A stretch of 64,000 nt of DNA from Terriglobales bacterium (GTDB lineage Bacteria; Acidobacteriota; Terriglobia; Terriglobales; Acidobacteriaceae): the NCBI GenBank assembly GCA_035691485.1, contig DASSIZ010000033.1:1-64000 (forward strand), read 5' to 3'. Every line of letters begins with the position of its first letter. Position 1 is the stretch's first letter. Of the stretch, positions 1-64,000 are shown piece after piece. The translations under genes were made by a program, and so were the position numbers. The notes beneath the pieces are model-generated. The model searched no databases, had not been told where the DNA came from, and saw only the letters and a program-made list of their open reading frames with translations.

Positions 1-318
1 GCGACTGTAGACCATCACCACTGTCTGCGAAGTGGCGAAGTCGAGCTTACCTTCTTGATTGCCACAAAATGTGACGGACTGAGAAAACACGAGGTACGTC
101 TGCACCGGTTTGACTTCAAGGTTCGTGAACAGTTGATCCCCGAGCCGAAACACCTCGGCTTTGACCACGATCCCGTACAGGTACTGGTATGGGTTGTCCT
201 GGTATGCAGGAGGTATTTGGTCCGACGTCTTCGCAGCGGTGGAGGACTCTGAACTGGATGACAGAATCAGGACCAGAACGGCCAGACCAAGAACTGGGAC
301 CCGACAATCAACCTTCAT
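1..318 (-). CDS. Secreted hypothetical protein, 3' end outside the window
   Basis: Reading in from the window edge, the minus strand is open for 106 codons from an ATG at 316-318 and continues past base 1. The N-terminus is a clear export signal: basic start, a hydrophobic run VLGLAVLVLIL, then a small-residue region. The mature part includes a QDNPYQYLYGIVVKAEVF stretch and a single Cys (FCGNQEG). I do not recognise the family with certainty; similar short secreted proteins are common in Acidobacteriota. Only the N-terminal part can be judged. Confidence 0.6.
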   Translation of the reverse strand, partial: MKVDCRVPVLGLAVLVLILSSSSESSTAAKTSDQIPPAYQDNPYQYLYGIVVKAEVFRLGDQLFTNLEVKPVQTYLVFSQSVTFCGNQEGKLDFATSQTVVMVYSR

Positions 319-353
319 ACGCGCCCTGTCTTTCACTTACGCTTAAGGCGATT

Positions 354-533
354 TCACACCCTGCCAGAGACGCTTCCCTTGACTTTCCACGCCAGCCAAG
401 CGATCACCGCAAAGCCAGCAATCCAGCGCAGCAGAGCCAGCACGCTGTTCGCGTTGTCGGCTTGCTCATAGGGAACATAAATCCATTCAGCGCGTTCTGC
501 TTCCCAATCTCCCGGTTCGAGTTCGGTGTTCAT
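354..533 (-). CDS. Small membrane protein, function unknown
   Basis: A 59-residue protein. The ATG at 531-533 is preferred over the longer frame starting at 584 because GAGGG lies seven bases upstream. The first ~30 residues are acidic and soluble (MNTELEPGDWEAERAEW...). The rest is one predicted transmembrane helix (ALLRWIAGFAVIAWLAWKV) with a short basic tail, so it should be a single-pass inner-membrane protein. No family is recognised. Neighbours give no functional hint: the secreted protein downstream is a separate gene and the upstream 1 kb is empty. Confidence 0.5.
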   Translation of the reverse strand: MNTELEPGDWEAERAEWIYVPYEQADNANSVLALLRWIAGFAVIAWLAWKVKGSVSGRV

Positions 534-1511
534 GCTCGGGCCCTCAACCGTTTGCGCGCCGGGCTGCCGGATACACAAACTCAAGGTTGATTGTGCCTCG
601 TTAACGGTTAAAGGCCAATTCCCAATATGGCGTAGGCCGGAGGACTATCCCCATACAGTGGCACCGTCCCTTCAAGTGGCCTTCCGCTTACGGTAGCTTG
701 GCGTGAATAGTCGGTAGTGTAACTTAATTACTTAAGACGGAGATCGACGAAGAAGAAGTCGACGTCCTCCCGCGCGCGCAAAACCGAGAAACGGGTTGTG
801 AGGACGATACCTGGTGGGCAGGTTGAGGCAACGGTAAACAGCAGAAAAGGAGTGTCCACCATAATTAGAAAGACCAGGCGTAAGGCCTCATGAGTCCCGA
901 AGAGTGGCAGATGGAAATTGGATCGGACTCTTAATAAGTGCGATACCGCAATGAATTACAGCCGATGATTTTGCACCTGCTCCACCGGAGGTCACCCGTC
1001 GCCTTGGGATAATGTGGCTGGATCGATGCGCACAGCTTCGCCCACGGCACCACCTGCCCAATCTCATCCAGAAACTGCTCTCGCCGCGTCTTCTTCGTGT
1101 ATCCCTCAAAGCAGTCATCTCACCAGAGTCCTCTGCTTGACCCGGACGTCGAAAATATGCTTCGCCCCCTTTCTCAAATGCAGTCCGGAGCTCCACACTT
1201 TCGAGGTGCGAGAGATTACGGATATCGCTGTGCGAGCGCGTCCTATGTACCGGAAACAGGAGCGCTAAGCAATCGTCCTCACTGGAAAGTTTTCTGCCCC
1301 TGAAGCGCAAATGTTTGCGACATTCGCTCCCATCATTCCTCTTCGGCAAAGTCCGATTGCCATTCCAATCGCTGAGGTATCAGCCACTTAGGAGCCAACC
1401 TGACGGCATGAGACGTGGCGTCAAGAATGCAGACTTTGTTCATTTGAAGAACCCACTGTGAGTATTCGGCCCAGTTCTAGTGCCGGCAAGTCCCGCAACA
1501 GAGGTCGGTGC
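534..1511. other. Gene-poor stretch, no supportable gene
   Basis: Nearly 1 kb with only short open frames on both strands. None has a Shine-Dalgarno site, a recognisable domain or a signal peptide. The longest (888-1349, minus) is rich in Arg and Cys in the manner of antisense noise. With the gene relics just downstream, this looks like decayed sequence. I see no RNA gene in it. Confidence 0.5.
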
Positions 1512-1823
1512 ATGACACTTACAGCGATAAGGCGACTGCATGAACGGATTGAAATGGCTACTCCCGCAACTATCAGAGCGGGTGGGCACACCCTCGCTGC
1601 CACCACGAGGGACATCAGCCTCGGTGGGATTTTTATCGTCACCGACGTCGCGCTCCGCGAGGGCACCGAGATTCAGGTTGTCTTGGTACTGCCGAGGGAA
1701 CTTGGCCTGACCATTAGCGGGATGGTCTGCTGCTACGGAAAGGTTGTGCGCTCCGAAACCATTGACGGGCAGTACGGTATCGCGGCAATGGTTGAGCGGT
1801 TTCAGGCGGTGCAGCAGGCCTGA
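1512..1823 (+). CDS. PilZ-domain protein
   Basis: A 103-residue protein. The ATG at 1512 is chosen over an upstream start at 1458 because GAGG sits seven bases before it. PilZ signatures are visible: an Arg-rich N-terminus (RRLHERIEMATPATI), then TRDISLGGIFI, matching the RxxxR and DxSxxG c-di-GMP-binding pattern, followed by a beta-rich segment. It is a stand-alone single-domain PilZ, so it probably relays c-di-GMP to a partner. The RxxxR motif is reasonably preserved (RRLHER). No operon partner is present; downstream lies a kinase relic in the same frame. Confidence 0.75.
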   Translation: MTLTAIRRLHERIEMATPATIRAGGHTLAATTRDISLGGIFIVTDVALREGTEIQVVLVLPRELGLTISGMVCCYGKVVRSETIDGQYGIAAMVERFQAVQQA

Positions 1824-2027
1824 TCGTTTCAGCGAATACCGCTTGAACAGCTTCCCAAAGGTCATATCATCGCAATTGGGGGCCCGTCTTGCGCCGGCAA
1901 GACGATGCCCGGCAGACGCATTGCCGCCTCGCTGAAGTGCCCTGTTCTCGGTCTTATCGTTGCTTCTAGCCGGCTTCGCCGCCGGCCAAACTCCGACCGC
2001 CGGACTCCACCTGCGATTGTTGCGTGA
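1824..2027 (+). pseudogene. P-loop (uridine-kinase-like) relic
   Basis: In the same frame as the preceding PilZ gene and directly after its stop, the translation reads LPKGHIIAIGGPSCAGKT followed by RRIAASLKCPVLGL. This is a Walker A loop (GPSCAGKT, about 1881-1904) in the context typical of uridine-kinase-type nucleoside kinases. No start codon or Shine-Dalgarno site precedes it. Homology fades after ~45 codons and a TGA follows at 2025-2027. It is best read as the N-terminal stub of a decayed kinase gene. The Walker A match is seen; the family assignment is inference. Confidence 0.4.
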
Positions 2028-2105
2028 TCACGTGCCGCCAGCGGCCAAGGGATGATGAGCCGAAACTGATTTTCGTTTTCGTTTTGGTGCATCGGCTCGT
2101 GTCTA

Positions 2106-2321
2106 ATGCTTACAATCCCATCATGCACGCTAATGATTGAGGTCCACCTGTTGTTTCCCAACGAAGTTTCGGTCGGCGAGGCGCATACCATCGCCACGCA
2201 GTTGGAAGAAAGCCTGCCTAAGTCGTTGGGTGTGCGGGCGCAAGTGATCACACACCTAGAAGCGGCGGAGGACCACCACGTTGTGCATCGCGACGAGCAC
2301 TATACCGGTCGCCCCGATTGA
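2106..2321 (+). pseudogene. C-terminal fragment of a cation diffusion facilitator
   Basis: The 71-codon frame contains EVHLLFPNEVSVGEAHTIA, then VRAQVITHLEAAEDHH and VHRDEHY. This matches the cytoplasmic dimerisation domain at the C-terminus of CDF zinc/cobalt/iron exporters. The six transmembrane helices that should precede it are absent from all frames upstream. No clear Shine-Dalgarno site is present before the ATG at 2106 or 2133. It is most likely a remnant of a deleted transporter; a stand-alone metal-binding domain protein is the less likely alternative. Confidence 0.5.
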
Positions 2322-2343
2322 AGAGAGACGCAACTATCGATAC

Positions 2344-3294
2344 TTACTCTCCTCCGTCATTCCTCCACACAAACGAATCGATCTCCCGATGCGCCGTGTC
2401 GAACAAAATGACGCGGATATCCATGATCACCCGTTCCCATCCGCTCGGAATGGGAGAAAGCTCAGCCGTGCACGCATACGGAATCGCCGTGTAGCCGGCC
2501 TGCTGCATCTTTCTCGCGTGTCCGGGAGGGATCTTGCCCTGCTTCGCCAGCCCCGGAGGCAACCGGTAATTCGACGCGAGGCAGCGGCTCAGATAAACAC
2601 GGTCGTGATCGGTGAAACGCACATCATGTGAAGCGCGGTCGTTCTCCCGGCGATCGTCATCCCGGTAATCATCGTCATCGTCGTCGTCTTGTCTACGGTG
2701 AGCCGCGTCCGAATGTTTGTAGGAAGACATTTGCGGCGAGTGGCTATCACGAGTTTGGGCAGGGTTGCTTTGCTGCAAGTTCCAACCTACGACGGCTTCG
2801 GGTTCGATCACCGCTTCGTGACGTCCGGTAGCAGCTGCGCCCACGGTACCGGCACCCGCGCCCACCGCCGCTCCAATCACGGCCCCCTTGCCGCCGCCCA
2901 TGACGCCACCCAGAACCGCGCCCGCTCCAGCGCCACCGCCTATCAGGACAGCATTTCGCTTCGTATGCGAGCGCCCTTCGAGGACAACCGGATCCGCCGA
3001 TACAGACACCCTACGTCCATGGCACGAAACCCATGTCGGCTGCAGCTGCAGCACTCCCGGGCTGCTCAGCCGGCCCGAGCGCTTTGACTGCGTGACTACC
3101 CCGCCTACCGGGCTGCCCTTGGCACAATCTCGCCCGCTGATTTGCACCTGGTTAGCTAGAACTCCCGCAAATGCACTTCCCGCCGGTGTGGACTCGCTAG
3201 ACAGCCGGGAATTCATACGAACCTGTATCTGCTGCGCCGAGACGAACGTTGCCAGCAGGATGATGGGAACAAAACGCGATGCCGCTCTGATCAT
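2344..3294 (-). CDS. Secreted glycine-zipper protein with Asp-rich segment
   Basis: A 316-residue protein. The ATG at 3292-3294 follows GAGGT by six bases. It has an N-terminal signal peptide (about 1-20, ending SAQQ), a beta-rich region, and a glycine zipper near residues 117-153 (GGGAGAGAVLGG... repeated GxxxG) that could insert in a membrane. A very acidic DDDDDDDYRDDDRR stretch near 203-216 follows, then a C-terminal domain with a YRLPPGLAKQGKIPPGHARKMQ motif. Such C-terminal segments occur in envelope proteins of Acidobacteria and Proteobacteria (RcnB-like). The function is unknown; an envelope location is inferred from the signal and zipper. Confidence 0.7.
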   Translation of the reverse strand: MIRAASRFVPIILLATFVSAQQIQVRMNSRLSSESTPAGSAFAGVLANQVQISGRDCAKGSPVGGVVTQSKRSGRLSSPGVLQLQPTWVSCHGRRVSVSADPVVLEGRSHTKRNAVLIGGGAGAGAVLGGVMGGGKGAVIGAAVGAGAGTVGAAATGRHEAVIEPEAVVGWNLQQSNPAQTRDSHSPQMSSYKHSDAAHRRQDDDDDDDYRDDDRRENDRASHDVRFTDHDRVYLSRCLASNYRLPPGLAKQGKIPPGHARKMQQAGYTAIPYACTAELSPIPSGWERVIMDIRVILFDTAHREIDSFVWRNDGGE

Positions 3295-3431
3295 GGCAGT
3301 ACCTCAGACCCCCGCGAATAACGATGGTACTGCTGGGCGTCTGCAACCAGGCAGTTACGACGGGGCAACGGCAAACGTAATTCCTCACCTTGGGGTTCAG
3401 TATGCAGGCAAGGGTCGCGGCAGACTGCAGT

Positions 3432-3782
3432 TCACTTTTTCAATTGATGAACATAGGCTGCGAGTTCGTTTACCTGGTCAGCCGTAATCTTGCCTTCGAA
3501 CGCGGGCATTTTGTTCTTGCCCTTTGCAATCGCAGTCCCGAGCTCTGCTTTGGTTTTCTTCTGGATTTCAGGTGCGCGCAGGTCCGGAATGTTGAACTTC
3601 TTGCCCATGGTCGTATTGCCGCTCGCATCCGCGCCGTGACACATGGCGCACTTAGTCTTGAAGGTGGCCGGGGCGTCCTGGGCAGACACGGTGATCGACA
3701 AACCAAGCACAAAAATCGCGGTGAAAATTATTACCAACAACTTTGGACCGACAGTCGAGTTGCGGCGTTCGGCATTACTCAT
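3432..3782 (-). CDS. Small monohaem c-type cytochrome
   Basis: A 116-residue protein. The ATG at 3780-3782 is preferred (GAAGGAG upstream, seven-base gap) over a start 18 bases earlier. An N-terminal hydrophobic helix (LLVIIFTAIFVLGLSITVSAQ) directs export. One haem site CAMCH follows, and a later Met (KMPAFEGKI) fits the distal ligand of class I cytochrome c. It is the last gene of the minus-strand cytochrome cluster, 21 bases after the MtrB-like porin gene. It could carry single electrons in the periplasm to or from the conduit. Confidence 0.85.
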   Translation of the reverse strand: MSNAERRNSTVGPKLLVIIFTAIFVLGLSITVSAQDAPATFKTKCAMCHGADASGNTTMGKKFNIPDLRAPEIQKKTKAELGTAIAKGKNKMPAFEGKITADQVNELAAYVHQLKK

Positions 3783-3803
3783 TACGTGCTCCTTCAACAA
3801 GCT

Positions 3804-6485
3804 CTAAAACGTGTAAATCAGAGAGAAGCTGGCGGCATGAACTCCGTAGCTTGGTAACTTTTCAACGGTGGGCAGATAATTCGTACCCGTTCCGTACTGC
3901 AATCCATCGTAGGCCCAATCCGTGGGCATGAGGCGCTGGAACATATACGACGTTCGGAACGACGTCGTTTTGCTGAGCGCGTACGTGACACTCGGCCGCA
4001 CCATCATTTCGTCGTTTCTTTGCACGGGGTAATCGGACGCGGAAATCAAAAAGACTGCGGGTGTTCCGGCGGAGAGGACGGGAGCCCCTGCGAGCGCCAG
4101 GGGATTGTTGACATAACTCCCGCCGCTGACCGCGGTATTGGTCCGTCCCCGGGTGAACATAACCTCCGCAGCAAGTTCGAACTTGCCGGAAATCAGGTTC
4201 TTTCTCCGGATTACGAAACCGATCGTATCGATCTTGTCACGATTGTCTTTTGACCAGTTCAGGCACGGATCTATCTTGGCGCTGGCGTTCTTGGCCGCGA
4301 CGGTAGTGAAGCAATCGCCGGCAACGAGGGTATCGCCGGCCCGGCCTTGAAAGGCCACGGCGCTGTTGCTGCCATAGGCATCGCCTGCGGTGAGAAAACG
4401 CTGGTCGTCGTAGGTGTAAAACAAATTTGCAACGAAGTTTTCACTCGCGGTGTACGTGAGATCGACACTTGCCTCCCAGCCGGTTCCCTTCTTCAAACCG
4501 TAGACCGAATGGAGGTAATCGTCATTGTTAAAGTCGCCCGTGCCCTGCAGCGAGAACTTCTGGGTCGCTTGCCACTCCACAGATGAGCGCACCTTGTGGC
4601 GATTGCGGTCAGCCACCATGTACCTTCTCATACCAGGCAGTTCGTTGATGTTGTTGCGGCTGCCATAGAGGGACTGGGGCACGATGTTGTCGTTCGGACT
4701 GAAGAGGGATGCATCGCCGGTCAGGGGTGTGCCTGGCATGCCTGCCACAGGACCGAACCCGGTCAGACCGGTCGCATTAAGGTACCCTAAAACGCTCGTC
4801 GTTGCCCCCGCGGGCACGACGTTTGCCATGGGTACCAATGCCAGGAAGGCGTTCTCGTCATAGTTCCCTCTGCGCCAGGAATAGGCATAGCCCAGTCTGG
4901 CGTTAAAATTGCCGACCATCTTGGTGCGCCACTCCCCACGCAGCGTGTGTTCATTGGTGGTGGGCACGTCGGCGCAGTTAATCCATGCGCCGGAGCAACT
5001 GCGGTCAATCTTCTGCCAGTCGTATCCGCTCTGCAGCCGTTGCTTCTTGGTCAGGGCATATTCACTTTGCACGTTAAGCTGGTTGGTCTGCTTGCTGTAG
5101 GCGCGGTTGTTATAAATGTTTGTATTGCTTCCCAGGGTTGTTGGCAGTCCATTGCGTCCGGCGAAGGGGGAGACGCTACTCTTTGATTCGTTTGCATCCT
5201 GGAATAAAAAGAGGTTAACCGGGGTCTGATTGTCACGGTTGTCGAATTTGTACGCTGCGCTGAGGTTCACCTTCTTGCCGGCTTTGGCGGTTAGCTTAGC
5301 GGTAACTGTGCCCGTCACGACCAGCCCGTCCAGTGACGCGGTCGGAAGGCCGAATGCCAACTGCCCATTGGACGCTGTTGAGGGGCCCAGAAACGCGTCA
5401 TTTTGACTGTTGCGCCCATACGTTCCGCTCACCACCAGTTTGGCGTGAGATGAAATCTTGTAGCCACCGGTCAAACTGAACTGGTGGGATTGGTTGCTCG
5501 GCATGCTCGACATGGTCGCAGTCTTGGTTGGATCGTTGATGTCTTGCCAAGTCATGGACTTGACGTTGTTGGTGAAGAACGAACCGTAATAAGCGAACGT
5601 CAACAGAAGTTTCTTGAGCTTGTAATTCACGCTGGCGTTGGCCTGTTGCGTGTCGTAGTCGATACGATCGGGAATGATGACCGCGTTCTCACTGACCTGC
5701 GAGGTAACAGCACCAAGTGCCTTGCTGCCCGACTTGTGTTCATGACGGAAGCTAATGGGGATGTCCCATTGTTCATTGGGGCTATAGCTGAACCCGGCAT
5801 CAAACCTGGTGCGCTTGGTGGCGAGATCGACATTGCTGAAGTCCGGGACGTCGTTGGCGCGAATGTTGGCGAGGGTGGCTAACTGGGCCGCAGTCGGCGC
5901 CGTCAGCACGCCGGCACTGTTGTAGACGCTTGCCGTTCCGGCGATCGGATCGAAGGCGCGGAAATTGACGCTGCTCGCGTTTTGCTGCGGCACTCTAGGC
6001 GCTAGCCAATTGGCGGGCAAGCTGAGGTTGTTGGAGCCTGCACCCAGAAACATCGTCTGGTTGGTGTCGGAGCGGTTGGCCAGCAGCTCGTCATAGCCGA
6101 AGCTGATCCGAAACTTCCCCTGGTGCCCGAACTCAGCGAGGAAATTGCGCGTTTCCAGGCCAATATTCGTGCCGCGGAGGCACCAGCGCCAGGTGCTGTC
6201 ACTGCTATAGGAGGCGCCGCCACGGAGATCGAAATTGCTCAGGCCAAATGGCCCTTGATTATGCAAACCGTTGTATTCGCCGAATTTGAAGGAGTTGTCG
6301 CTGACCACGCCAACTCCGGCTTCAACCCTTTTCTCCGGCGTGGTCTGGCTCGCTTCGGAATTTTGGGCAACCGCGTTGACCTGAAAACCGTCCAGCACGG
6401 CCAGCATCAGAACGATAGCGATGAGCGCGCCGCGCACAGCCCACACCGAACTGGTGCCGCGATCGTTTCTATGGTTAACCTTCAT
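3804..6485 (-). CDS. MtrB/PioB-family outer-membrane beta-barrel protein
   Basis: An 893-residue protein from the ATG at 6483-6485 (GGAAGGA upstream). The longer frame would overlap the preceding gene and bury the signal peptide. After the signal (ALIAIVLMLAVLDGFQVNAVAQ) come repeated amphipathic beta-strands rich in aromatic and Asn/Asp turns. An early EYNGLHNQGPFGLSNFDLRG segment and a C-terminus ending in Phe (SFSLIYTF) are typical of the MtrB/PioB family, which sheathes a decahaem cytochrome across the outer membrane. The decahaem gene lies 37 bases upstream, so the pair should form an MtrAB-type conduit. The CXXC often found near the N-terminus of Shewanella MtrB is not evident. Confidence 0.9.
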   Translation of the reverse strand: MKVNHRNDRGTSSVWAVRGALIAIVLMLAVLDGFQVNAVAQNSEASQTTPEKRVEAGVGVVSDNSFKFGEYNGLHNQGPFGLSNFDLRGGASYSSDSTWRWCLRGTNIGLETRNFLAEFGHQGKFRISFGYDELLANRSDTNQTMFLGAGSNNLSLPANWLAPRVPQQNASSVNFRAFDPIAGTASVYNSAGVLTAPTAAQLATLANIRANDVPDFSNVDLATKRTRFDAGFSYSPNEQWDIPISFRHEHKSGSKALGAVTSQVSENAVIIPDRIDYDTQQANASVNYKLKKLLLTFAYYGSFFTNNVKSMTWQDINDPTKTATMSSMPSNQSHQFSLTGGYKISSHAKLVVSGTYGRNSQNDAFLGPSTASNGQLAFGLPTASLDGLVVTGTVTAKLTAKAGKKVNLSAAYKFDNRDNQTPVNLFLFQDANESKSSVSPFAGRNGLPTTLGSNTNIYNNRAYSKQTNQLNVQSEYALTKKQRLQSGYDWQKIDRSCSGAWINCADVPTTNEHTLRGEWRTKMVGNFNARLGYAYSWRRGNYDENAFLALVPMANVVPAGATTSVLGYLNATGLTGFGPVAGMPGTPLTGDASLFSPNDNIVPQSLYGSRNNINELPGMRRYMVADRNRHKVRSSVEWQATQKFSLQGTGDFNNDDYLHSVYGLKKGTGWEASVDLTYTASENFVANLFYTYDDQRFLTAGDAYGSNSAVAFQGRAGDTLVAGDCFTTVAAKNASAKIDPCLNWSKDNRDKIDTIGFVIRRKNLISGKFELAAEVMFTRGRTNTAVSGGSYVNNPLALAGAPVLSAGTPAVFLISASDYPVQRNDEMMVRPSVTYALSKTTSFRTSYMFQRLMPTDWAYDGLQYGTGTNYLPTVEKLPSYGVHAASFSLIYTF

Positions 6486-6522
6486 GATTGCGTCATCCTT
6501 CCCCAGTTCAATATCGTTATCT

Positions 6523-7482
6523 TTATCTTTGGAATTTGGCGCCGGCCGGATGATTCGAGCCGTGAATCTGCGAGTGACAATTCGTGCAACCCCGGGTATT
6601 CCCTTGGGCAGGCGGGCTCTGGCTGGCCAGGGGCAGCCGGCCATTGGCGGTGGTTACAGCCCCGCCAGGCAGATTTGCACCACTGTAGAGATTTTTTCCG
6701 TGATCTCCGCTATGGCAGCTTTGACAAATCATCGGCGACCGCATCTTCAACAAACTCCCCAAGTTTGAGCCGTGGGGGGTGTGGCAATTCGTACAGTCGT
6801 CGACAACGGGGGCGTGCTCCCAGAGGAAGGGGCCCCGCTTTTCCGCATGACACGTGTAGCAGGTCTCGTTAACCGAGTTCTTTACCAGCAGCGTTGGACC
6901 GTTTGAGCCGTGCGGATTGTGGCAGTCGGAACATGTCACTTTGCCCTCCAGGATCGGGTGCCTCGAGAAGCGCTGAATCTGCGCCCGCTGGGCTTTGTGG
7001 CAAGCAAAGCAGACTTGGGACTGCGTTAGTTTGCTCAACACCCTCTGGGTGGGGGCGTGTATCTCATGGCAATCGTTGCACGCTACGCCACGGGTTTCAT
7101 GCTGGCTGCCCGACCAATTCGTCCGGGGAAGAATGCGCGACTCGTGGCAGCTAAGACAGGCTTCGTTTCTCTTCTCCGCGGGCGATAATCTCTTCGACTT
7201 GGCTTCGAAAACGAACTCCGGCGACTTGTTCCCTGGATCCTCTCTATGTTCGAGGCTCTCGCCGTGGCAGGACTGGCACCCGGGCGTGCGCTTATCGGCC
7301 TTGACCCCGTGCCGGGTCTGGTAAATGGAAAGTACCGGCGGTTTCCAGTCTGCATCGTGGCAGACGGTACAATTCTTATCCCCTTCAAGGGACCGGTCCA
7401 CCACTGCTGCCGTCAACGGTACGAACCCGAGAAGACCCAGGGCGAGCGCGCACGGCGCAAGGAAACCACGCGGGATTCTCAT
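6523..7482 (-). CDS. Decahaem c-type cytochrome, DmsE/MtrA family
   Basis: A 319-residue protein. The ATG at 7480-7482 has GGAGA four bases upstream. A signal peptide (FLAPCALALGLLGFVPLTAA) is followed by exactly ten CXXCH sites: CTVCH, CQSCH, CLSCH, CNDCH, CFACH, CSDCH, CYTCH, CTNCH, CQSCH and CTNCH. Length and haem number match the periplasmic decahaem cytochromes that plug MtrB-type barrels. Paired with the adjacent porin gene it should pass electrons through the outer membrane. A candidate sigma-54 promoter lies ~38 bases upstream in a 243-base gap, so it may begin its own transcription unit. Confidence 0.93.
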   Translation of the reverse strand: MRIPRGFLAPCALALGLLGFVPLTAAVVDRSLEGDKNCTVCHDADWKPPVLSIYQTRHGVKADKRTPGCQSCHGESLEHREDPGNKSPEFVFEAKSKRLSPAEKRNEACLSCHESRILPRTNWSGSQHETRGVACNDCHEIHAPTQRVLSKLTQSQVCFACHKAQRAQIQRFSRHPILEGKVTCSDCHNPHGSNGPTLLVKNSVNETCYTCHAEKRGPFLWEHAPVVDDCTNCHTPHGSNLGSLLKMRSPMICQSCHSGDHGKNLYSGANLPGGAVTTANGRLPLASQSPPAQGNTRGCTNCHSQIHGSNHPAGAKFQR

Positions 7483-7519
7483 GCTATCTCCATATATCGG
7501 GTGTTCCAGCCGCTAACTT

Positions 7520-7534
7520 GCACCTGCGCTGCCA
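7520..7534 (-). promoter_or_regulatory. Candidate sigma-54 (-24/-12) promoter
   Basis: On the minus strand TGGCAGCGCAGGTGC has GG and GC separated by ten bases and matches TGGCAC-N5-TTGC at 8 of 10 positions. The next base is A, also as in the consensus. Transcription would begin about 26 bases before the decahaem cytochrome ATG, leaving room for its Shine-Dalgarno site. A sigma-54 activator gene belongs to the same locus (15367-16773). This is a pattern match only. Confidence 0.45.
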
Positions 7535-7634
7535 CTCACCATGCCGGCTGAGGAAAAAATCAACAGGAATCGTGCTGAGAAATCTGCAATTAGGCAAGAA
7601 CCCGAGGATATCTCGGCAATACGGCCACGGCGTC

Positions 7635-7661
7635 GTGTCCGATTTTGCTACTTGTGTCCGA
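7635..7661. promoter_or_regulatory. Direct repeat, possible activator-binding site
   Basis: GTGTCCGA occurs at 7635-7642 and again at 7654-7661, 19 bases apart start to start, about 100-140 bases upstream of the candidate sigma-54 promoter. An imperfect palindrome (CACG-N4-CGTG) overlaps its left edge. Position and spacing fit an upstream activator site; no binding evidence exists. Confidence 0.3.
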
Positions 7662-7725
7662 AATTCGTACCGGCGAATGCTTGCGAATTTGTGGGTCAAG
7701 AATTCGCGTGTCAGCGATAGGACAT

Positions 7726-9072
7726 TCACGCCGAGGGGACGACGTCGCTGGGAAAGTACGATTGCACGCGCAAGACAACTTCGGGAACGGCCATTTCACG
7801 ACCTTCCCGCACTTCCCAGATGGAGACTATCGGAAAGAATTTCGTGAACAGCATATACAGGAACATGAAGGTGGCGCCGAACCCGATGGTGATGGCGACC
7901 TCCACCCATGTGGGCGAGTAGGTGGCTTTCGCCCACGGCAGCCGTGGCTGCGACAGGGTCGGCACCACGATGGTGAACCGCTCCAGCCACATACCGATGT
8001 TGACGGAGATCGAAGCAATCACGCATCCCGTGATGGTGCGCGTTTTCCGGCGGGCAAGAATGCCGACCGGGATGATGAAGCACGTCACCACCATGGTCCA
8101 GAAGGGCACGGCGTAGCGCCCGTTGAGCTTGGAATAGAAGACCACCAGATGGCTGGGATCGCTGCCGTAAAACGTGGTGATGAATTCTGCAAATGTGAAG
8201 TAGAACCACAGCAGGGCCATCACCAGCAACAGCAGCCCGAGATTGTTGAAGTGGATTGGCTTGAGGTAGTCCTGCAGCATATAGATCTTCCTGATGAGCG
8301 CCATCACGATCAGCAAGGAAGCGATGCCGGAGAAGATCGCGCCCACCACGAAGTACGGACCGAAGATGCTGGAGTGCCACATCGGCTGGACGGTCATGGC
8401 GAACACCCAGGACACCACCGTGTGCACCGAAATCGCGATCGGGATCACCAGCACAGCCATCACCGAGATGGCGCGGTTGAGCAATCGTTTCTGCTTCTCA
8501 CTCGCGCACCATCCAACCCCGAGCAGGCGATAGAGCCACGCCGGCTTGGCGCCGCAATCGCGCAGGATGGCAATGTCAGGTATGAGCGGCAGAAACAGGT
8601 AAATCGTGCTGGCAGTCAGGTAGACGCTGATGCTGCACACGTCCCACAGCAGCGGCGAGTGGAAGTTTGGATGGAGCAGCACGTTCAGCGCGCGCTCCGG
8701 ACGTCCCAGGTCCATGATCACGCTGCCGACACCGAAAAACAGCACCAGCACGGTGATCACTTCGGCAGCGCGGGTTATGGAGCGTCGCCATTCTGCGTGG
8801 CACAGGCGGAGGATGGCCGAGATGAGCGTGCCCGCGTGGCTGATGCCGATGAAGAATACGAAGTTGGTGATGTAAAAGCCCCAATACACCGGCACGTTCA
8901 GGCCAGTCACGCCCAAGCCCCGGCTTAACTGGTGCATCCAGGCGAAAAAGGCGATCGTGGTGAACCCAAGAAAGACCAAGGCCAGGTAGTAAAAGGGCCT
9001 GCGGGTCGCGATCACGGGTTGCAACAGCACCGAGTCCTGTTCGTTATGTGCGTGGTCCTTGCCCGTCTCCAC
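7726..9072 (-). CDS. NrfD/ActC-family quinone-interacting membrane subunit
   Basis: A 448-residue protein from a GTG at 9070-9072 with AGGAG nine bases upstream, overlapping the end of the Fe-S gene by 29 bases. About ten transmembrane helices are visible. Segments such as ISHAGTLISAILRL and SPLLWDVCSISVYL...LIPDIAILRD resemble ActC of alternative complex III and QrcD more than small PsrC/NrfD proteins. These subunits bind menaquinol or ubiquinol at the membrane and pass electrons to the periplasmic Fe-S subunit. Gene order Mo-subunit, Fe-S, NrfD is that of this superfamily. The direction of electron flow cannot be told from sequence. Confidence 0.9.
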   Translation of the reverse strand: METGKDHAHNEQDSVLLQPVIATRRPFYYLALVFLGFTTIAFFAWMHQLSRGLGVTGLNVPVYWGFYITNFVFFIGISHAGTLISAILRLCHAEWRRSITRAAEVITVLVLFFGVGSVIMDLGRPERALNVLLHPNFHSPLLWDVCSISVYLTASTIYLFLPLIPDIAILRDCGAKPAWLYRLLGVGWCASEKQKRLLNRAISVMAVLVIPIAISVHTVVSWVFAMTVQPMWHSSIFGPYFVVGAIFSGIASLLIVMALIRKIYMLQDYLKPIHFNNLGLLLLVMALLWFYFTFAEFITTFYGSDPSHLVVFYSKLNGRYAVPFWTMVVTCFIIPVGILARRKTRTITGCVIASISVNIGMWLERFTIVVPTLSQPRLPWAKATYSPTWVEVAITIGFGATFMFLYMLFTKFFPIVSIWEVREGREMAVPEVVLRVQSYFPSDVVPSA

Positions 9073-9760
9073 CGCTCCACTCTCCTTGCGCCAGATAAAT
9101 CACCTTGGGATGAGTCCCGAGTTCTTCCAGGGGTTTGAAAGCACGCCTGCTGCGGGCCAATGTGGATACCGTCGAGTTATGGTCCTCGAGATCGCCGAAG
9201 TACATGGCCCCCGCGGGACAGATCTCGACGCACGCCGGAACATAGTCGCCCTCCACCAATTCCCGTTTCGCGGCGCGTGCCTCGTCGCGGGCCTTTTGCA
9301 GCCGGTGATGGCAGAGCGTGCACTTTTCCACCACGCCCTTCGGCCTCACCGAAACGTCGGGATTCAGCGCTTCAGCAAACTCCCCGGGAAACTCGGGTTT
9401 GTACCAATTAAACATGCGCCGCGTGTACGGGCACGCATTGGTGCAGTACCTGCAGCCGATGCATCGGGCGTAAATCTGCCGCACCACGCCTTCCGGGTTG
9501 ATCGCGGTTGCCTGTACCGGGCAAACGCGAATGCAGGGCGGGTTATCACAGTGGACGCACGGCAGCGGCGTCGGCCGCATGCTCAGCCGGGGGTATTCGC
9601 CCTCTACCTGCGGCAGCACGCTGATCCACGAAATCACGCGCCCGCGCTCTGCCTCCTTCGGCGGCACGCAGGAAACATTGTTCTCTGTCTGGCAGGCGAC
9701 CGTACAGGCCTGGCAGGCTGTGCACTTCGCGAGATCAATCACCATCCCCCAACGCGGCAT
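9044..9760 (-). CDS. Four-cluster ferredoxin-type Fe-S subunit
   Basis: A 238-residue protein. The ATG at 9758-9760 (AAAGGA upstream) starts directly before the first cluster motif, MVIDLAKCTACQACTVAC; the longer frame is antisense-like padding. Four [4Fe-4S] motifs follow: CTACQACTVAC, CVHCDNPPCIRVCP, CIGCRYCTNACP, and CTLC with CVEICP. This is the electron-transfer subunit of the DMSO-reductase/PsrB/ActB family. It lacks its own signal peptide, so it probably rides across the membrane with the Tat-exported large subunit encoded 13 bases upstream. In alternative complex III the two are fused; here they are separate. Confidence 0.92.
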   Translation of the reverse strand: MPRWGMVIDLAKCTACQACTVACQTENNVSCVPPKEAERGRVISWISVLPQVEGEYPRLSMRPTPLPCVHCDNPPCIRVCPVQATAINPEGVVRQIYARCIGCRYCTNACPYTRRMFNWYKPEFPGEFAEALNPDVSVRPKGVVEKCTLCHHRLQKARDEARAAKRELVEGDYVPACVEICPAGAMYFGDLEDHNSTVSTLARSRRAFKPLEELGTHPKVIYLAQGEWSGGDGQGPRT

Positions 9761-9773
9761 GCGGCATCCTTTG

Positions 9774-12152
9774 TTATGCGCGATAGACCTTGACGTATGT
9801 CCCATGGGCCGATGGCAGGCCCGTGGCCAGGTCAGCCTGCTCCTCGACGATTTCCAGCGGATTGGCGCCGCGGCACGCCCATTCGCCCCCTGACTTGTGC
9901 CCGTAACCAAGCGGCAGGTGCACCACCCCGGGCCGCGCGCCTTCATAAAAACGAGCCTGCGCCTGAACGCGTCCGCGGCGCGATTCAATCCACACCGAGT
10001 CCCCATCGCCAATGCCGAAGGTCCGCGCCGTCTCCGGGTGAATCTCCAGCCAGCTACCCCACTTGGCGAATACGTGCACGCCGGCGATCTGCTCCAGGTA
10101 GGGCAGGTGCGCGCCCTCTCCGCCGGCAAGCGGAAGTTGCTCGACCGGCATCAGCAACAACGGGAAGTTGGTGGTCGCTTCCGGAATCGTTGGCTGGTGC
10201 GGCAGGCATTCCCGGTCGTCGATCCTTGCCGTGCCTCGCCGCTGCTTTGCCGCGTCGGCCAGCGCCTGCGAATAGAATTCGAACCGCCCGGACTTGGTGC
10301 GCAACACGCGGCTCCATTCGCCATGGGAATACGCCGGCTCCCACCACCCGCCTTGCTTCTTCATCTGCTGCCACAGCTCATCGGCATTCGTGTAGCTCGG
10401 CGCCCACCACCCCGAGCGTTCCATCAGCCGGTTCCAACTGTCTTCCAGTGTGGAGCCGAACACGGCGCCGGACTGCGCCGCGTACAGGCCGTCAACTTCG
10501 CTGCGTAAAAACTCTTCGTAACCGGCGAACGGCAGCGCCGCCGCGACCGGTCCTCCCAGCGATCCCGCGGCCTTGAGCATCACGTCGCCCGGGTGACGGA
10601 CATCTTTGCGCGGGCGAACCGCCGGCGGTGAGATTGAGACCATCGCGTGGGCCACCGTCGGCGGTGTTCCGCCGTCCTGCCACGATTCCAGTCCCGTCGG
10701 CGCCGGGATCACCAGATCGGCGAGCGTGGCGCTGTCGTCGAGGAATGGACTGAAGCTGACGATGAACGGGATATCTTTCATCGAGCTTCGGAACGCAGCG
10801 CCGTTGGGAAGCGCGAAAACCGGGTTGACCTGATTCAGCAACAGCATCTGCACCGGATACGGCCGCTTCGACGCGATGGCCTGCGGCAACTCGCCGGCAT
10901 GCGCAACGTGTGCTTCCGCCGGCGGCAGGAGCGGGTCCTTGACATTCGAGACTCGGGTCTGTCCGGGCAACGGCTGCTGGACCAGCACGCCACCGGGAAC
11001 GTCAATACTTCCCAGCAGCCCATTGAGCGAGTGCGCCGCCATCGCTGCGTACACGTTGCCCGGCAGCGAGCTGTTATGCCGGTCGCCAATGGCGAGCACG
11101 GGACGGTTCTGCGCGGCTTCGCGCGCCAGCCGCAGGATGGTGTCGGCCGGAACGCCGGTCACGGTGGCCGCATCGTTCAGCCGATACTCGGATTTCACCA
11201 GCGACTTGAATCCGGTGTGGAAGTTGCCTTCGGCGTCCCGCCAGTCTTCGAATCCGTAGGTGTGATCGCGGACAAAGTCGGCGTCGTACAGTCCCTCGGA
11301 AATCAGCACGTAGGCCATTCCCAGGGCAAGCGTGGCTTCGGTGCCGGGACGAATCGGCACCCATTCATCGGCGCGAGCTGCAGTCATGGAAAGCCGCGGC
11401 TCGATTTGCACAAACTTTGCCCTGCGCCCTGAAGTGAGATCGCGCCACCGCGAAAACGCGCGCATCATCGCCACCGGCGCGCCCCAGCCCTCCAGCAGGT
11501 TGACGCCGAAACTCAGCACATAACCTGCATTGGCGAAGTCGTACGCCACCGGTTCACGGATGCCCTGTTGTGCGTAAACCGCGGCTTGGAGCGCGTCGAT
11601 CCCGCTGGGCATCATGACGTAATTGGGCGAGCCGTAGGCCGATAAGAACCGGGTCAGCAGGCGCGGCAGCAAGCCTCGCCTTGCGCGATCGACCACAACC
11701 AAGGACCGCGCCTCGCCCGCATCGCGCAGTTTGCGCAGGCGATCCGTCAACAGGCCCGCGGCTTCATCCGACGAAATTTCTTTCCATCGCGGATTGTCAC
11801 GCGTGCCGGTGTTGTGCACTGCCTTTCGCAACCGGTCCGGATGATACAACTCCTGCAATCCGGCCAGTCCCTTGGGGCACAGTCCGCCACGATTTACAGG
11901 GTGAAGCGGGTTTCCCTGGATTTTGACCGCACGATTGCCGATCAAGCGCACGCGCAGGCCGCATCCCCCGGGACACATGTTGCAAACTCCCGTCGCCCAC
12001 GATTCCGGACCGGAAGGAACCCTCACCAGTTCGCTGCTCAGCGCGGCATTGAGCGTGCTGATGCCCTGCAGGCTCACGCCCGACGCCGCCAAGCCAACCG
12101 CGCCGCCGGCTGCGAATCGCAAGAAGTTCCTGCGATCGAAAGTGAAGCTCAT
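9774..12152 (-). CDS. Molybdopterin-family oxidoreductase large subunit (ActB1/QrcB-like)
   Basis: A 792-residue protein. The ATG at 12150-12152 overlaps the upstream stop as ATGA. A twin-arginine signal (DRRNFLRFAAGG, residues 6-17) marks folded export to the periplasm. A [4Fe-4S] site has Cys57, Cys60, Cys64 and Cys92 (CNMCPGGCG...LCPKG). The remaining domains follow the bis-MGD enzyme fold, including a C-terminal molybdopterin dinucleotide domain. In the region that usually carries the Cys or Sec Mo ligand (GSPNYVMMPSGID) there is no Cys. It may therefore be a structural, Mo-free subunit as in Qrc and alternative complex III, or use Ser/Asp. Confidence 0.9.
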   Translation of the reverse strand: MSFTFDRRNFLRFAAGGAVGLAASGVSLQGISTLNAALSSELVRVPSGPESWATGVCNMCPGGCGLRVRLIGNRAVKIQGNPLHPVNRGGLCPKGLAGLQELYHPDRLRKAVHNTGTRDNPRWKEISSDEAAGLLTDRLRKLRDAGEARSLVVVDRARRGLLPRLLTRFLSAYGSPNYVMMPSGIDALQAAVYAQQGIREPVAYDFANAGYVLSFGVNLLEGWGAPVAMMRAFSRWRDLTSGRRAKFVQIEPRLSMTAARADEWVPIRPGTEATLALGMAYVLISEGLYDADFVRDHTYGFEDWRDAEGNFHTGFKSLVKSEYRLNDAATVTGVPADTILRLAREAAQNRPVLAIGDRHNSSLPGNVYAAMAAHSLNGLLGSIDVPGGVLVQQPLPGQTRVSNVKDPLLPPAEAHVAHAGELPQAIASKRPYPVQMLLLNQVNPVFALPNGAAFRSSMKDIPFIVSFSPFLDDSATLADLVIPAPTGLESWQDGGTPPTVAHAMVSISPPAVRPRKDVRHPGDVMLKAAGSLGGPVAAALPFAGYEEFLRSEVDGLYAAQSGAVFGSTLEDSWNRLMERSGWWAPSYTNADELWQQMKKQGGWWEPAYSHGEWSRVLRTKSGRFEFYSQALADAAKQRRGTARIDDRECLPHQPTIPEATTNFPLLLMPVEQLPLAGGEGAHLPYLEQIAGVHVFAKWGSWLEIHPETARTFGIGDGDSVWIESRRGRVQAQARFYEGARPGVVHLPLGYGHKSGGEWACRGANPLEIVEEQADLATGLPSAHGTYVKVYRA

Positions 12153-13372
12153 TGCCGTCCCCCCGAGTTGTGCCCGTGCGCCGGTTTGGAACCGAGGAAC
12201 TCCAGCAAGTCCACCACTTCGCCCGGCTGGAATCTCGGCCACGCGATCTGCTGCTGTTGCATGCTCTGAAACATCACCGGGCCGTGGTTCCACAGGGATG
12301 TCGCAATGTGGATCGGTGAAACCGAGGCGCCGACGAGGTCAGGCCCCGCGCCGCCGCTGCGATGGCACGACGCGCAGCCTTTCGACTCGAACAATCTGGC
12401 GCCCTGCGCCGCACTGCCAGCCGGCTCGAAATATCGCTCGGCAAACAGGTACGAGATCAGGTCCGCCATTTCTTTGTTGGTGAACTGTGGCCGGGCAATG
12501 TTCTGCGCCTGCATGCTGGCCCGCATCGCCGGCGCGTGATTCCACATGTCCGCGGCGAACTGGCCCAGCGTGCGTGGCAGTGCCCGCGAGCGAAGATCGG
12601 GCGCCGTGCGGCTGCCGTGCCCCACGGCGTGACAGGCAGCGCATCCCTTCTCGCGAAAGATCTTGCGTCCGGCTTCGGGATCCGCGGGACGGAGGTAGGT
12701 TGGCTTCGCCGCGTTGGGCGCCGATTGCCGGATATAGGCGATGATGTCGGGAACATCGTTGCCGTCGAAGACCGGCCACTTCACGCCGCGCGCCGCCATG
12801 ACGGATTGCATGGCCGGCGCATGATTCCACATCGCCTGGACCCAGCTCACCGGGTTGCGATACGCTGCCCACTTCAGCAGATCGGGCGCTTGCCGCTTCC
12901 CTTCCGCCCCCACGCCGTGACATTCCAGACATTTCTTTTCCTGCAGCAAGCGGCGACCGCGATCTTCGTTGCCGGGCTCATCGAGGGAGCGCACGGAATA
13001 AAGAAATGCGAACAGGTTCGCCATGTCGCTTTCGGCGAACTTCGGCGGAGCCACGCCCTCGATTCGCATCTTCTCCCACATTTCCGGGGCATGGTTCCAC
13101 ATGGCGGCCAGCAGTTCGGCGGAACTCAGGTGTCCGGCCGGAGCGCGCGCCAGGTCAGGAGCGCTGTGGCCTCCCTCGCCCAGTGCCGAGTGACAGCGTG
13201 CGCAGCCCTTATCGAAGAAGCTGCGCATGCCGGCCTTGGGATCGCCCGGGATGAAATATCCGCCTCCGCCCTGCGCCCTCAACGGCACGGCGATCATGAC
13301 GCAGGCGACGGCCATTGCCGCCACGGCAAGCAAGAGCACACACCACGATCGGCGATCAGCGATGACAGTCAT
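12149..13372 (-). CDS. Tetra-domain c-type cytochrome (second copy)
   Basis: A 407-residue protein with an N-terminal hydrophobic anchor (LLLAVAAMAVACVMIAV) and four tandem cytochrome c domains of about 90 residues. The haem sites are CARCH, CLECH, CAACH and CASCH. Each domain carries a [ML]WNH[AG]PxM motif about 35-45 residues after the haem site, then an aromatic LxxFLxS-type helix. The Met or His of that motif is a candidate distal haem ligand. It overlaps the pentahaem gene upstream by 17 bases and the large subunit downstream by four, so all are co-translated. It has the same architecture as the product of 13883-15115. Confidence 0.88.
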   Translation of the reverse strand: MTVIADRRSWCVLLLAVAAMAVACVMIAVPLRAQGGGGYFIPGDPKAGMRSFFDKGCARCHSALGEGGHSAPDLARAPAGHLSSAELLAAMWNHAPEMWEKMRIEGVAPPKFAESDMANLFAFLYSVRSLDEPGNEDRGRRLLQEKKCLECHGVGAEGKRQAPDLLKWAAYRNPVSWVQAMWNHAPAMQSVMAARGVKWPVFDGNDVPDIIAYIRQSAPNAAKPTYLRPADPEAGRKIFREKGCAACHAVGHGSRTAPDLRSRALPRTLGQFAADMWNHAPAMRASMQAQNIARPQFTNKEMADLISYLFAERYFEPAGSAAQGARLFESKGCASCHRSGGAGPDLVGASVSPIHIATSLWNHGPVMFQSMQQQQIAWPRFQPGEVVDLLEFLGSKPAHGHNSGGRQ

Positions 13373-13886
13373 TGCAATCCGCGTTAACTCGATGTTGTTG
13401 ATGGCAACCGATACAGGTCGCCATATTGAACACGCGAAACACGCGATCCGGCGGCTTGGACGCTTGTTCCATGGGGCCGTGACATTCGGCGCACGGCAGG
13501 TGGGCTACGGCGACGTGCCGGCGGTGCGAAAAGAACACGTGCGGCGCCGTTTGGGTCAACTGCACCCATTTCAATTCCTGGCCTGCCGCGGCGACGGTAC
13601 GCACCCGTTCTTCTTCCGCGCTGTTGGTGAGTGCTACCTGGTGACAGCCGATGCAAACATCAACCGATGGAAGGGTTGCCTTCGCCTGGGTTTGCACGCC
13701 GGCGTGGCAGTCCGCGCAAGCCACGCCGTTGCTCACGTGCTTGGAGTGGTTAAATGCGATCGGCTGTTTGCGAGCCGTGTGTTGTAAACCAACGAAGCCC
13801 GCTGTACCCAGGACGAAGAACAAGACAAAACCTCCGGCGGCGAACCGGGCGGCGCTCAGCAGCGATGGCGAACCGGGCAGCTTCAA
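13356..13886 (-). CDS. Pentahaem cytochrome, ActA/QrcA-like
   Basis: A 176-residue protein. The start codon is TTG at 13884-13886, overlapping the previous stop (TTGA). A membrane anchor (FAAGGFVLFFVLGTAGFVGL) precedes five CXXCH sites: CADCH, CIGCH, CAECH, CIGCH and CNDCH. FNHSKHV and FFSHRRHV supply extra His ligands in the pattern of cytochrome c7/ActA proteins. In alternative complex III, ActA takes electrons from the Fe-S arm and hands them to periplasmic carriers. Presence next to Mo-family, Fe-S and NrfD genes supports that role here. Confidence 0.88.
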   Translation of the reverse strand: MKLPGSPSLLSAARFAAGGFVLFFVLGTAGFVGLQHTARKQPIAFNHSKHVSNGVACADCHAGVQTQAKATLPSVDVCIGCHQVALTNSAEEERVRTVAAAGQELKWVQLTQTAPHVFFSHRRHVAVAHLPCAECHGPMEQASKPPDRVFRVFNMATCIGCHQQHRVNADCNDCHR

Positions 13887-15115
13887 TGGCGGCCCTCCTC
13901 GGGAGGCGAATTCAGAAACGCGAACAAGTCGCCGAGATCGTTTTCATTCAACTTCGGCCAGGCAATTCCGAGGCTCTGAGTTCGCCGGTACATTTCCGGC
14001 CCGTGCCGCCAGAGCGCCGTCGCCAGCGAAATCGAGTTCACTCGCTGGCCGCGCAGTCCTGGCCCAAGCGAAGTTCCCTCTCCGTTCGCTCCATGACATC
14101 GGCTGCAGCCGCGCGAGGCGAAAACCCCGCGTCCCGCCTTCTCTGAACCATTCGGTTCGAAATAGCGAAGACTGTTGAAGAACGCCATCAGGTCCGCCAT
14201 CTCCTGTCCGCTGAACGCTGGCCGCTGAATGCCACGGCTGTTCATTTCGCGGTACATCTGCGGAGAGTGGTTCCACATCGCGCCCGCAAATTCCACCATC
14301 GTCATCGGCGCCTCACGCCCGGCTCCGAGGTCAGGACCTATGTGACCACCCTCGCCTTGCACCGCGTGACATGCAATGCAGGATTTCGATTTGAAGAGTT
14401 GCCAGCCGTGCACAGGATCGGCGGGCAGGAGTTGGAACTCCGACCTTGGCGAACTGGAGACTTCGCGCACGTAGGCCAGCATGTCGCTCATTTCCGATTT
14501 GTCGAATCGCGGCCACGGCATTCCGATTTTTGGAAAGTTTTTCTCCATCTCGGGGGCGTGGTTCCACAGTGTCTGTGCCCACTGAATTGGAGTATCAACC
14601 CCTGAAATTTTCGCCAGGTCCGGACCGACGCTGCCGCCCTCCCCGTGGATGGCGTGGCATTGAATGCATCCCTTAATTTCAAACAGCCGGCGGCCCCTGG
14701 CAGCGTCGCCGGCTTCGTCCATATAGCGCGCCAGATACAGAAACGCGAACAGGTCGCTGACTTCGGACTGGCTCATGGACGAAGCGCGCAGGTTCTCCTG
14801 CTGCATCCGCTTCCACATCTCGGGCGCGTGGTTCCACATGGTCGTGACCAACTGGCCCAGATTGGCTCGCGACGTATTTCGTCCGGCGCCCAGATCCGGC
14901 GCGAGCTTTCCACCCGACCCATTGATCGCGTGACAATGCGAGCAGCGCTTCGATTGAAACAGCATCCCGCCCGCCACCGGATCGCCCGAAAGGAAGCTGA
15001 CGCTGCGCTGCGGCATGTGCTTCCGCTGCCACGCCAGCACGCCTGCAAGAATCGTCAGTGCAATCACCGCTGCTGCCAGCCAGACCACCGGTCGCCGCCG
15101 AAGATTCATCGTCAT
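13883..15115 (-). CDS. Tetra-domain c-type cytochrome (first gene of cluster)
   Basis: A 410-residue protein from the ATG at 15113-15115 (another in-frame ATG lies at 15107-15109; neither has a strong Shine-Dalgarno site). A single N-terminal helix (VVWLAAAVIALTILAGVLAW) anchors four tandem cytochrome c domains with CSHCH, CIQCH, CIACH and CSRCH. Motifs TMWNHAPEMW, TLWNHAPEME, AMWNHSPQMY and ALWRHGPEMY follow the haems in order. It is paralogous to the product of 12149-13372. It should face the periplasm and could form a multihaem wire between the quinone module and the outer-membrane decahaem protein. Confidence 0.87.
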   Translation of the reverse strand: MTMNLRRRPVVWLAAAVIALTILAGVLAWQRKHMPQRSVSFLSGDPVAGGMLFQSKRCSHCHAINGSGGKLAPDLGAGRNTSRANLGQLVTTMWNHAPEMWKRMQQENLRASSMSQSEVSDLFAFLYLARYMDEAGDAARGRRLFEIKGCIQCHAIHGEGGSVGPDLAKISGVDTPIQWAQTLWNHAPEMEKNFPKIGMPWPRFDKSEMSDMLAYVREVSSSPRSEFQLLPADPVHGWQLFKSKSCIACHAVQGEGGHIGPDLGAGREAPMTMVEFAGAMWNHSPQMYREMNSRGIQRPAFSGQEMADLMAFFNSLRYFEPNGSEKAGRGVFASRGCSRCHGANGEGTSLGPGLRGQRVNSISLATALWRHGPEMYRRTQSLGIAWPKLNENDLGDLFAFLNSPPEEGRH

Positions 15116-15142
15116 GACGGGCCACACTCTGCACCTGCAAGT

Positions 15143-15157
15143 GCAGTTTGAGGGCCA
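15143..15157 (-). promoter_or_regulatory. Candidate sigma-54 promoter of the cytochrome operon
   Basis: On the minus strand TGGCCCTCAAACTGC has the GG-N10-GC spacing and 8 of 10 matches to TGGCAC-N5-TTGC, followed by A. It lies 28 bases before the ATG at 15115, which would give a very short leader. A GTGTCCG element like those at 7635 and 7654 occurs upstream at 15344-15350. This is a pattern match only. Confidence 0.35.
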
Positions 15158-15366
15158 ACCTCGGCGCGCACGCCGGCAGCCGGCACACCACGGCGCCCAG
15201 CCAGCCGTTGGCATCCGGCAACTACCCTGTAACGCAGCTAGATACGGGCACAAAGCTGCGCCATCGACAACTGCACACGATGGTGCATGCGACCGGATGT
15301 CAGTGAAGATGTCGGGAGGAATTCGTGGGCAGGCTCTTGCAGTGTGTCCGCTTCTCGTACACCGCG

Positions 15367-16773
15367 CTATTTATTGCTCTTGAAAGCGTTTTCATCCAAC
15401 TCGGGTTCCATTTCGCGCAATTTGCGATACAAGGTGTCGCGCGAGATGCCCAGCAGCGACGCCGTCTTGCGCCGGTTGCCGTGCGTAATCCGCAGCGCGC
15501 GCTGGATGGCCATGTGTTCCAGTTGTTCCAAACCGAGCGGCTGGTCCAAACCGCGGTCGCGCGGCTCTGGGACGGCGGAGGAACGAAGCAGCCGCGCCAA
15601 GTCCTTGTCGGTCACTCGCTGCGGGTCCTCGCGTGACACCGCGGTGGCTGCCTCCAGAAGATTTTCCAGTTCGCGCACATTGCCCGGAAACGGCTGCTCC
15701 AGCAGCAACTCCATCGCGCTGCGGCTGAGCACGATGTCGCGGTCATACCGTTCCGACAGCCCGCGCACGAAGTGTTGCGCCAGCACCAGGGTGTCCTCGG
15801 GCCGCGCACGCAGCGGTGGAATTTCGATGACCACGGTTGCAATCCGAAAATACAGATCTTCCCGCAGGCACTCCGAGCGCAGTTCACCGACTGCCCGGTT
15901 GGTCGCCGCGATGATCCGGACATCGACCGGAATGGATTTCGTGCTGCCCACCGGACGCAGTTCTTTCTCCTGCAGCACGCGAAGGATCTTGACCTGTGCA
16001 TCCTTCGGCATCTCGCCTACTTCGTCGAGGAACACGGTGCCGTGATGGCCGCTGACGAACAGGCCGGGGGCATCGGCGTAAGCGCCTGTGAATGCGCCAC
16101 GCCGAAAGCCGAACAACTCGCTCTCCACCAGCTCCCTTGGCAGCGCACCGCAATTCACGGCGACGAACGGCGACGCTGCCCGCTTGCTCGCGCCGTGGAT
16201 GGCGCGCGCCACCATCTCCTTGCCGGTGCCGGTTTCGCCCAGCAGCAGCACCGAGGCGTCGGATTGCGCCGCCGTACACGCCACTTCCACTACGCGCTGC
16301 ATCATCGGCGACACGAACACCAACGATTCAAAAGGCGTTGTGCTCTCGTCCACCTTGGCCTCGAGCTCCGCCACCCGGCCGCGCAGCTGCATCACCTCCA
16401 TCAGCCGGCCGACCTTCTTGCGCACGGTATCGGGATCGAGCGGCTTGGTAATGTAGTCCTCCGCGCCGCGCTTCACGGATTCGACCGCCGTCTCAATGGT
16501 CGCGAACCCGGTCATGATGATCACCGCCAGGTCGGGATCGTGCTGGCGCAGGCGGTCCATAAGCGTCAACCCGTCGCTGATCGGCATCAGCAGGTCCACC
16601 AATGCCAGGCAAAGATCGCGGGTCGACTGCTGCAGTTCCAGCGCTTCAGCCGCCGAAAGCGCCACTTCCACCGAGTATCCTTCCTGCTCCAGGAAGTGCC
16701 GCAGAGTATGGGCCAGGCTGGCGTCGTCATCCACGACGAGAATCGTGCCCTGTTTGCCGATGCAATGTTTCAT
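15367..16773 (-). CDS. NtrC-family sigma-54-dependent response regulator
   Basis: A 468-residue protein with three domains. The receiver is at 1-125 (acidic DDD at 15-17, phospho-acceptor Asp60, Lys110). The AAA+ sigma-54 activator domain spans about 150-385, with Walker A GETGTGKE (179-186), the sigma-54-contacting GAFTGA loop (226-231) and Walker B TVFLDE (246-251). A Fis-type helix-turn-helix lies at about 415-450 (HGNRRKTASLLGISRDTLYRKL). All activation motifs are intact. The ATG overlaps the kinase stop as ATGA, so the two form a pair. Being next to the cytochrome cluster, it is the likely activator of that cluster. Confidence 0.95.
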   Translation of the reverse strand: MKHCIGKQGTILVVDDDASLAHTLRHFLEQEGYSVEVALSAAEALELQQSTRDLCLALVDLLMPISDGLTLMDRLRQHDPDLAVIIMTGFATIETAVESVKRGAEDYITKPLDPDTVRKKVGRLMEVMQLRGRVAELEAKVDESTTPFESLVFVSPMMQRVVEVACTAAQSDASVLLLGETGTGKEMVARAIHGASKRAASPFVAVNCGALPRELVESELFGFRRGAFTGAYADAPGLFVSGHHGTVFLDEVGEMPKDAQVKILRVLQEKELRPVGSTKSIPVDVRIIAATNRAVGELRSECLREDLYFRIATVVIEIPPLRARPEDTLVLAQHFVRGLSERYDRDIVLSRSAMELLLEQPFPGNVRELENLLEAATAVSREDPQRVTDKDLARLLRSSAVPEPRDRGLDQPLGLEQLEHMAIQRALRITHGNRRKTASLLGISRDTLYRKLREMEPELDENAFKSNK

Positions 16774-18146
16774 CCGCGGGCTCCCAATACTGCCGCTTCG
16801 CTGTACACGGGTAAATTCACGATGGCCGTGGTCCCCTGGCGCGGGACGCTATCGAGGCGCACCGCGCCTCCGTGAGCCTGCAAGATGTTGCTGGCGATCG
16901 CTAAGCCCAGGCCGGTGCCGACGCCGGGCGCCTTGGTGGTAAAAAACGGTTCGAAGATGCGCGGCAGAGCTTCAGGATCGATGCCGCAGCCATTGTCAGC
17001 CACTCGCACCTCGATCGAATCCTGCCCCGTCCGCGTGCACGTCATCCTTATATTGCCCTCGGGGCCAACGGCATCCGCCGCATTGCTCAGCAGGATCAGG
17101 AACAGCGCCTCCAGTTGATTGCGGTCCCCCAGTACGCGCGTGCCGTCCACGCCGTCCAGGTCCAGCGTCAGCCGTACCCGCTTGGCCATCAGTTGTGGCG
17201 ACAGAAAGCTCGCTACTGCCTGCAGCGTCGCCGCAATCGATTCCGGCTGCTTTTGCCACGGCGAACTGCGGCTGAAGCGCAGCAGTTGCTGGACGAAGTG
17301 CTGGCAAAATACCATGCTTGTTTCCAGCCGTTCCAGGTCCGCGTTCAGATTGCCTTCGAACTTTCCCTCCCGCATCATGCGCATGCGAAGCAACATGGCC
17401 GCAAGCGGCGTATTCAGGTGGTGAGCGGTGCCGGCCGCCATCTGTCCCATGGTCGTAAGTTTCTCGATCTGCAGCAGAGTCTGGCGGAGGCGGACGCGCT
17501 CCCGAATGTCGTCGGTGATCTCAAGGAAATAGTTCTCGTTGGCGTTTTCCCGGAACGGCAGCAGGCTGACTTGCACTTCCAGCGGGCTGCCGCTCTTGGT
17601 CTGCCGCCGCGTTTCGACATCGAGCACCGGTTGGCCGCTCTCCACCTGTCGCATGAACGTCGCCAGCTCTGCCTTGCAATCTTCAGGCACCGTGGGCAGC
17701 ACTTCTCCCAGCAACTCCTCCTTGGAGTAGCCATAGAGCCGTTCCGCGGCCGCGTTACATTCCGAGATTCGCAATGCACTGTCCAGCAGCAGGATGGCGC
17801 TGGGCGAGCCATCCAGGATGGCGCGATAGCGCTCGCTGGAACGTCGCAAATGTTCTTCTTTTTCCTTCCGTTCCCGGAGGACAAACCATGCCGCCCAGAA
17901 CGCAAGGATTAGAGAGACTGCAATGCCGCGGCTGATGTAAAGGTAATGCAGCGTGACGTAGTCGAGATTGCGAAAGAAGTGATTCTCGAAAAGCTCCCAG
18001 ACCGCCAGCACGAGGGCGATGACGGTGATACTGGACAATGTCAGCGTTACCCAGAACCAATTGCGCTGCTGGGCAGGACGGCCCATCAGGGCTTCTCCCG
18101 ACGCCATGAGCGGCGTGTGCTGCATGGAACTGCGAACTTGTCTCAC
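16770..18146 (-). CDS. PAS-domain membrane sensor histidine kinase
   Basis: A 458-residue protein read from a GTG at 18144-18146; an ATG at 18125 is also possible. It has two transmembrane helices (about 31-50 and 74-90) with a short loop between them, a PAS domain (about 105-215) and a dimerisation helix with phospho-accepting His242 ([11 protein letters not shown]). The ATP-binding domain has N (LSNAADA), G1 (DNGCGI), F (FEPFFTT) and G2 (GTGLGLAI) boxes. The tiny sensor loop suggests that sensing is through the PAS domain or the membrane. It is the partner of the NtrC-type regulator, translationally coupled to it. Confidence 0.93.
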
Positions 18147-18414
18147 GGGTCAGTGATAGCCGTCACAGCCTCATGTGAGCGCCTGCCGGGGAGCTTCTCG
18201 TTGTCTGATTTCCTGACACATTTGGGATTCTTCTGACATGCCGTCGGCGCGCCGGCGGACCAGTCCAGCGGGTACCAACCGCTCCCAAGCGCGTGTACCA
18301 CAATGACGTATTCCGCGTCTCAACAAGTCCGATCCTCCACTGCCGGCCAACGGTGATCAAGGTGCAGTAAGGACAGACGCTATTCGCTCCAGGCCCTACA
18401 ACTTGGATCCGCAA

Positions 18415-18452
18415 ATCCGGGGTATGCCACCTTCGCGTGACATACCCCGGAT
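18415..18452. repeat. Perfect 12-base inverted repeat
   Basis: ATCCGGGGTATG at 18415-18426 and its exact complement CATACCCCGGAT at 18441-18452 enclose a 14-base loop. It is a strong hairpin in either strand, with CATTTT following on the plus strand. It could be a transcription stop, an RNA structure or a palindromic mobile-repeat remnant; copies elsewhere in the genome would decide. Confidence 0.6.
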
Positions 18453-18627
18453 CATTTTCCAATTCGACCTCTTTATGACCATTACGCCAGAGGAAATCGC
18501 CCCGGGGCTGTCGCCGCCCTCGCCGGACCCAACGCCAACTACTTCACGGGAGCGACGCTCAACCGGTGCCTGCTCAATCGTTGTCCTCCAGCCTTTCCCT
18601 TCCCTTGCCCTGGAGTTCGGAACTGCA

Positions 18628-18668
18628 AACGATCGTGCCATGGAACAGAACGATCGTGCCATGGAACA
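18628..18668. repeat. Two tandem copies of a 20-base unit
   Basis: AACGATCGTGCCATGGAACA occurs at 18628-18647 and 18649-18668, a 21-base period with one G between the copies. The unit contains the palindromes CGATCG and CCATGG. Confidence 0.7.
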
Positions 18669-18755
18669 AAAGGAAGGATTTTGCTCCCCTATATTTTCTT
18701 GAGGCGATCGTCACACTTATTGGATAAGAGCCACTCGGTGCAGAGGTAGCAGACA

Positions 18756-19022
18756 ATGAGCCGGCTACGACTTTTGGTTCCTCGTCGCGACGCCAACGGT
18801 ACCTCCATTATTTCGTTCGATTGCAGCGAGTGTAGTTGGCAGTATCTCCTGCAGGAGAGGACTCCTTACTCGATTTGCTACGCCGACGCTGAGCGGGCGT
18901 GCAAGGAATTTGATGGACACCGCTGCAGCCAGTTCACGGCCTTAAGCGCCGTCGACGCAACTCCCGTTATCCGAGCTCGTCGTGTGTACGATTCCCGCTG
19001 TGTTCCACCCGGTCGGAAATAG
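18756..19022 (+). CDS. Small Cys-containing protein, unknown function
   Basis: An 88-residue protein. The ATG at 18756 has AGAGG nine bases upstream. It contains a CSEC motif (FDCSECSWQYLL) and later Cys residues (SICYA, HRCSQF), a pattern seen in small zinc-ribbon-like proteins of Acidobacteriota. There is no signal peptide or membrane segment. A hairpin follows its stop codon. Function cannot be assigned; metal binding is a guess from the Cys spacing. Confidence 0.55.
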   Translation: MSRLRLLVPRRDANGTSIISFDCSECSWQYLLQERTPYSICYADAERACKEFDGHRCSQFTALSAVDATPVIRARRVYDSRCVPPGRK

Positions 19023-19027
19023 GCCAA

Positions 19028-19052
19028 CCGCAGCTTCTGGCCAAAGCTGCGG
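19028..19052 (+). terminator. Hairpin after the small Cys gene, terminator-like
   Basis: CCGCAGCTT and AAGCTGCGG form a perfect nine-base stem around a seven-base loop, six bases after the stop codon at 19022. There is no T-tract on the plus strand, so intrinsic termination is uncertain. Confidence 0.4.
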
Positions 19053-19331
19053 CTAAGATCCTGAACTGCAGAGTGTTGATTTCGAAGGGAACACGCCAAG
19101 GTTTCTGGCGATTTTCCCATTCGGCTGCAATCTCGTCGCGATGGTCAACACCGGCCGGCAAAAATTGGTTGTATAATTCTGTTCATCGAGCAGTGAGCGC
19201 CAGCCACAGAGGCAGTAGCCTTTGTTCCTGTTGGGCGCTCCGCTCATTTCAAAGCGGCTTCGCCCTTCGTCGACGAGAAAAACCAAAACTTCCAGGGCGT
19301 GCGAGCGCCCTGCTGGTCCGAGGAGTTGAGT

Positions 19332-21782
19332 GTGGACGAACTCACGCACTCGGCGGGTCGAAGCGTTCCAGTTGAGCATTCCGCGCACAAACCTGTCCCG
19401 GACAGCGACTGGCCCTTCCCGGCCGACCATGGACTTGGGCTGGTCTGCATTCATAGCTTGGATGGTCGACTGCTCTCGGTTAGTCCGGCGGCGGCTAAGG
19501 CCTTCGGTTACGAAGCCCAGGAGATGATTGAGCGGCCAATGCGCGATTTTCTTCCGCTCGATGTCCGCGACAATCTAGCCGTCTACTTAGACCGCATACG
19601 GCAAGACGGTACCGCATCAGGGCTAGTACGGGTCGTCACCAGGTCAGGTGATGAAAGAATTCTCGCGTATTCAAATGTATTACGGCAAGAGTCCGGCAAA
19701 CCTGCGTACGTTCTGGGTCATGCCGCCGACGTCACTGAAATCAAGAAAGCCGAACAACAACTCCGCGCGGCCGAGGAACGGTTTCGATCGCTGGTCCAGT
19801 GCAGTTCGGAGATTGTCGCGATCGCCACCCCCGAGGCGTCTATCGAGTACATCAGCGCTGCTGTCCAGCGCGTATTAGGATATTCGCCAGAGCAGGTCAT
19901 GGGGCAGAATATCTTCAACTACGTTCACAGCTCCGATGTACCAGCGGCGCAGAGTGCTTTTGCAGCAGCTCTCCAAAAATCTGGTTACGCAATGCCTGTC
20001 GAGATGCGCCTCCGCAACAGGGACGGGAGCTATGTTCATTGTGAAGTCGCAGCTACAAACCTGATCGACACGCCGGGCGTCGCCGGGGTTGTAATTACCG
20101 CGCGAGATCTTAGCATTCGAAAAACCGCTGAACGCAAATTTGAAGAATACAAACAAGAGTTCGAGCAACGAGATCGCAAGCGCTCCGCCGAGTTGACAGC
20201 CACAAACCGGATATTGGTAGCGGAGATCAGGGAAAGAGAGCGCACCGAAAAAGCGCTTCGCGAATCAAAATCGCTGCTTCAGGCGACATTGGAATCAACG
20301 GCAGACGGCATTCTGGTCGTTGACATGCAGGGCGGGTTCGCCAGCTACAACCGTCGATTTGTCGAAATGTGGGGCATTCCGGAACATGTCTTGAAATGGG
20401 GAAGGGACGAAGAATTATTGAACTACGTTCTGGGTGGACTCAGGACTCCTGCCGAATTTCTGGCCAAAGTCAGAGATCTTTATGAACATCCCGAGCAGTC
20501 CAGCTATGACGTGCTCGAGTTCAAAGATGGAAGAATGTTCGAACGCTACTCGCAACCGCAAAAGATCTCGGGAAAAATCGTCGGAAGGGTTTGGAGCTTT
20601 CGTGACATTACCGAACGAAAGCACTTGGAGGAACATCTGCGGCAAGCACAGAAGATGGAAGCGGTGGGGAGGCTTGCGGGCGGAGTAGCGCATGACTTCA
20701 ACAACCTTCTGATGGTAATTATGGGCCATTGTAGAGAACTGAATGCATGGGATGGCGTCGCTTCGGATGTTGCGAGGCACAGTATCGACCAGATATTTGC
20801 GGCGTCGGTGAGGGCTGCGTCGCTGACCAAGCAACTTTTGGCTTTCAGCCGAAGACAGGTTTTGTCACCACGCGTACTTGATGTGAACCTCGCTTTGGCC
20901 GGACTCTACCCCATGCTTCGCCGGCTGATAAGTGAAGATATTGAATTGCTGGTTACGCCATCTAAGTCGGCGGTATTTGTGAAGGCTGATCCCGCCCAGC
21001 TGGATCAAGTGATTGTCAACCTTGTCGTCAATGCACGGGATGCAATGCCGAAAGGCGGACGACTAACAGTGATCGCGTCCTCTGTAGATGTCAAGGATGC
21101 TTGCACGAGGGGAACTACATCTGTTCCACCAGGGAGCTATGTTCTTCTAACCGTCGCGGATACGGGCATCGGGATCAAGCAAGAAACACTGCCCCGGATT
21201 TTTGAGCCGTTTTTTACAACCAAAGAACCTGGACAAGGAACGGGACTCGGGCTGTCCACGGCCTACGGCATCATAAAACAGAGCCATGGTCATATATCGG
21301 TTGAGAGTGAATGCGCCCGCGGAACAAGATTTGAGATTTACTTGCCAAGACTCGACCCTCCATCCGTGGCTGCCCCCTCCATCTCCAATGTCACTGCCCA
21401 GGCCTGCGGCGGTTCGGAGACTATCTTGGTGGTTGAAGATGAGGAAGGGATTCGAATTCTTACAAAGGCATATCTCGAGCAGCAGGGTTATACGGTGCTG
21501 GCCGCGGCAAACGGAGTGGAAGCACTGGCACTCGTCCAAGCCTCTTCGGAGCCAATTCACTTACTACTTACGGACGTAATCATGCCCGGCATGAGAGGTA
21601 CGGAGTTGGCTCATCGTTTGTTGAAGGACAGACCGAGGACGCAAGTGCTCTACGTTTCTGGCTATCCGGAAGAAGAAATCGAGGATCCGGCCGCAGTTTT
21701 TCTCCAGAAGCCATTTCCCATGGAAGACTTGGGAGCGAAAATACGCGATCTGTTGGACAAGAGCCGCGCTTCGGCGGCTTAA
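19332..21782 (+). CDS. Multi-PAS hybrid histidine kinase
   Basis: An 816-residue soluble protein. GTG at 19332 is preferred because GAGGAG lies six bases upstream; an in-frame GTG at 19299 lacks this. It has three PAS domains (about 30-140, 155-270 and 310-420) joined by a coiled coil ([18 protein letters not shown]). A dimerisation helix with [11 protein letters not shown] follows (phospho-His in AHDFNN), then an ATPase domain ([24 protein letters not shown]) and a C-terminal receiver ([16 protein letters not shown]). The receiver may act as a phosphate sink or pass the phosphate on. No cognate regulator adjoins it. Confidence 0.93.
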
Positions 21783-21834
21783 GCAACAACTATTAGTATT
21801 TCGCGAATTAGTGACTGGAGAAGAGGTGACGGCC

Positions 21835-24750
21835 TCAGTTCGTGCCTTCAACCTCTGTGGCAGTGTTGCGTTTCGTCACGCGGGAGCTTTCAGAATTGCC
21901 AATTAAGACAAAAGGTGCCCAGTGGTAAGCGTCAGGGTAGGTTTGACGCAACTCCAGCACAGCTTGCCTCAGTGCGTCACTCTTGTTCGCGGTCGTGGAC
22001 AGTTTCGCATAAAACAATCTCATGAAATCGGCCGTGCTTCGATCATTGACGTCCCAAAGAGTCAACAGCACGGCTCGAGTACCGGAATAAAGAAGGCCGC
22101 GCACTAGCCCTAACAGTTCATCTCCGCTGGTTACGACGCTCAGGCCAGTGCCACAACCGCTGAGAGTCACGAGCTCTGCCTTGAGTCGGAAATCGTAAAG
22201 ATCGTAAACGCTCAGATAAGAGTCAGCCATGCGAATAGCGGAGAACATGGGGTTATCCGTACGAAATTCGCCATGAGTGGCGATGTGCACAAATCGGCTA
22301 TTCGCGGCGACTTTACGGAGTTGGTCGATAGTTGCCGCGGCACCCATGAGGATGTGCGGGTTGGGAAGCTGCGCCGCTACCGCATCAACCTCTTCGCCGA
22401 TTCGCGGCGTACGCGGATCTGGGATTCCGAGAACCGTCGACCTGCCAACGCTGCTCATTGCTTTTTTCATGGAACACAGGTAATACACGCTGCCGCTGGG
22501 AGCATACGAAATCCCATAAGAATCGATCAGATAGCGCTCTCCGTCGAAAAGCGCATGAAACGGTAGGCGATGCAAACAGCCGTGGGGAACAATGACCAGG
22601 TGCTGGCATTGTAAGAGGTGGCGAAGCGGTAAGATTAAATCCCGATATAGGACGTTAAGATGATCATTGGTTGCGGCACGCAGCAAGTCGGAAAAGGTGC
22701 GTACATATTCGTCCCCAAGGCGAAACTTCGATAACTGAAATTCCAACAAGAGCAGTTCCTGTCGGATACGAGCTGAAGGCGAGAGAGGCACAAGCTGAAA
22801 GGTGTCGGGGCCGAGCAAGGCAGCGTATATGGTGTCTTCTGCGATATAGTACTCAAGCAGCAAAGTGCCCGGGGCAATTGCAGAGCGGATCTCTTCCACG
22901 GTAGCGACGTCTGCCGCTTGAAGATTGGCAGAGTTTTCATCTGCTGTCCAAAGCAGTGGCCCAATCTGGTCGAGTCTCTTCTTCAGTCTGCGAGCGCGCT
23001 TCTGCAGAGTTGTAATGTGTTCCCACGAATACCTGCTGGCCTGCAGGCCTTCCAATTCAATACGTCTGTCAATCCAGTTCAATTCCTGCCGTAGCGCAAT
23101 TGCAGCCTGCATCGTATTGTTGGTCTGTCGAGGTGTCCCACTCCGGTTGAGCGATCGGAACGCGATCAGATCGGCCAGTGCCCGTGATTTTGATTGCTCG
23201 ATATAGGAAAAAGCGGCGAGTTGCTGGTTACCGTCAGGCCTGGTGAGCGACATCCTAACCAGCTTTTCGTAAACGGTTAATTTGTCTTGCTGAAATGAAA
23301 TCTTTGTTTCCGCATGAACTTGGCTGCGCAGAGTACGCAAGATTTCGTGCGCTTTTTTGTAGGTGCGGTAGGCGGCATGCTGCTCCCCGAACGCTTCCTG
23401 GACCTGGCCCAAAACGAAGTAAGCCTGGTAAGCGACAATCGGACTCTCTGCCTTTCGAAGTTTTCGCAGCGCCATGTGGCATTCTTCCTTGGCTCGAACC
23501 AGTTCACCGTTTCGAAGGTCCAATTGCGCGATTAAAAGTTCACAGAGCGCTGCTTTTGTGGGCAGCCTTGATAGTTGAAACACTTCCAACGCCGACTCGC
23601 ACAAACGGCGGGACTGCGAATTGAAGCCGCTCCGATACAAAATCATCGCCTGGTACAGATCTAGCAGAGCAGACCAAACGCGATTGTTCTCACGAGTGAA
23701 GAGCTGCCGAGCGCGTCGCAGAATCGTAATTGCCTTTGAGTTTTCTCCATGGTGTACTTGAGCGATGGCCCAGAAGGTCAGCGCTTTTGCAGTTTCATAG
23801 CGCATGCGCAATGTTTTGAAGTTTGCCAAGGCACGCTGTGCCAAGTGAGCGGCGTCCTCGCTCAAGTTGAGTTCCAGGTAGAGTTCGGACTGATCAAGAT
23901 CACAAAGAGCCTTGTGATAGGTATCACCTGCCTCCTCGCTACGTTGCCGCGCGGCTTCGTACATTTGAATGGCTATCGTGTATTCGCCACGCAGATAATG
24001 CAAATAAGCAATGTTGTAATCTGCTTCAGCGACCAACACCGCCATGTTGTGGCGCTCGCAGTAACAACGGGCCTGAACGTAGACGTCGAGAGCGCGGGCA
24101 AACTTATTCAGACTGATGTAACAGACGGCAATGTTCCGGAGCGCGATGGCGATGTCCTGCGGCTCGCCCGAGCGCCGGAATTCACGATGCGCCCGGTCGT
24201 AGAGTTTCAGGGCTTTGTCGAACTGATCCTGTCGGTAATAGATATTGCCGAGATTCAAATCCAGCCGCGCTAGTCGCAGGCGATCGCCATGTCTTCTGAA
24301 AATGGCTCGGGCTCGTTTTGCCCATTGAATTGCTTTGCCGTAACGGCCTAAATAAATCAGGCTGTGCAGGGCCCCACTGTAAGTGCGACCGATGTCGAGA
24401 TCACACCCTAGCCGGCGGTAAATGGACACCGCGGCGTCGTACTCCTGGATGGCTTGCGCATGCCGGCCGTTGAGATGGAGAACATGGCCTTTCGCGCGAA
24501 GGCCCAGAGCGCCAGCGCGGTCATCGCTAAGTTGCTTTGCGAGCCATTGCGCGGTTCGCGCCAGCGCTGCCGCGCGGCGAAGGTCAATGCGAGCGAGACG
24601 GACGACCTCGTCATAGAGTTGTTCAACTGCTGCCAAATTATGCAGCCAGCCTCTGCGCCGCAGAAACTTCTGTCGCGCAATGTCAGTGGGCAACTCTGCG
24701 AGCTTATCGAGCCAATTGTCCCGTTCGGAACTTCGAGTAACCGCGGCCAC
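21835..24750 (-). CDS. TPR-CHAT protein (caspase-like peptidase fold)
   Basis: A 971-residue protein. GTG at 24748-24750 is preferred because AAGGAGG lies upstream; an ATG at 24813 opens the same frame without one. The N-terminal ~550 residues are tetratricopeptide repeats (for example LDLNLGNIYYRQDQFDKALK and IALRNIAVCYISLNKFARAL). The C-terminal ~330 residues are a CHAT domain with a likely catalytic His (HIATHGEFR) and Cys (LSGCGTG). CHAT proteins are clan CD proteases used in defence and signalling. It is the last gene of the ABC-importer operon, about 80 bases downstream of the binding-protein gene. Its substrate is unknown. Confidence 0.88.
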   Translation of the reverse strand: MAAVTRSSERDNWLDKLAELPTDIARQKFLRRRGWLHNLAAVEQLYDEVVRLARIDLRRAAALARTAQWLAKQLSDDRAGALGLRAKGHVLHLNGRHAQAIQEYDAAVSIYRRLGCDLDIGRTYSGALHSLIYLGRYGKAIQWAKRARAIFRRHGDRLRLARLDLNLGNIYYRQDQFDKALKLYDRAHREFRRSGEPQDIAIALRNIAVCYISLNKFARALDVYVQARCYCERHNMAVLVAEADYNIAYLHYLRGEYTIAIQMYEAARQRSEEAGDTYHKALCDLDQSELYLELNLSEDAAHLAQRALANFKTLRMRYETAKALTFWAIAQVHHGENSKAITILRRARQLFTRENNRVWSALLDLYQAMILYRSGFNSQSRRLCESALEVFQLSRLPTKAALCELLIAQLDLRNGELVRAKEECHMALRKLRKAESPIVAYQAYFVLGQVQEAFGEQHAAYRTYKKAHEILRTLRSQVHAETKISFQQDKLTVYEKLVRMSLTRPDGNQQLAAFSYIEQSKSRALADLIAFRSLNRSGTPRQTNNTMQAAIALRQELNWIDRRIELEGLQASRYSWEHITTLQKRARRLKKRLDQIGPLLWTADENSANLQAADVATVEEIRSAIAPGTLLLEYYIAEDTIYAALLGPDTFQLVPLSPSARIRQELLLLEFQLSKFRLGDEYVRTFSDLLRAATNDHLNVLYRDLILPLRHLLQCQHLVIVPHGCLHRLPFHALFDGERYLIDSYGISYAPSGSVYYLCSMKKAMSSVGRSTVLGIPDPRTPRIGEEVDAVAAQLPNPHILMGAAATIDQLRKVAANSRFVHIATHGEFRTDNPMFSAIRMADSYLSVYDLYDFRLKAELVTLSGCGTGLSVVTSGDELLGLVRGLLYSGTRAVLLTLWDVNDRSTADFMRLFYAKLSTTANKSDALRQAVLELRQTYPDAYHWAPFVLIGNSESSRVTKRNTATEVEGTN

Positions 24751-24828
24751 AGTGTGAACTAAACCTCCTTGATGTCGCGATGCCTCGCAATGCGACAGAC
24801 ATTTCCATGGCACAGCGGACCACGCGAG

Positions 24829-26595
24829 CTATTGCACCCAAAACAGTTCTTCGACGTTCCAAAGGGTGTAATGGTCGAGATTTGCGGGGCGAAAGTTTCC
24901 AATTCCGGTTTTCGCGCCGACTAAAATGTCAGGAGTAGCAAGACAGATGATAGGCAAGTTCTCTGCAATCAATAGCTGCACGCGGTCATAGAGCTGCTTG
25001 CGATCGTGGAATTGCACCGTGGCAAGCTGTTGTTGCATAAGCCGATCAATTTCCGCTTCCCAGTACGTCGCCGGTTGTGTTTCATGCAAGTGCCAGAGGT
25101 GGGTGCTGCCGGTTGAGAGCCACACGTTGATCTCCGACGCGGGATCTACGTCACCGCTACCGATCCCCATCAACGCAGCCTCGTACTCGTATGTTTTCGT
25201 AATGCGGTCGACCATCGCACGAAATTCCATCGGCACGATGTCAACCCGCATTCCAAGCTGGCCCAGGTCTTCCTGAACCATGGTTGCCATGGCTACGCGG
25301 GGAGCATTACCCGCGGCTACAACGATCGAGAAGGCGACACGTTCCCCGTTTGGCGCCAAAAGAGTGCCGTCCTGTGCCCACGAAAACCCCGAGCTTTTCA
25401 GAAAAGCCTTGGCGTGGTCGAGGTTGCGCGATGGTTTAGGTAACTCAGCGTTCAGCCACAACTTGTTGCCCGGTGTTACCGGTCCCCAAAGTGGGCTCCC
25501 ATTGCCGCGATAAACGATTTTGGCGATCGCCTCCCGGTCGATAACAGCGGATACGGCTCGGCGGAAATTCACCTCACGAAACCAAGTCTGCTTGCTGGCA
25601 ATTCGCGGAAACTGGCCGACGTCATTCAGGTTGAAAAAGACGAAATTGTATTCAAGTCCAGGTCCGACGTCGTAGAGACGATAGGTGCCGGAGGTATTCT
25701 TCGACAAGACCGCATAGTTCTCAGCGCCGATGCGGTTGATGATGTCGGTCTCTCCCGCTTGAAAACGCATGACCTGAGCATCGTCCGTACCGACGAACAG
25801 AAACGTGAGTCGTTCCAAGTACGGTAATCGTTTTCCCGTCCGGTCTGCCTTCCAGTAATAAGGATTGCGTTCAAGGACGACCCGTGTGCCTGCCGCATAT
25901 TCTTTCAAGCGAAACGGTCCGAGCCCAACGATTGTCTCTGGCTTGCTGTCCAAGCGCCACGCGTCTGCGAAAGCGCCTTGTTGATAGGTCTTTTCCAAAA
26001 CATGGCGCGGAAGTATCGCAATGCTATCAAAGAGACGCTCGGCTGGACCGTACGGCTGCGCCAATTGGAACTCCACCGTATATTGGTCCAGTTTGCGCAC
26101 CACAATCGGCTTGCCACCAGGCAGGAGCAAATCGCGCTGCGGAGAGCCGACCTTCTCGTCCATGTAAATCTGGAAAGAGAAAACAACATCATCGGCGTCG
26201 AAGGGATGGCCATCGGAAAAACGAATTCCTCGACGCAAGTTAACCGTGTAGCGGCGCCCGTCAGGTGAAATTTTCCAGGCTTTAGCCAGAGCGGGCTCCG
26301 TCTGCTGTGAATGCCGGTTGATGTGCACCAAGTCGGCCATCATGCGCCAGATGATGTCCCGAGACGGAACATCCAAAGCCATCACAGGATTCAGTGTCTT
26401 CGGCTCGACGCGTTGTGCAACTACCAAAACGCCACCGGAGCGCCCGACTTCAGAACTGGTGCTAAAGAGTTCTTCGTTAGCTTGGGCGTGTACATTAACA
26501 ACCAGTACAGTTGAGAAAGCAAACGCCAACGCAATTCCAACCGCGAAAGGTCTTGCCACATGATGATGTCTGTAGGTATTCGCGTAGTCCTTCAT
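24829..26595 (-). CDS. Oligopeptide-type ABC importer substrate-binding protein
   Basis: A 588-residue protein from the ATG at 26593-26595 (GCAGGAG upstream), overlapping the permease stop as ATGA. The longer frame buries the signal. A signal peptide (FAVGIALAFAFSTVLVVNVHAQA) precedes a family 5 solute-binding fold: AWKISPDGRRYTVNLRRGIRFSDG, DADDVVFSF and LGMRVDIVP are typical of DppA/OppA. There is no lipobox Cys, so it is probably free or membrane-tethered by an uncleaved signal. The ligand could be peptide, opine or sugar; sequence does not tell. Confidence 0.9.
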   Translation of the reverse strand: MKDYANTYRHHHVARPFAVGIALAFAFSTVLVVNVHAQANEELFSTSSEVGRSGGVLVVAQRVEPKTLNPVMALDVPSRDIIWRMMADLVHINRHSQQTEPALAKAWKISPDGRRYTVNLRRGIRFSDGHPFDADDVVFSFQIYMDEKVGSPQRDLLLPGGKPIVVRKLDQYTVEFQLAQPYGPAERLFDSIAILPRHVLEKTYQQGAFADAWRLDSKPETIVGLGPFRLKEYAAGTRVVLERNPYYWKADRTGKRLPYLERLTFLFVGTDDAQVMRFQAGETDIINRIGAENYAVLSKNTSGTYRLYDVGPGLEYNFVFFNLNDVGQFPRIASKQTWFREVNFRRAVSAVIDREAIAKIVYRGNGSPLWGPVTPGNKLWLNAELPKPSRNLDHAKAFLKSSGFSWAQDGTLLAPNGERVAFSIVVAAGNAPRVAMATMVQEDLGQLGMRVDIVPMEFRAMVDRITKTYEYEAALMGIGSGDVDPASEINVWLSTGSTHLWHLHETQPATYWEAEIDRLMQQQLATVQFHDRKQLYDRVQLLIAENLPIICLATPDILVGAKTGIGNFRPANLDHYTLWNVEELFWVQ

Positions 26596-27602
26596 TGATA
26601 TGACTCCTGCAAGGCATTCGCAACGGTGTAGTAGGCCCAGAAAATTACGATGGCCGGAATCGCCGGCAAGAACATCCACCAATACGAACTCAGTATGTGA
26701 TAGTGCAGTAACGCGCTCAGCATGTTCCCCCAACTCGGAACCGGTTCGCTTACACCAAGACCCAGAAATGACAGTGTCATCTCGCTCAAACTGTACCTTG
26801 GCACGAGCAGCGTGGCCTGGGTTAGCGCGACTGCAAGAGTTTGCGGAACAATGTGCCGCCGGAGGACGTAGAGGTTCGATGCGCCGAAACCTCGCGCGGC
26901 GATCACGTAGTTTCGTTCTTTCGCTGTGAGCACGATGCCGCGGATTAATCGCGCAGGTCGCGCCCAGCCGACAATTCCGATCACCGCAATGACAAGAAGA
27001 AAACTTCTTGTTGGATCAACATTCAGAGGCAGAAATGCTTTGACTGCCAGCAACAGGTAAATCCATGGCAATACCATGAATACTTCCGCCGCACGCATGA
27101 CCACGTCGTCAGCTGGGCTCCCGTAGTATCCAGCTATGATCCCGAACAGCAGTCCGATGCCTATCGAGAGTGCGCCGGCAAGCAATCCGGCCACCAGCGA
27201 AATCTGGCCACCCCGCAGGAGCCGAGACAACTGATCTCGGCCGTACTGGTCTGTGCCCAAGACAAAAAGGTGTGCCGGTTCATCCACTCCGAAAAGGTGT
27301 ATGCGTTCGGTCCAATGTGCCGCCACTTTATATTCAGCGCCGCGAACGAAAAACCGGATGGGATAGGCATGTTCCCGTGCCTCGACGTACCCTGCGGAGC
27401 TATATTCCAGCGGATAAATGAACGGCCGAAGATGGAATTGACGTTGACCATCCATGAAATGAATGCGAGTTGGAGGCGCAAATGAGTAACTACGGATTTG
27501 TGCAGAATAGTCGTACGGGGCAATAAATCCGCCGAGCAGTACAATCGCGTGCACAGTGATAAGGCTGTAGACCGCGACCCGAAGTGGTTTTCTCGTACTC
27601 AC
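26592..27602 (-). CDS. ABC importer permease, DppC/OppC type
   Basis: A 336-residue protein from a GTG at 27600-27602, overlapping the previous stop (GTGA). The N-terminal helix is followed by a ~100-residue periplasmic insert that ends in LGTDQYGRDQLSRLLRGGQISL, the hallmark of DppC-type permeases. The coupling loop AKERNYVIAARGFGASNLYVLRRHIVPQ contacts the ATPases, and further transmembrane helices follow. It forms the channel with the DppB-like subunit encoded immediately upstream. The periplasmic insert is longer than in E. coli DppC. Confidence 0.92.
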   Translation of the reverse strand: MSTRKPLRVAVYSLITVHAIVLLGGFIAPYDYSAQIRSYSFAPPTRIHFMDGQRQFHLRPFIYPLEYSSAGYVEAREHAYPIRFFVRGAEYKVAAHWTERIHLFGVDEPAHLFVLGTDQYGRDQLSRLLRGGQISLVAGLLAGALSIGIGLLFGIIAGYYGSPADDVVMRAAEVFMVLPWIYLLLAVKAFLPLNVDPTRSFLLVIAVIGIVGWARPARLIRGIVLTAKERNYVIAARGFGASNLYVLRRHIVPQTLAVALTQATLLVPRYSLSEMTLSFLGLGVSEPVPSWGNMLSALLHYHILSSYWWMFLPAIPAIVIFWAYYTVANALQESYQ

Positions 27603-28570
27603 ACGGAAACGCTCCTGATACGCGGGTCAGCGGCATACAAAAGCAAGTCGGCGACGAGGTTGGCGAATATCACCAACAAAGCCGACAGCATGACCGAACC
27701 GATGACGACATAAACGTCGCGCGCCAAAATCGCTTCCAGCAGCAGGGGGCCGATCCCCGGCCACCCCATGATGACTTCAACCAGCATCGAGCCGCTCAGG
27801 AGACCTGCGAGCGAAAGACCGAATAGCGAGATGAGCGGGTTGGCCGCGGCGGGGAGCGCGTAGCGGAATAGCAGCGAGCGGCGTGGTATCCCGTGAGCGC
27901 GAGCAGCGCTGATGAACGGGGAGCTCAAAACCTCGGCCATCGAACTGCGCAAGTGCCGCACTAAGACAGGCAACGTGCTGAGGACGAGCGCTAGCACTGG
28001 CAACATCAGGTGAAGAGCAAGGTCCTTTGCCTTCGCCCAAACGCTCAACTCGTCGAACCCCAGGGAGGTCATTCCCCCGACAGGGAAAGCATGGGTGCGA
28101 ACGGCGATCCAGAGACATGCCAGCGCCAAAATCATGTCGGGCACGACGAGCAGACCGGAGGTCGCCATTTCTACTGCATGCCCGCGCCATGAACTCTTGT
28201 TCGTCAAAGTCCACAATCCGAGGGGAATGGCTATAGCCCAGGCCAGCATTGTTGCTAGTCCGGTCAACATCATCGTGTTTTTCGCGCGCCGTAGCAGCAA
28301 CGGCGCGACTGGTGCGTTGTAGGCGAGCGAGAGACCGAAATCGCCGTGAGAAGTGGACTTCAACCACCGCCCATAACGGATCAGCAGCGGTTGGTCGAGT
28401 CCGTATCTTGTTTTCAGGAGCGTTATTGCGTCTTGCGAGATATTCGGATTCGCTTTGAGCTCGTCAAAGTAGCTTCCCGGAGCAAGTTCCAGCAGCGCAA
28501 ACGTGAACACGGATACGGCAAATGCAAGTAACACGCCGTGTAAGACCCTGTTTAGTGCGTAATAGCCCAT
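27599..28570 (-). CDS. ABC importer permease, DppB/OppB type
   Basis: A 323-residue protein from the ATG at 28568-28570 (GAGGAA upstream); a TTG at 28597 is an alternative. Features are an N-terminal helix, LAPGSYFDELKANPNIS, GLDQPLLIRYGRWLKSTSHGDFGLSL, and five further helices. The coupling loop (SPFISAARAHGIPRRSLLFRYALP) and MGWPGIGPLLLEAILARD are classical DppB motifs. It sits 27 bases after the second ATPase gene and overlaps the DppC gene, consistent with one operon. Confidence 0.92.
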   Translation of the reverse strand: MGYYALNRVLHGVLLAFAVSVFTFALLELAPGSYFDELKANPNISQDAITLLKTRYGLDQPLLIRYGRWLKSTSHGDFGLSLAYNAPVAPLLLRRAKNTMMLTGLATMLAWAIAIPLGLWTLTNKSSWRGHAVEMATSGLLVVPDMILALACLWIAVRTHAFPVGGMTSLGFDELSVWAKAKDLALHLMLPVLALVLSTLPVLVRHLRSSMAEVLSSPFISAARAHGIPRRSLLFRYALPAAANPLISLFGLSLAGLLSGSMLVEVIMGWPGIGPLLLEAILARDVYVVIGSVMLSALLVIFANLVADLLLYAADPRIRSVSV

Positions 28571-28597
28571 ACTGCTATTCCTCAGAGAGTTACCCAA

Positions 28598-29386
28598 TCA
28601 CTGGTGCCGTTGTCCCAGACCTGACACGGATAACTGCAGACACGGTGCACTGCTTTTGTCCAGTTCAGTACTGCCGGAACGTTCGATAATTCGGCCGTTG
28701 TTGATCACTGCGACCTGATCCGCAATATATGGGATGAGGGTCAAATCGTGTGTAATGAACAGGTAGGTCAGCCCCCAAGAAGCCTGCAATTCCAGGAGCA
28801 GGTTGACCACTTGTGCCTGAATGGAGACGTCGACGCCGGATAGAGCCTCGTCGAGAATCAGTAGTTTGGGATTCAACGCGAGCGCCCGTGCGATGCCGAG
28901 GCGCTGCCGTTGCCCGCCGCTGAACTCAAATGGACGGCGGTCGACCCATGCGGCCGGCAATTGAACTCGGTCCATGAGTTCTACAGCCCGCCGCCGACGG
29001 TCTCTAGAGTTCCAGCCTGCGACGAGCAGAGGCTCTTCCACAATTTCGGCGGCGGAGAACCGTGGATTTAGGGCTGTAGCCGCATCTTGGAAGACGAATT
29101 GGATCTGCCTTCGGAATGGCAGGAGAGAACGGCCGTCAAGGCGCGAAATGTTTTGACCATCAAACCAGACCTCTCCTGACGATGCCTCTTCCAGACGTGC
29201 AATGCATCGGGCCAATGTTGATTTACCTGAACCGGACGCCCCAACCAGTGCAAGAGTCCTACCTCGCGGAATAGTAATGCTGACATCATCCAGAGCGATG
29301 ATGGGATGCTTAGCGCCGAAAAGCAGGCGGCGTGGAGTATAGATTTTACAGATATTTTTTGCGGTCACGAGGTCGGAAGGCATCAC
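28598..29386 (-). CDS. ABC importer ATPase, DppF/OppF type
   Basis: A 262-residue ATPase starting at GTG 29384-29386 or the next codon, ATG, overlapping the preceding gene. It shows Walker A GASGSGKST, Q-loop QFVFQDAATALNPRF, signature FSGGQRQRLGIARAL, Walker B LLILDEALSGVD and switch His THD. FSGGQRQR and DAATALNPR are as in DppF. The C-terminal Cys-containing oligopeptide-transporter extension is short. It pairs with the other ATPase to energise the importer. Confidence 0.93.
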   Translation of the reverse strand: MMPSDLVTAKNICKIYTPRRLLFGAKHPIIALDDVSITIPRGRTLALVGASGSGKSTLARCIARLEEASSGEVWFDGQNISRLDGRSLLPFRRQIQFVFQDAATALNPRFSAAEIVEEPLLVAGWNSRDRRRRAVELMDRVQLPAAWVDRRPFEFSGGQRQRLGIARALALNPKLLILDEALSGVDVSIQAQVVNLLLELQASWGLTYLFITHDLTLIPYIADQVAVINNGRIIERSGSTELDKSSAPCLQLSVSGLGQRHQ

Positions 29387-30360
29387 GTTACCCTCGGGAC
29401 AAAGCAGCGGACGGATTGCCCTGGAATCGGTTGCGTCACATCGGGAATACGACTGCGACAGATTGCCTGACGATAACCACAGCGGTTTTCAAAAGAGCAT
29501 GCGTCGGTCAACTTCGCGAGATCCGGCGGATCTCCCGGAATTGCTGTTAGACGTGCGCGGCTCGTTGTCATTGCACGATCGCCAGGCATGCAACCAAGTA
29601 ACGCGACCGTGTAGGGATGCAGCGGCCGCGTAAGCACGGGCTCTCGCGGTCCCTGTTCCACGATTTGTCCGGCGTACATCACCATGATGCGGTCGGCGAA
29701 GCCGGCTAACAGACCGGGGTTGTGGGTGATGAGCAGAATACCCAGGTCATAACGAGCCTTCATGCCCGTCAACAGCTGCAGAATTTGGGTTTGGGTTTCG
29801 ATGTCGAGGTTCGCCGTCGGTTCATCAGCGATGATGATCGCCGGCTCGCAGCAGATCGCCTGGGCGATGGCTACACGCTGCTTCTGCCCGCTGCTCAGTT
29901 CGTGGGGGTACGCCTCGTAAATCCGCGCGGTATCAGAAAGCCCCACCTCCGCCAGTAATTGTTTTGCGCGGTGGTGGCAGGCCGCACGATTCCCGCGGCG
30001 ATGGGCGCGCATCACGTTCGCAATTTGCGCTCCGACGCGCATCACTGGGTTCAGCGAAATTGCGGGCTCTTGAAATACAAGCGACAGCTGGGCTCCACGA
30101 ACACTTTCCAGTTCTTTTTCTCTCAAACCGGCGAGTTCACGGCCATTGAATTGGATGGAGCCGCTGACAATTCTTCCGGATCGCGGCAGCAGTTGCAACA
30201 GCGTCAATGCCAGAGTGGTCTTACCCGAGCCCGATTCGCCGAGAATCCCGACTGCTTCGCCTCGATCGACATCGAAACTGACATCCCTGACCGCAGGTAC
30301 CTGCAATCCGTTGCCGGCGTAGACCACGCTTAAGCTGCGGACCCGTAGTATCGGAGCCAT
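29383..30360 (-). CDS. ABC importer ATPase, DppD/OppD type
   Basis: A 325-residue ATPase and first gene of the minus-strand operon. It shows Walker A GESGSGKTT, Q-loop VFQEPAISLNPVM, Walker B IIIADEPTANLD and switch THN. The signature is SSGQKQRVAIAQAI rather than SGGQ, a small deviation. The C-terminal oligopeptide-transport domain has the usual Cys-rich motif (CSFENRCGYRQAIC, then C), which binds an Fe-S cluster in some homologues. Transcription presumably starts in the 352-base divergent spacer upstream. Confidence 0.93.
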   Translation of the reverse strand: MAPILRVRSLSVVYAGNGLQVPAVRDVSFDVDRGEAVGILGESGSGKTTLALTLLQLLPRSGRIVSGSIQFNGRELAGLREKELESVRGAQLSLVFQEPAISLNPVMRVGAQIANVMRAHRRGNRAACHHRAKQLLAEVGLSDTARIYEAYPHELSSGQKQRVAIAQAICCEPAIIIADEPTANLDIETQTQILQLLTGMKARYDLGILLITHNPGLLAGFADRIMVMYAGQIVEQGPREPVLTRPLHPYTVALLGCMPGDRAMTTSRARLTAIPGDPPDLAKLTDACSFENRCGYRQAICRSRIPDVTQPIPGQSVRCFVPRVT

Positions 30361-30712
30361 GCCGAGGATACCTCACTGCGAACGGCTGAATACTACAGCC
30401 GAGAACAACCGGTACCGGAAAACGCCAAAAGGCGAAGCGTGGTTGACCAGAAGCGGCAACGTACGGTGAATACAATCACCATTCGACTGAAGCGGCAACT
30501 CAGTATAACCCTATTTTTACGTTGGAGAAGATACGCATGGCCGCAAGAAACCTTAGTCCTTCTACGGCGTGCGCGATTCCTTACCAATGGCCGCGCCCCA
30601 AATTTTTGCACGGGCACTATATTTTTCCGGCCGTTCATTCACCCTTATCAACAACGATCGAATTTCAGTCCAATGCAAGGCAGGGCTTCAGCTCTGCCGT
30701 AGCCGAGGTCCT
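30361..30712. other. Divergent intergenic region
   Basis: A 352-base spacer between the minus-strand ABC operon and the plus-strand receiver pair. It must hold promoters for both. A short open frame at 30522-30812 has no coding character. No strong -35/-10 pair stood out by eye. Confidence 0.5.
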
Positions 30713-31096
30713 GTGCGAAATCGAAAGAAAATGCTTTTGCTCGTCGATGATGATTGCAGACAGCTGGCCGCACGGAAGCACATTCTGGAACATTCGGGTT
30801 ACGAAGTTCTAACAGCTGGCGACGCTCGCGACGGCATGCACTTATTCGAAAGTGAAACGCCTGATGCGGTCGTGCTTGATTACGAAATGCCAAGCGTAAA
30901 CGGTGGCGTGCTTGCCGCCAAAATTCGGCGCCTAAACGAGGTGGTTCCGATTGTTATGCTGTCCGGATGTACCTCAGTGCCGGCCAGCGCTCTGCGCGCC
31001 GTAAATGCCTTCATTTCCAAGCCCACCGCACCATCAGTTCTGATCAATGTAATCGAGTTTTGGACCGCCTGCAGGAGGCAAGGGGCAATCGCATGA
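30713..31096 (+). CDS. Stand-alone receiver-domain protein
   Basis: A 127-residue single receiver domain. GTG at 30713 with GAGG just upstream is chosen; the next in-frame ATG (30731) would start at MLLLVDDD. The acidic pocket VDDD, phospho-acceptor in AVVLDYEMPS, Ser/Thr in VMLSG and Lys in FISKPT are all present. There is no output domain, so it should act through protein contacts or phosphotransfer. It overlaps the next receiver gene as ATGA. Confidence 0.85.
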   Translation: MRNRKKMLLLVDDDCRQLAARKHILEHSGYEVLTAGDARDGMHLFESETPDAVVLDYEMPSVNGGVLAAKIRRLNEVVPIVMLSGCTSVPASALRAVNAFISKPTAPSVLINVIEFWTACRRQGAIA

Positions 31097-31488
31097 AAGC
31101 GCGCGTGCTCCTCGTGGACGATGAACCCGTCATCCTTGAATGCCTTGGAGCCATTCTGTCAGGCGAGAAGTGCGAAGTGAAAGCAGTTGGCTCAGCCGCT
31201 GCTGCTGCGACGGCTCTGAAAGAGGCTGCTTACGACCTGGTAATCACCGACATGGCTATGGAAACTGAAACGGCTGGATGGACGGTCGTCCGAGAGGCTC
31301 AACAACAGTCAATTCGACCACAGGTCTTCATCCTGACGGCATTTCACATCCCGGCGGCAGAATGGAAGCGACGAGGTGTTCAACAGCTGTTCACTAAGGG
31401 GCAGGGGAATCTAGCGGTGATAATGCAGGCCGTAAAGAGAGCCCTCGACGAACAATCCTGCGTGTCGCTTCGTTGCGCCGGCAATTGA
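31093..31488 (+). CDS. Second stand-alone receiver-domain protein
   Basis: A 131-residue receiver whose ATG overlaps the preceding stop (ATGA) and has GGAGG upstream. It shows the acidic pocket LLVDDEP, phospho-Asp in LVITDMAME, and Thr in FILTAFH. The expected Lys lies in LFTKGQGN, where the usual KP is replaced by KG, so the switch region is slightly atypical. With the first receiver it forms a two-gene unit that probably serves an orphan kinase such as the hybrid kinase at 19332-21782; that link is a guess. Confidence 0.85.
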   Translation: MKARVLLVDDEPVILECLGAILSGEKCEVKAVGSAAAAATALKEAAYDLVITDMAMETETAGWTVVREAQQQSIRPQVFILTAFHIPAAEWKRRGVQQLFTKGQGNLAVIMQAVKRALDEQSCVSLRCAGN

Positions 31489-31968
31489 GAGCATGAGCCC
31501 GCCTTCCTGCGCCTGTTCGTCAATTCACAGCAGGCGCTGCACATAGAGAAATATTTATGATCTACCGGGGCATGTCGGAGACCTTGGGGCTCATTCGAGG
31601 CAAGACTTCCTTGACACTGGTCTTCATAAAACTTTCTCTGTGCCCGAAACTGTAGCGGGTCTGTACAGATGCGTTAAGTGAATGATGCTGCATACGAATT
31701 CCTGCCATTGAGGAACGAAAGTCCACAGCTTGTCTGTGGAAATGCCCTCGCGAGATTGCACCACTAGGTTTTTTTCACTATTGACACCGCCGAGAATTCG
31801 CCATACGTTCGCAGTATCTATCAGCGCGCCAGATGACCAGGTTTCCAACCCAGGCTCGCCTGAAAAGACAGCGGAAACCTGGCAGCAGAACGCGGCTCTC
31901 GGAAGCGCAGCAGTGTCTGCAGCGCTCGCCACGCGAGATTCGCCGCCCAAGAGCGGAGAGAAGCATTC
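31489..31968. other. Intergenic region without a supportable gene
   Basis: 480 bases. Short frames on both strands show no domain or Shine-Dalgarno site. A ten-base inverted repeat (CCAGGTTTCC at 31837-31846 and GGAAACCTGG at 31873-31882) lies ~90 bases before the sigma-factor start and could form a leader hairpin or operator. Confidence 0.45.
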
Positions 31969-32649
31969 TTGACCATGACACATCCCACATCCGATCTGCG
32001 AAACAACTGGCGCGCGGAAGACCTGGGCAAATTAAATTGTCGCAGTGCTACATCCAAGCAACCACCCGCACGCACAAGTTCGCATTCCGCCGAGCCGGTT
32101 GCAGCAACCGGTGACGCCCATCTTGTCTCGGAGTGTCTCAAGGGCAGCGAGGACGCTTGGGCAGCGCTCATCCACAAATACAAACGCTTAATGTATTCCA
32201 TTCCTATCAAGTACGGGGCGCGTCCGGCGGACGCCGCCGACATCGTGCAGAGCGTTTGCATGGAGCTTTTCTGCGAACTCTCGAACTTGCGCAAAGTGGA
32301 GTCCCTCAAGTCGTGGCTTATGGTGGTCACAGCGCGCAAGAGCTTTCACTGGAAAAAGTCGAATCGGATGGAAATGACTTTGGACAATGTGGAGCGGGAT
32401 TACCCAGAAGCGATCGCGATGTCTTCCGCGGAAATTGTCGAGGCTGAAAAAGAACAATGCCTGCGCGAAGCAGTTGCTCAACTGCCGGCGCGATGTCAAG
32501 AATTGGTCCGGCTACTTTTTTATGAACAGCCGCCGATTCCGTACGCCGAAGTAGCACGACGACTGGGGCTTGCTACCGGATCGATCGGCTTCACCCGGGG
32601 GCGCTGCCTTGCGCGCTTGCAGAAGATTTTAACGAAGATGGGTTTCTAA
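31969..32649 (+). CDS. Sigma-70 family (ECF-like) RNA polymerase sigma factor
   Basis: A 226-residue protein. TTG at 31969 has GGAGAG about eight bases upstream; ATG at 31975 is the alternative. After a ~50-residue N-terminal extension come region 2 (AWAALIHKYKRLMYSIPIKYGARPADAADIVQSVCMEL) and region 4 (LPARCQELVRLLFY...PYAEVARRLGLATGSIGFTRGRCLARLQKIL). The helix-turn-helix and -10 recognition elements are complete. It heads a plus-strand island encoding an anti-sigma-like zinc-finger protein, a subtilase and a GAF protein, which it may control. Confidence 0.88.
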   Translation: MTMTHPTSDLRNNWRAEDLGKLNCRSATSKQPPARTSSHSAEPVAATGDAHLVSECLKGSEDAWAALIHKYKRLMYSIPIKYGARPADAADIVQSVCMELFCELSNLRKVESLKSWLMVVTARKSFHWKKSNRMEMTLDNVERDYPEAIAMSSAEIVEAEKEQCLREAVAQLPARCQELVRLLFYEQPPIPYAEVARRLGLATGSIGFTRGRCLARLQKILTKMGF

Positions 32650-32845
32650 ATGATCTCTACCAACTCCAGGTCGGCTAATTGCGGTCATACCAAAGAATTT
32701 TTTCAGGACCCTATTTTTTCGGCACAAGCGTCACTCTTTATGAGAGGCGGGCGTAAGTGTGCATTGAGTCGATGCCTGTAGCTTGCGTCATCTGATTTTC
32801 ATCACTGTGCCCACATTCAGGGGTAGGTGCAGGAGCGAACTAGCG

Positions 32846-33496
32846 ATGTTAAGTAACGGAAGAAGCACTCATTACGATCCTGGACGGTGGGTTGATTTCG
32901 TACGCGGTGTAGTAGATACGCGAGACCGCGAAAAAATGCAGGCTCACCTGGACGGCGGCTGCACGGAGTGTCGCGAATTAGCCGGCTTGCTTTCCCGCAT
33001 TGCCCAACGGGCAACTGCAGATGCCAGCTATGAGGTGCCGGACCACGTCGTCAGGAATGCGCGGGCTCTTTACTCCCTGCATCGCCCAGAGGAAGTGCGC
33101 CTGTTGCCGCGGACGATTGCGCGGCTCGTCTACGACAGCTTCCGTGAGCCTCTTCTCGCCGGAGTGCGAAGTCAGCAGTGCGTCGCCCACCAGTTGATGT
33201 ACGAAGCAGGACCGTACTGTGTGGACTTGCGCCTGGAAAAAGAGCGGGACTCCACAAACGTTCGCCTCGTCGGGCAAATTGCAAATCGAGAACACGGAGC
33301 CGTCGGTGTTCCCGAAGTGCCTGTGTTCCTGCTGTCGCGAAATTTGGTCGTTAACAAAACTACGACCAACAAGTTTGGCGAGTTCGCGATGGAGTACATA
33401 CCGAGGAGCGGCTTGCGCCTGTTTGCCCCGATTCCCGGGGAAAACCATATCGAAGTCCGGTTAGGCCAGGCTTCATCAGTTCGAAGTACCGCTTGA
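32846..33496 (+). CDS. Zinc-finger anti-sigma-like protein
   Basis: A 216-residue protein. The ATG at 32846 (GGAG ten bases upstream) is preferred to an earlier start at 32783. Residues ~8-55 hold STHYDPGRWVDFVRG and an H-x4-C-x2-C motif (HLDGGCTEC), the pattern of zinc-binding anti-sigma domains. The rest is a beta-rich domain of unknown type (VFLLSRNLVVNKTTTNKFGEFAMEYIP), with no transmembrane helix. It follows the sigma-factor gene by ~200 bases. A soluble anti-sigma or regulatory role is inferred from motif and position. Confidence 0.7.
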   Translation: MLSNGRSTHYDPGRWVDFVRGVVDTRDREKMQAHLDGGCTECRELAGLLSRIAQRATADASYEVPDHVVRNARALYSLHRPEEVRLLPRTIARLVYDSFREPLLAGVRSQQCVAHQLMYEAGPYCVDLRLEKERDSTNVRLVGQIANREHGAVGVPEVPVFLLSRNLVVNKTTTNKFGEFAMEYIPRSGLRLFAPIPGENHIEVRLGQASSVRSTA

Positions 33497-33545
33497 GTGG
33501 CTGCGCCGACGGTGCCGGTGCCGTGCGGCCCACGGAGTTATCTGC

Positions 33546-34877
33546 ATGAGACGAAAAAGCCTGCTGGTCACCATCCTGTTGTTGGTCTCGGCCGTACCCC
33601 TTTTTGCGCGGCGCTTCTTATTACAAGTTTCGCCTTCGGATGCGCCCGCCGTTGCTGCTCAGTACGGTCTGACAATTGTCAAGCAGATTCCGAACCAAAG
33701 TCTCTTTCTCGTCACCGCGCCTGAATCGCTCGATGTCAGCCAGTTGATGAGCCAGCTCAATTCGGATCCGAATGTTGCGGGTGCCGAGTTGGACGGGCTC
33801 GCGACAACGCCGGAATCCACCGCTTTTGTAAATCTAAACCAATCCACGGCTGGCATCCTCGATACGGTCTCCAATGTAAGCGCGGTCACTTACTACGGCG
33901 CGCAAGTTCCGAGCTATTACGTGAACCAGACAGCCACAAGCCTGATTCGACTGAGCGACGCGCAGACCCAGTACGGGGCTACGGGCGCCGGCATCGTCGC
34001 CATTATCGACACTGGCATCGACCCCAATCATGTCGCGTTGCAGGGAGTGTTGTTGCCGGGCTTCGATTTCACGCGCCAGCAGGACGGGGCCAATGAGTTT
34101 CTGGACTTGGATCAGTCCACGGCTGGCATCCTGGACCAATCGACGGCAGGGATTCTGGACATCAACTCCGTCGTTGTCTTGAATCAGTCCACTGCGGGCA
34201 TTCTGGACCAATCAACTGCCGGCATCCTGGATACGAGCACCCTTCCGCCTGATTTTGGTCACGGCACCATGGTCGCGGGCATCGTGCACCTGGTTGCACC
34301 AGGCGCCCAAATTTTGCCCCTCAAGGCGTTCAATGCTAATGGCGTAGGCTACGTGTCCGATGTCATTGCGGCGATCTACTACGCAGTAGACGTGGGCGGT
34401 GCCACGGTTATCAACATGAGTTTCGATTACGGGCAATCGCAATCGAAGGACGTCAAGGCGGCGATCAATTACGCCAATAGCAAGGGCGTGATGTGCGTTG
34501 CTGCAGCGGGCAATTCCGGTCAGGACGTGCTCGTCTATCCCGCCGCCAACGGCAACGTATTTGGTGTTGCGTCCACCACTACGATACCTGCGCCGGACCT
34601 GCAAAGCCTCTTTACCAACTACGGCCCGGTTGCCTCCATGGCGGCGCCAGGAGAGGCCATTCAGACGACGTACCCAGGCAGCTACTACGCCGCGGCATGG
34701 GGTACCTCCTTTAGCACGCCATTTGTGAGCGGAACTGTTGCGCTATTGCAGCAGTTCACAAACAAGCTGAGTTACGACTCCGTCGCCAAGGCTTTGCAGA
34801 ACGCAGTGCCGATCAACTCTAACCTGGGCTGGGGGCGCCTCGACGTCTATGCGGCCGTTACGCCATTCGCGCAGTGA
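33546..34877 (+). CDS. Secreted S8 (subtilisin-family) serine peptidase with QSTAGILD repeats
   Basis: A 443-residue protein with a signal peptide (1-21) and an inhibitor-like prosegment (about 22-90). The catalytic triad is complete: Asp155 (IIDTGID), His239 (GHGTMVAG), Ser388 (GTSFSTPFVSG), with oxyanion Asn323 (AAGNSG). The octapeptide QSTAGILD occurs five times: residues 99-106, 190-197, 198-205, 214-221 and 222-229. The first is in the pro-region and four are in the loop between Asp and His. The copies differ at synonymous sites, so the peptide itself is conserved. It lies in the sigma-factor island. Confidence 0.92.
   Translation: MRRKSLLVTILLLVSAVPLFARRFLLQVSPSDAPAVAAQYGLTIVKQIPNQSLFLVTAPESLDVSQLMSQLNSDPNVAGAELDGLATTPESTAFVNLNQSTAGILDTVSNVSAVTYYGAQVPSYYVNQTATSLIRLSDAQTQYGATGAGIVAIIDTGIDPNHVALQGVLLPGFDFTRQQDGANEFLDLDQSTAGILDQSTAGILDINSVVVLNQSTAGILDQSTAGILDTSTLPPDFGHGTMVAGIVHLVAPGAQILPLKAFNANGVGYVSDVIAAIYYAVDVGGATVINMSFDYGQSQSKDVKAAINYANSKGVMCVAAAGNSGQDVLVYPAANGNVFGVASTTTIPAPDLQSLFTNYGPVASMAAPGEAIQTTYPGSYYAAAWGTSFSTPFVSGTVALLQQFTNKLSYDSVAKALQNAVPINSNLGWGRLDVYAAVTPFAQ
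33840..34232 (+). repeat. Five 24-base units encoding QSTAGILD
   Basis: The units are at 33840-33863, 34113-34136, 34137-34160, 34185-34208 and 34209-34232. Four of them form two back-to-back pairs separated by 24 bases encoding INSVVVLN. Codons differ between copies (for example tccacggct, tcgacggca, tccactgcg, tcaactgcc) while the encoded peptide is identical. Confidence 0.95.
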
Positions 34878-34908
34878 CTCGAATGTTCCACGTGACAAGC
34901 TGTCGCCC

Positions 34909-35196
34909 ATGACGAGCTGGAAAAAGTCGACCCATTATGAAGCCGAACAATGGATCGATTTCGTGCGCGCAGTTGGAAGAGATACAGATCGCGACCGCAT
35001 GCAGGCTCATTTACAGACGGGCTGTAAGAAGTGCCGCAAAATGGTTGATTTATATAAGAGGGTCTCAGCGTGCGCCGCTGCTGATGGCCAATACCGGGTC
35101 CCTCAGGCACTACTACAGCGCGCACTCAATATCTTTGCACAAGCCGAGCCGTATGACGTGGTTAACCTAAATCGTAGAGGACGCAAAGCGGCATAA
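34909..35196 (+). CDS. Small zinc-finger protein, paralogue of 32846-33496
   Basis: A 95-residue protein. The ATG at 34909 is placed by alignment to its paralogue; an upstream frame start at 34849 would overlap the peptidase gene. STHYEAEQWIDFVRAV and HLQTGCKKCRKM align closely with the N-terminus of the anti-sigma-like protein two genes upstream, including the H-x4-C-x2-C zinc motif. The beta-rich C-terminal half is missing. It lies 31 bases after the peptidase stop, probably in the same transcript. Confidence 0.7.
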   Translation: MTSWKKSTHYEAEQWIDFVRAVGRDTDRDRMQAHLQTGCKKCRKMVDLYKRVSACAAADGQYRVPQALLQRALNIFAQAEPYDVVNLNRRGRKAA

Positions 35197-35225
35197 TTGG
35201 AGCGTAGAGCCGGACGAGGAAATTC

Positions 35226-36014
35226 ATGCAGCAGGTCAATATCCCCGCGGAACCCAACTCCAGGGTGACCCTTCTCTCCCGATCTCTCGTGCATCGCAGG
35301 GCGGAACACACTCCTCAAACCAGCCTGGATGTACAGCCGAAGCAGGCAACCGACATCGCGATGGCGGACGGTTGTGAGATGGTCGCCAAGTTCCTGCTGG
35401 GCACCACTTTCGCCTGCGGCGTTTCCATTGCCCTGCTCGATGAAACCGGCCTGCACTGCCGCGCCAGCGCCGGGGAAGCGCCCCAGCCGGGCACCGCCAT
35501 CCGCATGGAAAACAGCATCTCCGGGCAGTGCATCCGCAGCGGCGCATCCTTCCACTGTGACGACACCCTTACCAAGTGTCCGAACGCACTGCCGGCAAGG
35601 TCCATCTTGCTCCTTCCCATCATCTGGGGACGCAACACGCGGGGTTTGGTCGCGCTGTTCTCGCGGCAACCGCAAGCCTTTGGTTCGGCGACGGCGGCGA
35701 TCGCCCGCTCGGCGGCGGCGATGCTCGCCATCGCGCTGAATGCCTGGACTCCGCAACTCGATGCTCCCATCGACGGCCAGGTACTGGAGGCCGACATCGC
35801 AGAGCCGCTGGAACCTCCCGTTCCCGTGAAGCTTCCTGCGCCCGCAAAATTGAAAGCCGCTCCGCCAGCCGCGCCCGAGCAACCGGCTACGCGGCCCAGC
35901 CGCGACGGCGTGCGCCAGACGAAGGTTCTCTGCGGGCTGCCTTGCGCCGAATGTGGCGCATACTTTGCGGCCAGCGAGCAGGCCTGTCCGGTGTGCGGTA
36001 CGCCCAGGCCCTGA
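35226..36014 (+). CDS. GAF-domain protein with C-terminal zinc ribbon
   Basis: A 262-residue protein. Residues ~40-180 resemble a GAF domain (ACGVSIALLDETGLHCRASAG, NSISGQCIRSG, LLLPIIWGRNTRGLVALFS). A Pro/Ala/Lys-rich linker (about 190-235) leads to a C-terminal zinc ribbon with CAEC and CPVC pairs. There is no catalytic output domain, signal peptide or membrane segment. It ends the sigma-factor island and converges on the repeat-protein gene. It may sense a small molecule or redox state and act through protein contacts. Confidence 0.75.
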   Translation: MQQVNIPAEPNSRVTLLSRSLVHRRAEHTPQTSLDVQPKQATDIAMADGCEMVAKFLLGTTFACGVSIALLDETGLHCRASAGEAPQPGTAIRMENSISGQCIRSGASFHCDDTLTKCPNALPARSILLLPIIWGRNTRGLVALFSRQPQAFGSATAAIARSAAAMLAIALNAWTPQLDAPIDGQVLEADIAEPLEPPVPVKLPAPAKLKAAPPAAPEQPATRPSRDGVRQTKVLCGLPCAECGAYFAASEQACPVCGTPRP

Positions 36015-36018
36015 GCGA

Positions 36019-37690
36019 TCACTGGATCACTAGAACCGGCGCGCTTGCTTTCGCGATCCCCGGGATCGTCGCACGCAGCGTGGTCTCGCCGGGGGCAACG
36101 CCGGTCACCGAGACCGTGCCGGAGTTCAGTCCTGCCGTAATGTGAATTTGAGGTGTAACCAAGGCTGTGTTGCCGACCTTTAAGTTAATCGTAAATCCGC
36201 CTGAGGGTGCCGGGCCCGACAGCTGCAATGTAACTGACGCCGTATTGCCCACCGATACGCTGATCGGGTTCGGACTGATTGCAATGTTCAGCGCGGTCAC
36301 CTGAATGCCGGCGGTTGCTTCCGTGATTCCAGGGGCCGTGGCATGAAGGATCGTCCCCCCCGGGACGATGCCGGTCACGGCGATCAAGACAGAGGTTTGA
36401 CCCGCCGGCACAGTCACCGTCGCAGGCACGACGGCATACGCCGTGTTGTCCATCTTCAGAGTGACGATCAGTCCAGCTGACGGTGCCGCGGCCGACAACT
36501 GCAGCGTGGCCGTGATCGTATCTCCAACATAAACATTGACTGGGTTAGGTGTGATTGCCATGGCTGCCGGCGTCACATGAATGCCGGCGGTTGCTTCTGT
36601 GGTTCCAGGGGCCGTGGCATGCAGGATCGTGTCTCCCGGGGCCACGCCTGTCACTTGGATGGAGACAGAGGTTTGTCCCGCCGGCAAAACCACCGTTGCA
36701 GGCGCGACGGCATATGCCGTGTTGTCGATCTGCAGAGTGATGGGCAGCCCGGCTATCGGTGCCGGCCCCGACAACTGCAGTGAGGCCGTGAAAGTGTTGA
36801 ATGCGGAAACACTAATCGGGCTCGGAATAATTGCAATCGTCGCCGGCGTCACATGAACGCCGGCGGTTCCTTCCATCGTCCCCGGGGCCGTGGTATGCAG
36901 GATCGTGTCGCCCGGGGCAACGCCTGTTATGGAAAACGCGATGGAAGTTTGCCCCGCCGGCAAAATTATCGTGGCAGGCGCGACGGCATATGCCGAGTTA
37001 TCCATTTTCAGAGTGATGGCCAGTCCGGCTACGGGTGCCGGTGCGGACAACTGCAGTGTGGCCGTGACCGTGCTGAATGCGGAAACACTGATCGGGTTAG
37101 GAGTGATTGCAATGGTCGCCGGCGTTACCTGAATCCCGGTGGTTGCTTCCGGAGTCCCCGGGGCTGTGGCATGCAGTATCGTGCTGCCCGGTGCAACGCC
37201 CGCCACGGGGATCAAGGCTGTAGTTTGACCCCCCGGCACGGTAACCGTTGCAGGCGCGACGGCATAGGCCGTGTTATCCATCTTCAGAGTGATGGGCAGT
37301 CCGGCTGCGGGTGCCGGCGCCGACAACTGTAGTGTGGCCGTGACAGTGATGAATGCGGAAACACTGATTGGATTAGGTATGAAGGTGATCGTCAGCGGGT
37401 TTACGTGAATCCCGGCGGTTGCTTCCGGGAGTCCCGGGGCCGTGGCATGCAGTGTTGTGTCCCCGGCGGCAACGCCCGTCACCGGAATCGAGACGGAGGT
37501 TTGCCCCGCTGGCACGATAGCCACGGCAGGCCCGACAGCATACAAGGTGTTGTCCATCTTCAGAGCGATGGTCAGTCCGGCTGCTGGTGCCGGCGTCGAC
37601 AACCGCAGTGTGGCCATTGAGGTGTCGCCCGCGGAAACACTGATCGGGCTAGGAGTGATTCCCATCGTCGAGAAAACTGCCGGCACGCTG
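36019..37690 (-). repeat. Six tandem repeats of 276 bases
   Basis: These are the in-frame repeats within the Ig-like protein gene. The central copies are the most alike, indicating recent expansion or gene conversion; the first and last are more diverged. Confidence 0.8.
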
Positions 37691-38256
37691 CATGAGCAAG
37701 TGCCTGCGCCGCTGCCGAGATACCGCGTGAACAAGCACGCCTGGGACAAGAAGCCCTCTTCCGAAGCGCTTAAGGGAGAAGGCAGTGGCTCGCTTTCCGT
37801 GACGAACATTCCTCCACCACTCATTTGCAAGTGAGTTGCGAACATGTGGGCCAGGTCGGTGCTGGCGTTGGCGAGAGACGTCGTCGGGTCACAAATGCTG
37901 CCAGTCGCTGGCGTGGTGGCGACATTGATCACTCCATCCGCCGCGAGCGCCCCAGTGAGCGGGTTGTTGGTCAACTGAGTGCCTACAAATGCGGAAAAAT
38001 ATCCGTCCGGAGTCACTCGGCACGCACAGCAGGCGATCATCACCTGGTGGCTGTCGAATACATACAGGTTCGCGCACACGTCGCCCGTCGGCGAGCTCAG
38101 CGGTGTGCCGCCGGTGCCCACGTTGATGATCCGGATTAACTGGTCAGCTGCGCCCACGCCGCCGTTGTTGGCGAAATAATCTACGTAGTAGCTCTGTGCG
38201 GCTGCAACAACCGACATCAGGCCCAAAAGCGCTATAACCATCGGCGCTTTTCGCAC
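36019..38256 (-). CDS. Secreted protein with six 92-residue Ig-like repeats
   Basis: A 745-residue protein with a signal peptide (1-20, ending VAAAQS). A unique N-terminal domain (about 21-195) contains paired Cys residues (ACCACR, CSCS), followed by six tandem repeats of ~92 residues to the C-terminus. Each begins ITPxPISVSA and contains LQLSxPAPxAGLxITLKMDNTAY, ATVxVPAGQTSVxIxVTGVAPGDTxLHATAPG. This is the beta-sandwich pattern of bacterial Ig-like surface domains. It is probably a cell-surface or secreted structural/adhesive protein. Coding-strand repeats are visible at the DNA level with a 276-base period. Confidence 0.85.
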   Translation of the reverse strand: MRKAPMVIALLGLMSVVAAAQSYYVDYFANNGGVGAADQLIRIINVGTGGTPLSSPTGDVCANLYVFDSHQVMIACCACRVTPDGYFSAFVGTQLTNNPLTGALAADGVINVATTPATGSICDPTTSLANASTDLAHMFATHLQMSGGGMFVTESEPLPSPLSASEEGFLSQACLFTRYLGSGAGTCSCSVPAVFSTMGITPSPISVSAGDTSMATLRLSTPAPAAGLTIALKMDNTLYAVGPAVAIVPAGQTSVSIPVTGVAAGDTTLHATAPGLPEATAGIHVNPLTITFIPNPISVSAFITVTATLQLSAPAPAAGLPITLKMDNTAYAVAPATVTVPGGQTTALIPVAGVAPGSTILHATAPGTPEATTGIQVTPATIAITPNPISVSAFSTVTATLQLSAPAPVAGLAITLKMDNSAYAVAPATIILPAGQTSIAFSITGVAPGDTILHTTAPGTMEGTAGVHVTPATIAIIPSPISVSAFNTFTASLQLSGPAPIAGLPITLQIDNTAYAVAPATVVLPAGQTSVSIQVTGVAPGDTILHATAPGTTEATAGIHVTPAAMAITPNPVNVYVGDTITATLQLSAAAPSAGLIVTLKMDNTAYAVVPATVTVPAGQTSVLIAVTGIVPGGTILHATAPGITEATAGIQVTALNIAISPNPISVSVGNTASVTLQLSGPAPSGGFTINLKVGNTALVTPQIHITAGLNSGTVSVTGVAPGETTLRATIPGIAKASAPVLVIQ

Positions 38257-38632
38257 GCGCTCGTCTCCTTGCGGTACGTCTTTCCCAGGCCTTGACGGGA
38301 AAACAATGCGGAAGACTGCCTGCAGGGTCAGGCGTTGTCAATTCTCCATCGGAACTAGCCCATGTGACTAAAAGGCAGGCTGGGCAAGGGTTTCGGGGGA
38401 AATGCCGAGACGGCAACAATATGTACTTTGAATTCGCACCGCGCCAGCGCAGGGTTTATCGCTGCGGAGAGGGAGAATCAAGAACACCGACGGCGCTGCA
38501 CGTGCTTGCTGTCGAGTGCATCGACCGCATGCACTTACGTAATCTCCCCTATTGGTTAAATCATTGGAGAATAGAGCAGTTCGCGGCCCGGGGGTGAACG
38601 GTAAGCAAGCTTACTTCGGAGGTGGGCGGCTC
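38257..38632. other. Divergent intergenic region
   Basis: 376 bases between the minus-strand repeat-protein gene and the plus-strand RodZ-like gene. It should contain two promoters. I see no RNA gene, strong hairpin or convincing -35/-10 pair. Confidence 0.5.
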
Positions 38633-39565
38633 ATGGGATCATTTGGCGAGCGCATGCGGCGTGAGCGAGAAACGCGCGGCATTACTCTCGAGTCTATTTC
38701 TGGGTCCACCAAGATCCGCACCCACATCCTGGAAGCGCTTGAAAACGAGGAATTCGACAAGCTCCCCGGCGGTTTCGTCAACAAGGGATTTGTGCGGTCG
38801 TATGCACGCGTCCTCGGGATGAATGAGGAGCAGGTACTCAAAGAATTTATAGCCCTGGCGGGCGATCCCGAACAACCGCTTCCCGATGCGCCCGTACGGC
38901 GCCGTCCAGAGATAGGGAAGCCTCGAGAACGCCGCTCCTGGGGCGGCGTGGCGACCGTAGCGGTCTGCGCAATCGCGTTGCTGTTTGGCGCGTGGAAGAC
39001 CGCGAGCATAACGCGCATAATACGTTACGGTAAGGGAGCTACGTGGTCAGGCCGGCAGGGGATTAGAAGCGAGCCGGCGATGACTCCGGCCGAGAGCGTC
39101 ACCGCGACACACGCGTCTTTCAGTTCTCCCCAAACAAGTGAACAGCCGGCCGGTGCGCCGGTAACGGATCAGGTGGAGAATGCGGCGTCGACAACGCTCC
39201 ATCCGGCGACGCGAACGACCCCCACTCCAGCCGCTGAACTGATTCCCGCAGCGGCACCCACGCGGACCGATGGATTCGTGATCCTGATAAAAGCGAACGA
39301 GCCTACGTGGGTTTCCATCACCGCCGATGACCAGCCCTTCTTCGAAGGGTTTCTGCAGCGCAAGCAGAAGGTTCACGCGCATTTGCAAGTCGTTCTCAAA
39401 ACGAACAATGCGGGCGCGCTCGCGGTTTCGCGAAATGGCAAACTCCTACCGCCGCTTGGAGACCACGATCAGCAGACCACTGTTACCTTTGCTCCCGATG
39501 GGATAACTCACACCTTTACCGTCCCAAGTGAAACGGGAACAGAAGGCCCGAATAAAGAGAATTGA
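38633..39565 (+). CDS. RodZ-like membrane protein with N-terminal helix-turn-helix
   Basis: A 310-residue protein. The ATG at 38633 has GGAGGT nine bases upstream; an in-frame start at 38552 lacks one. An N-terminal XRE-type helix-turn-helix (about 1-75: GSFGERMRRERETRGITLESIS...GFVNKGFVRSYARVLG) is followed by a transmembrane helix near 105-120 (GVATVAVCAIALLFGAW). A Pro/Thr-rich linker leads to a C-terminal beta domain (VILIKANEPTWVSITADDQPFFEGFLQ) of the DUF4115 type. This architecture matches RodZ, which links MreB to the cell-wall machinery. No mreB is in the window. Confidence 0.85.
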   Translation: MGSFGERMRRERETRGITLESISGSTKIRTHILEALENEEFDKLPGGFVNKGFVRSYARVLGMNEEQVLKEFIALAGDPEQPLPDAPVRRRPEIGKPRERRSWGGVATVAVCAIALLFGAWKTASITRIIRYGKGATWSGRQGIRSEPAMTPAESVTATHASFSSPQTSEQPAGAPVTDQVENAASTTLHPATRTTPTPAAELIPAAAPTRTDGFVILIKANEPTWVSITADDQPFFEGFLQRKQKVHAHLQVVLKTNNAGALAVSRNGKLLPPLGDHDQQTTVTFAPDGITHTFTVPSETGTEGPNKEN

Positions 39566-39596
39566 ACCTTCTTGTCATTGGTGCGGCGATGAATAC

Positions 39597-39616
39597 GCAA
39601 CTCACCTTCGAGTTGC
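39597..39616. terminator. Hairpin between convergent genes
   Basis: GCAACTC and GAGTTGC pair perfectly around a six-base loop, midway between the convergent ends of the RodZ-like and exonuclease genes. There is no T-tract. A bidirectional stop is plausible. Confidence 0.35.
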
Positions 39617-39621
39617 CTGTA

Positions 39622-40506
39622 TTACAGAGTGACTGCTTTCGTGCTTGCCGATTTGGCTCTTCGAAAGAGACTGGGTGACTTTATTCGAAGGCTTTGTTCC
39701 TCGAAGTTCGGGCGCGGACCTTTCCAACGAAGATCCTCGACAGTATCGAAAACCGCCACATCCAGTCTCAGGGTAGCAAGGGTGCGAAACAACAGGGCGT
39801 CGTTCCAGGCGTTGCATAGAGATTCCGAGAGCAAGCGGGCTTTGCGGATTGAAGGATGCCATTCTCGCCAATCCTTCGGAATGTATTCAAGATGAGAGTA
39901 CTGAGACAGGGCAAGAGCAGCAGCCTTTGTGCCCCATCCGGATAACCCTGGGAAGCCATCTGCACTGTCGCCGACAACAGCCAGGTAGTCGGGAATCGAT
40001 TGCGGCTTCACCCCGAATTTGGCCACAACGCCGGCTTCATCGCGCAAGATGTCGCGCCTGCGGTCCAGCTGAACGACCCGGGTGCCCACAACACACTGAC
40101 TGAGATCCTTGTCCGGTGTGCAAATGAACACTTGCCTCACACGATTATCCTGCGCTGCTTTAACGGCAGCGGAAGCAAGCGCATCATCCGCCTCGTAGTA
40201 GACCATGGGCCACACCACCACTCCCATTGCCACCAGGACTTCCTCGAGAATCGGGAACTGCGAGAGCAACGGCCGAGGCACACCTTCGCTGGTCTTATAT
40301 CCCGGGTACAGGTCGTTCCGAAACGACTCCACGACATGATCGGTTGCAACCCCGATGTGGGTGGCACCGCGCTCGATCATCGACAGAACGGACGTTACGA
40401 CACCGCGTACTGCACCAATCTCTTGGCCGTTCACATCCGCTGCAGCCGGCACCGCGAAAAAGTGACGGAACAGCTCATAGGTCCCGTCAATCAAGTACAC
40501 ATCCAT
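39622..40506 (-). CDS. 5'-3' exonuclease, PolI N-terminal-like
   Basis: A 294-residue protein from the ATG at 40504-40506. It matches the stand-alone FEN/5'-3' exonuclease family. MDVYLIDGTYELFRHFFA supplies the first metal Asp and the arch region. YEADDALASAAVKAA and FICTPDKDLSQCV supply central acidic ligands. VVGDSADGFPGLSGWGTKAAALAL is the helix-3-turn-helix DNA-binding element with its Asp. No polymerase domain follows, so it is a separate flap/RNA-primer nuclease. It may complement PolA. Confidence 0.88.
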   Translation of the reverse strand: MDVYLIDGTYELFRHFFAVPAAADVNGQEIGAVRGVVTSVLSMIERGATHIGVATDHVVESFRNDLYPGYKTSEGVPRPLLSQFPILEEVLVAMGVVVWPMVYYEADDALASAAVKAAQDNRVRQVFICTPDKDLSQCVVGTRVVQLDRRRDILRDEAGVVAKFGVKPQSIPDYLAVVGDSADGFPGLSGWGTKAAALALSQYSHLEYIPKDWREWHPSIRKARLLSESLCNAWNDALLFRTLATLRLDVAVFDTVEDLRWKGPRPNFEEQSLRIKSPSLFRRAKSASTKAVTL

Positions 40507-40683
40507 GCGACTCCGATCCGGTCTTCCGCGGGCGATGTTAGTGAGTGATGAAGGACTTTAATCTATCCTCCTGCGGAGCTCGATACCCATCTGGGCATCC
40601 AGGCGGAGTAGCGCCGCTGTTCCGACTCAAGGGTTCACAATCTCCGGGAATTCTTTTGCACCACATCCCTTGTCGGTATTCAG

Positions 40684-40700
40684 TACAGTTTCGAACTGTA
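40684..40700. promoter_or_regulatory. Short inverted repeat, possible operator
   Basis: TACAGTT, three bases, AACTGTA: a seven-base dyad between the exonuclease gene and the terminator of the next gene. It lies 178 bases upstream of the exonuclease start. It may be an operator or nothing. Confidence 0.2.
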
Positions 40701-40731
40701 ACACTGAAGTGCTCGTTTGCTACGTGACAGG

Positions 40732-40759
40732 AAAAAGGCGCCCCCACACGGAGGCGCCT
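40732..40759 (-). terminator. Rho-independent terminator of the BNR-repeat gene
   Basis: On the minus strand AGGCGCCTCC pairs with GGGGGCGCCT (one G-T wobble) around a GTGT loop and is followed by five T. It lies 20-47 bases after the stop codon at 40779. It is the clearest intrinsic terminator in the window. Confidence 0.85.
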
Positions 40760-40778
40760 GCGGAAGGGTGCGCTTGTT

Positions 40779-43541
40779 CTATGGCAATTGAAGTACCCAG
40801 GCGCTACGTCCGTGGGTAGCAGCGTAGAGCAAACGCGCGCTTGGAATGATGGTCAGGCCGGGAACTTCGACCATCGGCAAGCCTGAGCCGGCGACCGTCC
40901 AGGTCGTCGTCCCGTGGGCGAGCCGCATGACGCCGAAATCACTGGCGGCGTACAGGTCGCCGGTGACGTCGTCGCGAACCAGGGCAGTGATGGGCAAATC
41001 GGGCAAGTTATAGCTTACGTCTGTCCACGTGGCCGTGCTTCCGCTCAAGGTCACCTCAAACACGTGGCCCGGCTGGGCGGGGGTGTTGACGTTGTAGCCC
41101 GAGTACGAGACCCATGCGTGACGCGGTTTCGTCGGGTCAACCGTGGTCGGGTCAACCGCAATCCCGGTAACGAAGCGGCCGGGTGAGTTCGCAGCGGTGC
41201 TGTCAAGGCGTGTGAACGTCACCGAATTTGCCGCTGCATCGGCGTTGTCAGAAATGAACACGCGACCGGTGCCGGTTGCCACCCAGAGCGTCCCCGTGTT
41301 GCTCGGCATACGCGTGATCGTGGCTACGGCGCCGCCTGCCCGGGTCCCTAACGCCGCCGCGGTCAAGTCTGTCGCCCCGGTCGGCCCAACGCGCACGAAG
41401 TCACCGCAGGCTGGGAAGTTCGGAATGTTCCCGAGCTCCGGGCAATTGGCCTCAAGGAAACTACGGCTGCCTCCCCAATCCTGCGTCCGCCACACACTGA
41501 ACGAGCCTTGGAAGATGGTCCCTCCCTGTGCCGGGTTCGGGTCAGCGATGATGGGGGGGTAGAAGTACGAGCTCTCCGGGCTAAGGAAGATCGGTGCACT
41601 GATGAAAACCCACCTCGTCGGATCGCCATTGCGGAAGTTGGCGTCGTTCGCCTGGCCGGTGAAGGTATTAAAACGCAGTGAGTCGTCTGCGGCACTAAAT
41701 CCGGACTGCCCGCCGTCGCCGTACATCTCCTGATACCAGACAACTGGCGAACCCGAGTACTGCCACGTGCCATTGTCCTGCGTCCCGCCCTGGGCGTTGT
41801 TCTGAGGTCGTTTGGCGCTGGCCGAAAGACTTTGGAACTGCAACGTCGAGAAAGCTTCGTTCATGCTGTAGAGCTGATTGGGCACGCGCCAGAGCAGGCT
41901 CTGGCAAAGCGACAACCCACTCGGGCTCAAGCCGCGCGTGTTGCACTTGTAGGAGACGTTGGCAAAGTTGCCGTCTGAACGGACCACACCTCCATCCGAT
42001 CCTTCCCAGTACTGAAATGGGTTGTTGGGGTTGACGACGATCGCATGCTGGTCGGGATGCGTACCGTCGGCGTGGTTCGGATCGCCGTCCAGCGTCAGAT
42101 CGCTCCACGTCGCTCCGCCGTCGGTCGATAGCAGCACAGCGCGGCCGTTCGATACACCGCCGAGCTGGCCGTAGCTGAACGAACCTAGCAGATAGACAAC
42201 ATCGGGAAAGCCAGGCGGCGAGTAAGCAAAGTTATCGTACCAGCACTGCGGATCGCAGTAACCGATGTTCTGCGTCGTCGTTTTGTCGACGAAGCTGGCG
42301 TTGGTCGCGGTTTGCGCATTGTCTGCGCGGTAGAAGCGCGACGCGGGCCCGCCGGAGGCGCCAATTCCGACATACATCCGAGTGGTCCCATTGTTGTTCG
42401 CCAGCGCGAACTCAGAGCGGTCCGTATTGTTAGCATTGTTCGGCGGGTTAAGCGGGTTCTTGATCTGGGTCCACGTCGCACCCGAGTTGGACGAGCGCCA
42501 GACGCCCTCCCCAAGGAACGACGCATAATAAATCGAGCCGTTGTTCGGGTCGACTGCGACCTGATTCACGCCGCGCACCGAACCCAAGGCGGTAGAGACG
42601 TTGGTAAACGTCGCGCCGCCGTCCGACGACTTGTAGACGCCAAACGTGGCCGGGTTCGTCGCCGCCGGCGGGTTAGATGTCGTTGCGCCGTCCGTGGAAC
42701 TGACGCCCCGAACAGCGCGCGCGATCCCGGCAAGGATGTCGCCGCTGGGAGTGATCGCTAAGCTCGCGACAGCGCGGCCTCGGAAGTTGGACGCAGCGGC
42801 GATGCTGCCCGGGAGCAGAGTCCAGGTGTTGCCGCCATCAGTGGATTTGTAGATTCCCATGCCGGCTTCGGAGTCGGCTGAGATATTCGGCTCGCCGGTG
42901 CCGGCATAGAGCGTATTGCCGGTCGCGTCGTTCGGATCAACGACTAGCGATCCTATCGCATTGGTGGCGAAGCTGCCTGAGACAAACTCCCACCTGGGGC
43001 TCCCGGCCAGCCCGTCCCTTGTCCGCCAGATGCCGCCGCCGGCGGCCGCGACGTAAATTGGGCAGCCACCGCTATGGCAAGCTGGTCCAATCGCCATCGC
43101 GGTGACCCGGCCCGCTGTGACGTACTGTGCCCCGTCAGCCAGGACGTCCAAGACACCCGGCTGCGTCGCCTTGCTCGGACCAATGAGCTGCCAGGTTCCG
43201 GCCGAGTGGGTTCCGGCATTGAGGGACGCCCAGCCGCTCTGTGCGGCTAGCGTCGCTGCCATCGGAATCTCAGCCGCGGGGTACGCCCGGATCAAATATG
43301 CCTGGATGTCGGGCGAAAAGTCAGGCCCGCGTTTTTCGCTCGCGCCGAAGCCGGCTTCTGCGTTCCTGCCGGGTTTGATTTCACCAACATCGCCCTTCTT
43401 GCCTACGATCGCATCCGCTTGGGCCTTGAGCGAGCGCGATCCACTCGTTCTTGCGACGAGGCCGATTGCCGCCACGATGAACACAGCGAGCAACCCCACT
43501 ATCGCACGGCGAATTTGAACATGACGGGTAGTCGGCTTCAT
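40779..43541 (-). CDS. Secreted BNR/sortilin-type beta-propeller protein
   Basis: A 920-residue protein. The ATG at 43539-43541 has AAGGAG seven bases upstream. An N-terminal hydrophobic segment (AIVGLLAVFIVAAIGLVA) directs export. Many Asp-box-like motifs follow (KSTDGGNTWTLLPGS, KSSDGGATFTNVS, RSSNSGATWTQI, LSTDGGATWSDL), the blades of BNR/sialidase-like propellers related to xyloglucanase and sortilin folds. No sialidase catalytic set was identified, so an enzymatic role is not assigned. It is probably an exported binding or carbohydrate-processing protein. Confidence 0.82.
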   Translation of the reverse strand: MKPTTRHVQIRRAIVGLLAVFIVAAIGLVARTSGSRSLKAQADAIVGKKGDVGEIKPGRNAEAGFGASEKRGPDFSPDIQAYLIRAYPAAEIPMAATLAAQSGWASLNAGTHSAGTWQLIGPSKATQPGVLDVLADGAQYVTAGRVTAMAIGPACHSGGCPIYVAAAGGGIWRTRDGLAGSPRWEFVSGSFATNAIGSLVVDPNDATGNTLYAGTGEPNISADSEAGMGIYKSTDGGNTWTLLPGSIAAASNFRGRAVASLAITPSGDILAGIARAVRGVSSTDGATTSNPPAATNPATFGVYKSSDGGATFTNVSTALGSVRGVNQVAVDPNNGSIYYASFLGEGVWRSSNSGATWTQIKNPLNPPNNANNTDRSEFALANNNGTTRMYVGIGASGGPASRFYRADNAQTATNASFVDKTTTQNIGYCDPQCWYDNFAYSPPGFPDVVYLLGSFSYGQLGGVSNGRAVLLSTDGGATWSDLTLDGDPNHADGTHPDQHAIVVNPNNPFQYWEGSDGGVVRSDGNFANVSYKCNTRGLSPSGLSLCQSLLWRVPNQLYSMNEAFSTLQFQSLSASAKRPQNNAQGGTQDNGTWQYSGSPVVWYQEMYGDGGQSGFSAADDSLRFNTFTGQANDANFRNGDPTRWVFISAPIFLSPESSYFYPPIIADPNPAQGGTIFQGSFSVWRTQDWGGSRSFLEANCPELGNIPNFPACGDFVRVGPTGATDLTAAALGTRAGGAVATITRMPSNTGTLWVATGTGRVFISDNADAAANSVTFTRLDSTAANSPGRFVTGIAVDPTTVDPTKPRHAWVSYSGYNVNTPAQPGHVFEVTLSGSTATWTDVSYNLPDLPITALVRDDVTGDLYAASDFGVMRLAHGTTTWTVAGSGLPMVEVPGLTIIPSARLLYAATHGRSAWVLQLP

Positions 43542-43853
43542 GAGAGTTCTCCTTGGGAAGATGTAATGCAGGCCTGTGTTTTTGAGACCGGAAATAGGAC
43601 GTAGTTCAGGCGACGTAGTTCAGGCTATGAAGGCGCGGATCATTGAGCCCGGTAAGATTCTTATCGATCACGTGTTGCCGAGTGGGCGGCTACCCTGGAA
43701 TGATGCGGCGCATCATACCCGTCGAAAACCCGCTTGGCAAGCGGGTTTCGCAAATTTCGGGAATGAAATTTGTGGTAGTAGCCCGCAATCTTTTTCACAT
43801 AACAGCAGGAGAGTAGGGAGCTGGAGCCGCCGCATAGTCCGAACGCCTGATCT
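43542..43853. other. Intergenic region with tandem duplication and hairpin
   Basis: 312 bases upstream of the BNR gene. A 14-base unit GACGTAGTTCAGGC is duplicated in tandem at 43598-43625. A strong hairpin lies at 43726-43748. No gene is seen. Confidence 0.5.
43726..43748 (-). terminator. Hairpin downstream of the TIGR03790-type gene
   Basis: AAACCCGCTTG and CAAGCGGGTTT form an 11-base inverted repeat with a single central base, so the real loop must open a few pairs. On the minus strand it is followed by only a short T run. It lies ~105 bases after the stop at 43854. It is a probable terminator for that gene. Confidence 0.5.
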
Positions 43854-45002
43854 TTAAGGGAACGGCAGAGCAGGATGTGCAAAAGGCCTGTAAAGAGGAT
43901 CACCAATGTAAATGATCATCCAGCTCAGCCACGGCGTGCCCCGCAGGAACGAGTCGCCTACGTTCGCGCCTTGCAGCAGATCGTGCACGATGAGGTCGGG
44001 ACGCGGCAATCCTGTAAGGAATGGTTCCCCGACCGCGCCAGCTGTCACCGTGATTCCTCGCTTCAGCGCATTCGCCGACCAGTTGGCGCCGCCGCGTGGA
44101 TTCTGTGCCGAAGCGCTATCCAGATGCCAGCCGATTGCGCCCACGGCCCAGGTGAAAGCGTCGTTGTAATTATTCAGCGAATACCAGCCGGAGTACAGAA
44201 TCGCGTTGTCGCAGCGGTTGCCGGGAGAACTGAACTCCTCCGGCTTCGTGTCTTCAATGACGCTGAGGTGGGCCTGTCGGGCGAAAGCCGCCGCGCGGTG
44301 CAGCCACCATTCGCCAGCGCTGTAGCCCGACTCATCCAGCTTCTCCACCTCTGGCGTACGCAGGTCGAAGCAGGCCCGCCCTTTCAGCCCACGTTGCTCC
44401 GCGTACATCGCTTTGTCCACCAGCCCTCGTGCCAGTTCAGGCGTGTCTGCGTCCAGCCGCCACACCGAGTAAATCGTTGGTGCGTTGGGACGGTCGCGGA
44501 ACTGGGCGAATGAGACGAATGGGGGATACATATTCGTCTTCGCCGAACCACCGCCGTAATATGGGTTTGCCTCCATTCCAGCTTGGGGCGCCTCGTTCCA
44601 GATGTCGGCGAGCCTCTGGTCCACGGCCAACCCACTGTTCTGCGGCATTCCCTTCAACTGATAGGGCGTTGCGTAGGTCTGGACTATGTACAGGATCTTG
44701 GTCTTACCCACCCGACTGAGGCACTTTCGTATCTGCGCCTGTTCATTTCGCAGATACTCGTTCACAGAGATTTCAGACCAGGGGCCACGAATGAATATAT
44801 TGGGGCGAATGGCGCATTGGTTCCCGACTGGGATGCCGCGCCGCGCCATGTAGTACTCCGCCACCTTCTTCGACTCTTTCAAATCAGAGTTGTATACGAC
44901 TAGGACACGTTGATTGAGAGGTAGGGTTTGAGGCCAGAGTGCGATCGAGGAGCAGACCACCAACGCGGTCATCGTCGCTTGCACCAGCTGTGTCCAAGTC
45001 AA
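43854..45002 (-). CDS. TIGR03790-family exported protein
   Basis: A 382-residue protein. The start codon is TTG at 45000-45002, strongly supported by GGAGGA seven bases upstream. A signal peptide (LVQATMTALVVCSSIALWPQ) precedes VLVVYNSDLKESKKVAEYYMARRGIPVGNQC, the recognisable opening of TIGR03790 proteins. YSGWYSLNNYNDAF and a C-terminal GDSFLRGTPWLSWMIIYIGDPLYRPF are further family motifs. The biochemical function of this family is unknown; it occurs in Acidobacteria, Planctomycetes and some Proteobacteria. It is a single gene with its own spacer on both sides. Confidence 0.82.
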   Translation of the reverse strand: MTWTQLVQATMTALVVCSSIALWPQTLPLNQRVLVVYNSDLKESKKVAEYYMARRGIPVGNQCAIRPNIFIRGPWSEISVNEYLRNEQAQIRKCLSRVGKTKILYIVQTYATPYQLKGMPQNSGLAVDQRLADIWNEAPQAGMEANPYYGGGSAKTNMYPPFVSFAQFRDRPNAPTIYSVWRLDADTPELARGLVDKAMYAEQRGLKGRACFDLRTPEVEKLDESGYSAGEWWLHRAAAFARQAHLSVIEDTKPEEFSSPGNRCDNAILYSGWYSLNNYNDAFTWAVGAIGWHLDSASAQNPRGGANWSANALKRGITVTAGAVGEPFLTGLPRPDLIVHDLLQGANVGDSFLRGTPWLSWMIIYIGDPLYRPFAHPALPFP

Positions 45003-45234
45003 ACCGACTTCCTCCGATCAGCGCTCGTGAAAAGTTTCGCGGTGATTGCTCGCGGTGATTTCTCAAGGACTATAGTATGCGGACCAACGATTCAGCGTGC
45101 CTTCCGTTTCCCTGGAACAGAGAACTTTCTGAGTTCGCCGGCCGTCTTCTCCAATGTCGGACACGTCGAACCAAATCACAGCCAGTTCGTTTCCTAATCG
45201 AAGAGAAATTTAATACCTGGAGAGCGGTAGCGCG

Positions 45235-46515
45235 CTAGACCGAAACGCTGCGCAGCAGGATCACCGTGGCGTCATCCTTCAGCCCGCATTCGCCGCCAAA
45301 CTGATGGATGGCACCCATCAATTGCGACACGCTGCAATCGTGCGACGATATGAAGTCGTGCAGGCGAGCGCTTCCGAATTCCTGCTCTTCGCAGTTCAAC
45401 GCTTCGGAAATTCCGTCGGTATAAAACAGCAGGCGGAAATCACGGCACAGGGTCAACGTGTGCTCGGTAAATTCGCTGGGAAGCAAACCAAGCGGCATGC
45501 CGGCGTCGGTATGGAGCGGACGCACCTCATTTCCGTGGCACAGCAACGGCCAGGGATGACCAGCGCTGGCGAAGGTGAGTGTCCGGCACGCCGAATCGAG
45601 CACCGCATAGATCATGGTGACGTAGCGGCCAGTCGGTACGTCGTCAAGTAGTATCTGGTTCACTCGCGCCAGCACCTCTCCCGGGCCGCTCGCCAGGGGG
45701 GCCAGCGAACGCAGGATGCCGCGCACGGCTGACATCAGCAACGCCGCCGGCATGCCTTTGCCGGAAACATCGGCGAGGACAATGGCGACGCGCCCGTCGG
45801 CAAGTGGAATGAAGTCATACCAATCGCCGCCGACAGCGCCGGCTGGTACCCACTCCGTCTCCAGTTGAAACCCGGGCAGCAACGGCGCGCTGCGCGGCAG
45901 CAGGCTCTGCTGAATACGACGAGCCTCCTCCTGCTCGTCGCGTATGTGCTGAGTCTGGTGACGCTCCTTCTTGATTCGTTGCGCGTTGTCCACCGCTACC
46001 GCAATGTGGCCGGCCAGCGCCTTGAGTATCTCGACCTGCGCCTTGGGGAAGGCATCCACTTCGTGGTGGGAAGCCCCGAATACGCCAATCACCCGGTCGC
46101 CTACCTTCAAGGGAATCACGACTTCAGAACGGGTCTCGGGTTCGCACGGCCGGTAGTGCAGTTCCTGCGAGACATCGCGAGCGTAATGCGGTCTTCCGGT
46201 TATTAAAACCTGGCCAGATAACCCCTCCGTTACCGGGAAACGTTCGCCCTTCTTGGACTGCGTGCAGCCGTGCACCGCTGCGAGATGAAATTGGTCGCCC
46301 TCCACCAGCAGAATGCTGGATTCAATGCAGCCAAACTCGACGGCAATGCGGTGGACAATTGTGTCAAGCAGTTCGTCGAGCTCGAGAATGGAAGCGATCT
46401 GCTGTGCCGCCTTCTGCACAGAAACTAGGACATCGACTCGGCGCTGCTGGAAAATGGCCAGGTTCGGAGCGAGCTGAGAATGGCTGGTAGTGCTGGACAC
46501 GGAAAGGGCCTCCAT
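45235..46515 (-). CDS. GAF-domain SpoIIE/RsbU-type protein phosphatase
   Basis: A 426-residue soluble protein. The N-terminal GAF domain (about 30-180) contains SSILLVEGDQFHLAAVHG and EVVIPLKVGDRVIGVFGASH. A coiled linker (ERHQTQHIRDEQEEARRIQQSLLP) leads to a PP2C-like SpoIIE domain with metal-binding motifs VGGDWYDFIPL, VLADVSGKGMPAALLMS, LLFYTDGISEA and GLKDDATVILL. Such enzymes dephosphorylate anti-anti-sigma factors in stress-response partner switching. No STAS or RsbW gene is near. The Shine-Dalgarno site is weak. Confidence 0.92.
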   Translation of the reverse strand: MEALSVSSTTSHSQLAPNLAIFQQRRVDVLVSVQKAAQQIASILELDELLDTIVHRIAVEFGCIESSILLVEGDQFHLAAVHGCTQSKKGERFPVTEGLSGQVLITGRPHYARDVSQELHYRPCEPETRSEVVIPLKVGDRVIGVFGASHHEVDAFPKAQVEILKALAGHIAVAVDNAQRIKKERHQTQHIRDEQEEARRIQQSLLPRSAPLLPGFQLETEWVPAGAVGGDWYDFIPLADGRVAIVLADVSGKGMPAALLMSAVRGILRSLAPLASGPGEVLARVNQILLDDVPTGRYVTMIYAVLDSACRTLTFASAGHPWPLLCHGNEVRPLHTDAGMPLGLLPSEFTEHTLTLCRDFRLLFYTDGISEALNCEEQEFGSARLHDFISSHDCSVSQLMGAIHQFGGECGLKDDATVILLRSVSV

Positions 46516-46685
46516 CGCACCCGTAATTAGATTCCACGGCCGCTTAGGGGATGCGAAAAGCGCGCCCGAATTGTCCCTTCAAAACGGTAGTGCCGACATA
46601 ATCCAGCGCTGTCCCCGCTGTCGCTGCTTGCCGCGGTTTTCCTGCTGCGCTACCGCTCTCAATCCGCTACACTCACGTTCCGTCC

Positions 46686-49442
46686 ATGGCCAATTTCTAC
46701 AACCGTTTCTTGCAGTCGGTGGAGCGCTGGCCGGACCACTTGGCAGTTGAGATCCAACGCCACGCCGGGCCCCCGGAACGCGTTTCCTACCGGCAACTGC
46801 GCTCCGCGGCCGAATGCGTCGGAAAGTGGCTCACTTCCACCGGCCTTGACCGGGGCTCCCGCTGCGCCATTCTCGCCGCCAACGGCCCCCGCTGGATTGC
46901 GTGCTATCTCGGCACCGTCGCTGCCGGCATGGTTTCCGTCCCGCTCGACACCGCGTTCAATTCCGATCAGGTTTCCAAGCTGCTTCAGGCCAGCGGCTCT
47001 TCCCTTCTGTTCGTTGACGCCCGGCACCTGCCCGTCGCGCAACGCGCCATTGCCGGCGCCCCGATTCGCTTAATGCTGCTGGACGCAACCGCCTCCCCGG
47101 CTTCCGCTCCCGATTTCGATTCCGTGCTCCAGGCCGGGTCTGCCGGCTTTGTCGTTGCTGACGCTGCCGGCGACGACACCGCTGCCATCCTCTACACCTC
47201 CGGCACCACCAGCGATCCCAAAGGCGTCATGCTGACGCACGACAATTTCAAAGCCGAGACTGAGGGTGTCTTTCGCCTGCTCGACGTCACACCCCGCGAC
47301 GCGATCCTGGGCGTGCTGCCGCTGTTTCACGCGCTCGCGCAGATGGCGAACCTTCTCCTGCCCCTGGCCGGTGGCGCCCGCATCGTTTTCCTCGAATCGC
47401 TCAATACCCAGGAACTGCTACGTGCCCTGCGCGAGTGCGACATCACCCTGTTCTGCTGCGTCCCGCAGTTTTTCTATCTCATTCACGAACGCATCCAAAA
47501 TCAGGCCCGGGCGCGCGGCCGCCTCGCCGAGAGCGCTTTTCGCGCTCTGCTGCACTTGTCGCGCTTCGCCCGTGGTTTTAAGTTGAATCTTGGAAAGCTG
47601 CTATTCCGCTCGGTTCACGCCGCGCTTGGTCCAAAGATGCGTTACTTGATCTCCGGCGGATCCAAGCTCGATCCCGGCATTGCCCGCGACTTCTACGCCA
47701 TGGGCTTCGAACTGCTCCAAGGCTACGGCCTGACCGAAACCGCCGGCGGCGCCATCGGCACGCCTCCCGACGACAACATGCTAGGTTCCGTCGGCAAGCC
47801 TCTGCATGGGATGGAACTGAAATTACGCGATGCCAAGCCCCTCGACGACGGTTCCGGTCCTGCGATCGGAGAAATCCTGCTTCGCGGGCCGCTGGTCATG
47901 AAGGGTTACTACGACCGCCCGCAGGCCACCGCCGAGGGCATTCGTGACGGCTGGCTGCACACCGGCGATCTCGGTTATATCGACAGCCGCGGAAACGTCT
48001 TCATCACCGGCCGCGAAAAGGATGTCATCGTCCTCAGCAACGGGAAAAACATCTACCCGGACGAAATCGAAGCGCACTACCTCAAGAGTCCCTTCATCAA
48101 GGAAATTTGCGTCCTGGGTTTGCAGAACCGCCCGGGCGAACCCATCGCCGAGCGCCTGCACGCGGTGGTGGTTCCCAACTTCGAGGTGCTGCGGGAGCGC
48201 AAAATCGTGAACGCGCGCGAAGTGGTCCGCTTCGATATCGAAACCTTGTCCGCGCAGTTGCCACCTACCAAGCGTATTCTCGGCTTCGATATCTGGCAGG
48301 AGGACCTGCCGCGCACCACCACCCGCAAGATCAAACGCTTTGAAGTGGAGCGTCGCATCAAGGCAGACGAATCCTCGGCACAGCCCAAGGGCGAAGCCAT
48401 GGTCCGCTCACTTACTGAGGACGAGCAGGAATGGCTTGCAGAACCCACGGTCGTTCGCGCTCTGGAAGCGATCCGGCGCATCTCCGCCGACAGCAATCGA
48501 AAGCAGATTCATCCTCGCGACAGCCTCGAACTCGACCTCGGCCTCGATTCCATGGAGCGGGTCGAGCTTCTGGTCGCCCTCGAGCGCGAACTTGGCGCCA
48601 GCGTTCCGGACACCGTGGTCTCGGAGGTCTATACCGTCCGCGAACTGGTGGACGCCATTCGCCAGAACACCGGCTCCTCAGCGCGTGTTCAACACCTCCA
48701 GGCCTGGGACGGGGTCCTCAACACCGACCCCACCGATCCGGAAGTGCTCGCCGTCGCTCGCCGCAAGCCCGTCGCCGAGCGCGCATGGTTCCTGCTCACT
48801 CGATTGCTCAACCTTTTTGTGCGCGACCGCTTCGGGCTCGAAGTCTCAGGCATCGAGAAGCTGCCGCAGCAAGGGCCGTTTATCATCTCGCCCAACCACC
48901 AAAGCTTTATCGACGCGCCGATCTTGGTAAGTGTTTTTCCCTACTCTGTTTTCCGCGAAACATTTTATGTAGGTACGAGCGAGATCTTCGGCAACGGCTT
49001 CATGCGCATGCTGGCACGCACATTCCGGCTCATTCCGGTCGATCCCGACTCCAATCTCGTGCCCGCCATGCGCGCCGGGGCCTACGGCTTGCGCCACGGC
49101 AAGGTCCTGGTCCTTTATCCTGAAGGCGAACGCAGCATCGACGGCACGCCTAAAGTCTTCAAGAAAGGCGCTGCCATTCTCGCCACTCATTTGAAGGTGC
49201 CGGTCGTTCCCGTTGCTTTGGATGGATTTTTTGAAGCTTGGCCGCGCGGCAAGGGTTTCCAAAAGTTCACTCGCCTGAAGATCGTCTTTGGCGATCCCAT
49301 TTACCCGCCGCAGCACGTCTCCAATCTTGAAGCGGAATACGATCGGCTGACGGCAGAATTGAAGTCCCGCGTCATGAAGATGTGGACGCCATTGCGTGAG
49401 CCCAAGTGCCGCGCCGCCGCTGCCGCTGCCGCGGCCCACTAG
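46686..49442 (+). CDS. Acyl-CoA/ACP synthetase - ACP - acyltransferase fusion
   Basis: A 918-residue three-part enzyme. Residues 1-560 are an AMP-forming acyl ligase (P-loop YTSGTTSDPKGVM, YGLTETAGG, GWLHTGDLGYID, GREKDVIVLSNGKNIYP). Residues ~570-655 are an acyl-carrier domain with the phosphopantetheine Ser in LGLDSMERVEL. Residues ~685-900 are a PlsC-type glycerolipid acyltransferase (NHQSFID as the HX4D motif; LYPEGERSIDG). It resembles E. coli Aas but in reversed domain order and with an internal carrier. It should activate a free fatty acid, load it, and transfer it to a lysolipid. An Ala-rich tail ends it. Confidence 0.92.
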   Translation: MANFYNRFLQSVERWPDHLAVEIQRHAGPPERVSYRQLRSAAECVGKWLTSTGLDRGSRCAILAANGPRWIACYLGTVAAGMVSVPLDTAFNSDQVSKLLQASGSSLLFVDARHLPVAQRAIAGAPIRLMLLDATASPASAPDFDSVLQAGSAGFVVADAAGDDTAAILYTSGTTSDPKGVMLTHDNFKAETEGVFRLLDVTPRDAILGVLPLFHALAQMANLLLPLAGGARIVFLESLNTQELLRALRECDITLFCCVPQFFYLIHERIQNQARARGRLAESAFRALLHLSRFARGFKLNLGKLLFRSVHAALGPKMRYLISGGSKLDPGIARDFYAMGFELLQGYGLTETAGGAIGTPPDDNMLGSVGKPLHGMELKLRDAKPLDDGSGPAIGEILLRGPLVMKGYYDRPQATAEGIRDGWLHTGDLGYIDSRGNVFITGREKDVIVLSNGKNIYPDEIEAHYLKSPFIKEICVLGLQNRPGEPIAERLHAVVVPNFEVLRERKIVNAREVVRFDIETLSAQLPPTKRILGFDIWQEDLPRTTTRKIKRFEVERRIKADESSAQPKGEAMVRSLTEDEQEWLAEPTVVRALEAIRRISADSNRKQIHPRDSLELDLGLDSMERVELLVALERELGASVPDTVVSEVYTVRELVDAIRQNTGSSARVQHLQAWDGVLNTDPTDPEVLAVARRKPVAERAWFLLTRLLNLFVRDRFGLEVSGIEKLPQQGPFIISPNHQSFIDAPILVSVFPYSVFRETFYVGTSEIFGNGFMRMLARTFRLIPVDPDSNLVPAMRAGAYGLRHGKVLVLYPEGERSIDGTPKVFKKGAAILATHLKVPVVPVALDGFFEAWPRGKGFQKFTRLKIVFGDPIYPPQHVSNLEAEYDRLTAELKSRVMKMWTPLREPKCRAAAAAAAAH

Positions 49443-49709
49443 GCTTGAGACCACGAAGTCGAACCACGGTTCCTCGGCGATGAACTCGAAACTCCTGCCC
49501 AGCACCACCGGGTTGAAGTAGGCGATTGCCAGGATCAGCAACACGCTCGCAACGGCTGTCAGTACGGCGTGGCGCCGGCCATAAAAGTAGGCTGAGAAAA
49601 TAGTCGGCAGCACGTAGAAGCCGAGGAGCATGCGATGCTGTGCCACCATCGAATTCAGTAGCAGCGCGATCGCGAACATTCCCAGCAGCAGCCACAATTC
49701 GCGGTTCAC
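49443..49709 (-). pseudogene. Truncated membrane-sensor gene (N-terminal part only)
   Basis: From a GTG at 49707-49709 the minus strand encodes MNRELWLLLGMFAIALLLNSMVAQ, FYVLPTIFSAYFYGRRHAVLTA and LLILAIAYFNPV, three hydrophobic helices, then EEPWFDFVVSS. Protein-like character stops exactly where the acyltransferase gene's stop codon is met; the frame continues only as antisense. Such N-termini belong to membrane-anchored HD-domain or histidine-kinase sensors, so the cytoplasmic output domain has been lost. The break suggests a deletion junction at 49440. The family call is inference. Confidence 0.5.
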
Positions 49710-49824
49710 CGCCCCCAGCCGCCGGCGCAGCGCAACTTTCTTTACCCGCGCGGGCGGCCTGGGACTCGCGGCCGGCCGTTGCTGCAGCTATCGAACTCAT
49801 AGCTTGCTCCTTGAACAGCGCCGT

Positions 49825-50751
49825 TTACTTGGCTCGCGGGTGCGTGGCGTCGTAAACGTCGATCACGTGTTTCATGGACAATTGCGTATAACGCTGGGTT
49901 GTAGCCAGCCGTTCGTGGCCCAGCATCTCCTGGATCGCCCGCAAGTCCGCGCCTTCCTCCAGCATGTGCGTGCCGAAAGCGTGCCGCAGCGTGTGCGGAT
50001 GCAGGTCCGGCGGCAATCCCCGTGCAATGGCAATGCTCTTGACGATCCGCCCCACGCTTCGGGTCGTCAGCCTGCCGCCGAGGCGGTTTACCAGCAACGC
50101 CGGGGACGTCTTCTTGCGCTCCTTCAGCACCGCTTCCCGCGCGGGCAGGTACGCCGACAACGCTGCGCTCGCCGATTCTCCGAAGGGCACCACCCGCTGC
50201 TTGCTGCCTTTGCCGCGAATCAGAATTGCGCCCTTCGACCAATGAATGTCGGCCAGGTTGATTCCGACCAGTTCGGAGTTGCGCAAGCCGCATCCGTAAA
50301 GCAATTCCAGGATCGCCCGGTCGCGCTCCGGAAATGCGCGGCTCTCCGGCATCTCGGCATCGAGCACGGAATTGATCTCCTCGATCGTCGGCACCCGCGG
50401 CAGATTTTTCGGCAGCCGCGGCGTCGCCACCAGCGCCGCCGGGTTGTGCTCGACGATGCCTTCCCGCGCCAGCCAGCGATACAGCGAGCGCACCGCCGCC
50501 AGCGCCCGCGCCACCGAGGTCTTGCTCAAGCCGCGCTCGTACAGCCGAGAAAGAAATCCGCGCACTTGGAGGTGGTCGATCTCCTCCCACTTTTGGCCGC
50601 CGAGAAATTGCGCGAACTCACCCAAGTCGCGCGCGTAGGCGTGGACGGTGTGGCGCGAGGCATTCCGCTCGCGCAGGTTGCGCAGGAAATTCGCAACCCC
50701 CTTCTCGCACGGCGTGCGGGCCGCACGCCCGTCTTGTCCATTCGTGATCAT
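49825..50751 (-). CDS. xerC: Tyrosine recombinase XerC
   Basis: A 308-residue protein from the ATG at 50749-50751; a GTG at 50781 would overlap the previous gene. An N-terminal SAM-like core-binding domain ([29 protein letters not shown]) precedes a catalytic domain with Arg ([13 protein letters not shown]), Lys in the beta-hairpin ([13 protein letters not shown]), His-x-x-Arg ([14 protein letters not shown]), His ([10 protein letters not shown]) and nucleophile Tyr (RYTQLS). All catalytic residues are present. It pairs with the neighbouring XerD gene for chromosome-dimer resolution. The assignment of C versus D is by likeness and is not certain. Confidence 0.85.
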
Positions 50752-50767
50752 GAACTCACGCCACCTG

Positions 50768-51745
50768 CTACGAGCCGGCACGCTCCACCAGCGTCAACTT
50801 CGAACCGGAAAACGGAGCTCTCTTTTTTGCCCTCGGATGATGGCTCATCAACACCGCCTTCAGGCGGTCGGAGGCGACGTGCGTATAAACCTGCGTCGTC
50901 GAAATGTCGGCATGGCCGAGAATCGTCTGGACTGTCCGCAGGTCAGCGCCGTTTTCCACCATGTGGGTCGCGCAACTGTGGCGAAGCATGTGCGGCGACG
51001 CCTCGCGATCACATGCCCGCGAAGTCGCACGCACCATCTGCCATACGCGTTGCCGCGACAATTTGCGCGCACCGCGGCCCAGGAAAACCAGCGGAGAGCT
51101 GCGCTGCCCCGCCAGCAGCGGTCGTGCTCCCGACAAGTACGTCTGCAACGCTTCCACGGCGGCGCGCCCGAGCGGCACGATTCTTTCCTTGTCTCCCTTG
51201 CCCCGCACCAGCACGTAGCCCTGCTCGATCTTGAGATCGTTGAGCGCAACCCCGATCATTTCGCTGACCCGAAGCGCGCCGCCGTAAAGCATCTCCAGCA
51301 TGGCGAGGTCCCTCGCCGCGATCGCCGCACGGTACGGATCGGCTGCCAGAGGCGTCCGCGGCTTCAGCATGCTCTCCGTCTCGCTACGCGAGAGCGCTTT
51401 CGGCAAGACCTTCCATTGCCGCGGCGTGTCGATGTTCAGGGTTGGGTCCTGATCGATCATCCGGTCCAGCAACAGGTACTTGTAGAACTGCCGCATGGCG
51501 GAAAGTTTTCGCGCCACCGAACGCCCGTCCGACTGCTGCGAGAACAGGTGATCGAGAAAATCGCGAACGTCGCGCCGCCGCGCCTGCAGCAAGGCCCGCG
51601 ACGGCTTTCGCCCCTGAAGAAATGCCGCGAACTGCAGCAGGTCCCGGCGGTACGCGCTCACCGAGAGCGGCGCCAGCCCTTTCTCGATCTTCAGGTAATC
51701 AGAAAAACCCGCAAGAATACGGTCGTTGGGCGCAGCAATCCACAC
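50768..51745 (-). CDS. xerD: Tyrosine recombinase XerD
   Basis: A 325-residue protein with a core-binding domain ([30 protein letters not shown]) and catalytic residues Arg ([13 protein letters not shown]), Lys ([13 protein letters not shown]), His-x-x-Arg ([14 protein letters not shown]), His ([10 protein letters not shown]) and Tyr (VYTHV). [21 protein letters not shown] and [15 protein letters not shown] are very typical of XerD. It lies immediately upstream of XerC. Most genomes keep the two apart, so the tandem arrangement is notable. C-terminal basic residues extend slightly beyond the usual end. Confidence 0.85.
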
Positions 51746-51808
51746 GCGGCGATTATGTCCGATAAGTTTCAGGCGTCGTAATTACTAAAGAAGGTTCCCT
51801 GGGCGCAA

Positions 51809-52567
51809 CTAAGCGGCGTTCGACATTCCGCTCACCGATTCCAGCAGTTCTCGCGCATACAGAGGGCTTTCGGGGACTTCCTCGTGCTTGAAGAAGGAAT
51901 AGATTTCGCGCTCGCCGGCCTGTTTCAGTCGCTTGCGCATGGCGTCGGAAATGAGGGTGCGATCCTCAGCCGAATACTGGGAGCGCCGCAGGCGGAAGTA
52001 GGCGAAGTCCGCGGTTACCACCTCGGGCGTCTGCAAATCGTCGTTTTCTGCAATGCACAGCGCCGCGTTGTGACGGCGAAGCAGTGCGTAAATGTCGTCG
52101 CTGAACCACGAAGTTTCGCGGAACTCAAATGCGGCGCGCAACTTTCCCGGCAGCAAGTCCAGGAAGGCGTTGAGCAGGTTGAGATCGGCTTTCAGGTTCG
52201 GCGGTAGTTGGAACAGGACCGGGCCCAGGCGCCCGGCTGCCGCCAGCGGCTGGATACATTCCAGGAAGCGCTGCAGCGGCTCCTCCGCATTTTTCAAACG
52301 CCGGAAGTGGGTGATTGCCTGGTGCGCCTTGAGCACAAAGCGAAAATGAGGCGGCGTTTGCGCGACCCACGCGGCGATCGTTTTTTCATTGATCATGCGG
52401 CGGAAGGAATAGTTCACCTCCACCGCGTTCAATTGCGTGGAATAAAACTTCAGGAAGTCTTTTGCCGGCAACTTGGCGGGATAAAACTGGGGCTTCCACG
52501 CGGCATACGCCCAACCTGACGTGCCGGCATAAAAGGTGGAGGATGGTTTTGTTTCCGGCTCGGGCAT
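51809..52567 (-). CDS. DUF72 (YecE-like) protein
   Basis: A 252-residue protein from the ATG at 52565-52567 (AGGAA upstream). YAGTSGWAYAAWKPQFYPAKL at the N-terminus, LNAVEVNYSFRRM, FRFVLKAHQAITH and GPVLFQLPPNLKAD are diagnostic of the DUF72 TIM-barrel family. The biochemical activity of the family is not established; a nuclease or Fe-S role has been proposed for some members. It lies 45 bases downstream of the ABC importer operon and may be read through from it. Confidence 0.9.
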   Translation of the reverse strand: MPEPETKPSSTFYAGTSGWAYAAWKPQFYPAKLPAKDFLKFYSTQLNAVEVNYSFRRMINEKTIAAWVAQTPPHFRFVLKAHQAITHFRRLKNAEEPLQRFLECIQPLAAAGRLGPVLFQLPPNLKADLNLLNAFLDLLPGKLRAAFEFRETSWFSDDIYALLRRHNAALCIAENDDLQTPEVVTADFAYFRLRRSQYSAEDRTLISDAMRKRLKQAGEREIYSFFKHEEVPESPLYARELLESVSGMSNAA

Positions 52568-52612
52568 AGTGCGTTCCTGGCTTTTGTCTTCGATGCCGGA
52601 CCAAGCGGGAAG

Positions 52613-53329
52613 CTACAGTCCGAGGTACGCTGTCCGCACCTCGTTATTGTTTGCCACTTCTTCGGCGGGCCCTTCCAGCCTCACTCTTCCCTCGGCCATG
52701 ACGTAAGCATAGTCCGCCAGCGCCAGCGCCAGGTGTACGTTCTGCTCGACCAGCACAATGGTCATGCCGTCCTGCTTCAGCTTTTTCAGGGTGAGAAACA
52801 GCTGCTGCGCAAGCAGCGGCGACAGGCCCAGCGACAACTCGTCGATCATCAGCACCTGCGGCTCCTGCATCAGCCCGCGCCCCACCGCCAGCATCTGCTG
52901 CTCGCCGCCGGAGAGCGTTCCCGCCAGCTGATCGTGGCGTTCCTTCAAGCGCGGAAACAGGGTGTACACACGATCACGGTTCGCCGCCACGGTCTTCCTG
53001 GCGCGGGCCGTGTAGGCGCCCATCTGCAAGTTTTCTTCCACCGTCATGTCGCCGAACAATTGCCGCGCTTCCGGAACCAGAACCAAGCCGCGCTGCGCCT
53101 TGGCGTGCATGGAGAGCCGCGTCACGTCCTGCCCCCCAAGCAGCACCCGCCCCTTCCACGGCTTCAGCCAGTGCATGATGGTGCGCAGCGTCGTGGACTT
53201 GCCGGCGCCATTGGCGCCCAGGATGGTGGTCAGTTGCCCGGCGCGCACCTTCAGCGAGACGCCCCACAGCACCTGCACCTCGCCGTACCCGGATTCGACG
53301 TTTTCGACTTCGAGGGCAACTTCGCTCAT
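52613..53329 (-). CDS. livF: Branched-chain amino-acid-type ABC ATPase LivF
   Basis: A 238-residue ATPase from the ATG at 53327-53329, overlapping livG's stop (ATGA); the longer frame upstream is antisense-like. It shows Walker A GANGAGKST, signature LSGGEQQMLAVGRGLM, Walker B VLMIDELSLGLSP and switch VEQN. ESGYGEVQVLWGVSL at the N-terminus and VEQNVHLALALADYAYVMAEG near the end are typical of LivF. It completes the five-gene importer 52613-57167. Confidence 0.93.
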   Translation of the reverse strand: MSEVALEVENVESGYGEVQVLWGVSLKVRAGQLTTILGANGAGKSTTLRTIMHWLKPWKGRVLLGGQDVTRLSMHAKAQRGLVLVPEARQLFGDMTVEENLQMGAYTARARKTVAANRDRVYTLFPRLKERHDQLAGTLSGGEQQMLAVGRGLMQEPQVLMIDELSLGLSPLLAQQLFLTLKKLKQDGMTIVLVEQNVHLALALADYAYVMAEGRVRLEGPAEEVANNNEVRTAYLGL

Positions 53330-54078
53330 TGCCCCTCCCGCAATTTGTCCGCGATGTCGGCGCTGCCCAGGTAAGCCTCGATGACCGCCGGGTCCTGCAC
53401 CACCTCGTCGGGCTTGCCTTCCGCGATCTTGATGCCGAAGTTCAGCACCATCACCCGATCCGAGACGTTCATCACCGCGTGCATAAGGTGCTCGATCATG
53501 ATGATGGAAACTCCCTGGTCGCGGATGGCGCGGATCAACTCCAGCATCTTCGCCACTTCGGTCGGATTCAATCCGGCCAGCACTTCGTCCAGCAGCAGCA
53601 GCTTGGGGTTGGCCGCCAGTGCGCGCGCTACTTCCAGGCGTTTCTTGAACGCTATCGTCAGGTGCTTGGCCAGCACGTTGGCGCGGTCTGTCAGGTGCAC
53701 CCTCTCCAGCACTTCCAGTGCGACATGGTGAGCGCCGCGCAGTCCCAGGTACTCGCGGCCGAAGCAGGCGCCAACGGTGATGTTGTCCAGCACCGTCATC
53801 TCGTTCAGCGGCTTCACCACCTGAAAGGTGCGCGCCAAGCCGGTGTGCACTAGTTTGTTCGGCGGCCAACCGGTGATGTCTTTTCCCATGAACGTGAAGG
53901 TGCCGCCGTCGTTCTTGTACACGCCATTGATGATATTGAACAGGGTCGTTTTTCCGGCGCCGTTGGGTCCGATCAGGCCGAGGATTTCGTTTTCATTGAC
54001 GACGAAGCTGACGTCGGAGACCGCCAACAGCCCTCCGAACCGCTTGCTGACGCCGCGGCCTTCCAGCAGCACGCTCAT
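53326..54078 (-). CDS. livG: Branched-chain amino-acid-type ABC ATPase LivG
   Basis: A 250-residue ATPase. The ATG at 54076-54078 overlaps livM's stop. It shows Walker A GPNGAGKTT, Q-loop ARTFQ, Walker B LLLLDEVLAGLNPTE and switch IEH. The usual signature LSGGQ is absent: the region reads LTIAFKKRLEVARALA, as in a subset of LivG-like proteins where LSYG or LTIA replaces it. The protein otherwise aligns along its full length, ending in EVVQDPAVIEAYLGS. Confidence 0.92.
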   Translation of the reverse strand: MSVLLEGRGVSKRFGGLLAVSDVSFVVNENEILGLIGPNGAGKTTLFNIINGVYKNDGGTFTFMGKDITGWPPNKLVHTGLARTFQVVKPLNEMTVLDNITVGACFGREYLGLRGAHHVALEVLERVHLTDRANVLAKHLTIAFKKRLEVARALAANPKLLLLDEVLAGLNPTEVAKMLELIRAIRDQGVSIIMIEHLMHAVMNVSDRVMVLNFGIKIAEGKPDEVVQDPAVIEAYLGSADIADKLREGQ

Positions 54079-55040
54079 TCGATCACCTTCCGCGCTCTCG
54101 GCACCAGCCGATACACCCAGCCGATCAGACCGCCGGGCGCAAACAGAATCACCAGCAGCAGCAAACCACCCGCAATTACCAGGTGGAAGTTGGAGAGTTT
54201 CGGAGAGGTCAGCAACGACGATCGTAATCGCTCGTACAGCCCCGCCCCCAGCGCCGCGCCCACCACCGTCCCCTGCCCTCCCAGCATCAGCATCACGATG
54301 CCTTCGATGGAGGCAATCAACTCGAACGCGATCTGGGGATCGATCATGCCGTTCTTGTAGAACATCAGCGCGCCCGCGACCGCAGGCAAGAACGCCGACA
54401 GGCTATAGATGATTGCCTTGTACACCGTGGTGTTGACGCCCAGGACCACGGCCGCGTCTTCATCTTCGCGGATGGCAAACAGCCCGAGGCCGAATTTCGA
54501 AATCTTGATTCCCAGGCTTAGAAACAGCGACAGCGCCATCACCCCGACCATAAGGTAGTACGTGATCCAGAGCGCGCGCATGGCGCCGCCCAGCGGCGCG
54601 TACGATTCAAAGGAAACGTACATCCCGGTGGAACGGCCCCAGGGATCGAAATTGGAGACGAACGACTGCACCGCCTGCAGAATGCCAATCGTGGCCAGCG
54701 CGAAGTACGCACCTCGTAATCGCAGGATGGCCAGCCCGAACAGGAAGGCAAAGATCATGACCACCACGCCGGCCACCAGCGCTGCCAACACCAAGTTCCA
54801 GCTCTTCACCGTCGCCAGGTACAGCCCGATGTATCCTCCCAGTCCATAAAACACGATGTTGCCGAAATTGACGTACCCGGTGTAGCCGATCATCAGGTTG
54901 AGGTTGCTGGCCAGGATGATGGCTACGGCGACAAGAAGAAGGTCCTCCCGCAGTGGAACGTTATTGGTTCGCAGCGGGATGGCGATGAACAGCGCCGCAA
55001 CGATCAGAATTAGCCAAAACACTGGCCGGCGGACAATCAC
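54075..55040 (-). CDS. livM: Branched-chain amino-acid-type ABC permease LivM
   Basis: A 321-residue permease from a GTG at 55038-55040 overlapping livH (GTGA). It has about eight transmembrane helices. LNLMIGYTGYVNFGNIVFYGLGGYIGLYLA, GAYFALATIGILQAVQ and GIKISKFGLGLFAIREDEDAAVVLGVNTTVYK are LivM hallmarks, the last being the coupling loop. It forms a heterodimer with LivH in the membrane. Confidence 0.92.
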   Translation of the reverse strand: MIVRRPVFWLILIVAALFIAIPLRTNNVPLREDLLLVAVAIILASNLNLMIGYTGYVNFGNIVFYGLGGYIGLYLATVKSWNLVLAALVAGVVVMIFAFLFGLAILRLRGAYFALATIGILQAVQSFVSNFDPWGRSTGMYVSFESYAPLGGAMRALWITYYLMVGVMALSLFLSLGIKISKFGLGLFAIREDEDAAVVLGVNTTVYKAIIYSLSAFLPAVAGALMFYKNGMIDPQIAFELIASIEGIVMLMLGGQGTVVGAALGAGLYERLRSSLLTSPKLSNFHLVIAGGLLLLVILFAPGGLIGWVYRLVPRARKVIE

Positions 55041-55897
55041 GCGTTTGCCCTCGCGAAGATGCCTTTGGGGAAAAAGACCAGCACCACGACAAAAAGGCCG
55101 AATTCAATCAGCGGCACCCAACTGACCGCGATGAAGGGTGAAACCAGTCCTTCCAGCAGGCCCAACAGCACGCCCGCGACCAGCGCCCCCAGCGGTTTGC
55201 CCAGACCCGCCAGTACCGTCACCACGAAACTCTTCAGCTCGTAAACCCCGCCGGAAAGAATGGTGAAGGGGAAAAGTGTGGATACCAGCGCACCCGAAGC
55301 TGCCGCCAGCGCGATGCCGATGCCGAACGCGGTGGCCAGCACCGTGGTGGAGGAGATGCCCATCAACTCCGCGGCATCACGGTTTTGGGCGACGGCACGA
55401 ATGGCCTTGCCGGCTCGGGTGCGAAACAGGAACAGCTCCAACGCCAGCGCCACTACCACGGCCGAGGTCGCCGCCGCAATGTGGTTCCCGGTAAACGTAT
55501 ACGCACCCACCGTAATCCCCGGCAGGCTGAAGTTCACGTTGTACGGGCTCGTGCTCCAGATGATCGTGCCGATGCCGATCACCATCATGTTGACGGCGAA
55601 GGTGGACAGCAGGCTCATCAGAGGCGGCCGTCCCACCACCCAGTGCACCGACATCCAGTACACGATCACCCCGAGGACCAGCCCCGCGACGATGACCGGC
55701 AATACCAGGATGTATGCATTGGTGGAGAAGGCGGCAAACAGCGTGTACATGCCGAACATACCCAGAGCGATCATCGAGCCATGGGTGAGGTTGATCACGT
55801 CCATCACGCCCCAGATCAAGCTCAGGCCCATGGCCGCGAGACCGTAGACGGAGCCGACCAGCACACCATCAATCATTGAGGCCAGTATGCCGCCCAT
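55037..55897 (-). CDS. livH: Branched-chain amino-acid-type ABC permease LivH
   Basis: A 286-residue permease from the ATG at 55895-55897 (GAGGT upstream). GVLVGSVYGLAAMGLSLIWGVMDVINLTHGSMIALG at the N-terminus, and RTRAGKAIRAVAQNRDAAELMGISSTTV as the coupling loop, are typical of LivH. About eight helices are visible. It lies 70 bases downstream of the binding-protein gene. Confidence 0.92.
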   Translation of the reverse strand: MGGILASMIDGVLVGSVYGLAAMGLSLIWGVMDVINLTHGSMIALGMFGMYTLFAAFSTNAYILVLPVIVAGLVLGVIVYWMSVHWVVGRPPLMSLLSTFAVNMMVIGIGTIIWSTSPYNVNFSLPGITVGAYTFTGNHIAAATSAVVVALALELFLFRTRAGKAIRAVAQNRDAAELMGISSTTVLATAFGIGIALAAASGALVSTLFPFTILSGGVYELKSFVVTVLAGLGKPLGALVAGVLLGLLEGLVSPFIAVSWVPLIEFGLFVVVLVFFPKGIFARANA

Positions 55898-55967
55898 TGC
55901 CTACCTCGTGGTCCAGGAATTGGCCAGCAGCAAGCGGTTGACCGCCGTTTGCCGCTGGCCTTCTAAA

Positions 55968-57167
55968 TCAGTGGATCGGGTAAACCAGGTTGGAGCTCTT
56001 GTTAGCCAGAGGCCAGACCACTTCCTTGGTCAGCTTTCCGCCCTTCTTCTGCCACTGCGCGATCACCATGGTGTGGCCCACTTGCAGACCATGCTCATTC
56101 GCCGCGGTGGCAAATTTGGTCCGCCCGTAAAACGTGGTCGCATCCAGCCCGTTCAGTGCTGCGGCTACCTTCTCCGAGTCGAGGCTCCCGGCCTGCTCGA
56201 TGGCGTGCTGCAGGATCAGGCCCGCCGCATAGCCACCCGCCGACTCGTAGCTGGGCTCGGCGTTGTACTTGGCAGCGTACGCCTTGTTGAACTCCGCCAC
56301 CGTCGGTCCGAACTGCGGTTTCACGCTAACCTGCGGTTCCCATTGCGAGGGCACGCAGATGCCGACTGCGGCGTCCCCCAGTTCCGACCATTTCGGGCTG
56401 TCGGGTGCTACCAATATCGTGACCATGTTCATCTTGGCCTTGCGCGCAAGCAGTTGCCGCGCCAGGGTGGAACCATCGGCGTAGTGGCCGCCGCCCAGCA
56501 GCACCGTCGCCTTGGAAGAGGTTACCTTGTCGAGAATGGCGCTGAAGTCCGTCGTGTTGGGAGGATAGGCCTCGCTGAAGACCACGTTGAACCCTTGCTG
56601 CTGCGCATACGGCTTCGCCGGATTCACCACGGCAACCGAGAACGCATGGTCCTCATACACGAAGGCGATTGTTGCCTTCGGATCTTTGGTCTTCAGTAAG
56701 TCAATCGCAGTCTCCAGGTATTGCGTCGCCGGCGCGAAAATTTGGAACAGGTACTTGTTGCCCTGTCGGTAGGTTTTTTCGTCGGCCGCGCCCGTGGTCA
56801 GCATCACCTTGCCGTACTGCTCCGAAACGATGGACGCGCTGGTGGTCAAACCAGAGGAATAGGGGCTGAACAGGAAGTCGGCCTTGTCCTCCAGGATCAA
56901 ACGCGAGTACAGCTGCTGGACTCGCTTTGCCTGTGATTCGTCATCGTAAGAGACGAACTTGATTTGGTAACTCTTCCCGCCCGCTTTGATGCCGCCCTTG
57001 GCATTCACCTGGTCGCGCCACAGCTCAAATCCGTTGGACTGCTCCAGGGAATCGACGTTGAGGGCTCCCGTCTTCGACACGGTGAACCCCACGGTAATGG
57101 TTTGGGCCTGCGAGGCAACGCAGAAGAACAGGAAAAACAGCAGAAAGAAACAGACAGTTCTTTTCAC
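55968..57167 (-). CDS. Branched-chain amino-acid-type ABC substrate-binding protein
   Basis: A 399-residue protein. GTG at 57165-57167 has GGAGG eight bases upstream and directly precedes the signal peptide (VKRTVCFFLLFFLFFCVASQAQ); the longer frame is rejected. A family I periplasmic binding fold follows (TITVGFTVSKTGALNVDSLEQSNGFELWRDQVNAKGG, SPYSSGLTTSASIVSEQYGKVML, ESAGGYAAGLILQHAIEQAG). There is no lipobox. The ligand could be Leu/Ile/Val, another amino acid, urea or an aromatic acid. It is the first gene of the importer operon. Confidence 0.9.
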   Translation of the reverse strand: MKRTVCFFLLFFLFFCVASQAQTITVGFTVSKTGALNVDSLEQSNGFELWRDQVNAKGGIKAGGKSYQIKFVSYDDESQAKRVQQLYSRLILEDKADFLFSPYSSGLTTSASIVSEQYGKVMLTTGAADEKTYRQGNKYLFQIFAPATQYLETAIDLLKTKDPKATIAFVYEDHAFSVAVVNPAKPYAQQQGFNVVFSEAYPPNTTDFSAILDKVTSSKATVLLGGGHYADGSTLARQLLARKAKMNMVTILVAPDSPKWSELGDAAVGICVPSQWEPQVSVKPQFGPTVAEFNKAYAAKYNAEPSYESAGGYAAGLILQHAIEQAGSLDSEKVAAALNGLDATTFYGRTKFATAANEHGLQVGHTMVIAQWQKKGGKLTKEVVWPLANKSSNLVYPIH

Positions 57168-57306
57168 AATAAGGACCTCCAAGCCGGAATTTCGCCTTGG
57201 GTTTATACCACGAGCGCACGCAGTATGCAGCGAAGGGCGCACAATTGCCAGTGACTCGCATCACGCTTGCTTGTTAACCGCGAAGGAAATAGGGGGAGAG
57301 TACCGG

Positions 57307-58341
57307 TCAGCCGGCGCGCCGGACGCGCACGGAATTTTTCTTCGGCGTTTTTGCCACCACAACCTTTTTCCTTTTCGCGGGGACAGGAGCCGCCTTGGCG
57401 AGATTGCCGGAAGCAAAAAGCTCTTGCAGCGCGGGAAGGGGCGGCAGCTTCTGCTTCAGCTTCAGCACCGGTTCGAACCGGTCGCCGGAGGCGGCGGCGC
57501 GTTCAATCGCCTGGCTGGAGTCGAAAACCATCAGCTCGGCATCTTCTTTCTGAAGGCAGCGCTCGACCTCTTCCCAGGTGACCGGCGTGGAGACGGTTGG
57601 GCGATCCTTGGCGCGCAGTGAATACACGCAGACCGTGGTTTTGTATTGGTCGTTCTGACTCCAGTCGACGAACACTTTATTGACGCGAAGAGTCTTCTTC
57701 ATGTCAGAGACGATGCGGTCGGGATAGGCGCGTTCCAGCATCCGCGCCAGCTCATGGGCAAAGGGCTTGGTGACGTCGTAGGTGACGGGCGTGTTCAGCG
57801 GGACATAAACCTGCAGGCCCTTCGAACCCGAGGTCTTGGGAAAGGCCTGCAGCCTGAGCTTGGCGAAAATCTCGCGCACCCACAAACCGACCTGGCAACA
57901 CTGCACGATGTTGGCGGGCGCACCGGGGTCGAGATCGAAGACCAGCACTGTTGGCTGCTCAATGTTGGCGGCCCGGCTGAGAGAGGTATGAAGCTCGATG
58001 TCGGCCAGGTTCGCTGCCCACACCAGAGTCGCCACGTCCTGCACCATGCAGTAATCCATCCAGCGATTGTTCCCGTGGCTCCAGATCTTCGCCGTTTGCA
58101 CCCATTCCGGCCGATGCTTGGGACAGTTCTTTTCGTAAAAGAAGAATCCGCCGACGCCCTCCGGATAGCGCTTCATGGTCAACGGGCGGTCGTGCAAATG
58201 AGGCAGAAGGTAGGGCGCGATGCGGATGTAATAGTCGATGAGCTGGCCCTTGGTGAAGCCGGCCCCCGGATACAGCACCTTGTCCAGGTTGGACAGCTTC
58301 AGGTTCCGGCCTTCGATCTCGATGGTGGTTTCCTTGGCCAT
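57307..58341 (-). CDS. LigD-type DNA polymerase/primase domain protein
   Basis: A 344-residue protein. The ATG at 58339-58341 (MAKETTIEIEGRNLKLSNLDKVLYPG) is chosen by family start position; other starts at 58371 and 58425 are possible. It shows the archaeo-eukaryotic primase fold of LigD polymerase: FTKGQLIDYYIRIAPYLLPHL, DRPLTMKRYPEGV, VLVFDLDPG (catalytic Asp pair), KTSGSKGLQVYVPL and VFVDWSQN. A Lys-rich tail follows. There is no ligase or nuclease domain, and no ku gene in the window. It may act in non-homologous end joining with partners encoded elsewhere. Confidence 0.88.
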   Translation of the reverse strand: MAKETTIEIEGRNLKLSNLDKVLYPGAGFTKGQLIDYYIRIAPYLLPHLHDRPLTMKRYPEGVGGFFFYEKNCPKHRPEWVQTAKIWSHGNNRWMDYCMVQDVATLVWAANLADIELHTSLSRAANIEQPTVLVFDLDPGAPANIVQCCQVGLWVREIFAKLRLQAFPKTSGSKGLQVYVPLNTPVTYDVTKPFAHELARMLERAYPDRIVSDMKKTLRVNKVFVDWSQNDQYKTTVCVYSLRAKDRPTVSTPVTWEEVERCLQKEDAELMVFDSSQAIERAAASGDRFEPVLKLKQKLPPLPALQELFASGNLAKAAPVPAKRKKVVVAKTPKKNSVRVRRAG

Positions 58342-58498
58342 ATCCACTTTCTTGGATGCGTTGGCGAGCATACCGCTGCGGTTAATCCTGCGTAATGTGC
58401 GCTGTTTCTGGGCAACCTGCCACAACTCACCTCAACCCGCTGCCATCCAATGCTCTGTGCCAGGCACAGAGGAAAAGACGCTCCCCGTCAGCTCGTCC

Positions 58499-59263
58499 AT
58501 GCCGCCGGACTTCGCACCCGAGCAGGTGAAGCTGTTCCGTGGCGTCCTGCAGCACTTGAACGATACGGGTGTTCCCTACGTGGTATCCGGTGCCGCCGCG
58601 CTCCAATTGCACACCGGGATCTGCCGCGACACCAAGGACCTGGACCTTTTTCTATGCGCCGAGCACGTGGATGCCGCCCTCCGCTCCTTGAAAGAAGAGG
58701 GCTTTGAAACCCAGGTTACCGACCCGGTCTGGCTGGCGAAAGCCCACCGCGGCGAATACTACGTGGACCTGATTACCGGCATGAGTAACGCGGTGATCGT
58801 CGTGGACCAGTCGTGGATTGAGCGCGGCGTGCCGTCGGAGAGTTTCGGTGTCCCCGTCAAAGTGCTGGCGCGCGAGGAACTGATTGCTTCCAAGATTTTC
58901 GTGACACGCCGCGAGCGCTTCGATGGAGCTGATATCGCGCATGTCGTTTTCAGCGCAAAAGGCAGCCTTGACTGGCATCGGCTGCTCGGCCTTGTCGGCC
59001 AACATTGGGAGATGCTGTTCTGGGACCTGATCCTCTTTCATTATGTTTATCCGGCGCACTCCGATTTTGTGCCGCGATGGGTGTGGGACGATTTGCTGGG
59101 CCGCCTGGGCAAAGCGCTGGACCAGCCCGGCGAGCGTCCGCTGTTCCGCGGCAGCCTGATTGATCCGAAGATGTTCGCCATCGACGTCAACGAATGGGGC
59201 ATGGAAGACCTGCTGGAGGTCTACCGCGCCAAACGCATGCCCAAGCTGGAGCCGGCGGCGTAG
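58499..59263 (+). CDS. Nucleotidyltransferase-fold protein
   Basis: A 254-residue protein. The ATG at 58499 starts MPPDFAPEQVKLF; the longer frame reads through antisense of the polymerase gene. VSGAAALQLHTGICRDTKDLDLFL carries the G-[GA]-x-A-x7-10-R-x-T-x-D-x-D pattern of minimal nucleotidyltransferases (here with DLDLF). LAREELIASKIFVTRRERFDGADIAH is the usual downstream helix of the MNT/AbiEii-like group. It is probably co-transcribed with the metallophosphoesterase 32 bases downstream and divergent from the polymerase gene. The substrate is unknown; an antitoxin-like or tRNA-modifying role is speculative. Confidence 0.78.
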   Translation: MPPDFAPEQVKLFRGVLQHLNDTGVPYVVSGAAALQLHTGICRDTKDLDLFLCAEHVDAALRSLKEEGFETQVTDPVWLAKAHRGEYYVDLITGMSNAVIVVDQSWIERGVPSESFGVPVKVLAREELIASKIFVTRRERFDGADIAHVVFSAKGSLDWHRLLGLVGQHWEMLFWDLILFHYVYPAHSDFVPRWVWDDLLGRLGKALDQPGERPLFRGSLIDPKMFAIDVNEWGMEDLLEVYRAKRMPKLEPAA

Positions 59264-59295
59264 AACCGATCCACAAAAAGCGCCGCAAGAGGAAG

Positions 59296-60003
59296 ATGAG
59301 AGTCGCTGCCACCGCTGATCTACATTTCAACCCGCCGGTTTGGGAGCACATCCGCCCCCATATCGAACGCGTGCGCGATGAAGCCGACGTCCTGATCGTG
59401 GCCGGAGACCTGACCAATTACGGCAAGACGAGCGAGATGGAGCCGCTGCTGAACCTGCTGGTCCGCCTGCGCATTCCCATCATTGCCGTGCTCGGCAACC
59501 ATGATTACGAGAGCTGCCAGGAACAGGAGCTGATGAAGATGATGGCCACCGAGGGCATCAAGATCCTGGACGGCACCGGCTACGAACGCGACGGCGTGGG
59601 CTTTGCCGGCACCAAGGGCTTCATCGGAGGGTTTGGGCGGGGCGTGCTCACCGCATTCGGAGAGCGCGAGGTCAAAGCCATTGTCCAGGCAGCAATTGAC
59701 GAGAGCCTGAAACTGGAGCGCGCACTTTCTCAGCTGAGGACGAACAAGCGAGTCGTCATCCTGCACTATGCGCCGATCGTGGCGACGGTAAAAGGCGAGG
59801 CGCCGGAAATCTTTCCTTATCTCGGCACTTCGCGCATGGCGGAGGTCGTAGACCGCCACGGCGCCGACCTGATCGTGCACGGTCACGCACATCACGGCAC
59901 GGCCGAAGGCAAGACCGTAGGCGGCGTCCCGGTATACAACGTCGCGCTCGGGTTGCTGCAGGCGGAGGACCCGCCCCGCGCCTACCGAGTCTTCGACCTC
60001 TGA
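59296..60003 (+). CDS. Calcineurin-like metallophosphoesterase
   Basis: A 235-residue protein. The ATG at 59296 follows a GAGG-containing site; an earlier frame start at 59194 would overlap the preceding gene. All metal motifs are present: ADLHFN (DxH), VAGDLTNYG, GNHDYE, LHYAP and HGHAHHG. There is no signal peptide, so it is cytosolic. It probably cleaves a phosphodi- or monoester; the family is too broad for a substrate. It follows the nucleotidyltransferase gene. Confidence 0.88.
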   Translation: MRVAATADLHFNPPVWEHIRPHIERVRDEADVLIVAGDLTNYGKTSEMEPLLNLLVRLRIPIIAVLGNHDYESCQEQELMKMMATEGIKILDGTGYERDGVGFAGTKGFIGGFGRGVLTAFGEREVKAIVQAAIDESLKLERALSQLRTNKRVVILHYAPIVATVKGEAPEIFPYLGTSRMAEVVDRHGADLIVHGHAHHGTAEGKTVGGVPVYNVALGLLQAEDPPRAYRVFDL

Positions 60004-60077
60004 CAATTTCATTTCCTGCCGGTTTGACAGCCATTTCAGCCGCGGCGTAAGTTTTGTGATTGCTGTACGGAGGTCGC

Positions 60078-61631
60078 ATGCGAAGGCTGTTCTCGTGTCT
60101 GTTCGCCTTCCTTTTCTCGTTTTCCGCTTCCCTCGTCTTCATCTCGGTTCCGCTTCACGGTCAGGATGTTGCGTCGTTTGAAAAGCGCGTGACCGTCCGC
60201 AAGCTTGCCAACGGACTGACGCTGCTGGTGATGGAACGTCCCGAGGCACCGGTTTTCTCCGGCTACACCATGGTAGACGCAGGGTCGGTGCAGGACCCGA
60301 AGGATGAAACCGGCCTGGCGCACATGTTCGAGCACATGGCGTTCAAGGGGACAACCACGATCGGCACCACCAATTGGCCGGCAGAAAAAGTTGCGCTGCA
60401 GAAAGTCGAAGAGGCTTACGCCGCTTACATCCACGAGGCGGAAAGGCGTGTCGGCCGCGACGACAAGAAGGTCGCCGAACTGGAAAAAGCTTGGCAGGAT
60501 GCCATCCATCAAGCGGACAAGTACGTGGTACGCAATGCCTATCCCCAGATCATCGAGGAGAACGGCGGCGTGGGCATGAACGCCCAGACCAGCGACGACC
60601 AGACGGTCTACTACTATTCATTCCCGTCGAACCGGCTGCAGTTGTGGGCATACCTGGAATCAGAGCGGTTCATAGAACCGGTCATGCGCGAGTTCTACAA
60701 GGAGCGCGACGTCGTCTTTGAGGAGCGGCGCATGAGCACCGAGAGCAACCCGGTCGGCCGCCTGATCGAGCAGTTCATCGCCTCCGCATTCATCGCACAT
60801 CCTTACCACCGGCCGACGATCGGGTGGGCTTCCGACCTGCGGCGGTTCTCCGCGACCGACGCCGAACACTTTTTCCATGTCTATTACGTTCCCGCAAACA
60901 TGGTGGTCGCCGCAGTCGGCGACATCAAGGCAGCACAAGCGCTGCCGATCATGGAAAAGTATTTTGGCCGCCTGCCGAAGGCGCCGCTTCCGACTGAAGA
61001 CCCGACGACGGAGCCACCCCAGCAGGCCGAGCGCCGCGTCGTCCTCAGCGAAACCGCGCAGCCGCTGTACATCGAAGGCTATCACCGGCCCGACTACCGG
61101 GACCCTGACGATGCGGTTTACGATGCAATCTCCGACATCATGTCGAATGGACGCACCTCGCGGCTTTATCGCGCGCTGGTTCGCGACAAGAAAATAGCCG
61201 CCGAATCAGCCGGCTTCAGCGGCTGGCCGGGAAGCAAGTATCCGCACTTGTTTGCCTTCTACGCGGTGCCCACTCCGGGGCACACGAACGACGAGGTTCG
61301 CGACGCGATCCGAGCGGAAATCGAGCGGCTGAAAACCGCCGATGTAAGCGACGAGGAGCTGGCGATGTTCAAGACGCGCGCCAAGGCGGATCTGATCCGC
61401 GGCCTGGGCAACAACTCTGGGCTGGCGGCGCAACTGGCGACGTTCCAGGCGCGCTTCGGTGATTGGCGCGAGCTTTTCCGGCAGCTGGAGCGTTACGACA
61501 AAGTATCCAAGTCGGACATTCGCCGCGTCGCCAACAAGACGTTCGTGCCGGCGAATCGCACTGTGGGCATCATCGAGAGCACCAGGATGGCAGGCGCCGC
61601 TCCGGCGCAAAAACCGGAGGAGAAGCCATGA
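60078..61631 (+). CDS. M16 peptidase, catalytic member
   Basis: A 517-residue protein. The ATG at 60078 has GGAGGT just upstream. A signal peptide (FAFLFSFSASLVFISVPLHGQ) precedes an M16 peptidase with the inverted zinc motif His82-x2-Glu85-His86 (HMFEH). There is a ~60-residue charged insert (AYAAYIHEAERRVGRDDKK...) between this motif and the rest of the domain. In the C-terminal half the Arg/Tyr pair needed by M16B partners is degraded (SRLYRALVRDKKIAAESAGF). Its stop overlaps the start of the next M16 gene, its likely heterodimer partner. Confidence 0.9.
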   Translation: MRRLFSCLFAFLFSFSASLVFISVPLHGQDVASFEKRVTVRKLANGLTLLVMERPEAPVFSGYTMVDAGSVQDPKDETGLAHMFEHMAFKGTTTIGTTNWPAEKVALQKVEEAYAAYIHEAERRVGRDDKKVAELEKAWQDAIHQADKYVVRNAYPQIIEENGGVGMNAQTSDDQTVYYYSFPSNRLQLWAYLESERFIEPVMREFYKERDVVFEERRMSTESNPVGRLIEQFIASAFIAHPYHRPTIGWASDLRRFSATDAEHFFHVYYVPANMVVAAVGDIKAAQALPIMEKYFGRLPKAPLPTEDPTTEPPQQAERRVVLSETAQPLYIEGYHRPDYRDPDDAVYDAISDIMSNGRTSRLYRALVRDKKIAAESAGFSGWPGSKYPHLFAFYAVPTPGHTNDEVRDAIRAEIERLKTADVSDEELAMFKTRAKADLIRGLGNNSGLAAQLATFQARFGDWRELFRQLERYDKVSKSDIRRVANKTFVPANRTVGIIESTRMAGAAPAQKPEEKP

Positions 61632-63925
61632 AACCAGGTCTCGAATTTCACGTTTCACGTTTCACGCTCCTCCGGTTTAGCGCCCAGCATAAGCATCTCT
61701 TCCGTGCAACTGCTCTGGCTTTGGTGTTGTGGGTTGCACCCGCCGCTTGGACACAAATGGCAACGCAGAAGCCCTCGCCCAAGCCGACGACGCATGCGCC
61801 CACGGGCGCGAAGACCAACAAGCCCGGCACCGGCGGACCGTCCGCCACCTGGAAGCAGATTCCCATCCCGCCGTTACCGCCATTCCATCCCCAGGAGCCG
61901 CGGCGCATCCAGCTGGCGAACGGAATGATCATTTTTCTGCAGGTAGACCATGAGCTTCCGGTGGTCGGCGGCACGATGCGGATTCGCGGCGGATCGATCC
62001 AGGAACCCGCCGAGAAGGTCGGGCTGGTGGAAGCCTACGGCGCGGTGTGGCGTACCGGCGGCACCACCAAACGCACCGGCGATGAGCTCGATGATTTCCT
62101 GGAAACCCGTGCCGCCAAGGTAGAAACCGGGGGTGGCGCCGATTCCACGACCATTAGTTTTGATTGCCTTAAGGACAAGCTCGACGAAGTGTTCCCGGTT
62201 TTCCTTGAAGTGTTACGCGAGCCTGCGTTTCGCCCCGACAAACTCGAATTGGCGAAGACACAGATGAATACCGACATCGCGCGCCGCAACGATGATGTCG
62301 GGGAAATTGCGGGGCGGGAATCCGTCCGCCTCGCCTACGGCCGTGACAATCCCTACGCGCGGATCCCGGAGTATTCGACCGTTGCCGCGATCACCCGCGA
62401 AGATCTCGTAAAGTGGCACGCCACCTTCGTTCATCCGAACAATATTATTCTGGGTATTTTCGGCGACTTTGACCCTGCCGCCATGGAACGCCGGCTGCAC
62501 CAAGCTTTTGATTCCTGGCCCCAGGCGCCGGTGCCGCCCAAAGGGGAAATTCAATTTCACGATCCCAAGCCTGGGCTCTATTACATCGAGAAGACGGATG
62601 TAACGCAGAGCGAGATTCGCATGGTCACGCTCGGGATCCAGCGCAACAATCCCGATTACTTTTCGCTGGATGTGATGAACGAAGTGCTGGGCGGCGGTTT
62701 CGCTTCACGGTTGTTCAAGACGATCCGCACGGAGAAGGGATTGGCTTACTCGGTGGGGGGAGGCATTGGCTCCGCGTTCAGCCATCCCGGCATAGCGCGC
62801 ATTGCCATGGGAACCAAGAGTCCGACCACGGTAGATGCCATCCAGGCCCTCTACGCGGAACTGAAAGGCATCCGCACCGACCAGCCCATCACCGCCGAGG
62901 AGGTTCGCGAGGCGAAGGACTCAATCCTCAACCGCTTCATCTTCCATTTTGATTCCAAGGACAAGGTCCTGGGCGAACGAATGCTGTACGAGTTCCACGG
63001 TTATCCCGCCGACTTTCTGCAGCGCTATCATGCCGGCATCGAGCAGACCACGCCTGCAGAGGCCAACCGCGTCGCACAGAAGTACATTCACCCGCAACAA
63101 TTCGCGGTGCTGGTGGTCGGCAACCAGGCTGAATTCGCCAAGCCGCTGTCGTCGCTGGGGCCGGTAACGACGATTGACATCTCCATCCCGGCGCCCGGCG
63201 CGCCGGCCAACGCCGGACCGAGCACGCCGTCGAAGTCCGACCCGAAAGCCCGCGACCTGGTGCAGAAGTTTGTCACCTCGATCGGTGGCGCCACCAAGCT
63301 CGATGGAGTGAAGGCGGTCCACCAGAAGCTTGTCAGCACGCAACAGTCGCCGCAGGGCGCCATCACCTTCAACAACGACCTGACCATTGAATTCCCCGAC
63401 AAACTGCGCGCCGCGGTCACCGCCGAACAGATGCCGGGTGAGATGGTGATCGTGGTGTCTCCCTCGTCGTCGTTCATGACGATGCCGGGAGCGGGCACGC
63501 ATGACATGCCGTCGTCGTTGAAGCAAGATCGTTTGAACAACCTGAAGCGCGAATGGCTTGCCATCGCGCAGCACGCCGGCGATCCCGCATACGTATTCAC
63601 CCTCGGCGGAACCGTAAATATCGGCAATACCGAGGCACAGGAGGTCAACGTTTGGGGAAACGGTATTGCCGTTAAGTGGGCGCTGGAGCCGCAGAGCGCG
63701 CGCTTGTTGCAGGTTTCCTACCGGGATGCCGGGCAGCGGGGACCCGTCGAGCGCGTGATCAGCTACTCGGATTGGCGCGCGGTGGATGGCATCAAGGTGC
63801 CATTCCAACGCACCATCACCGAGAATGGTCAGCCCAGCGCGAAGGAACAGATTGAGACCTACCAGGTTAACCCTGGCGTGAATGCGAAATTGTTTGAGAA
63901 GCCGCCCGAACCGCCGCCGAAGTAA
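61628..63925 (+). CDS. M16 peptidase-like partner lacking the zinc motif
   Basis: A 765-residue protein whose ATG overlaps the previous stop (ATGA); the longer frame from 61463 is rejected. A signal-like helix (FRATALALVLWVAPAAWTQ) and a Pro/Thr-rich linker precede two M16 domains. Where HXXEH should be, the sequence reads GLVEAYGAVWR, so no zinc site forms. The C-terminal half retains the Arg/Tyr substrate pair (FASRLFKTIRTEKGLAYSVGG). A ~200-residue C-terminal domain (about 560-765) resembles LolA-like lipoprotein-carrier folds. Together with the upstream active subunit it should make a functional periplasmic M16B dimer. Confidence 0.88.
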   Translation: MKPGLEFHVSRFTLLRFSAQHKHLFRATALALVLWVAPAAWTQMATQKPSPKPTTHAPTGAKTNKPGTGGPSATWKQIPIPPLPPFHPQEPRRIQLANGMIIFLQVDHELPVVGGTMRIRGGSIQEPAEKVGLVEAYGAVWRTGGTTKRTGDELDDFLETRAAKVETGGGADSTTISFDCLKDKLDEVFPVFLEVLREPAFRPDKLELAKTQMNTDIARRNDDVGEIAGRESVRLAYGRDNPYARIPEYSTVAAITREDLVKWHATFVHPNNIILGIFGDFDPAAMERRLHQAFDSWPQAPVPPKGEIQFHDPKPGLYYIEKTDVTQSEIRMVTLGIQRNNPDYFSLDVMNEVLGGGFASRLFKTIRTEKGLAYSVGGGIGSAFSHPGIARIAMGTKSPTTVDAIQALYAELKGIRTDQPITAEEVREAKDSILNRFIFHFDSKDKVLGERMLYEFHGYPADFLQRYHAGIEQTTPAEANRVAQKYIHPQQFAVLVVGNQAEFAKPLSSLGPVTTIDISIPAPGAPANAGPSTPSKSDPKARDLVQKFVTSIGGATKLDGVKAVHQKLVSTQQSPQGAITFNNDLTIEFPDKLRAAVTAEQMPGEMVIVVSPSSSFMTMPGAGTHDMPSSLKQDRLNNLKREWLAIAQHAGDPAYVFTLGGTVNIGNTEAQEVNVWGNGIAVKWALEPQSARLLQVSYRDAGQRGPVERVISYSDWRAVDGIKVPFQRTITENGQPSAKEQIETYQVNPGVNAKLFEKPPEPPPK

Positions 63926-64000
63926 CAAAATGTGCATCTATTACCGTGGCAGAGGTCGGCGCTGGCTCTGCGGCCGTCGCCTTTGCATAATTAACCGCTT
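63926..64000. other. Window end, nothing recognised
   Basis: The last 75 bases after the M16 partner gene hold no identifiable feature. A reading frame could begin or end beyond the window. Confidence 0.4.

Follow-up and report, generated by a model that had tools for sequence, protein, structure and literature searches.

A quinone module of the ACIII/Qrc class encoded beside an MtrAB-type outer-membrane conduit in a Terriglobales bacterium

Closest described systems

Alternative complex III (ACIII; ActABCDEF), known from the Rhodothermus, Flavobacterium and Roseiflexus structures, has a pentahaem A subunit, a four-cluster Fe-S domain and an NrfD-family C subunit, all of which have counterparts in a nine-gene cluster that lies within a 64,000-nt stretch of Terriglobales DNA, hereafter the window. 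The cluster is unlike ACIII in several respects: its B subunit is split into two genes, one for the molybdopterin (Mo) fold and one for the Fe-S part, instead of forming one fused ActB; the Mo-fold keeps four Fe-S cysteines; no ActD, ActE or ActF was recognised within 3432-18146; and the cluster is linked to a conduit and not to an oxidase. The QrcABCD complex shares with the window the four-gene A-B-C-D layout, the separation of B and C, and a non-catalytic Mo-fold B, but all four window subunits score below the Qrc cut-offs. The B subunit of the Nitratidesulfovibrio Qrc has been described as lacking redox cofactors (PMC13059093), whereas that of the window keeps its Fe-S cysteines.

The remainder of the cluster resembles MtrAB, MtoAB, PioAB and DmsEF, in which a decahaem cytochrome sits in a PF11854 barrel. 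Unlike in those conduits, the partner in the window is an ACIII-core complex, and not CymA, MtoC or a reaction centre; no NapC/NirT tetrahaem quinol dehydrogenase of the CymA type occurs in the window cluster, the surface decahaem cytochrome MtrC is likewise missing from it, and no other multihaem gene lies beside it. The Group 5 MtrCAB loci of Acidobacteriota (Baker et al. 2022, PMC8805035) also combine an Mtr-type conduit with a nearby tetrahaem cytochrome, but they were reported without a nearby inner-membrane quinone oxidoreductase, which in the window is adjacent to the conduit. CbcL and ImcH of Geobacter resemble the window module in being dedicated entry points from quinone to extracellular electron transfer (EET), and the window genome has such a pair on another contig (C89); their membrane modules, however, are not homologous to that of the window.

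The survey by Zhong and Shi (PMC6295460) is limited to CymA, CbcL/MtoC/MtrH and ImcH. The available portions of He et al. (PMC5566968) and of later studies of iron oxidisers (PMC8788666) report ACIII and MtoAB in the same organisms, and in those portions the two were not found in one cluster. Each part of the window cluster is known, and, as a preliminary description of this DNA had supposed, no system with its exact composition was found in the open-licence literature searched.

Gene content and subunit identities

All nine same-strand genes given in the preliminary description are present where it placed them (3432-15115; Table 1), and its figure of 24 CXXCH sites was reproduced in the five cytochromes (4+5+4+10+1). 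The Fe-S protein has one more CXXCH, which serves as an iron-sulfur ligand and stands outside this tally.

Table 1. Features of the cluster and of the adjoining regulatory genes in the order of transcription; refined start codons are given as ATG positions.
Feature	Position	Strand	Evidence and remarks
PAS-domain sensor histidine kinase	16770..18146	(-)	N-terminal TM region; AtoS-like, 197 bits
NtrC-type sigma-54 response regulator	15367..16773	(-)	Response_reg, Sigma54_activat, HTH_8
tetraC1, tetra-domain class I cytochrome c	13883..15115	(-)	4 CXXCH; four Cytochrom_C domains
A, pentahaem c7-type cytochrome, ActA/QrcA-like	13356..13886	(-)	Cytochrome_C7; 5 CXXCH
tetraC2, tetra-domain class I cytochrome c	12149..13372	(-)	4 CXXCH; four Cytochrom_C domains
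B, molybdopterin-family subunit, QrcB/ActB1-like	9774..12155	(-)	PF00384/PF01568/PF04879; twin-arginine leader RRNFLRF; ATG 12155
C, four-cluster Fe-S subunit, QrcC/ActB2-like	9044..9763	(-)	Fer4; ATG 9763
D, NrfD-family membrane subunit, ActC-like	7726..9072	(-)	NrfD PF03916, 119 bits
Intergenic gap, 243 bp	7483..7725	(-)	GGTACGAATTTCGGACA...AATCGGACA element within
Decahaem periplasmic cytochrome, MtrA/DmsE family	6523..7482	(-)	TIGR03508; 10 CXXCH
MtrB/PioB-family outer-membrane beta-barrel	3804..6488	(-)	PF11854, TIGR03509; ATG 6488
Monohaem class I cytochrome c	3432..3800	(-)	1 CXXCH; ATG 3782

Just upstream of these genes (15367-18146) lie the genes of the sigma-54 response regulator and of the PAS histidine kinase, which overlap by 4 bases and which the preliminary description had omitted. 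Orthologues of the kinase adjoin the module in G121, G265, G098 and other genomes, and those of the response regulator also recur beside the quinone module elsewhere. The two-component pair belongs with the nine-gene cluster.

The subunits of the quinone module were compared with family models and with solved structures. None of the four reached its NCBIfam Qrc equivalog cut-off: A scored 82 bits against QrcA NF041781 (cut-off 180), B 346 bits against QrcB (cut-off 440), C 279 bits against QrcC (cut-off 400), and D, which falls furthest below, 48 bits against QrcD (cut-off 570). Among the solved structures, A, C and D are closest to ACIII, with 65-72 bits for A against the ActA chains, 199 bits for C against the C-terminal Fe-S domain of ActB, and, for D, 259 bits to 6f0k_C over residues 30-423 and 228 bits to 6btm_C. 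Residues H79 and D144 of D are invariant across 40 homologues, and the aligned ActC has both of them (GIGHAG, SPLLWDV). These comparisons indicate that the membrane subunit is ActC-like and not QrcD-like, and that the module as a whole is, by sequence, a split ACIII core with the layout of Qrc, ACIII-like A, C and D subunits, and no ActD, ActE or ActF. The earlier reading of an ACIII/Qrc-like quinone module with an ActC/NrfD subunit is supported. A canonical ACIII with a fused ActB is encoded elsewhere in the genome (C69), beside a haem-copper oxidase, so that the module of the cluster represents a second, separate system.

For B, the closest solved structures are catalytic CISM proteins, of which ArrA is the best (187 bits), and its Mo-fold scores just 56 bits against ActB. 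The position aligned with the Mo-ligating Cys of ArrA/PsrA reads MPS-GID, and a Cys is found at the aligned site in 1 of 47 B homologues, while the CX2CX3C...C iron-sulfur motif is retained in 47 of 47. Because the Mo-ligand Cys is absent and the four Fe-S cysteines are kept, B is most likely an electron wire rather than an enzyme. In the alignment, the place where catalytic relatives have a protein ligand to Mo (Cys, Ser, Asp or Sec) is without one in B, with a small chance that a Ser close by acts as the ligand. Of the Tat-exported molybdopterin-family subunit announced in the preliminary description, the family and the leader stand; judged by its ligand site, the subunit is non-catalytic.

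These features also bear on the idea that the molybdopterin subunit is a CISM respiratory enzyme that reduces a specific substrate and is served by MtrAB, which we regard as very improbable. The dmsEFAB genes of Shewanella give it a precedent, as they encode a CISM-fold molybdoenzyme that acts outside the cell together with a DmsE/MtrA decahaem and a barrel of the MtrB type, and the best solved relative of B is, as stated, ArrA. However, the Shewanella protein is an extracellular reductase, whereas here a Mo-fold without the Mo-ligand Cys is combined with an NrfD membrane subunit; this Cys is also missing from nearly all of the 47 homologues, and the non-catalytic QrcB is by far the best family model for B. 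A catalytic molybdoenzyme was rejected on the Mo-ligand site of B.

Both parts of the porin-cytochrome conduit that had been proposed, encoded by adjoining genes, score above their family cut-offs. The decahaem protein, with its ten CXXCH, reaches 284 bits against TIGR03508 (DmsE family; cut-off 192), and its residues 31-319, the mature length, align with chain A of 6r2q at 231 bits. The barrel reaches 411 bits against PF11854 (MtrB_PioB), over the cut-off, and 394 bits against TIGR03509 (MtrB/PioB; cut-off 240), and its profile matches chain B of 6r2q, the MtrAB complex as cited in PMC10654088. In the PDB copy of 6r2q, chain A is mislabelled.

Recurrence of the coupling and changes of partner

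A QrcB-like gene (E <= 1e-60) was found in 37 of the 297 genomes of our phylum sample, and an MtrB of the window kind in 4 of 396 genomes and in 7 of 300 in a family sample. The window order, that is, tetraC1, A, tetraC2, B, C, D, the 243-bp gap, decahaem, barrel and monohaem, is shared by the congeners G121, in which the monohaem gene appears frameshifted, and G510, where it can be followed up to the contig ends. Beyond the genus, L098 (Terriglobia STD1_3) has all the parts except the monohaem cytochrome, in place of which there is a c554-type tetrahaem, in the permuted order HK-RR-MtrA-MtrB-c554-tetraC-A-tetraC-B-C-D. In another family, G229/L129 show the order kinase-MtrA-MtrB-monohaem-monohaem-A-B-C-D, with the D (NrfD) of G229 fused to a four-haem cytochrome c region, and L152 and L153 of that same family have divergent arrangements of the coupled parts. 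A different PF11854 decahaem/barrel pair adjoins the module in G116; in G148 its neighbours are two decahaem cytochromes, one MtrC-like and one MtrA-like, and a barrel-like protein. Synteny of all nine genes, which the preliminary description had proposed as a check, is thus kept in its exact order only within the genus, while the same composition recurs elsewhere in other orders. The cluster combines the two systems in one place and this genetic coupling is repeated in several loci; judging from the gene neighbourhoods, the coupling of the quinone module to MtrAB is recurrent and not an accident of one genome.

Some genomes hold one half of the system without the other. In the congener G073 the quinone module is followed directly by the monohaem gene, with no MtrAB between them, and an MtrB of the window kind is absent from anywhere in that genome; G265, from the same family, likewise has the module but no MtrAB. 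The window-kind MtrAB, in turn, occurs without a recognised quinone module nearby in G147 and G647, the contig of the latter starting 2.6 kb upstream. Taken with the 243-bp gap at the junction, these loci would fit two independent neighbours: a periplasmic quinone:cytochrome c module would serve more than one partner, and MtrAB would receive its electrons from a different quinol dehydrogenase, for instance the CbcL/ImcH-like proteins of C89. Against this arrangement, which we judge unlikely, the coupling recurs in two MtrB subclades with rearranged gene orders, and the gap measures merely 52 bp in G121. In G121 the two halves are thus not separated as at 7483-7725; constant separation there, with independent expression, was what the preliminary description had named as contrary to a joint system. 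As G073 and G265 keep the module without MtrAB, the module has another use too.

The gap between the NrfD gene and mtrA carries a GGTACGAATTTCGGACA...AATCGGACA element that is common to the window, G073 and G510. A multi-copy insertion sequence was rejected as its identity, the core being present once in the genome. The ORF at 7484-7729 was rejected as a tenth gene, having no conserved counterpart in G121, G073 or G510, and is probably not a gene. Regarding promoters, in L098 the sequence TGGCACGACACTTGCA, downstream of the NtrC-type regulator and 67 bp before mtrA, is a perfect -24/-12 site, and 11/12 sigma-54 sites precede cluster genes at several other loci (overall rate ~6e-5 per base). 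In the window, the loose sigma-54 pattern was no commoner than chance, and the best site was a weak 9/12 match that about 40% of shuffles equal; the 9/12 candidate found at the corresponding place in G121 does not reach significance. Scans of the window for sigma-70 promoters and terminators gave fewer sites than in shuffles. It is the adjacent regulator that suggests sigma-54 control of the window cluster.

The QrcB tree has two halves, one of them bearing the tetra-c cytochromes. In an unbiased survey, a high-haem cytochrome, defined by at least 8 CXXCH and a location within 11 kb of the surveyed QrcB locus, was found at 10 of 18 loci of the tetra-c half, a count lowered by short contigs at some loci, versus 0 of 24 loci of the other half (Fisher p 3e-5; p 1e-4 with genera collapsed). 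A high-haem cytochrome together with a barrel was found at 6 of 18 versus 0 of 24 loci (p ~0.004, by hand), all these p-values being rough, as related loci were counted as independent.

In the MtrB tree, the Qrc-linked members fall into two acidobacterial subclades with proteobacterial members between them, and both subclades include members with Rieske/cytochrome b neighbours (near kin L100, L103 and L105 in one, L121 in the other). The proteobacterial relatives lie beside NapC/CymA proteins (L108, L118, L120, L128) or beside Fe-S/NrfD proteins with a hexahaem cytochrome (L127, L130). Partner type changes nine times on a quick MtrB tree, or six times when partnerless loci are left out. Since its neighbours shift among bc complexes, NapC/CymA and Fe-S/NrfD proteins, the MtrAB conduit is a plug-in module that swaps quinone partners and whose partner here is an ACIII-core complex. 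Among the loci surveyed, this MtrB clade had no recognised substrate-specific enzyme beside it; clustering of the decahaem and the porin with an unrelated one was the other finding that the preliminary description had named as contrary.

Electron path, direction and meaning for Acidobacteriota

We consider it probable that the products of the cluster form a single, dedicated electron chain across the cell envelope whose favoured direction is outward, to an extracellular acceptor; the assembly of the complex, the electron path and its direction we infer from gene content and neighbourhood, as the preliminary description did for the path. The ACIII-core complex (A, the non-catalytic B, C and D) would interact with menaquinone on the periplasmic side of the inner membrane and exchange electrons with it, with the two four-haem cytochromes as its subunits or docking partners. 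From these and the monohaem cytochrome, electrons would move on to the MtrA-like decahaem protein, which would sit inside the MtrB-like barrel and take them across the outer membrane. In the outward direction, oxidation of menaquinol inside would supply the electrons, and an acceptor outside the cell, for example Fe(III) or humics, would receive them. The neighbouring sigma-54 two-component system probably controls the chain. The 243-bp gap, the lack of a convincing sigma-54 site in the window, the lack of a surface cytochrome in the cluster, the genomes that keep the module without MtrAB (G073, G265) and the reverse direction of Qrc in sulfate reducers are points against this reading.

The outward direction is favoured because no RuBisCO was found in the genome (98.5% completeness), because a separate ACIII and oxidases, the genome having two haem-copper oxidases, are available for aerobic respiration, and because a second MtrAB is accompanied by CbcL/ImcH-like proteins. 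This second MtrAB spans two contigs, C114 and C89, which share an exact 141-base overlap, and is followed by a 19-haem protein, a CbcL-like protein (11 CXXCH and a cytochrome b561) and an ImcH-like NapC protein, the likeness to CbcL and ImcH resting on domain make-up and not on a family test. A third MtrAB pair lies on C17 and a 23/28-haem pair on C85. CbcL and ImcH are the quinol oxidases of Geobacter EET, and the Mtr/CbcL/ImcH-like repertoire of the genome agrees with outward electron transfer.

The same chain could instead run inward, a reading that we hold to be possible though rather doubtful. MtrAB would then take up electrons from a donor outside the cell (Fe(II), a conductive mineral or a partner cell), and the Qrc-like module would pass them to menaquinone, which, once reduced, would feed DsrMKJOP-dependent sulfite/sulfate reduction or oxygen respiration. 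The absence of a surface cytochrome from the cluster would suit such a flow, as MtoAB and PioAB, to our knowledge, have none; the genome also has DsrA, DsrB, DsrM, DsrK, DsrO and DsrP, all above cut-offs, and dsrA is present in 4 of the 4 genus members tested. The Qrc of sulfate reducers runs opposite to the outward chain, as a cytochrome c3:menaquinone reductase (PMC13059093), a sulfate-reducing acidobacterium was found to transcribe qrcABCD under anoxic conditions (PMC10564751), and the ACIII genes of Sideroxydans go up during Fe(II) oxidation (PMC8788666). However, dsrA is absent from most other genomes with a coupled cluster (G229, G654, which is the genome of L098, G655 and G657), and G073 has dsrA and the quinone module yet no MtrAB. 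The lack of RuBisCO speaks against inward flow as well, and so does the ActC-like nature of D, that is, its place in the quinol-oxidising branch.

For the Dsr-bearing genus in particular, extracellular electrons might pass through MtrAB, the four-haem cytochromes and an electrogenic ACIII/Qrc hybrid to menaquinone and on to sulfite reduction by DsrMKJOP, a route that we find improbable. Since most coupled-cluster genomes lack dsrA, Dsr is not the general purpose of the cluster, and the Qrc-like module as a Dsr accessory in general was rejected.

Peat and soil harbour abundant Acidobacteriota, which are suspected to respire iron and humics, and we know of no quinone entry point previously described for their Mtr conduits. 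The cluster is a candidate for such a quinone-to-Mtr entry point. Because the ACIII/Qrc class is electrogenic in Qrc, energy could be conserved at the quinone step when a cell respires extracellularly in this way. The MtrAB pair lies beside at least four unrelated quinone modules, and the matching of conduit and module can be tested by swaps of parts. The inward Dsr reading, if true, would mean electron-uptake sulfate respiration in Acidobacteriota, with one regulated cluster supplying every part between the envelope and quinone. With outward flow as our preferred reading, this soil acidobacterium probably respires on, or draws power from, something extracellular by an undescribed route.

The gap after nrfD and neighbouring genes

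The gap that follows nrfD, the gene of the ActC-like membrane subunit, contains an intergenic element, GGTACGAATTTCGGACA-N-AATCGGACA, which is conserved in the post-nrfD gaps of the congeners G073 and G510 and absent from the congener G121; its core is present as a single copy in the source genome (G000). In G121, the monohaem cytochrome gene appears to have undergone a small deletion 3' of the haem site, resulting in a frameshift. Outside the main cluster, window positions 19299-24813 hold a hybrid PAS histidine kinase gene and then a TPR-CHAT protein gene.

Coordinates of the features described in this section
Feature	Location	Strand
Hybrid PAS histidine kinase	window 19299-21782	plus
Large TPR-CHAT domain protein	window 21835-24813	minus
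Post-nrfD element	window 7655-7669	
G121 monohaem cytochrome gene	L064: 4292-4625	
G000 contig C114	1-2890 (L052)	
G000 contig C89	1-8019 (L054)	
G000:C85, haem-rich pair	L055: 3160-10175	
G000:C107, Dsr set	L194: 6314-15560	
Sterolibacterium MtrA/MtrB-type pairs	L125: 1175-12829	
NrfD-cytochrome fusion	L060: 5094-7943	

Other redox loci of the source genome

The ends of contigs C114 and C89 share an exact 141 bp overlap, and joining them restores a single MtrB gene in the order MtrA-MtrB-19-haem cytochrome-CbcL-like-ImcH-like, where the CbcL-like protein combines 11 CXXCH with cytochrome b561 and the ImcH-like protein is a NapC. On contig C85, a pair of proteins with very high haem content, one with 28 CXXCH and the other with 23, adjoins an 835-aa protein with no Pfam match, in a PCC3-like layout. 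Contig C107 carries a dissimilatory sulfite reductase set, in which DsrA, DsrB, DsrM, DsrK, DsrO, and DsrP exceed the NCBIfam cut-offs, together with a DsrL-like gene and a possible DsrJ; dsrA is also present in all three other congeners tested.

Partners of the MtrB clade and of NrfD

Members of the MtrB clade to which the window's barrel belongs adjoin Rieske and cytochrome b genes in loci L097, L096/L103, L100, and L121, with a cytochrome c fused to the b subunit in L096 and L097; at these loci, a bc-type complex apparently serves the outer-membrane conduit. A Sterolibacterium contig carries MtrA/MtrB-type pairs in tandem. Finally, locus L129 of genome G229 (the same as L060) encodes a 949 aa protein, and because a four-haem cytochrome c region is fused there to the NrfD subunit, it points to direct contact between the two.
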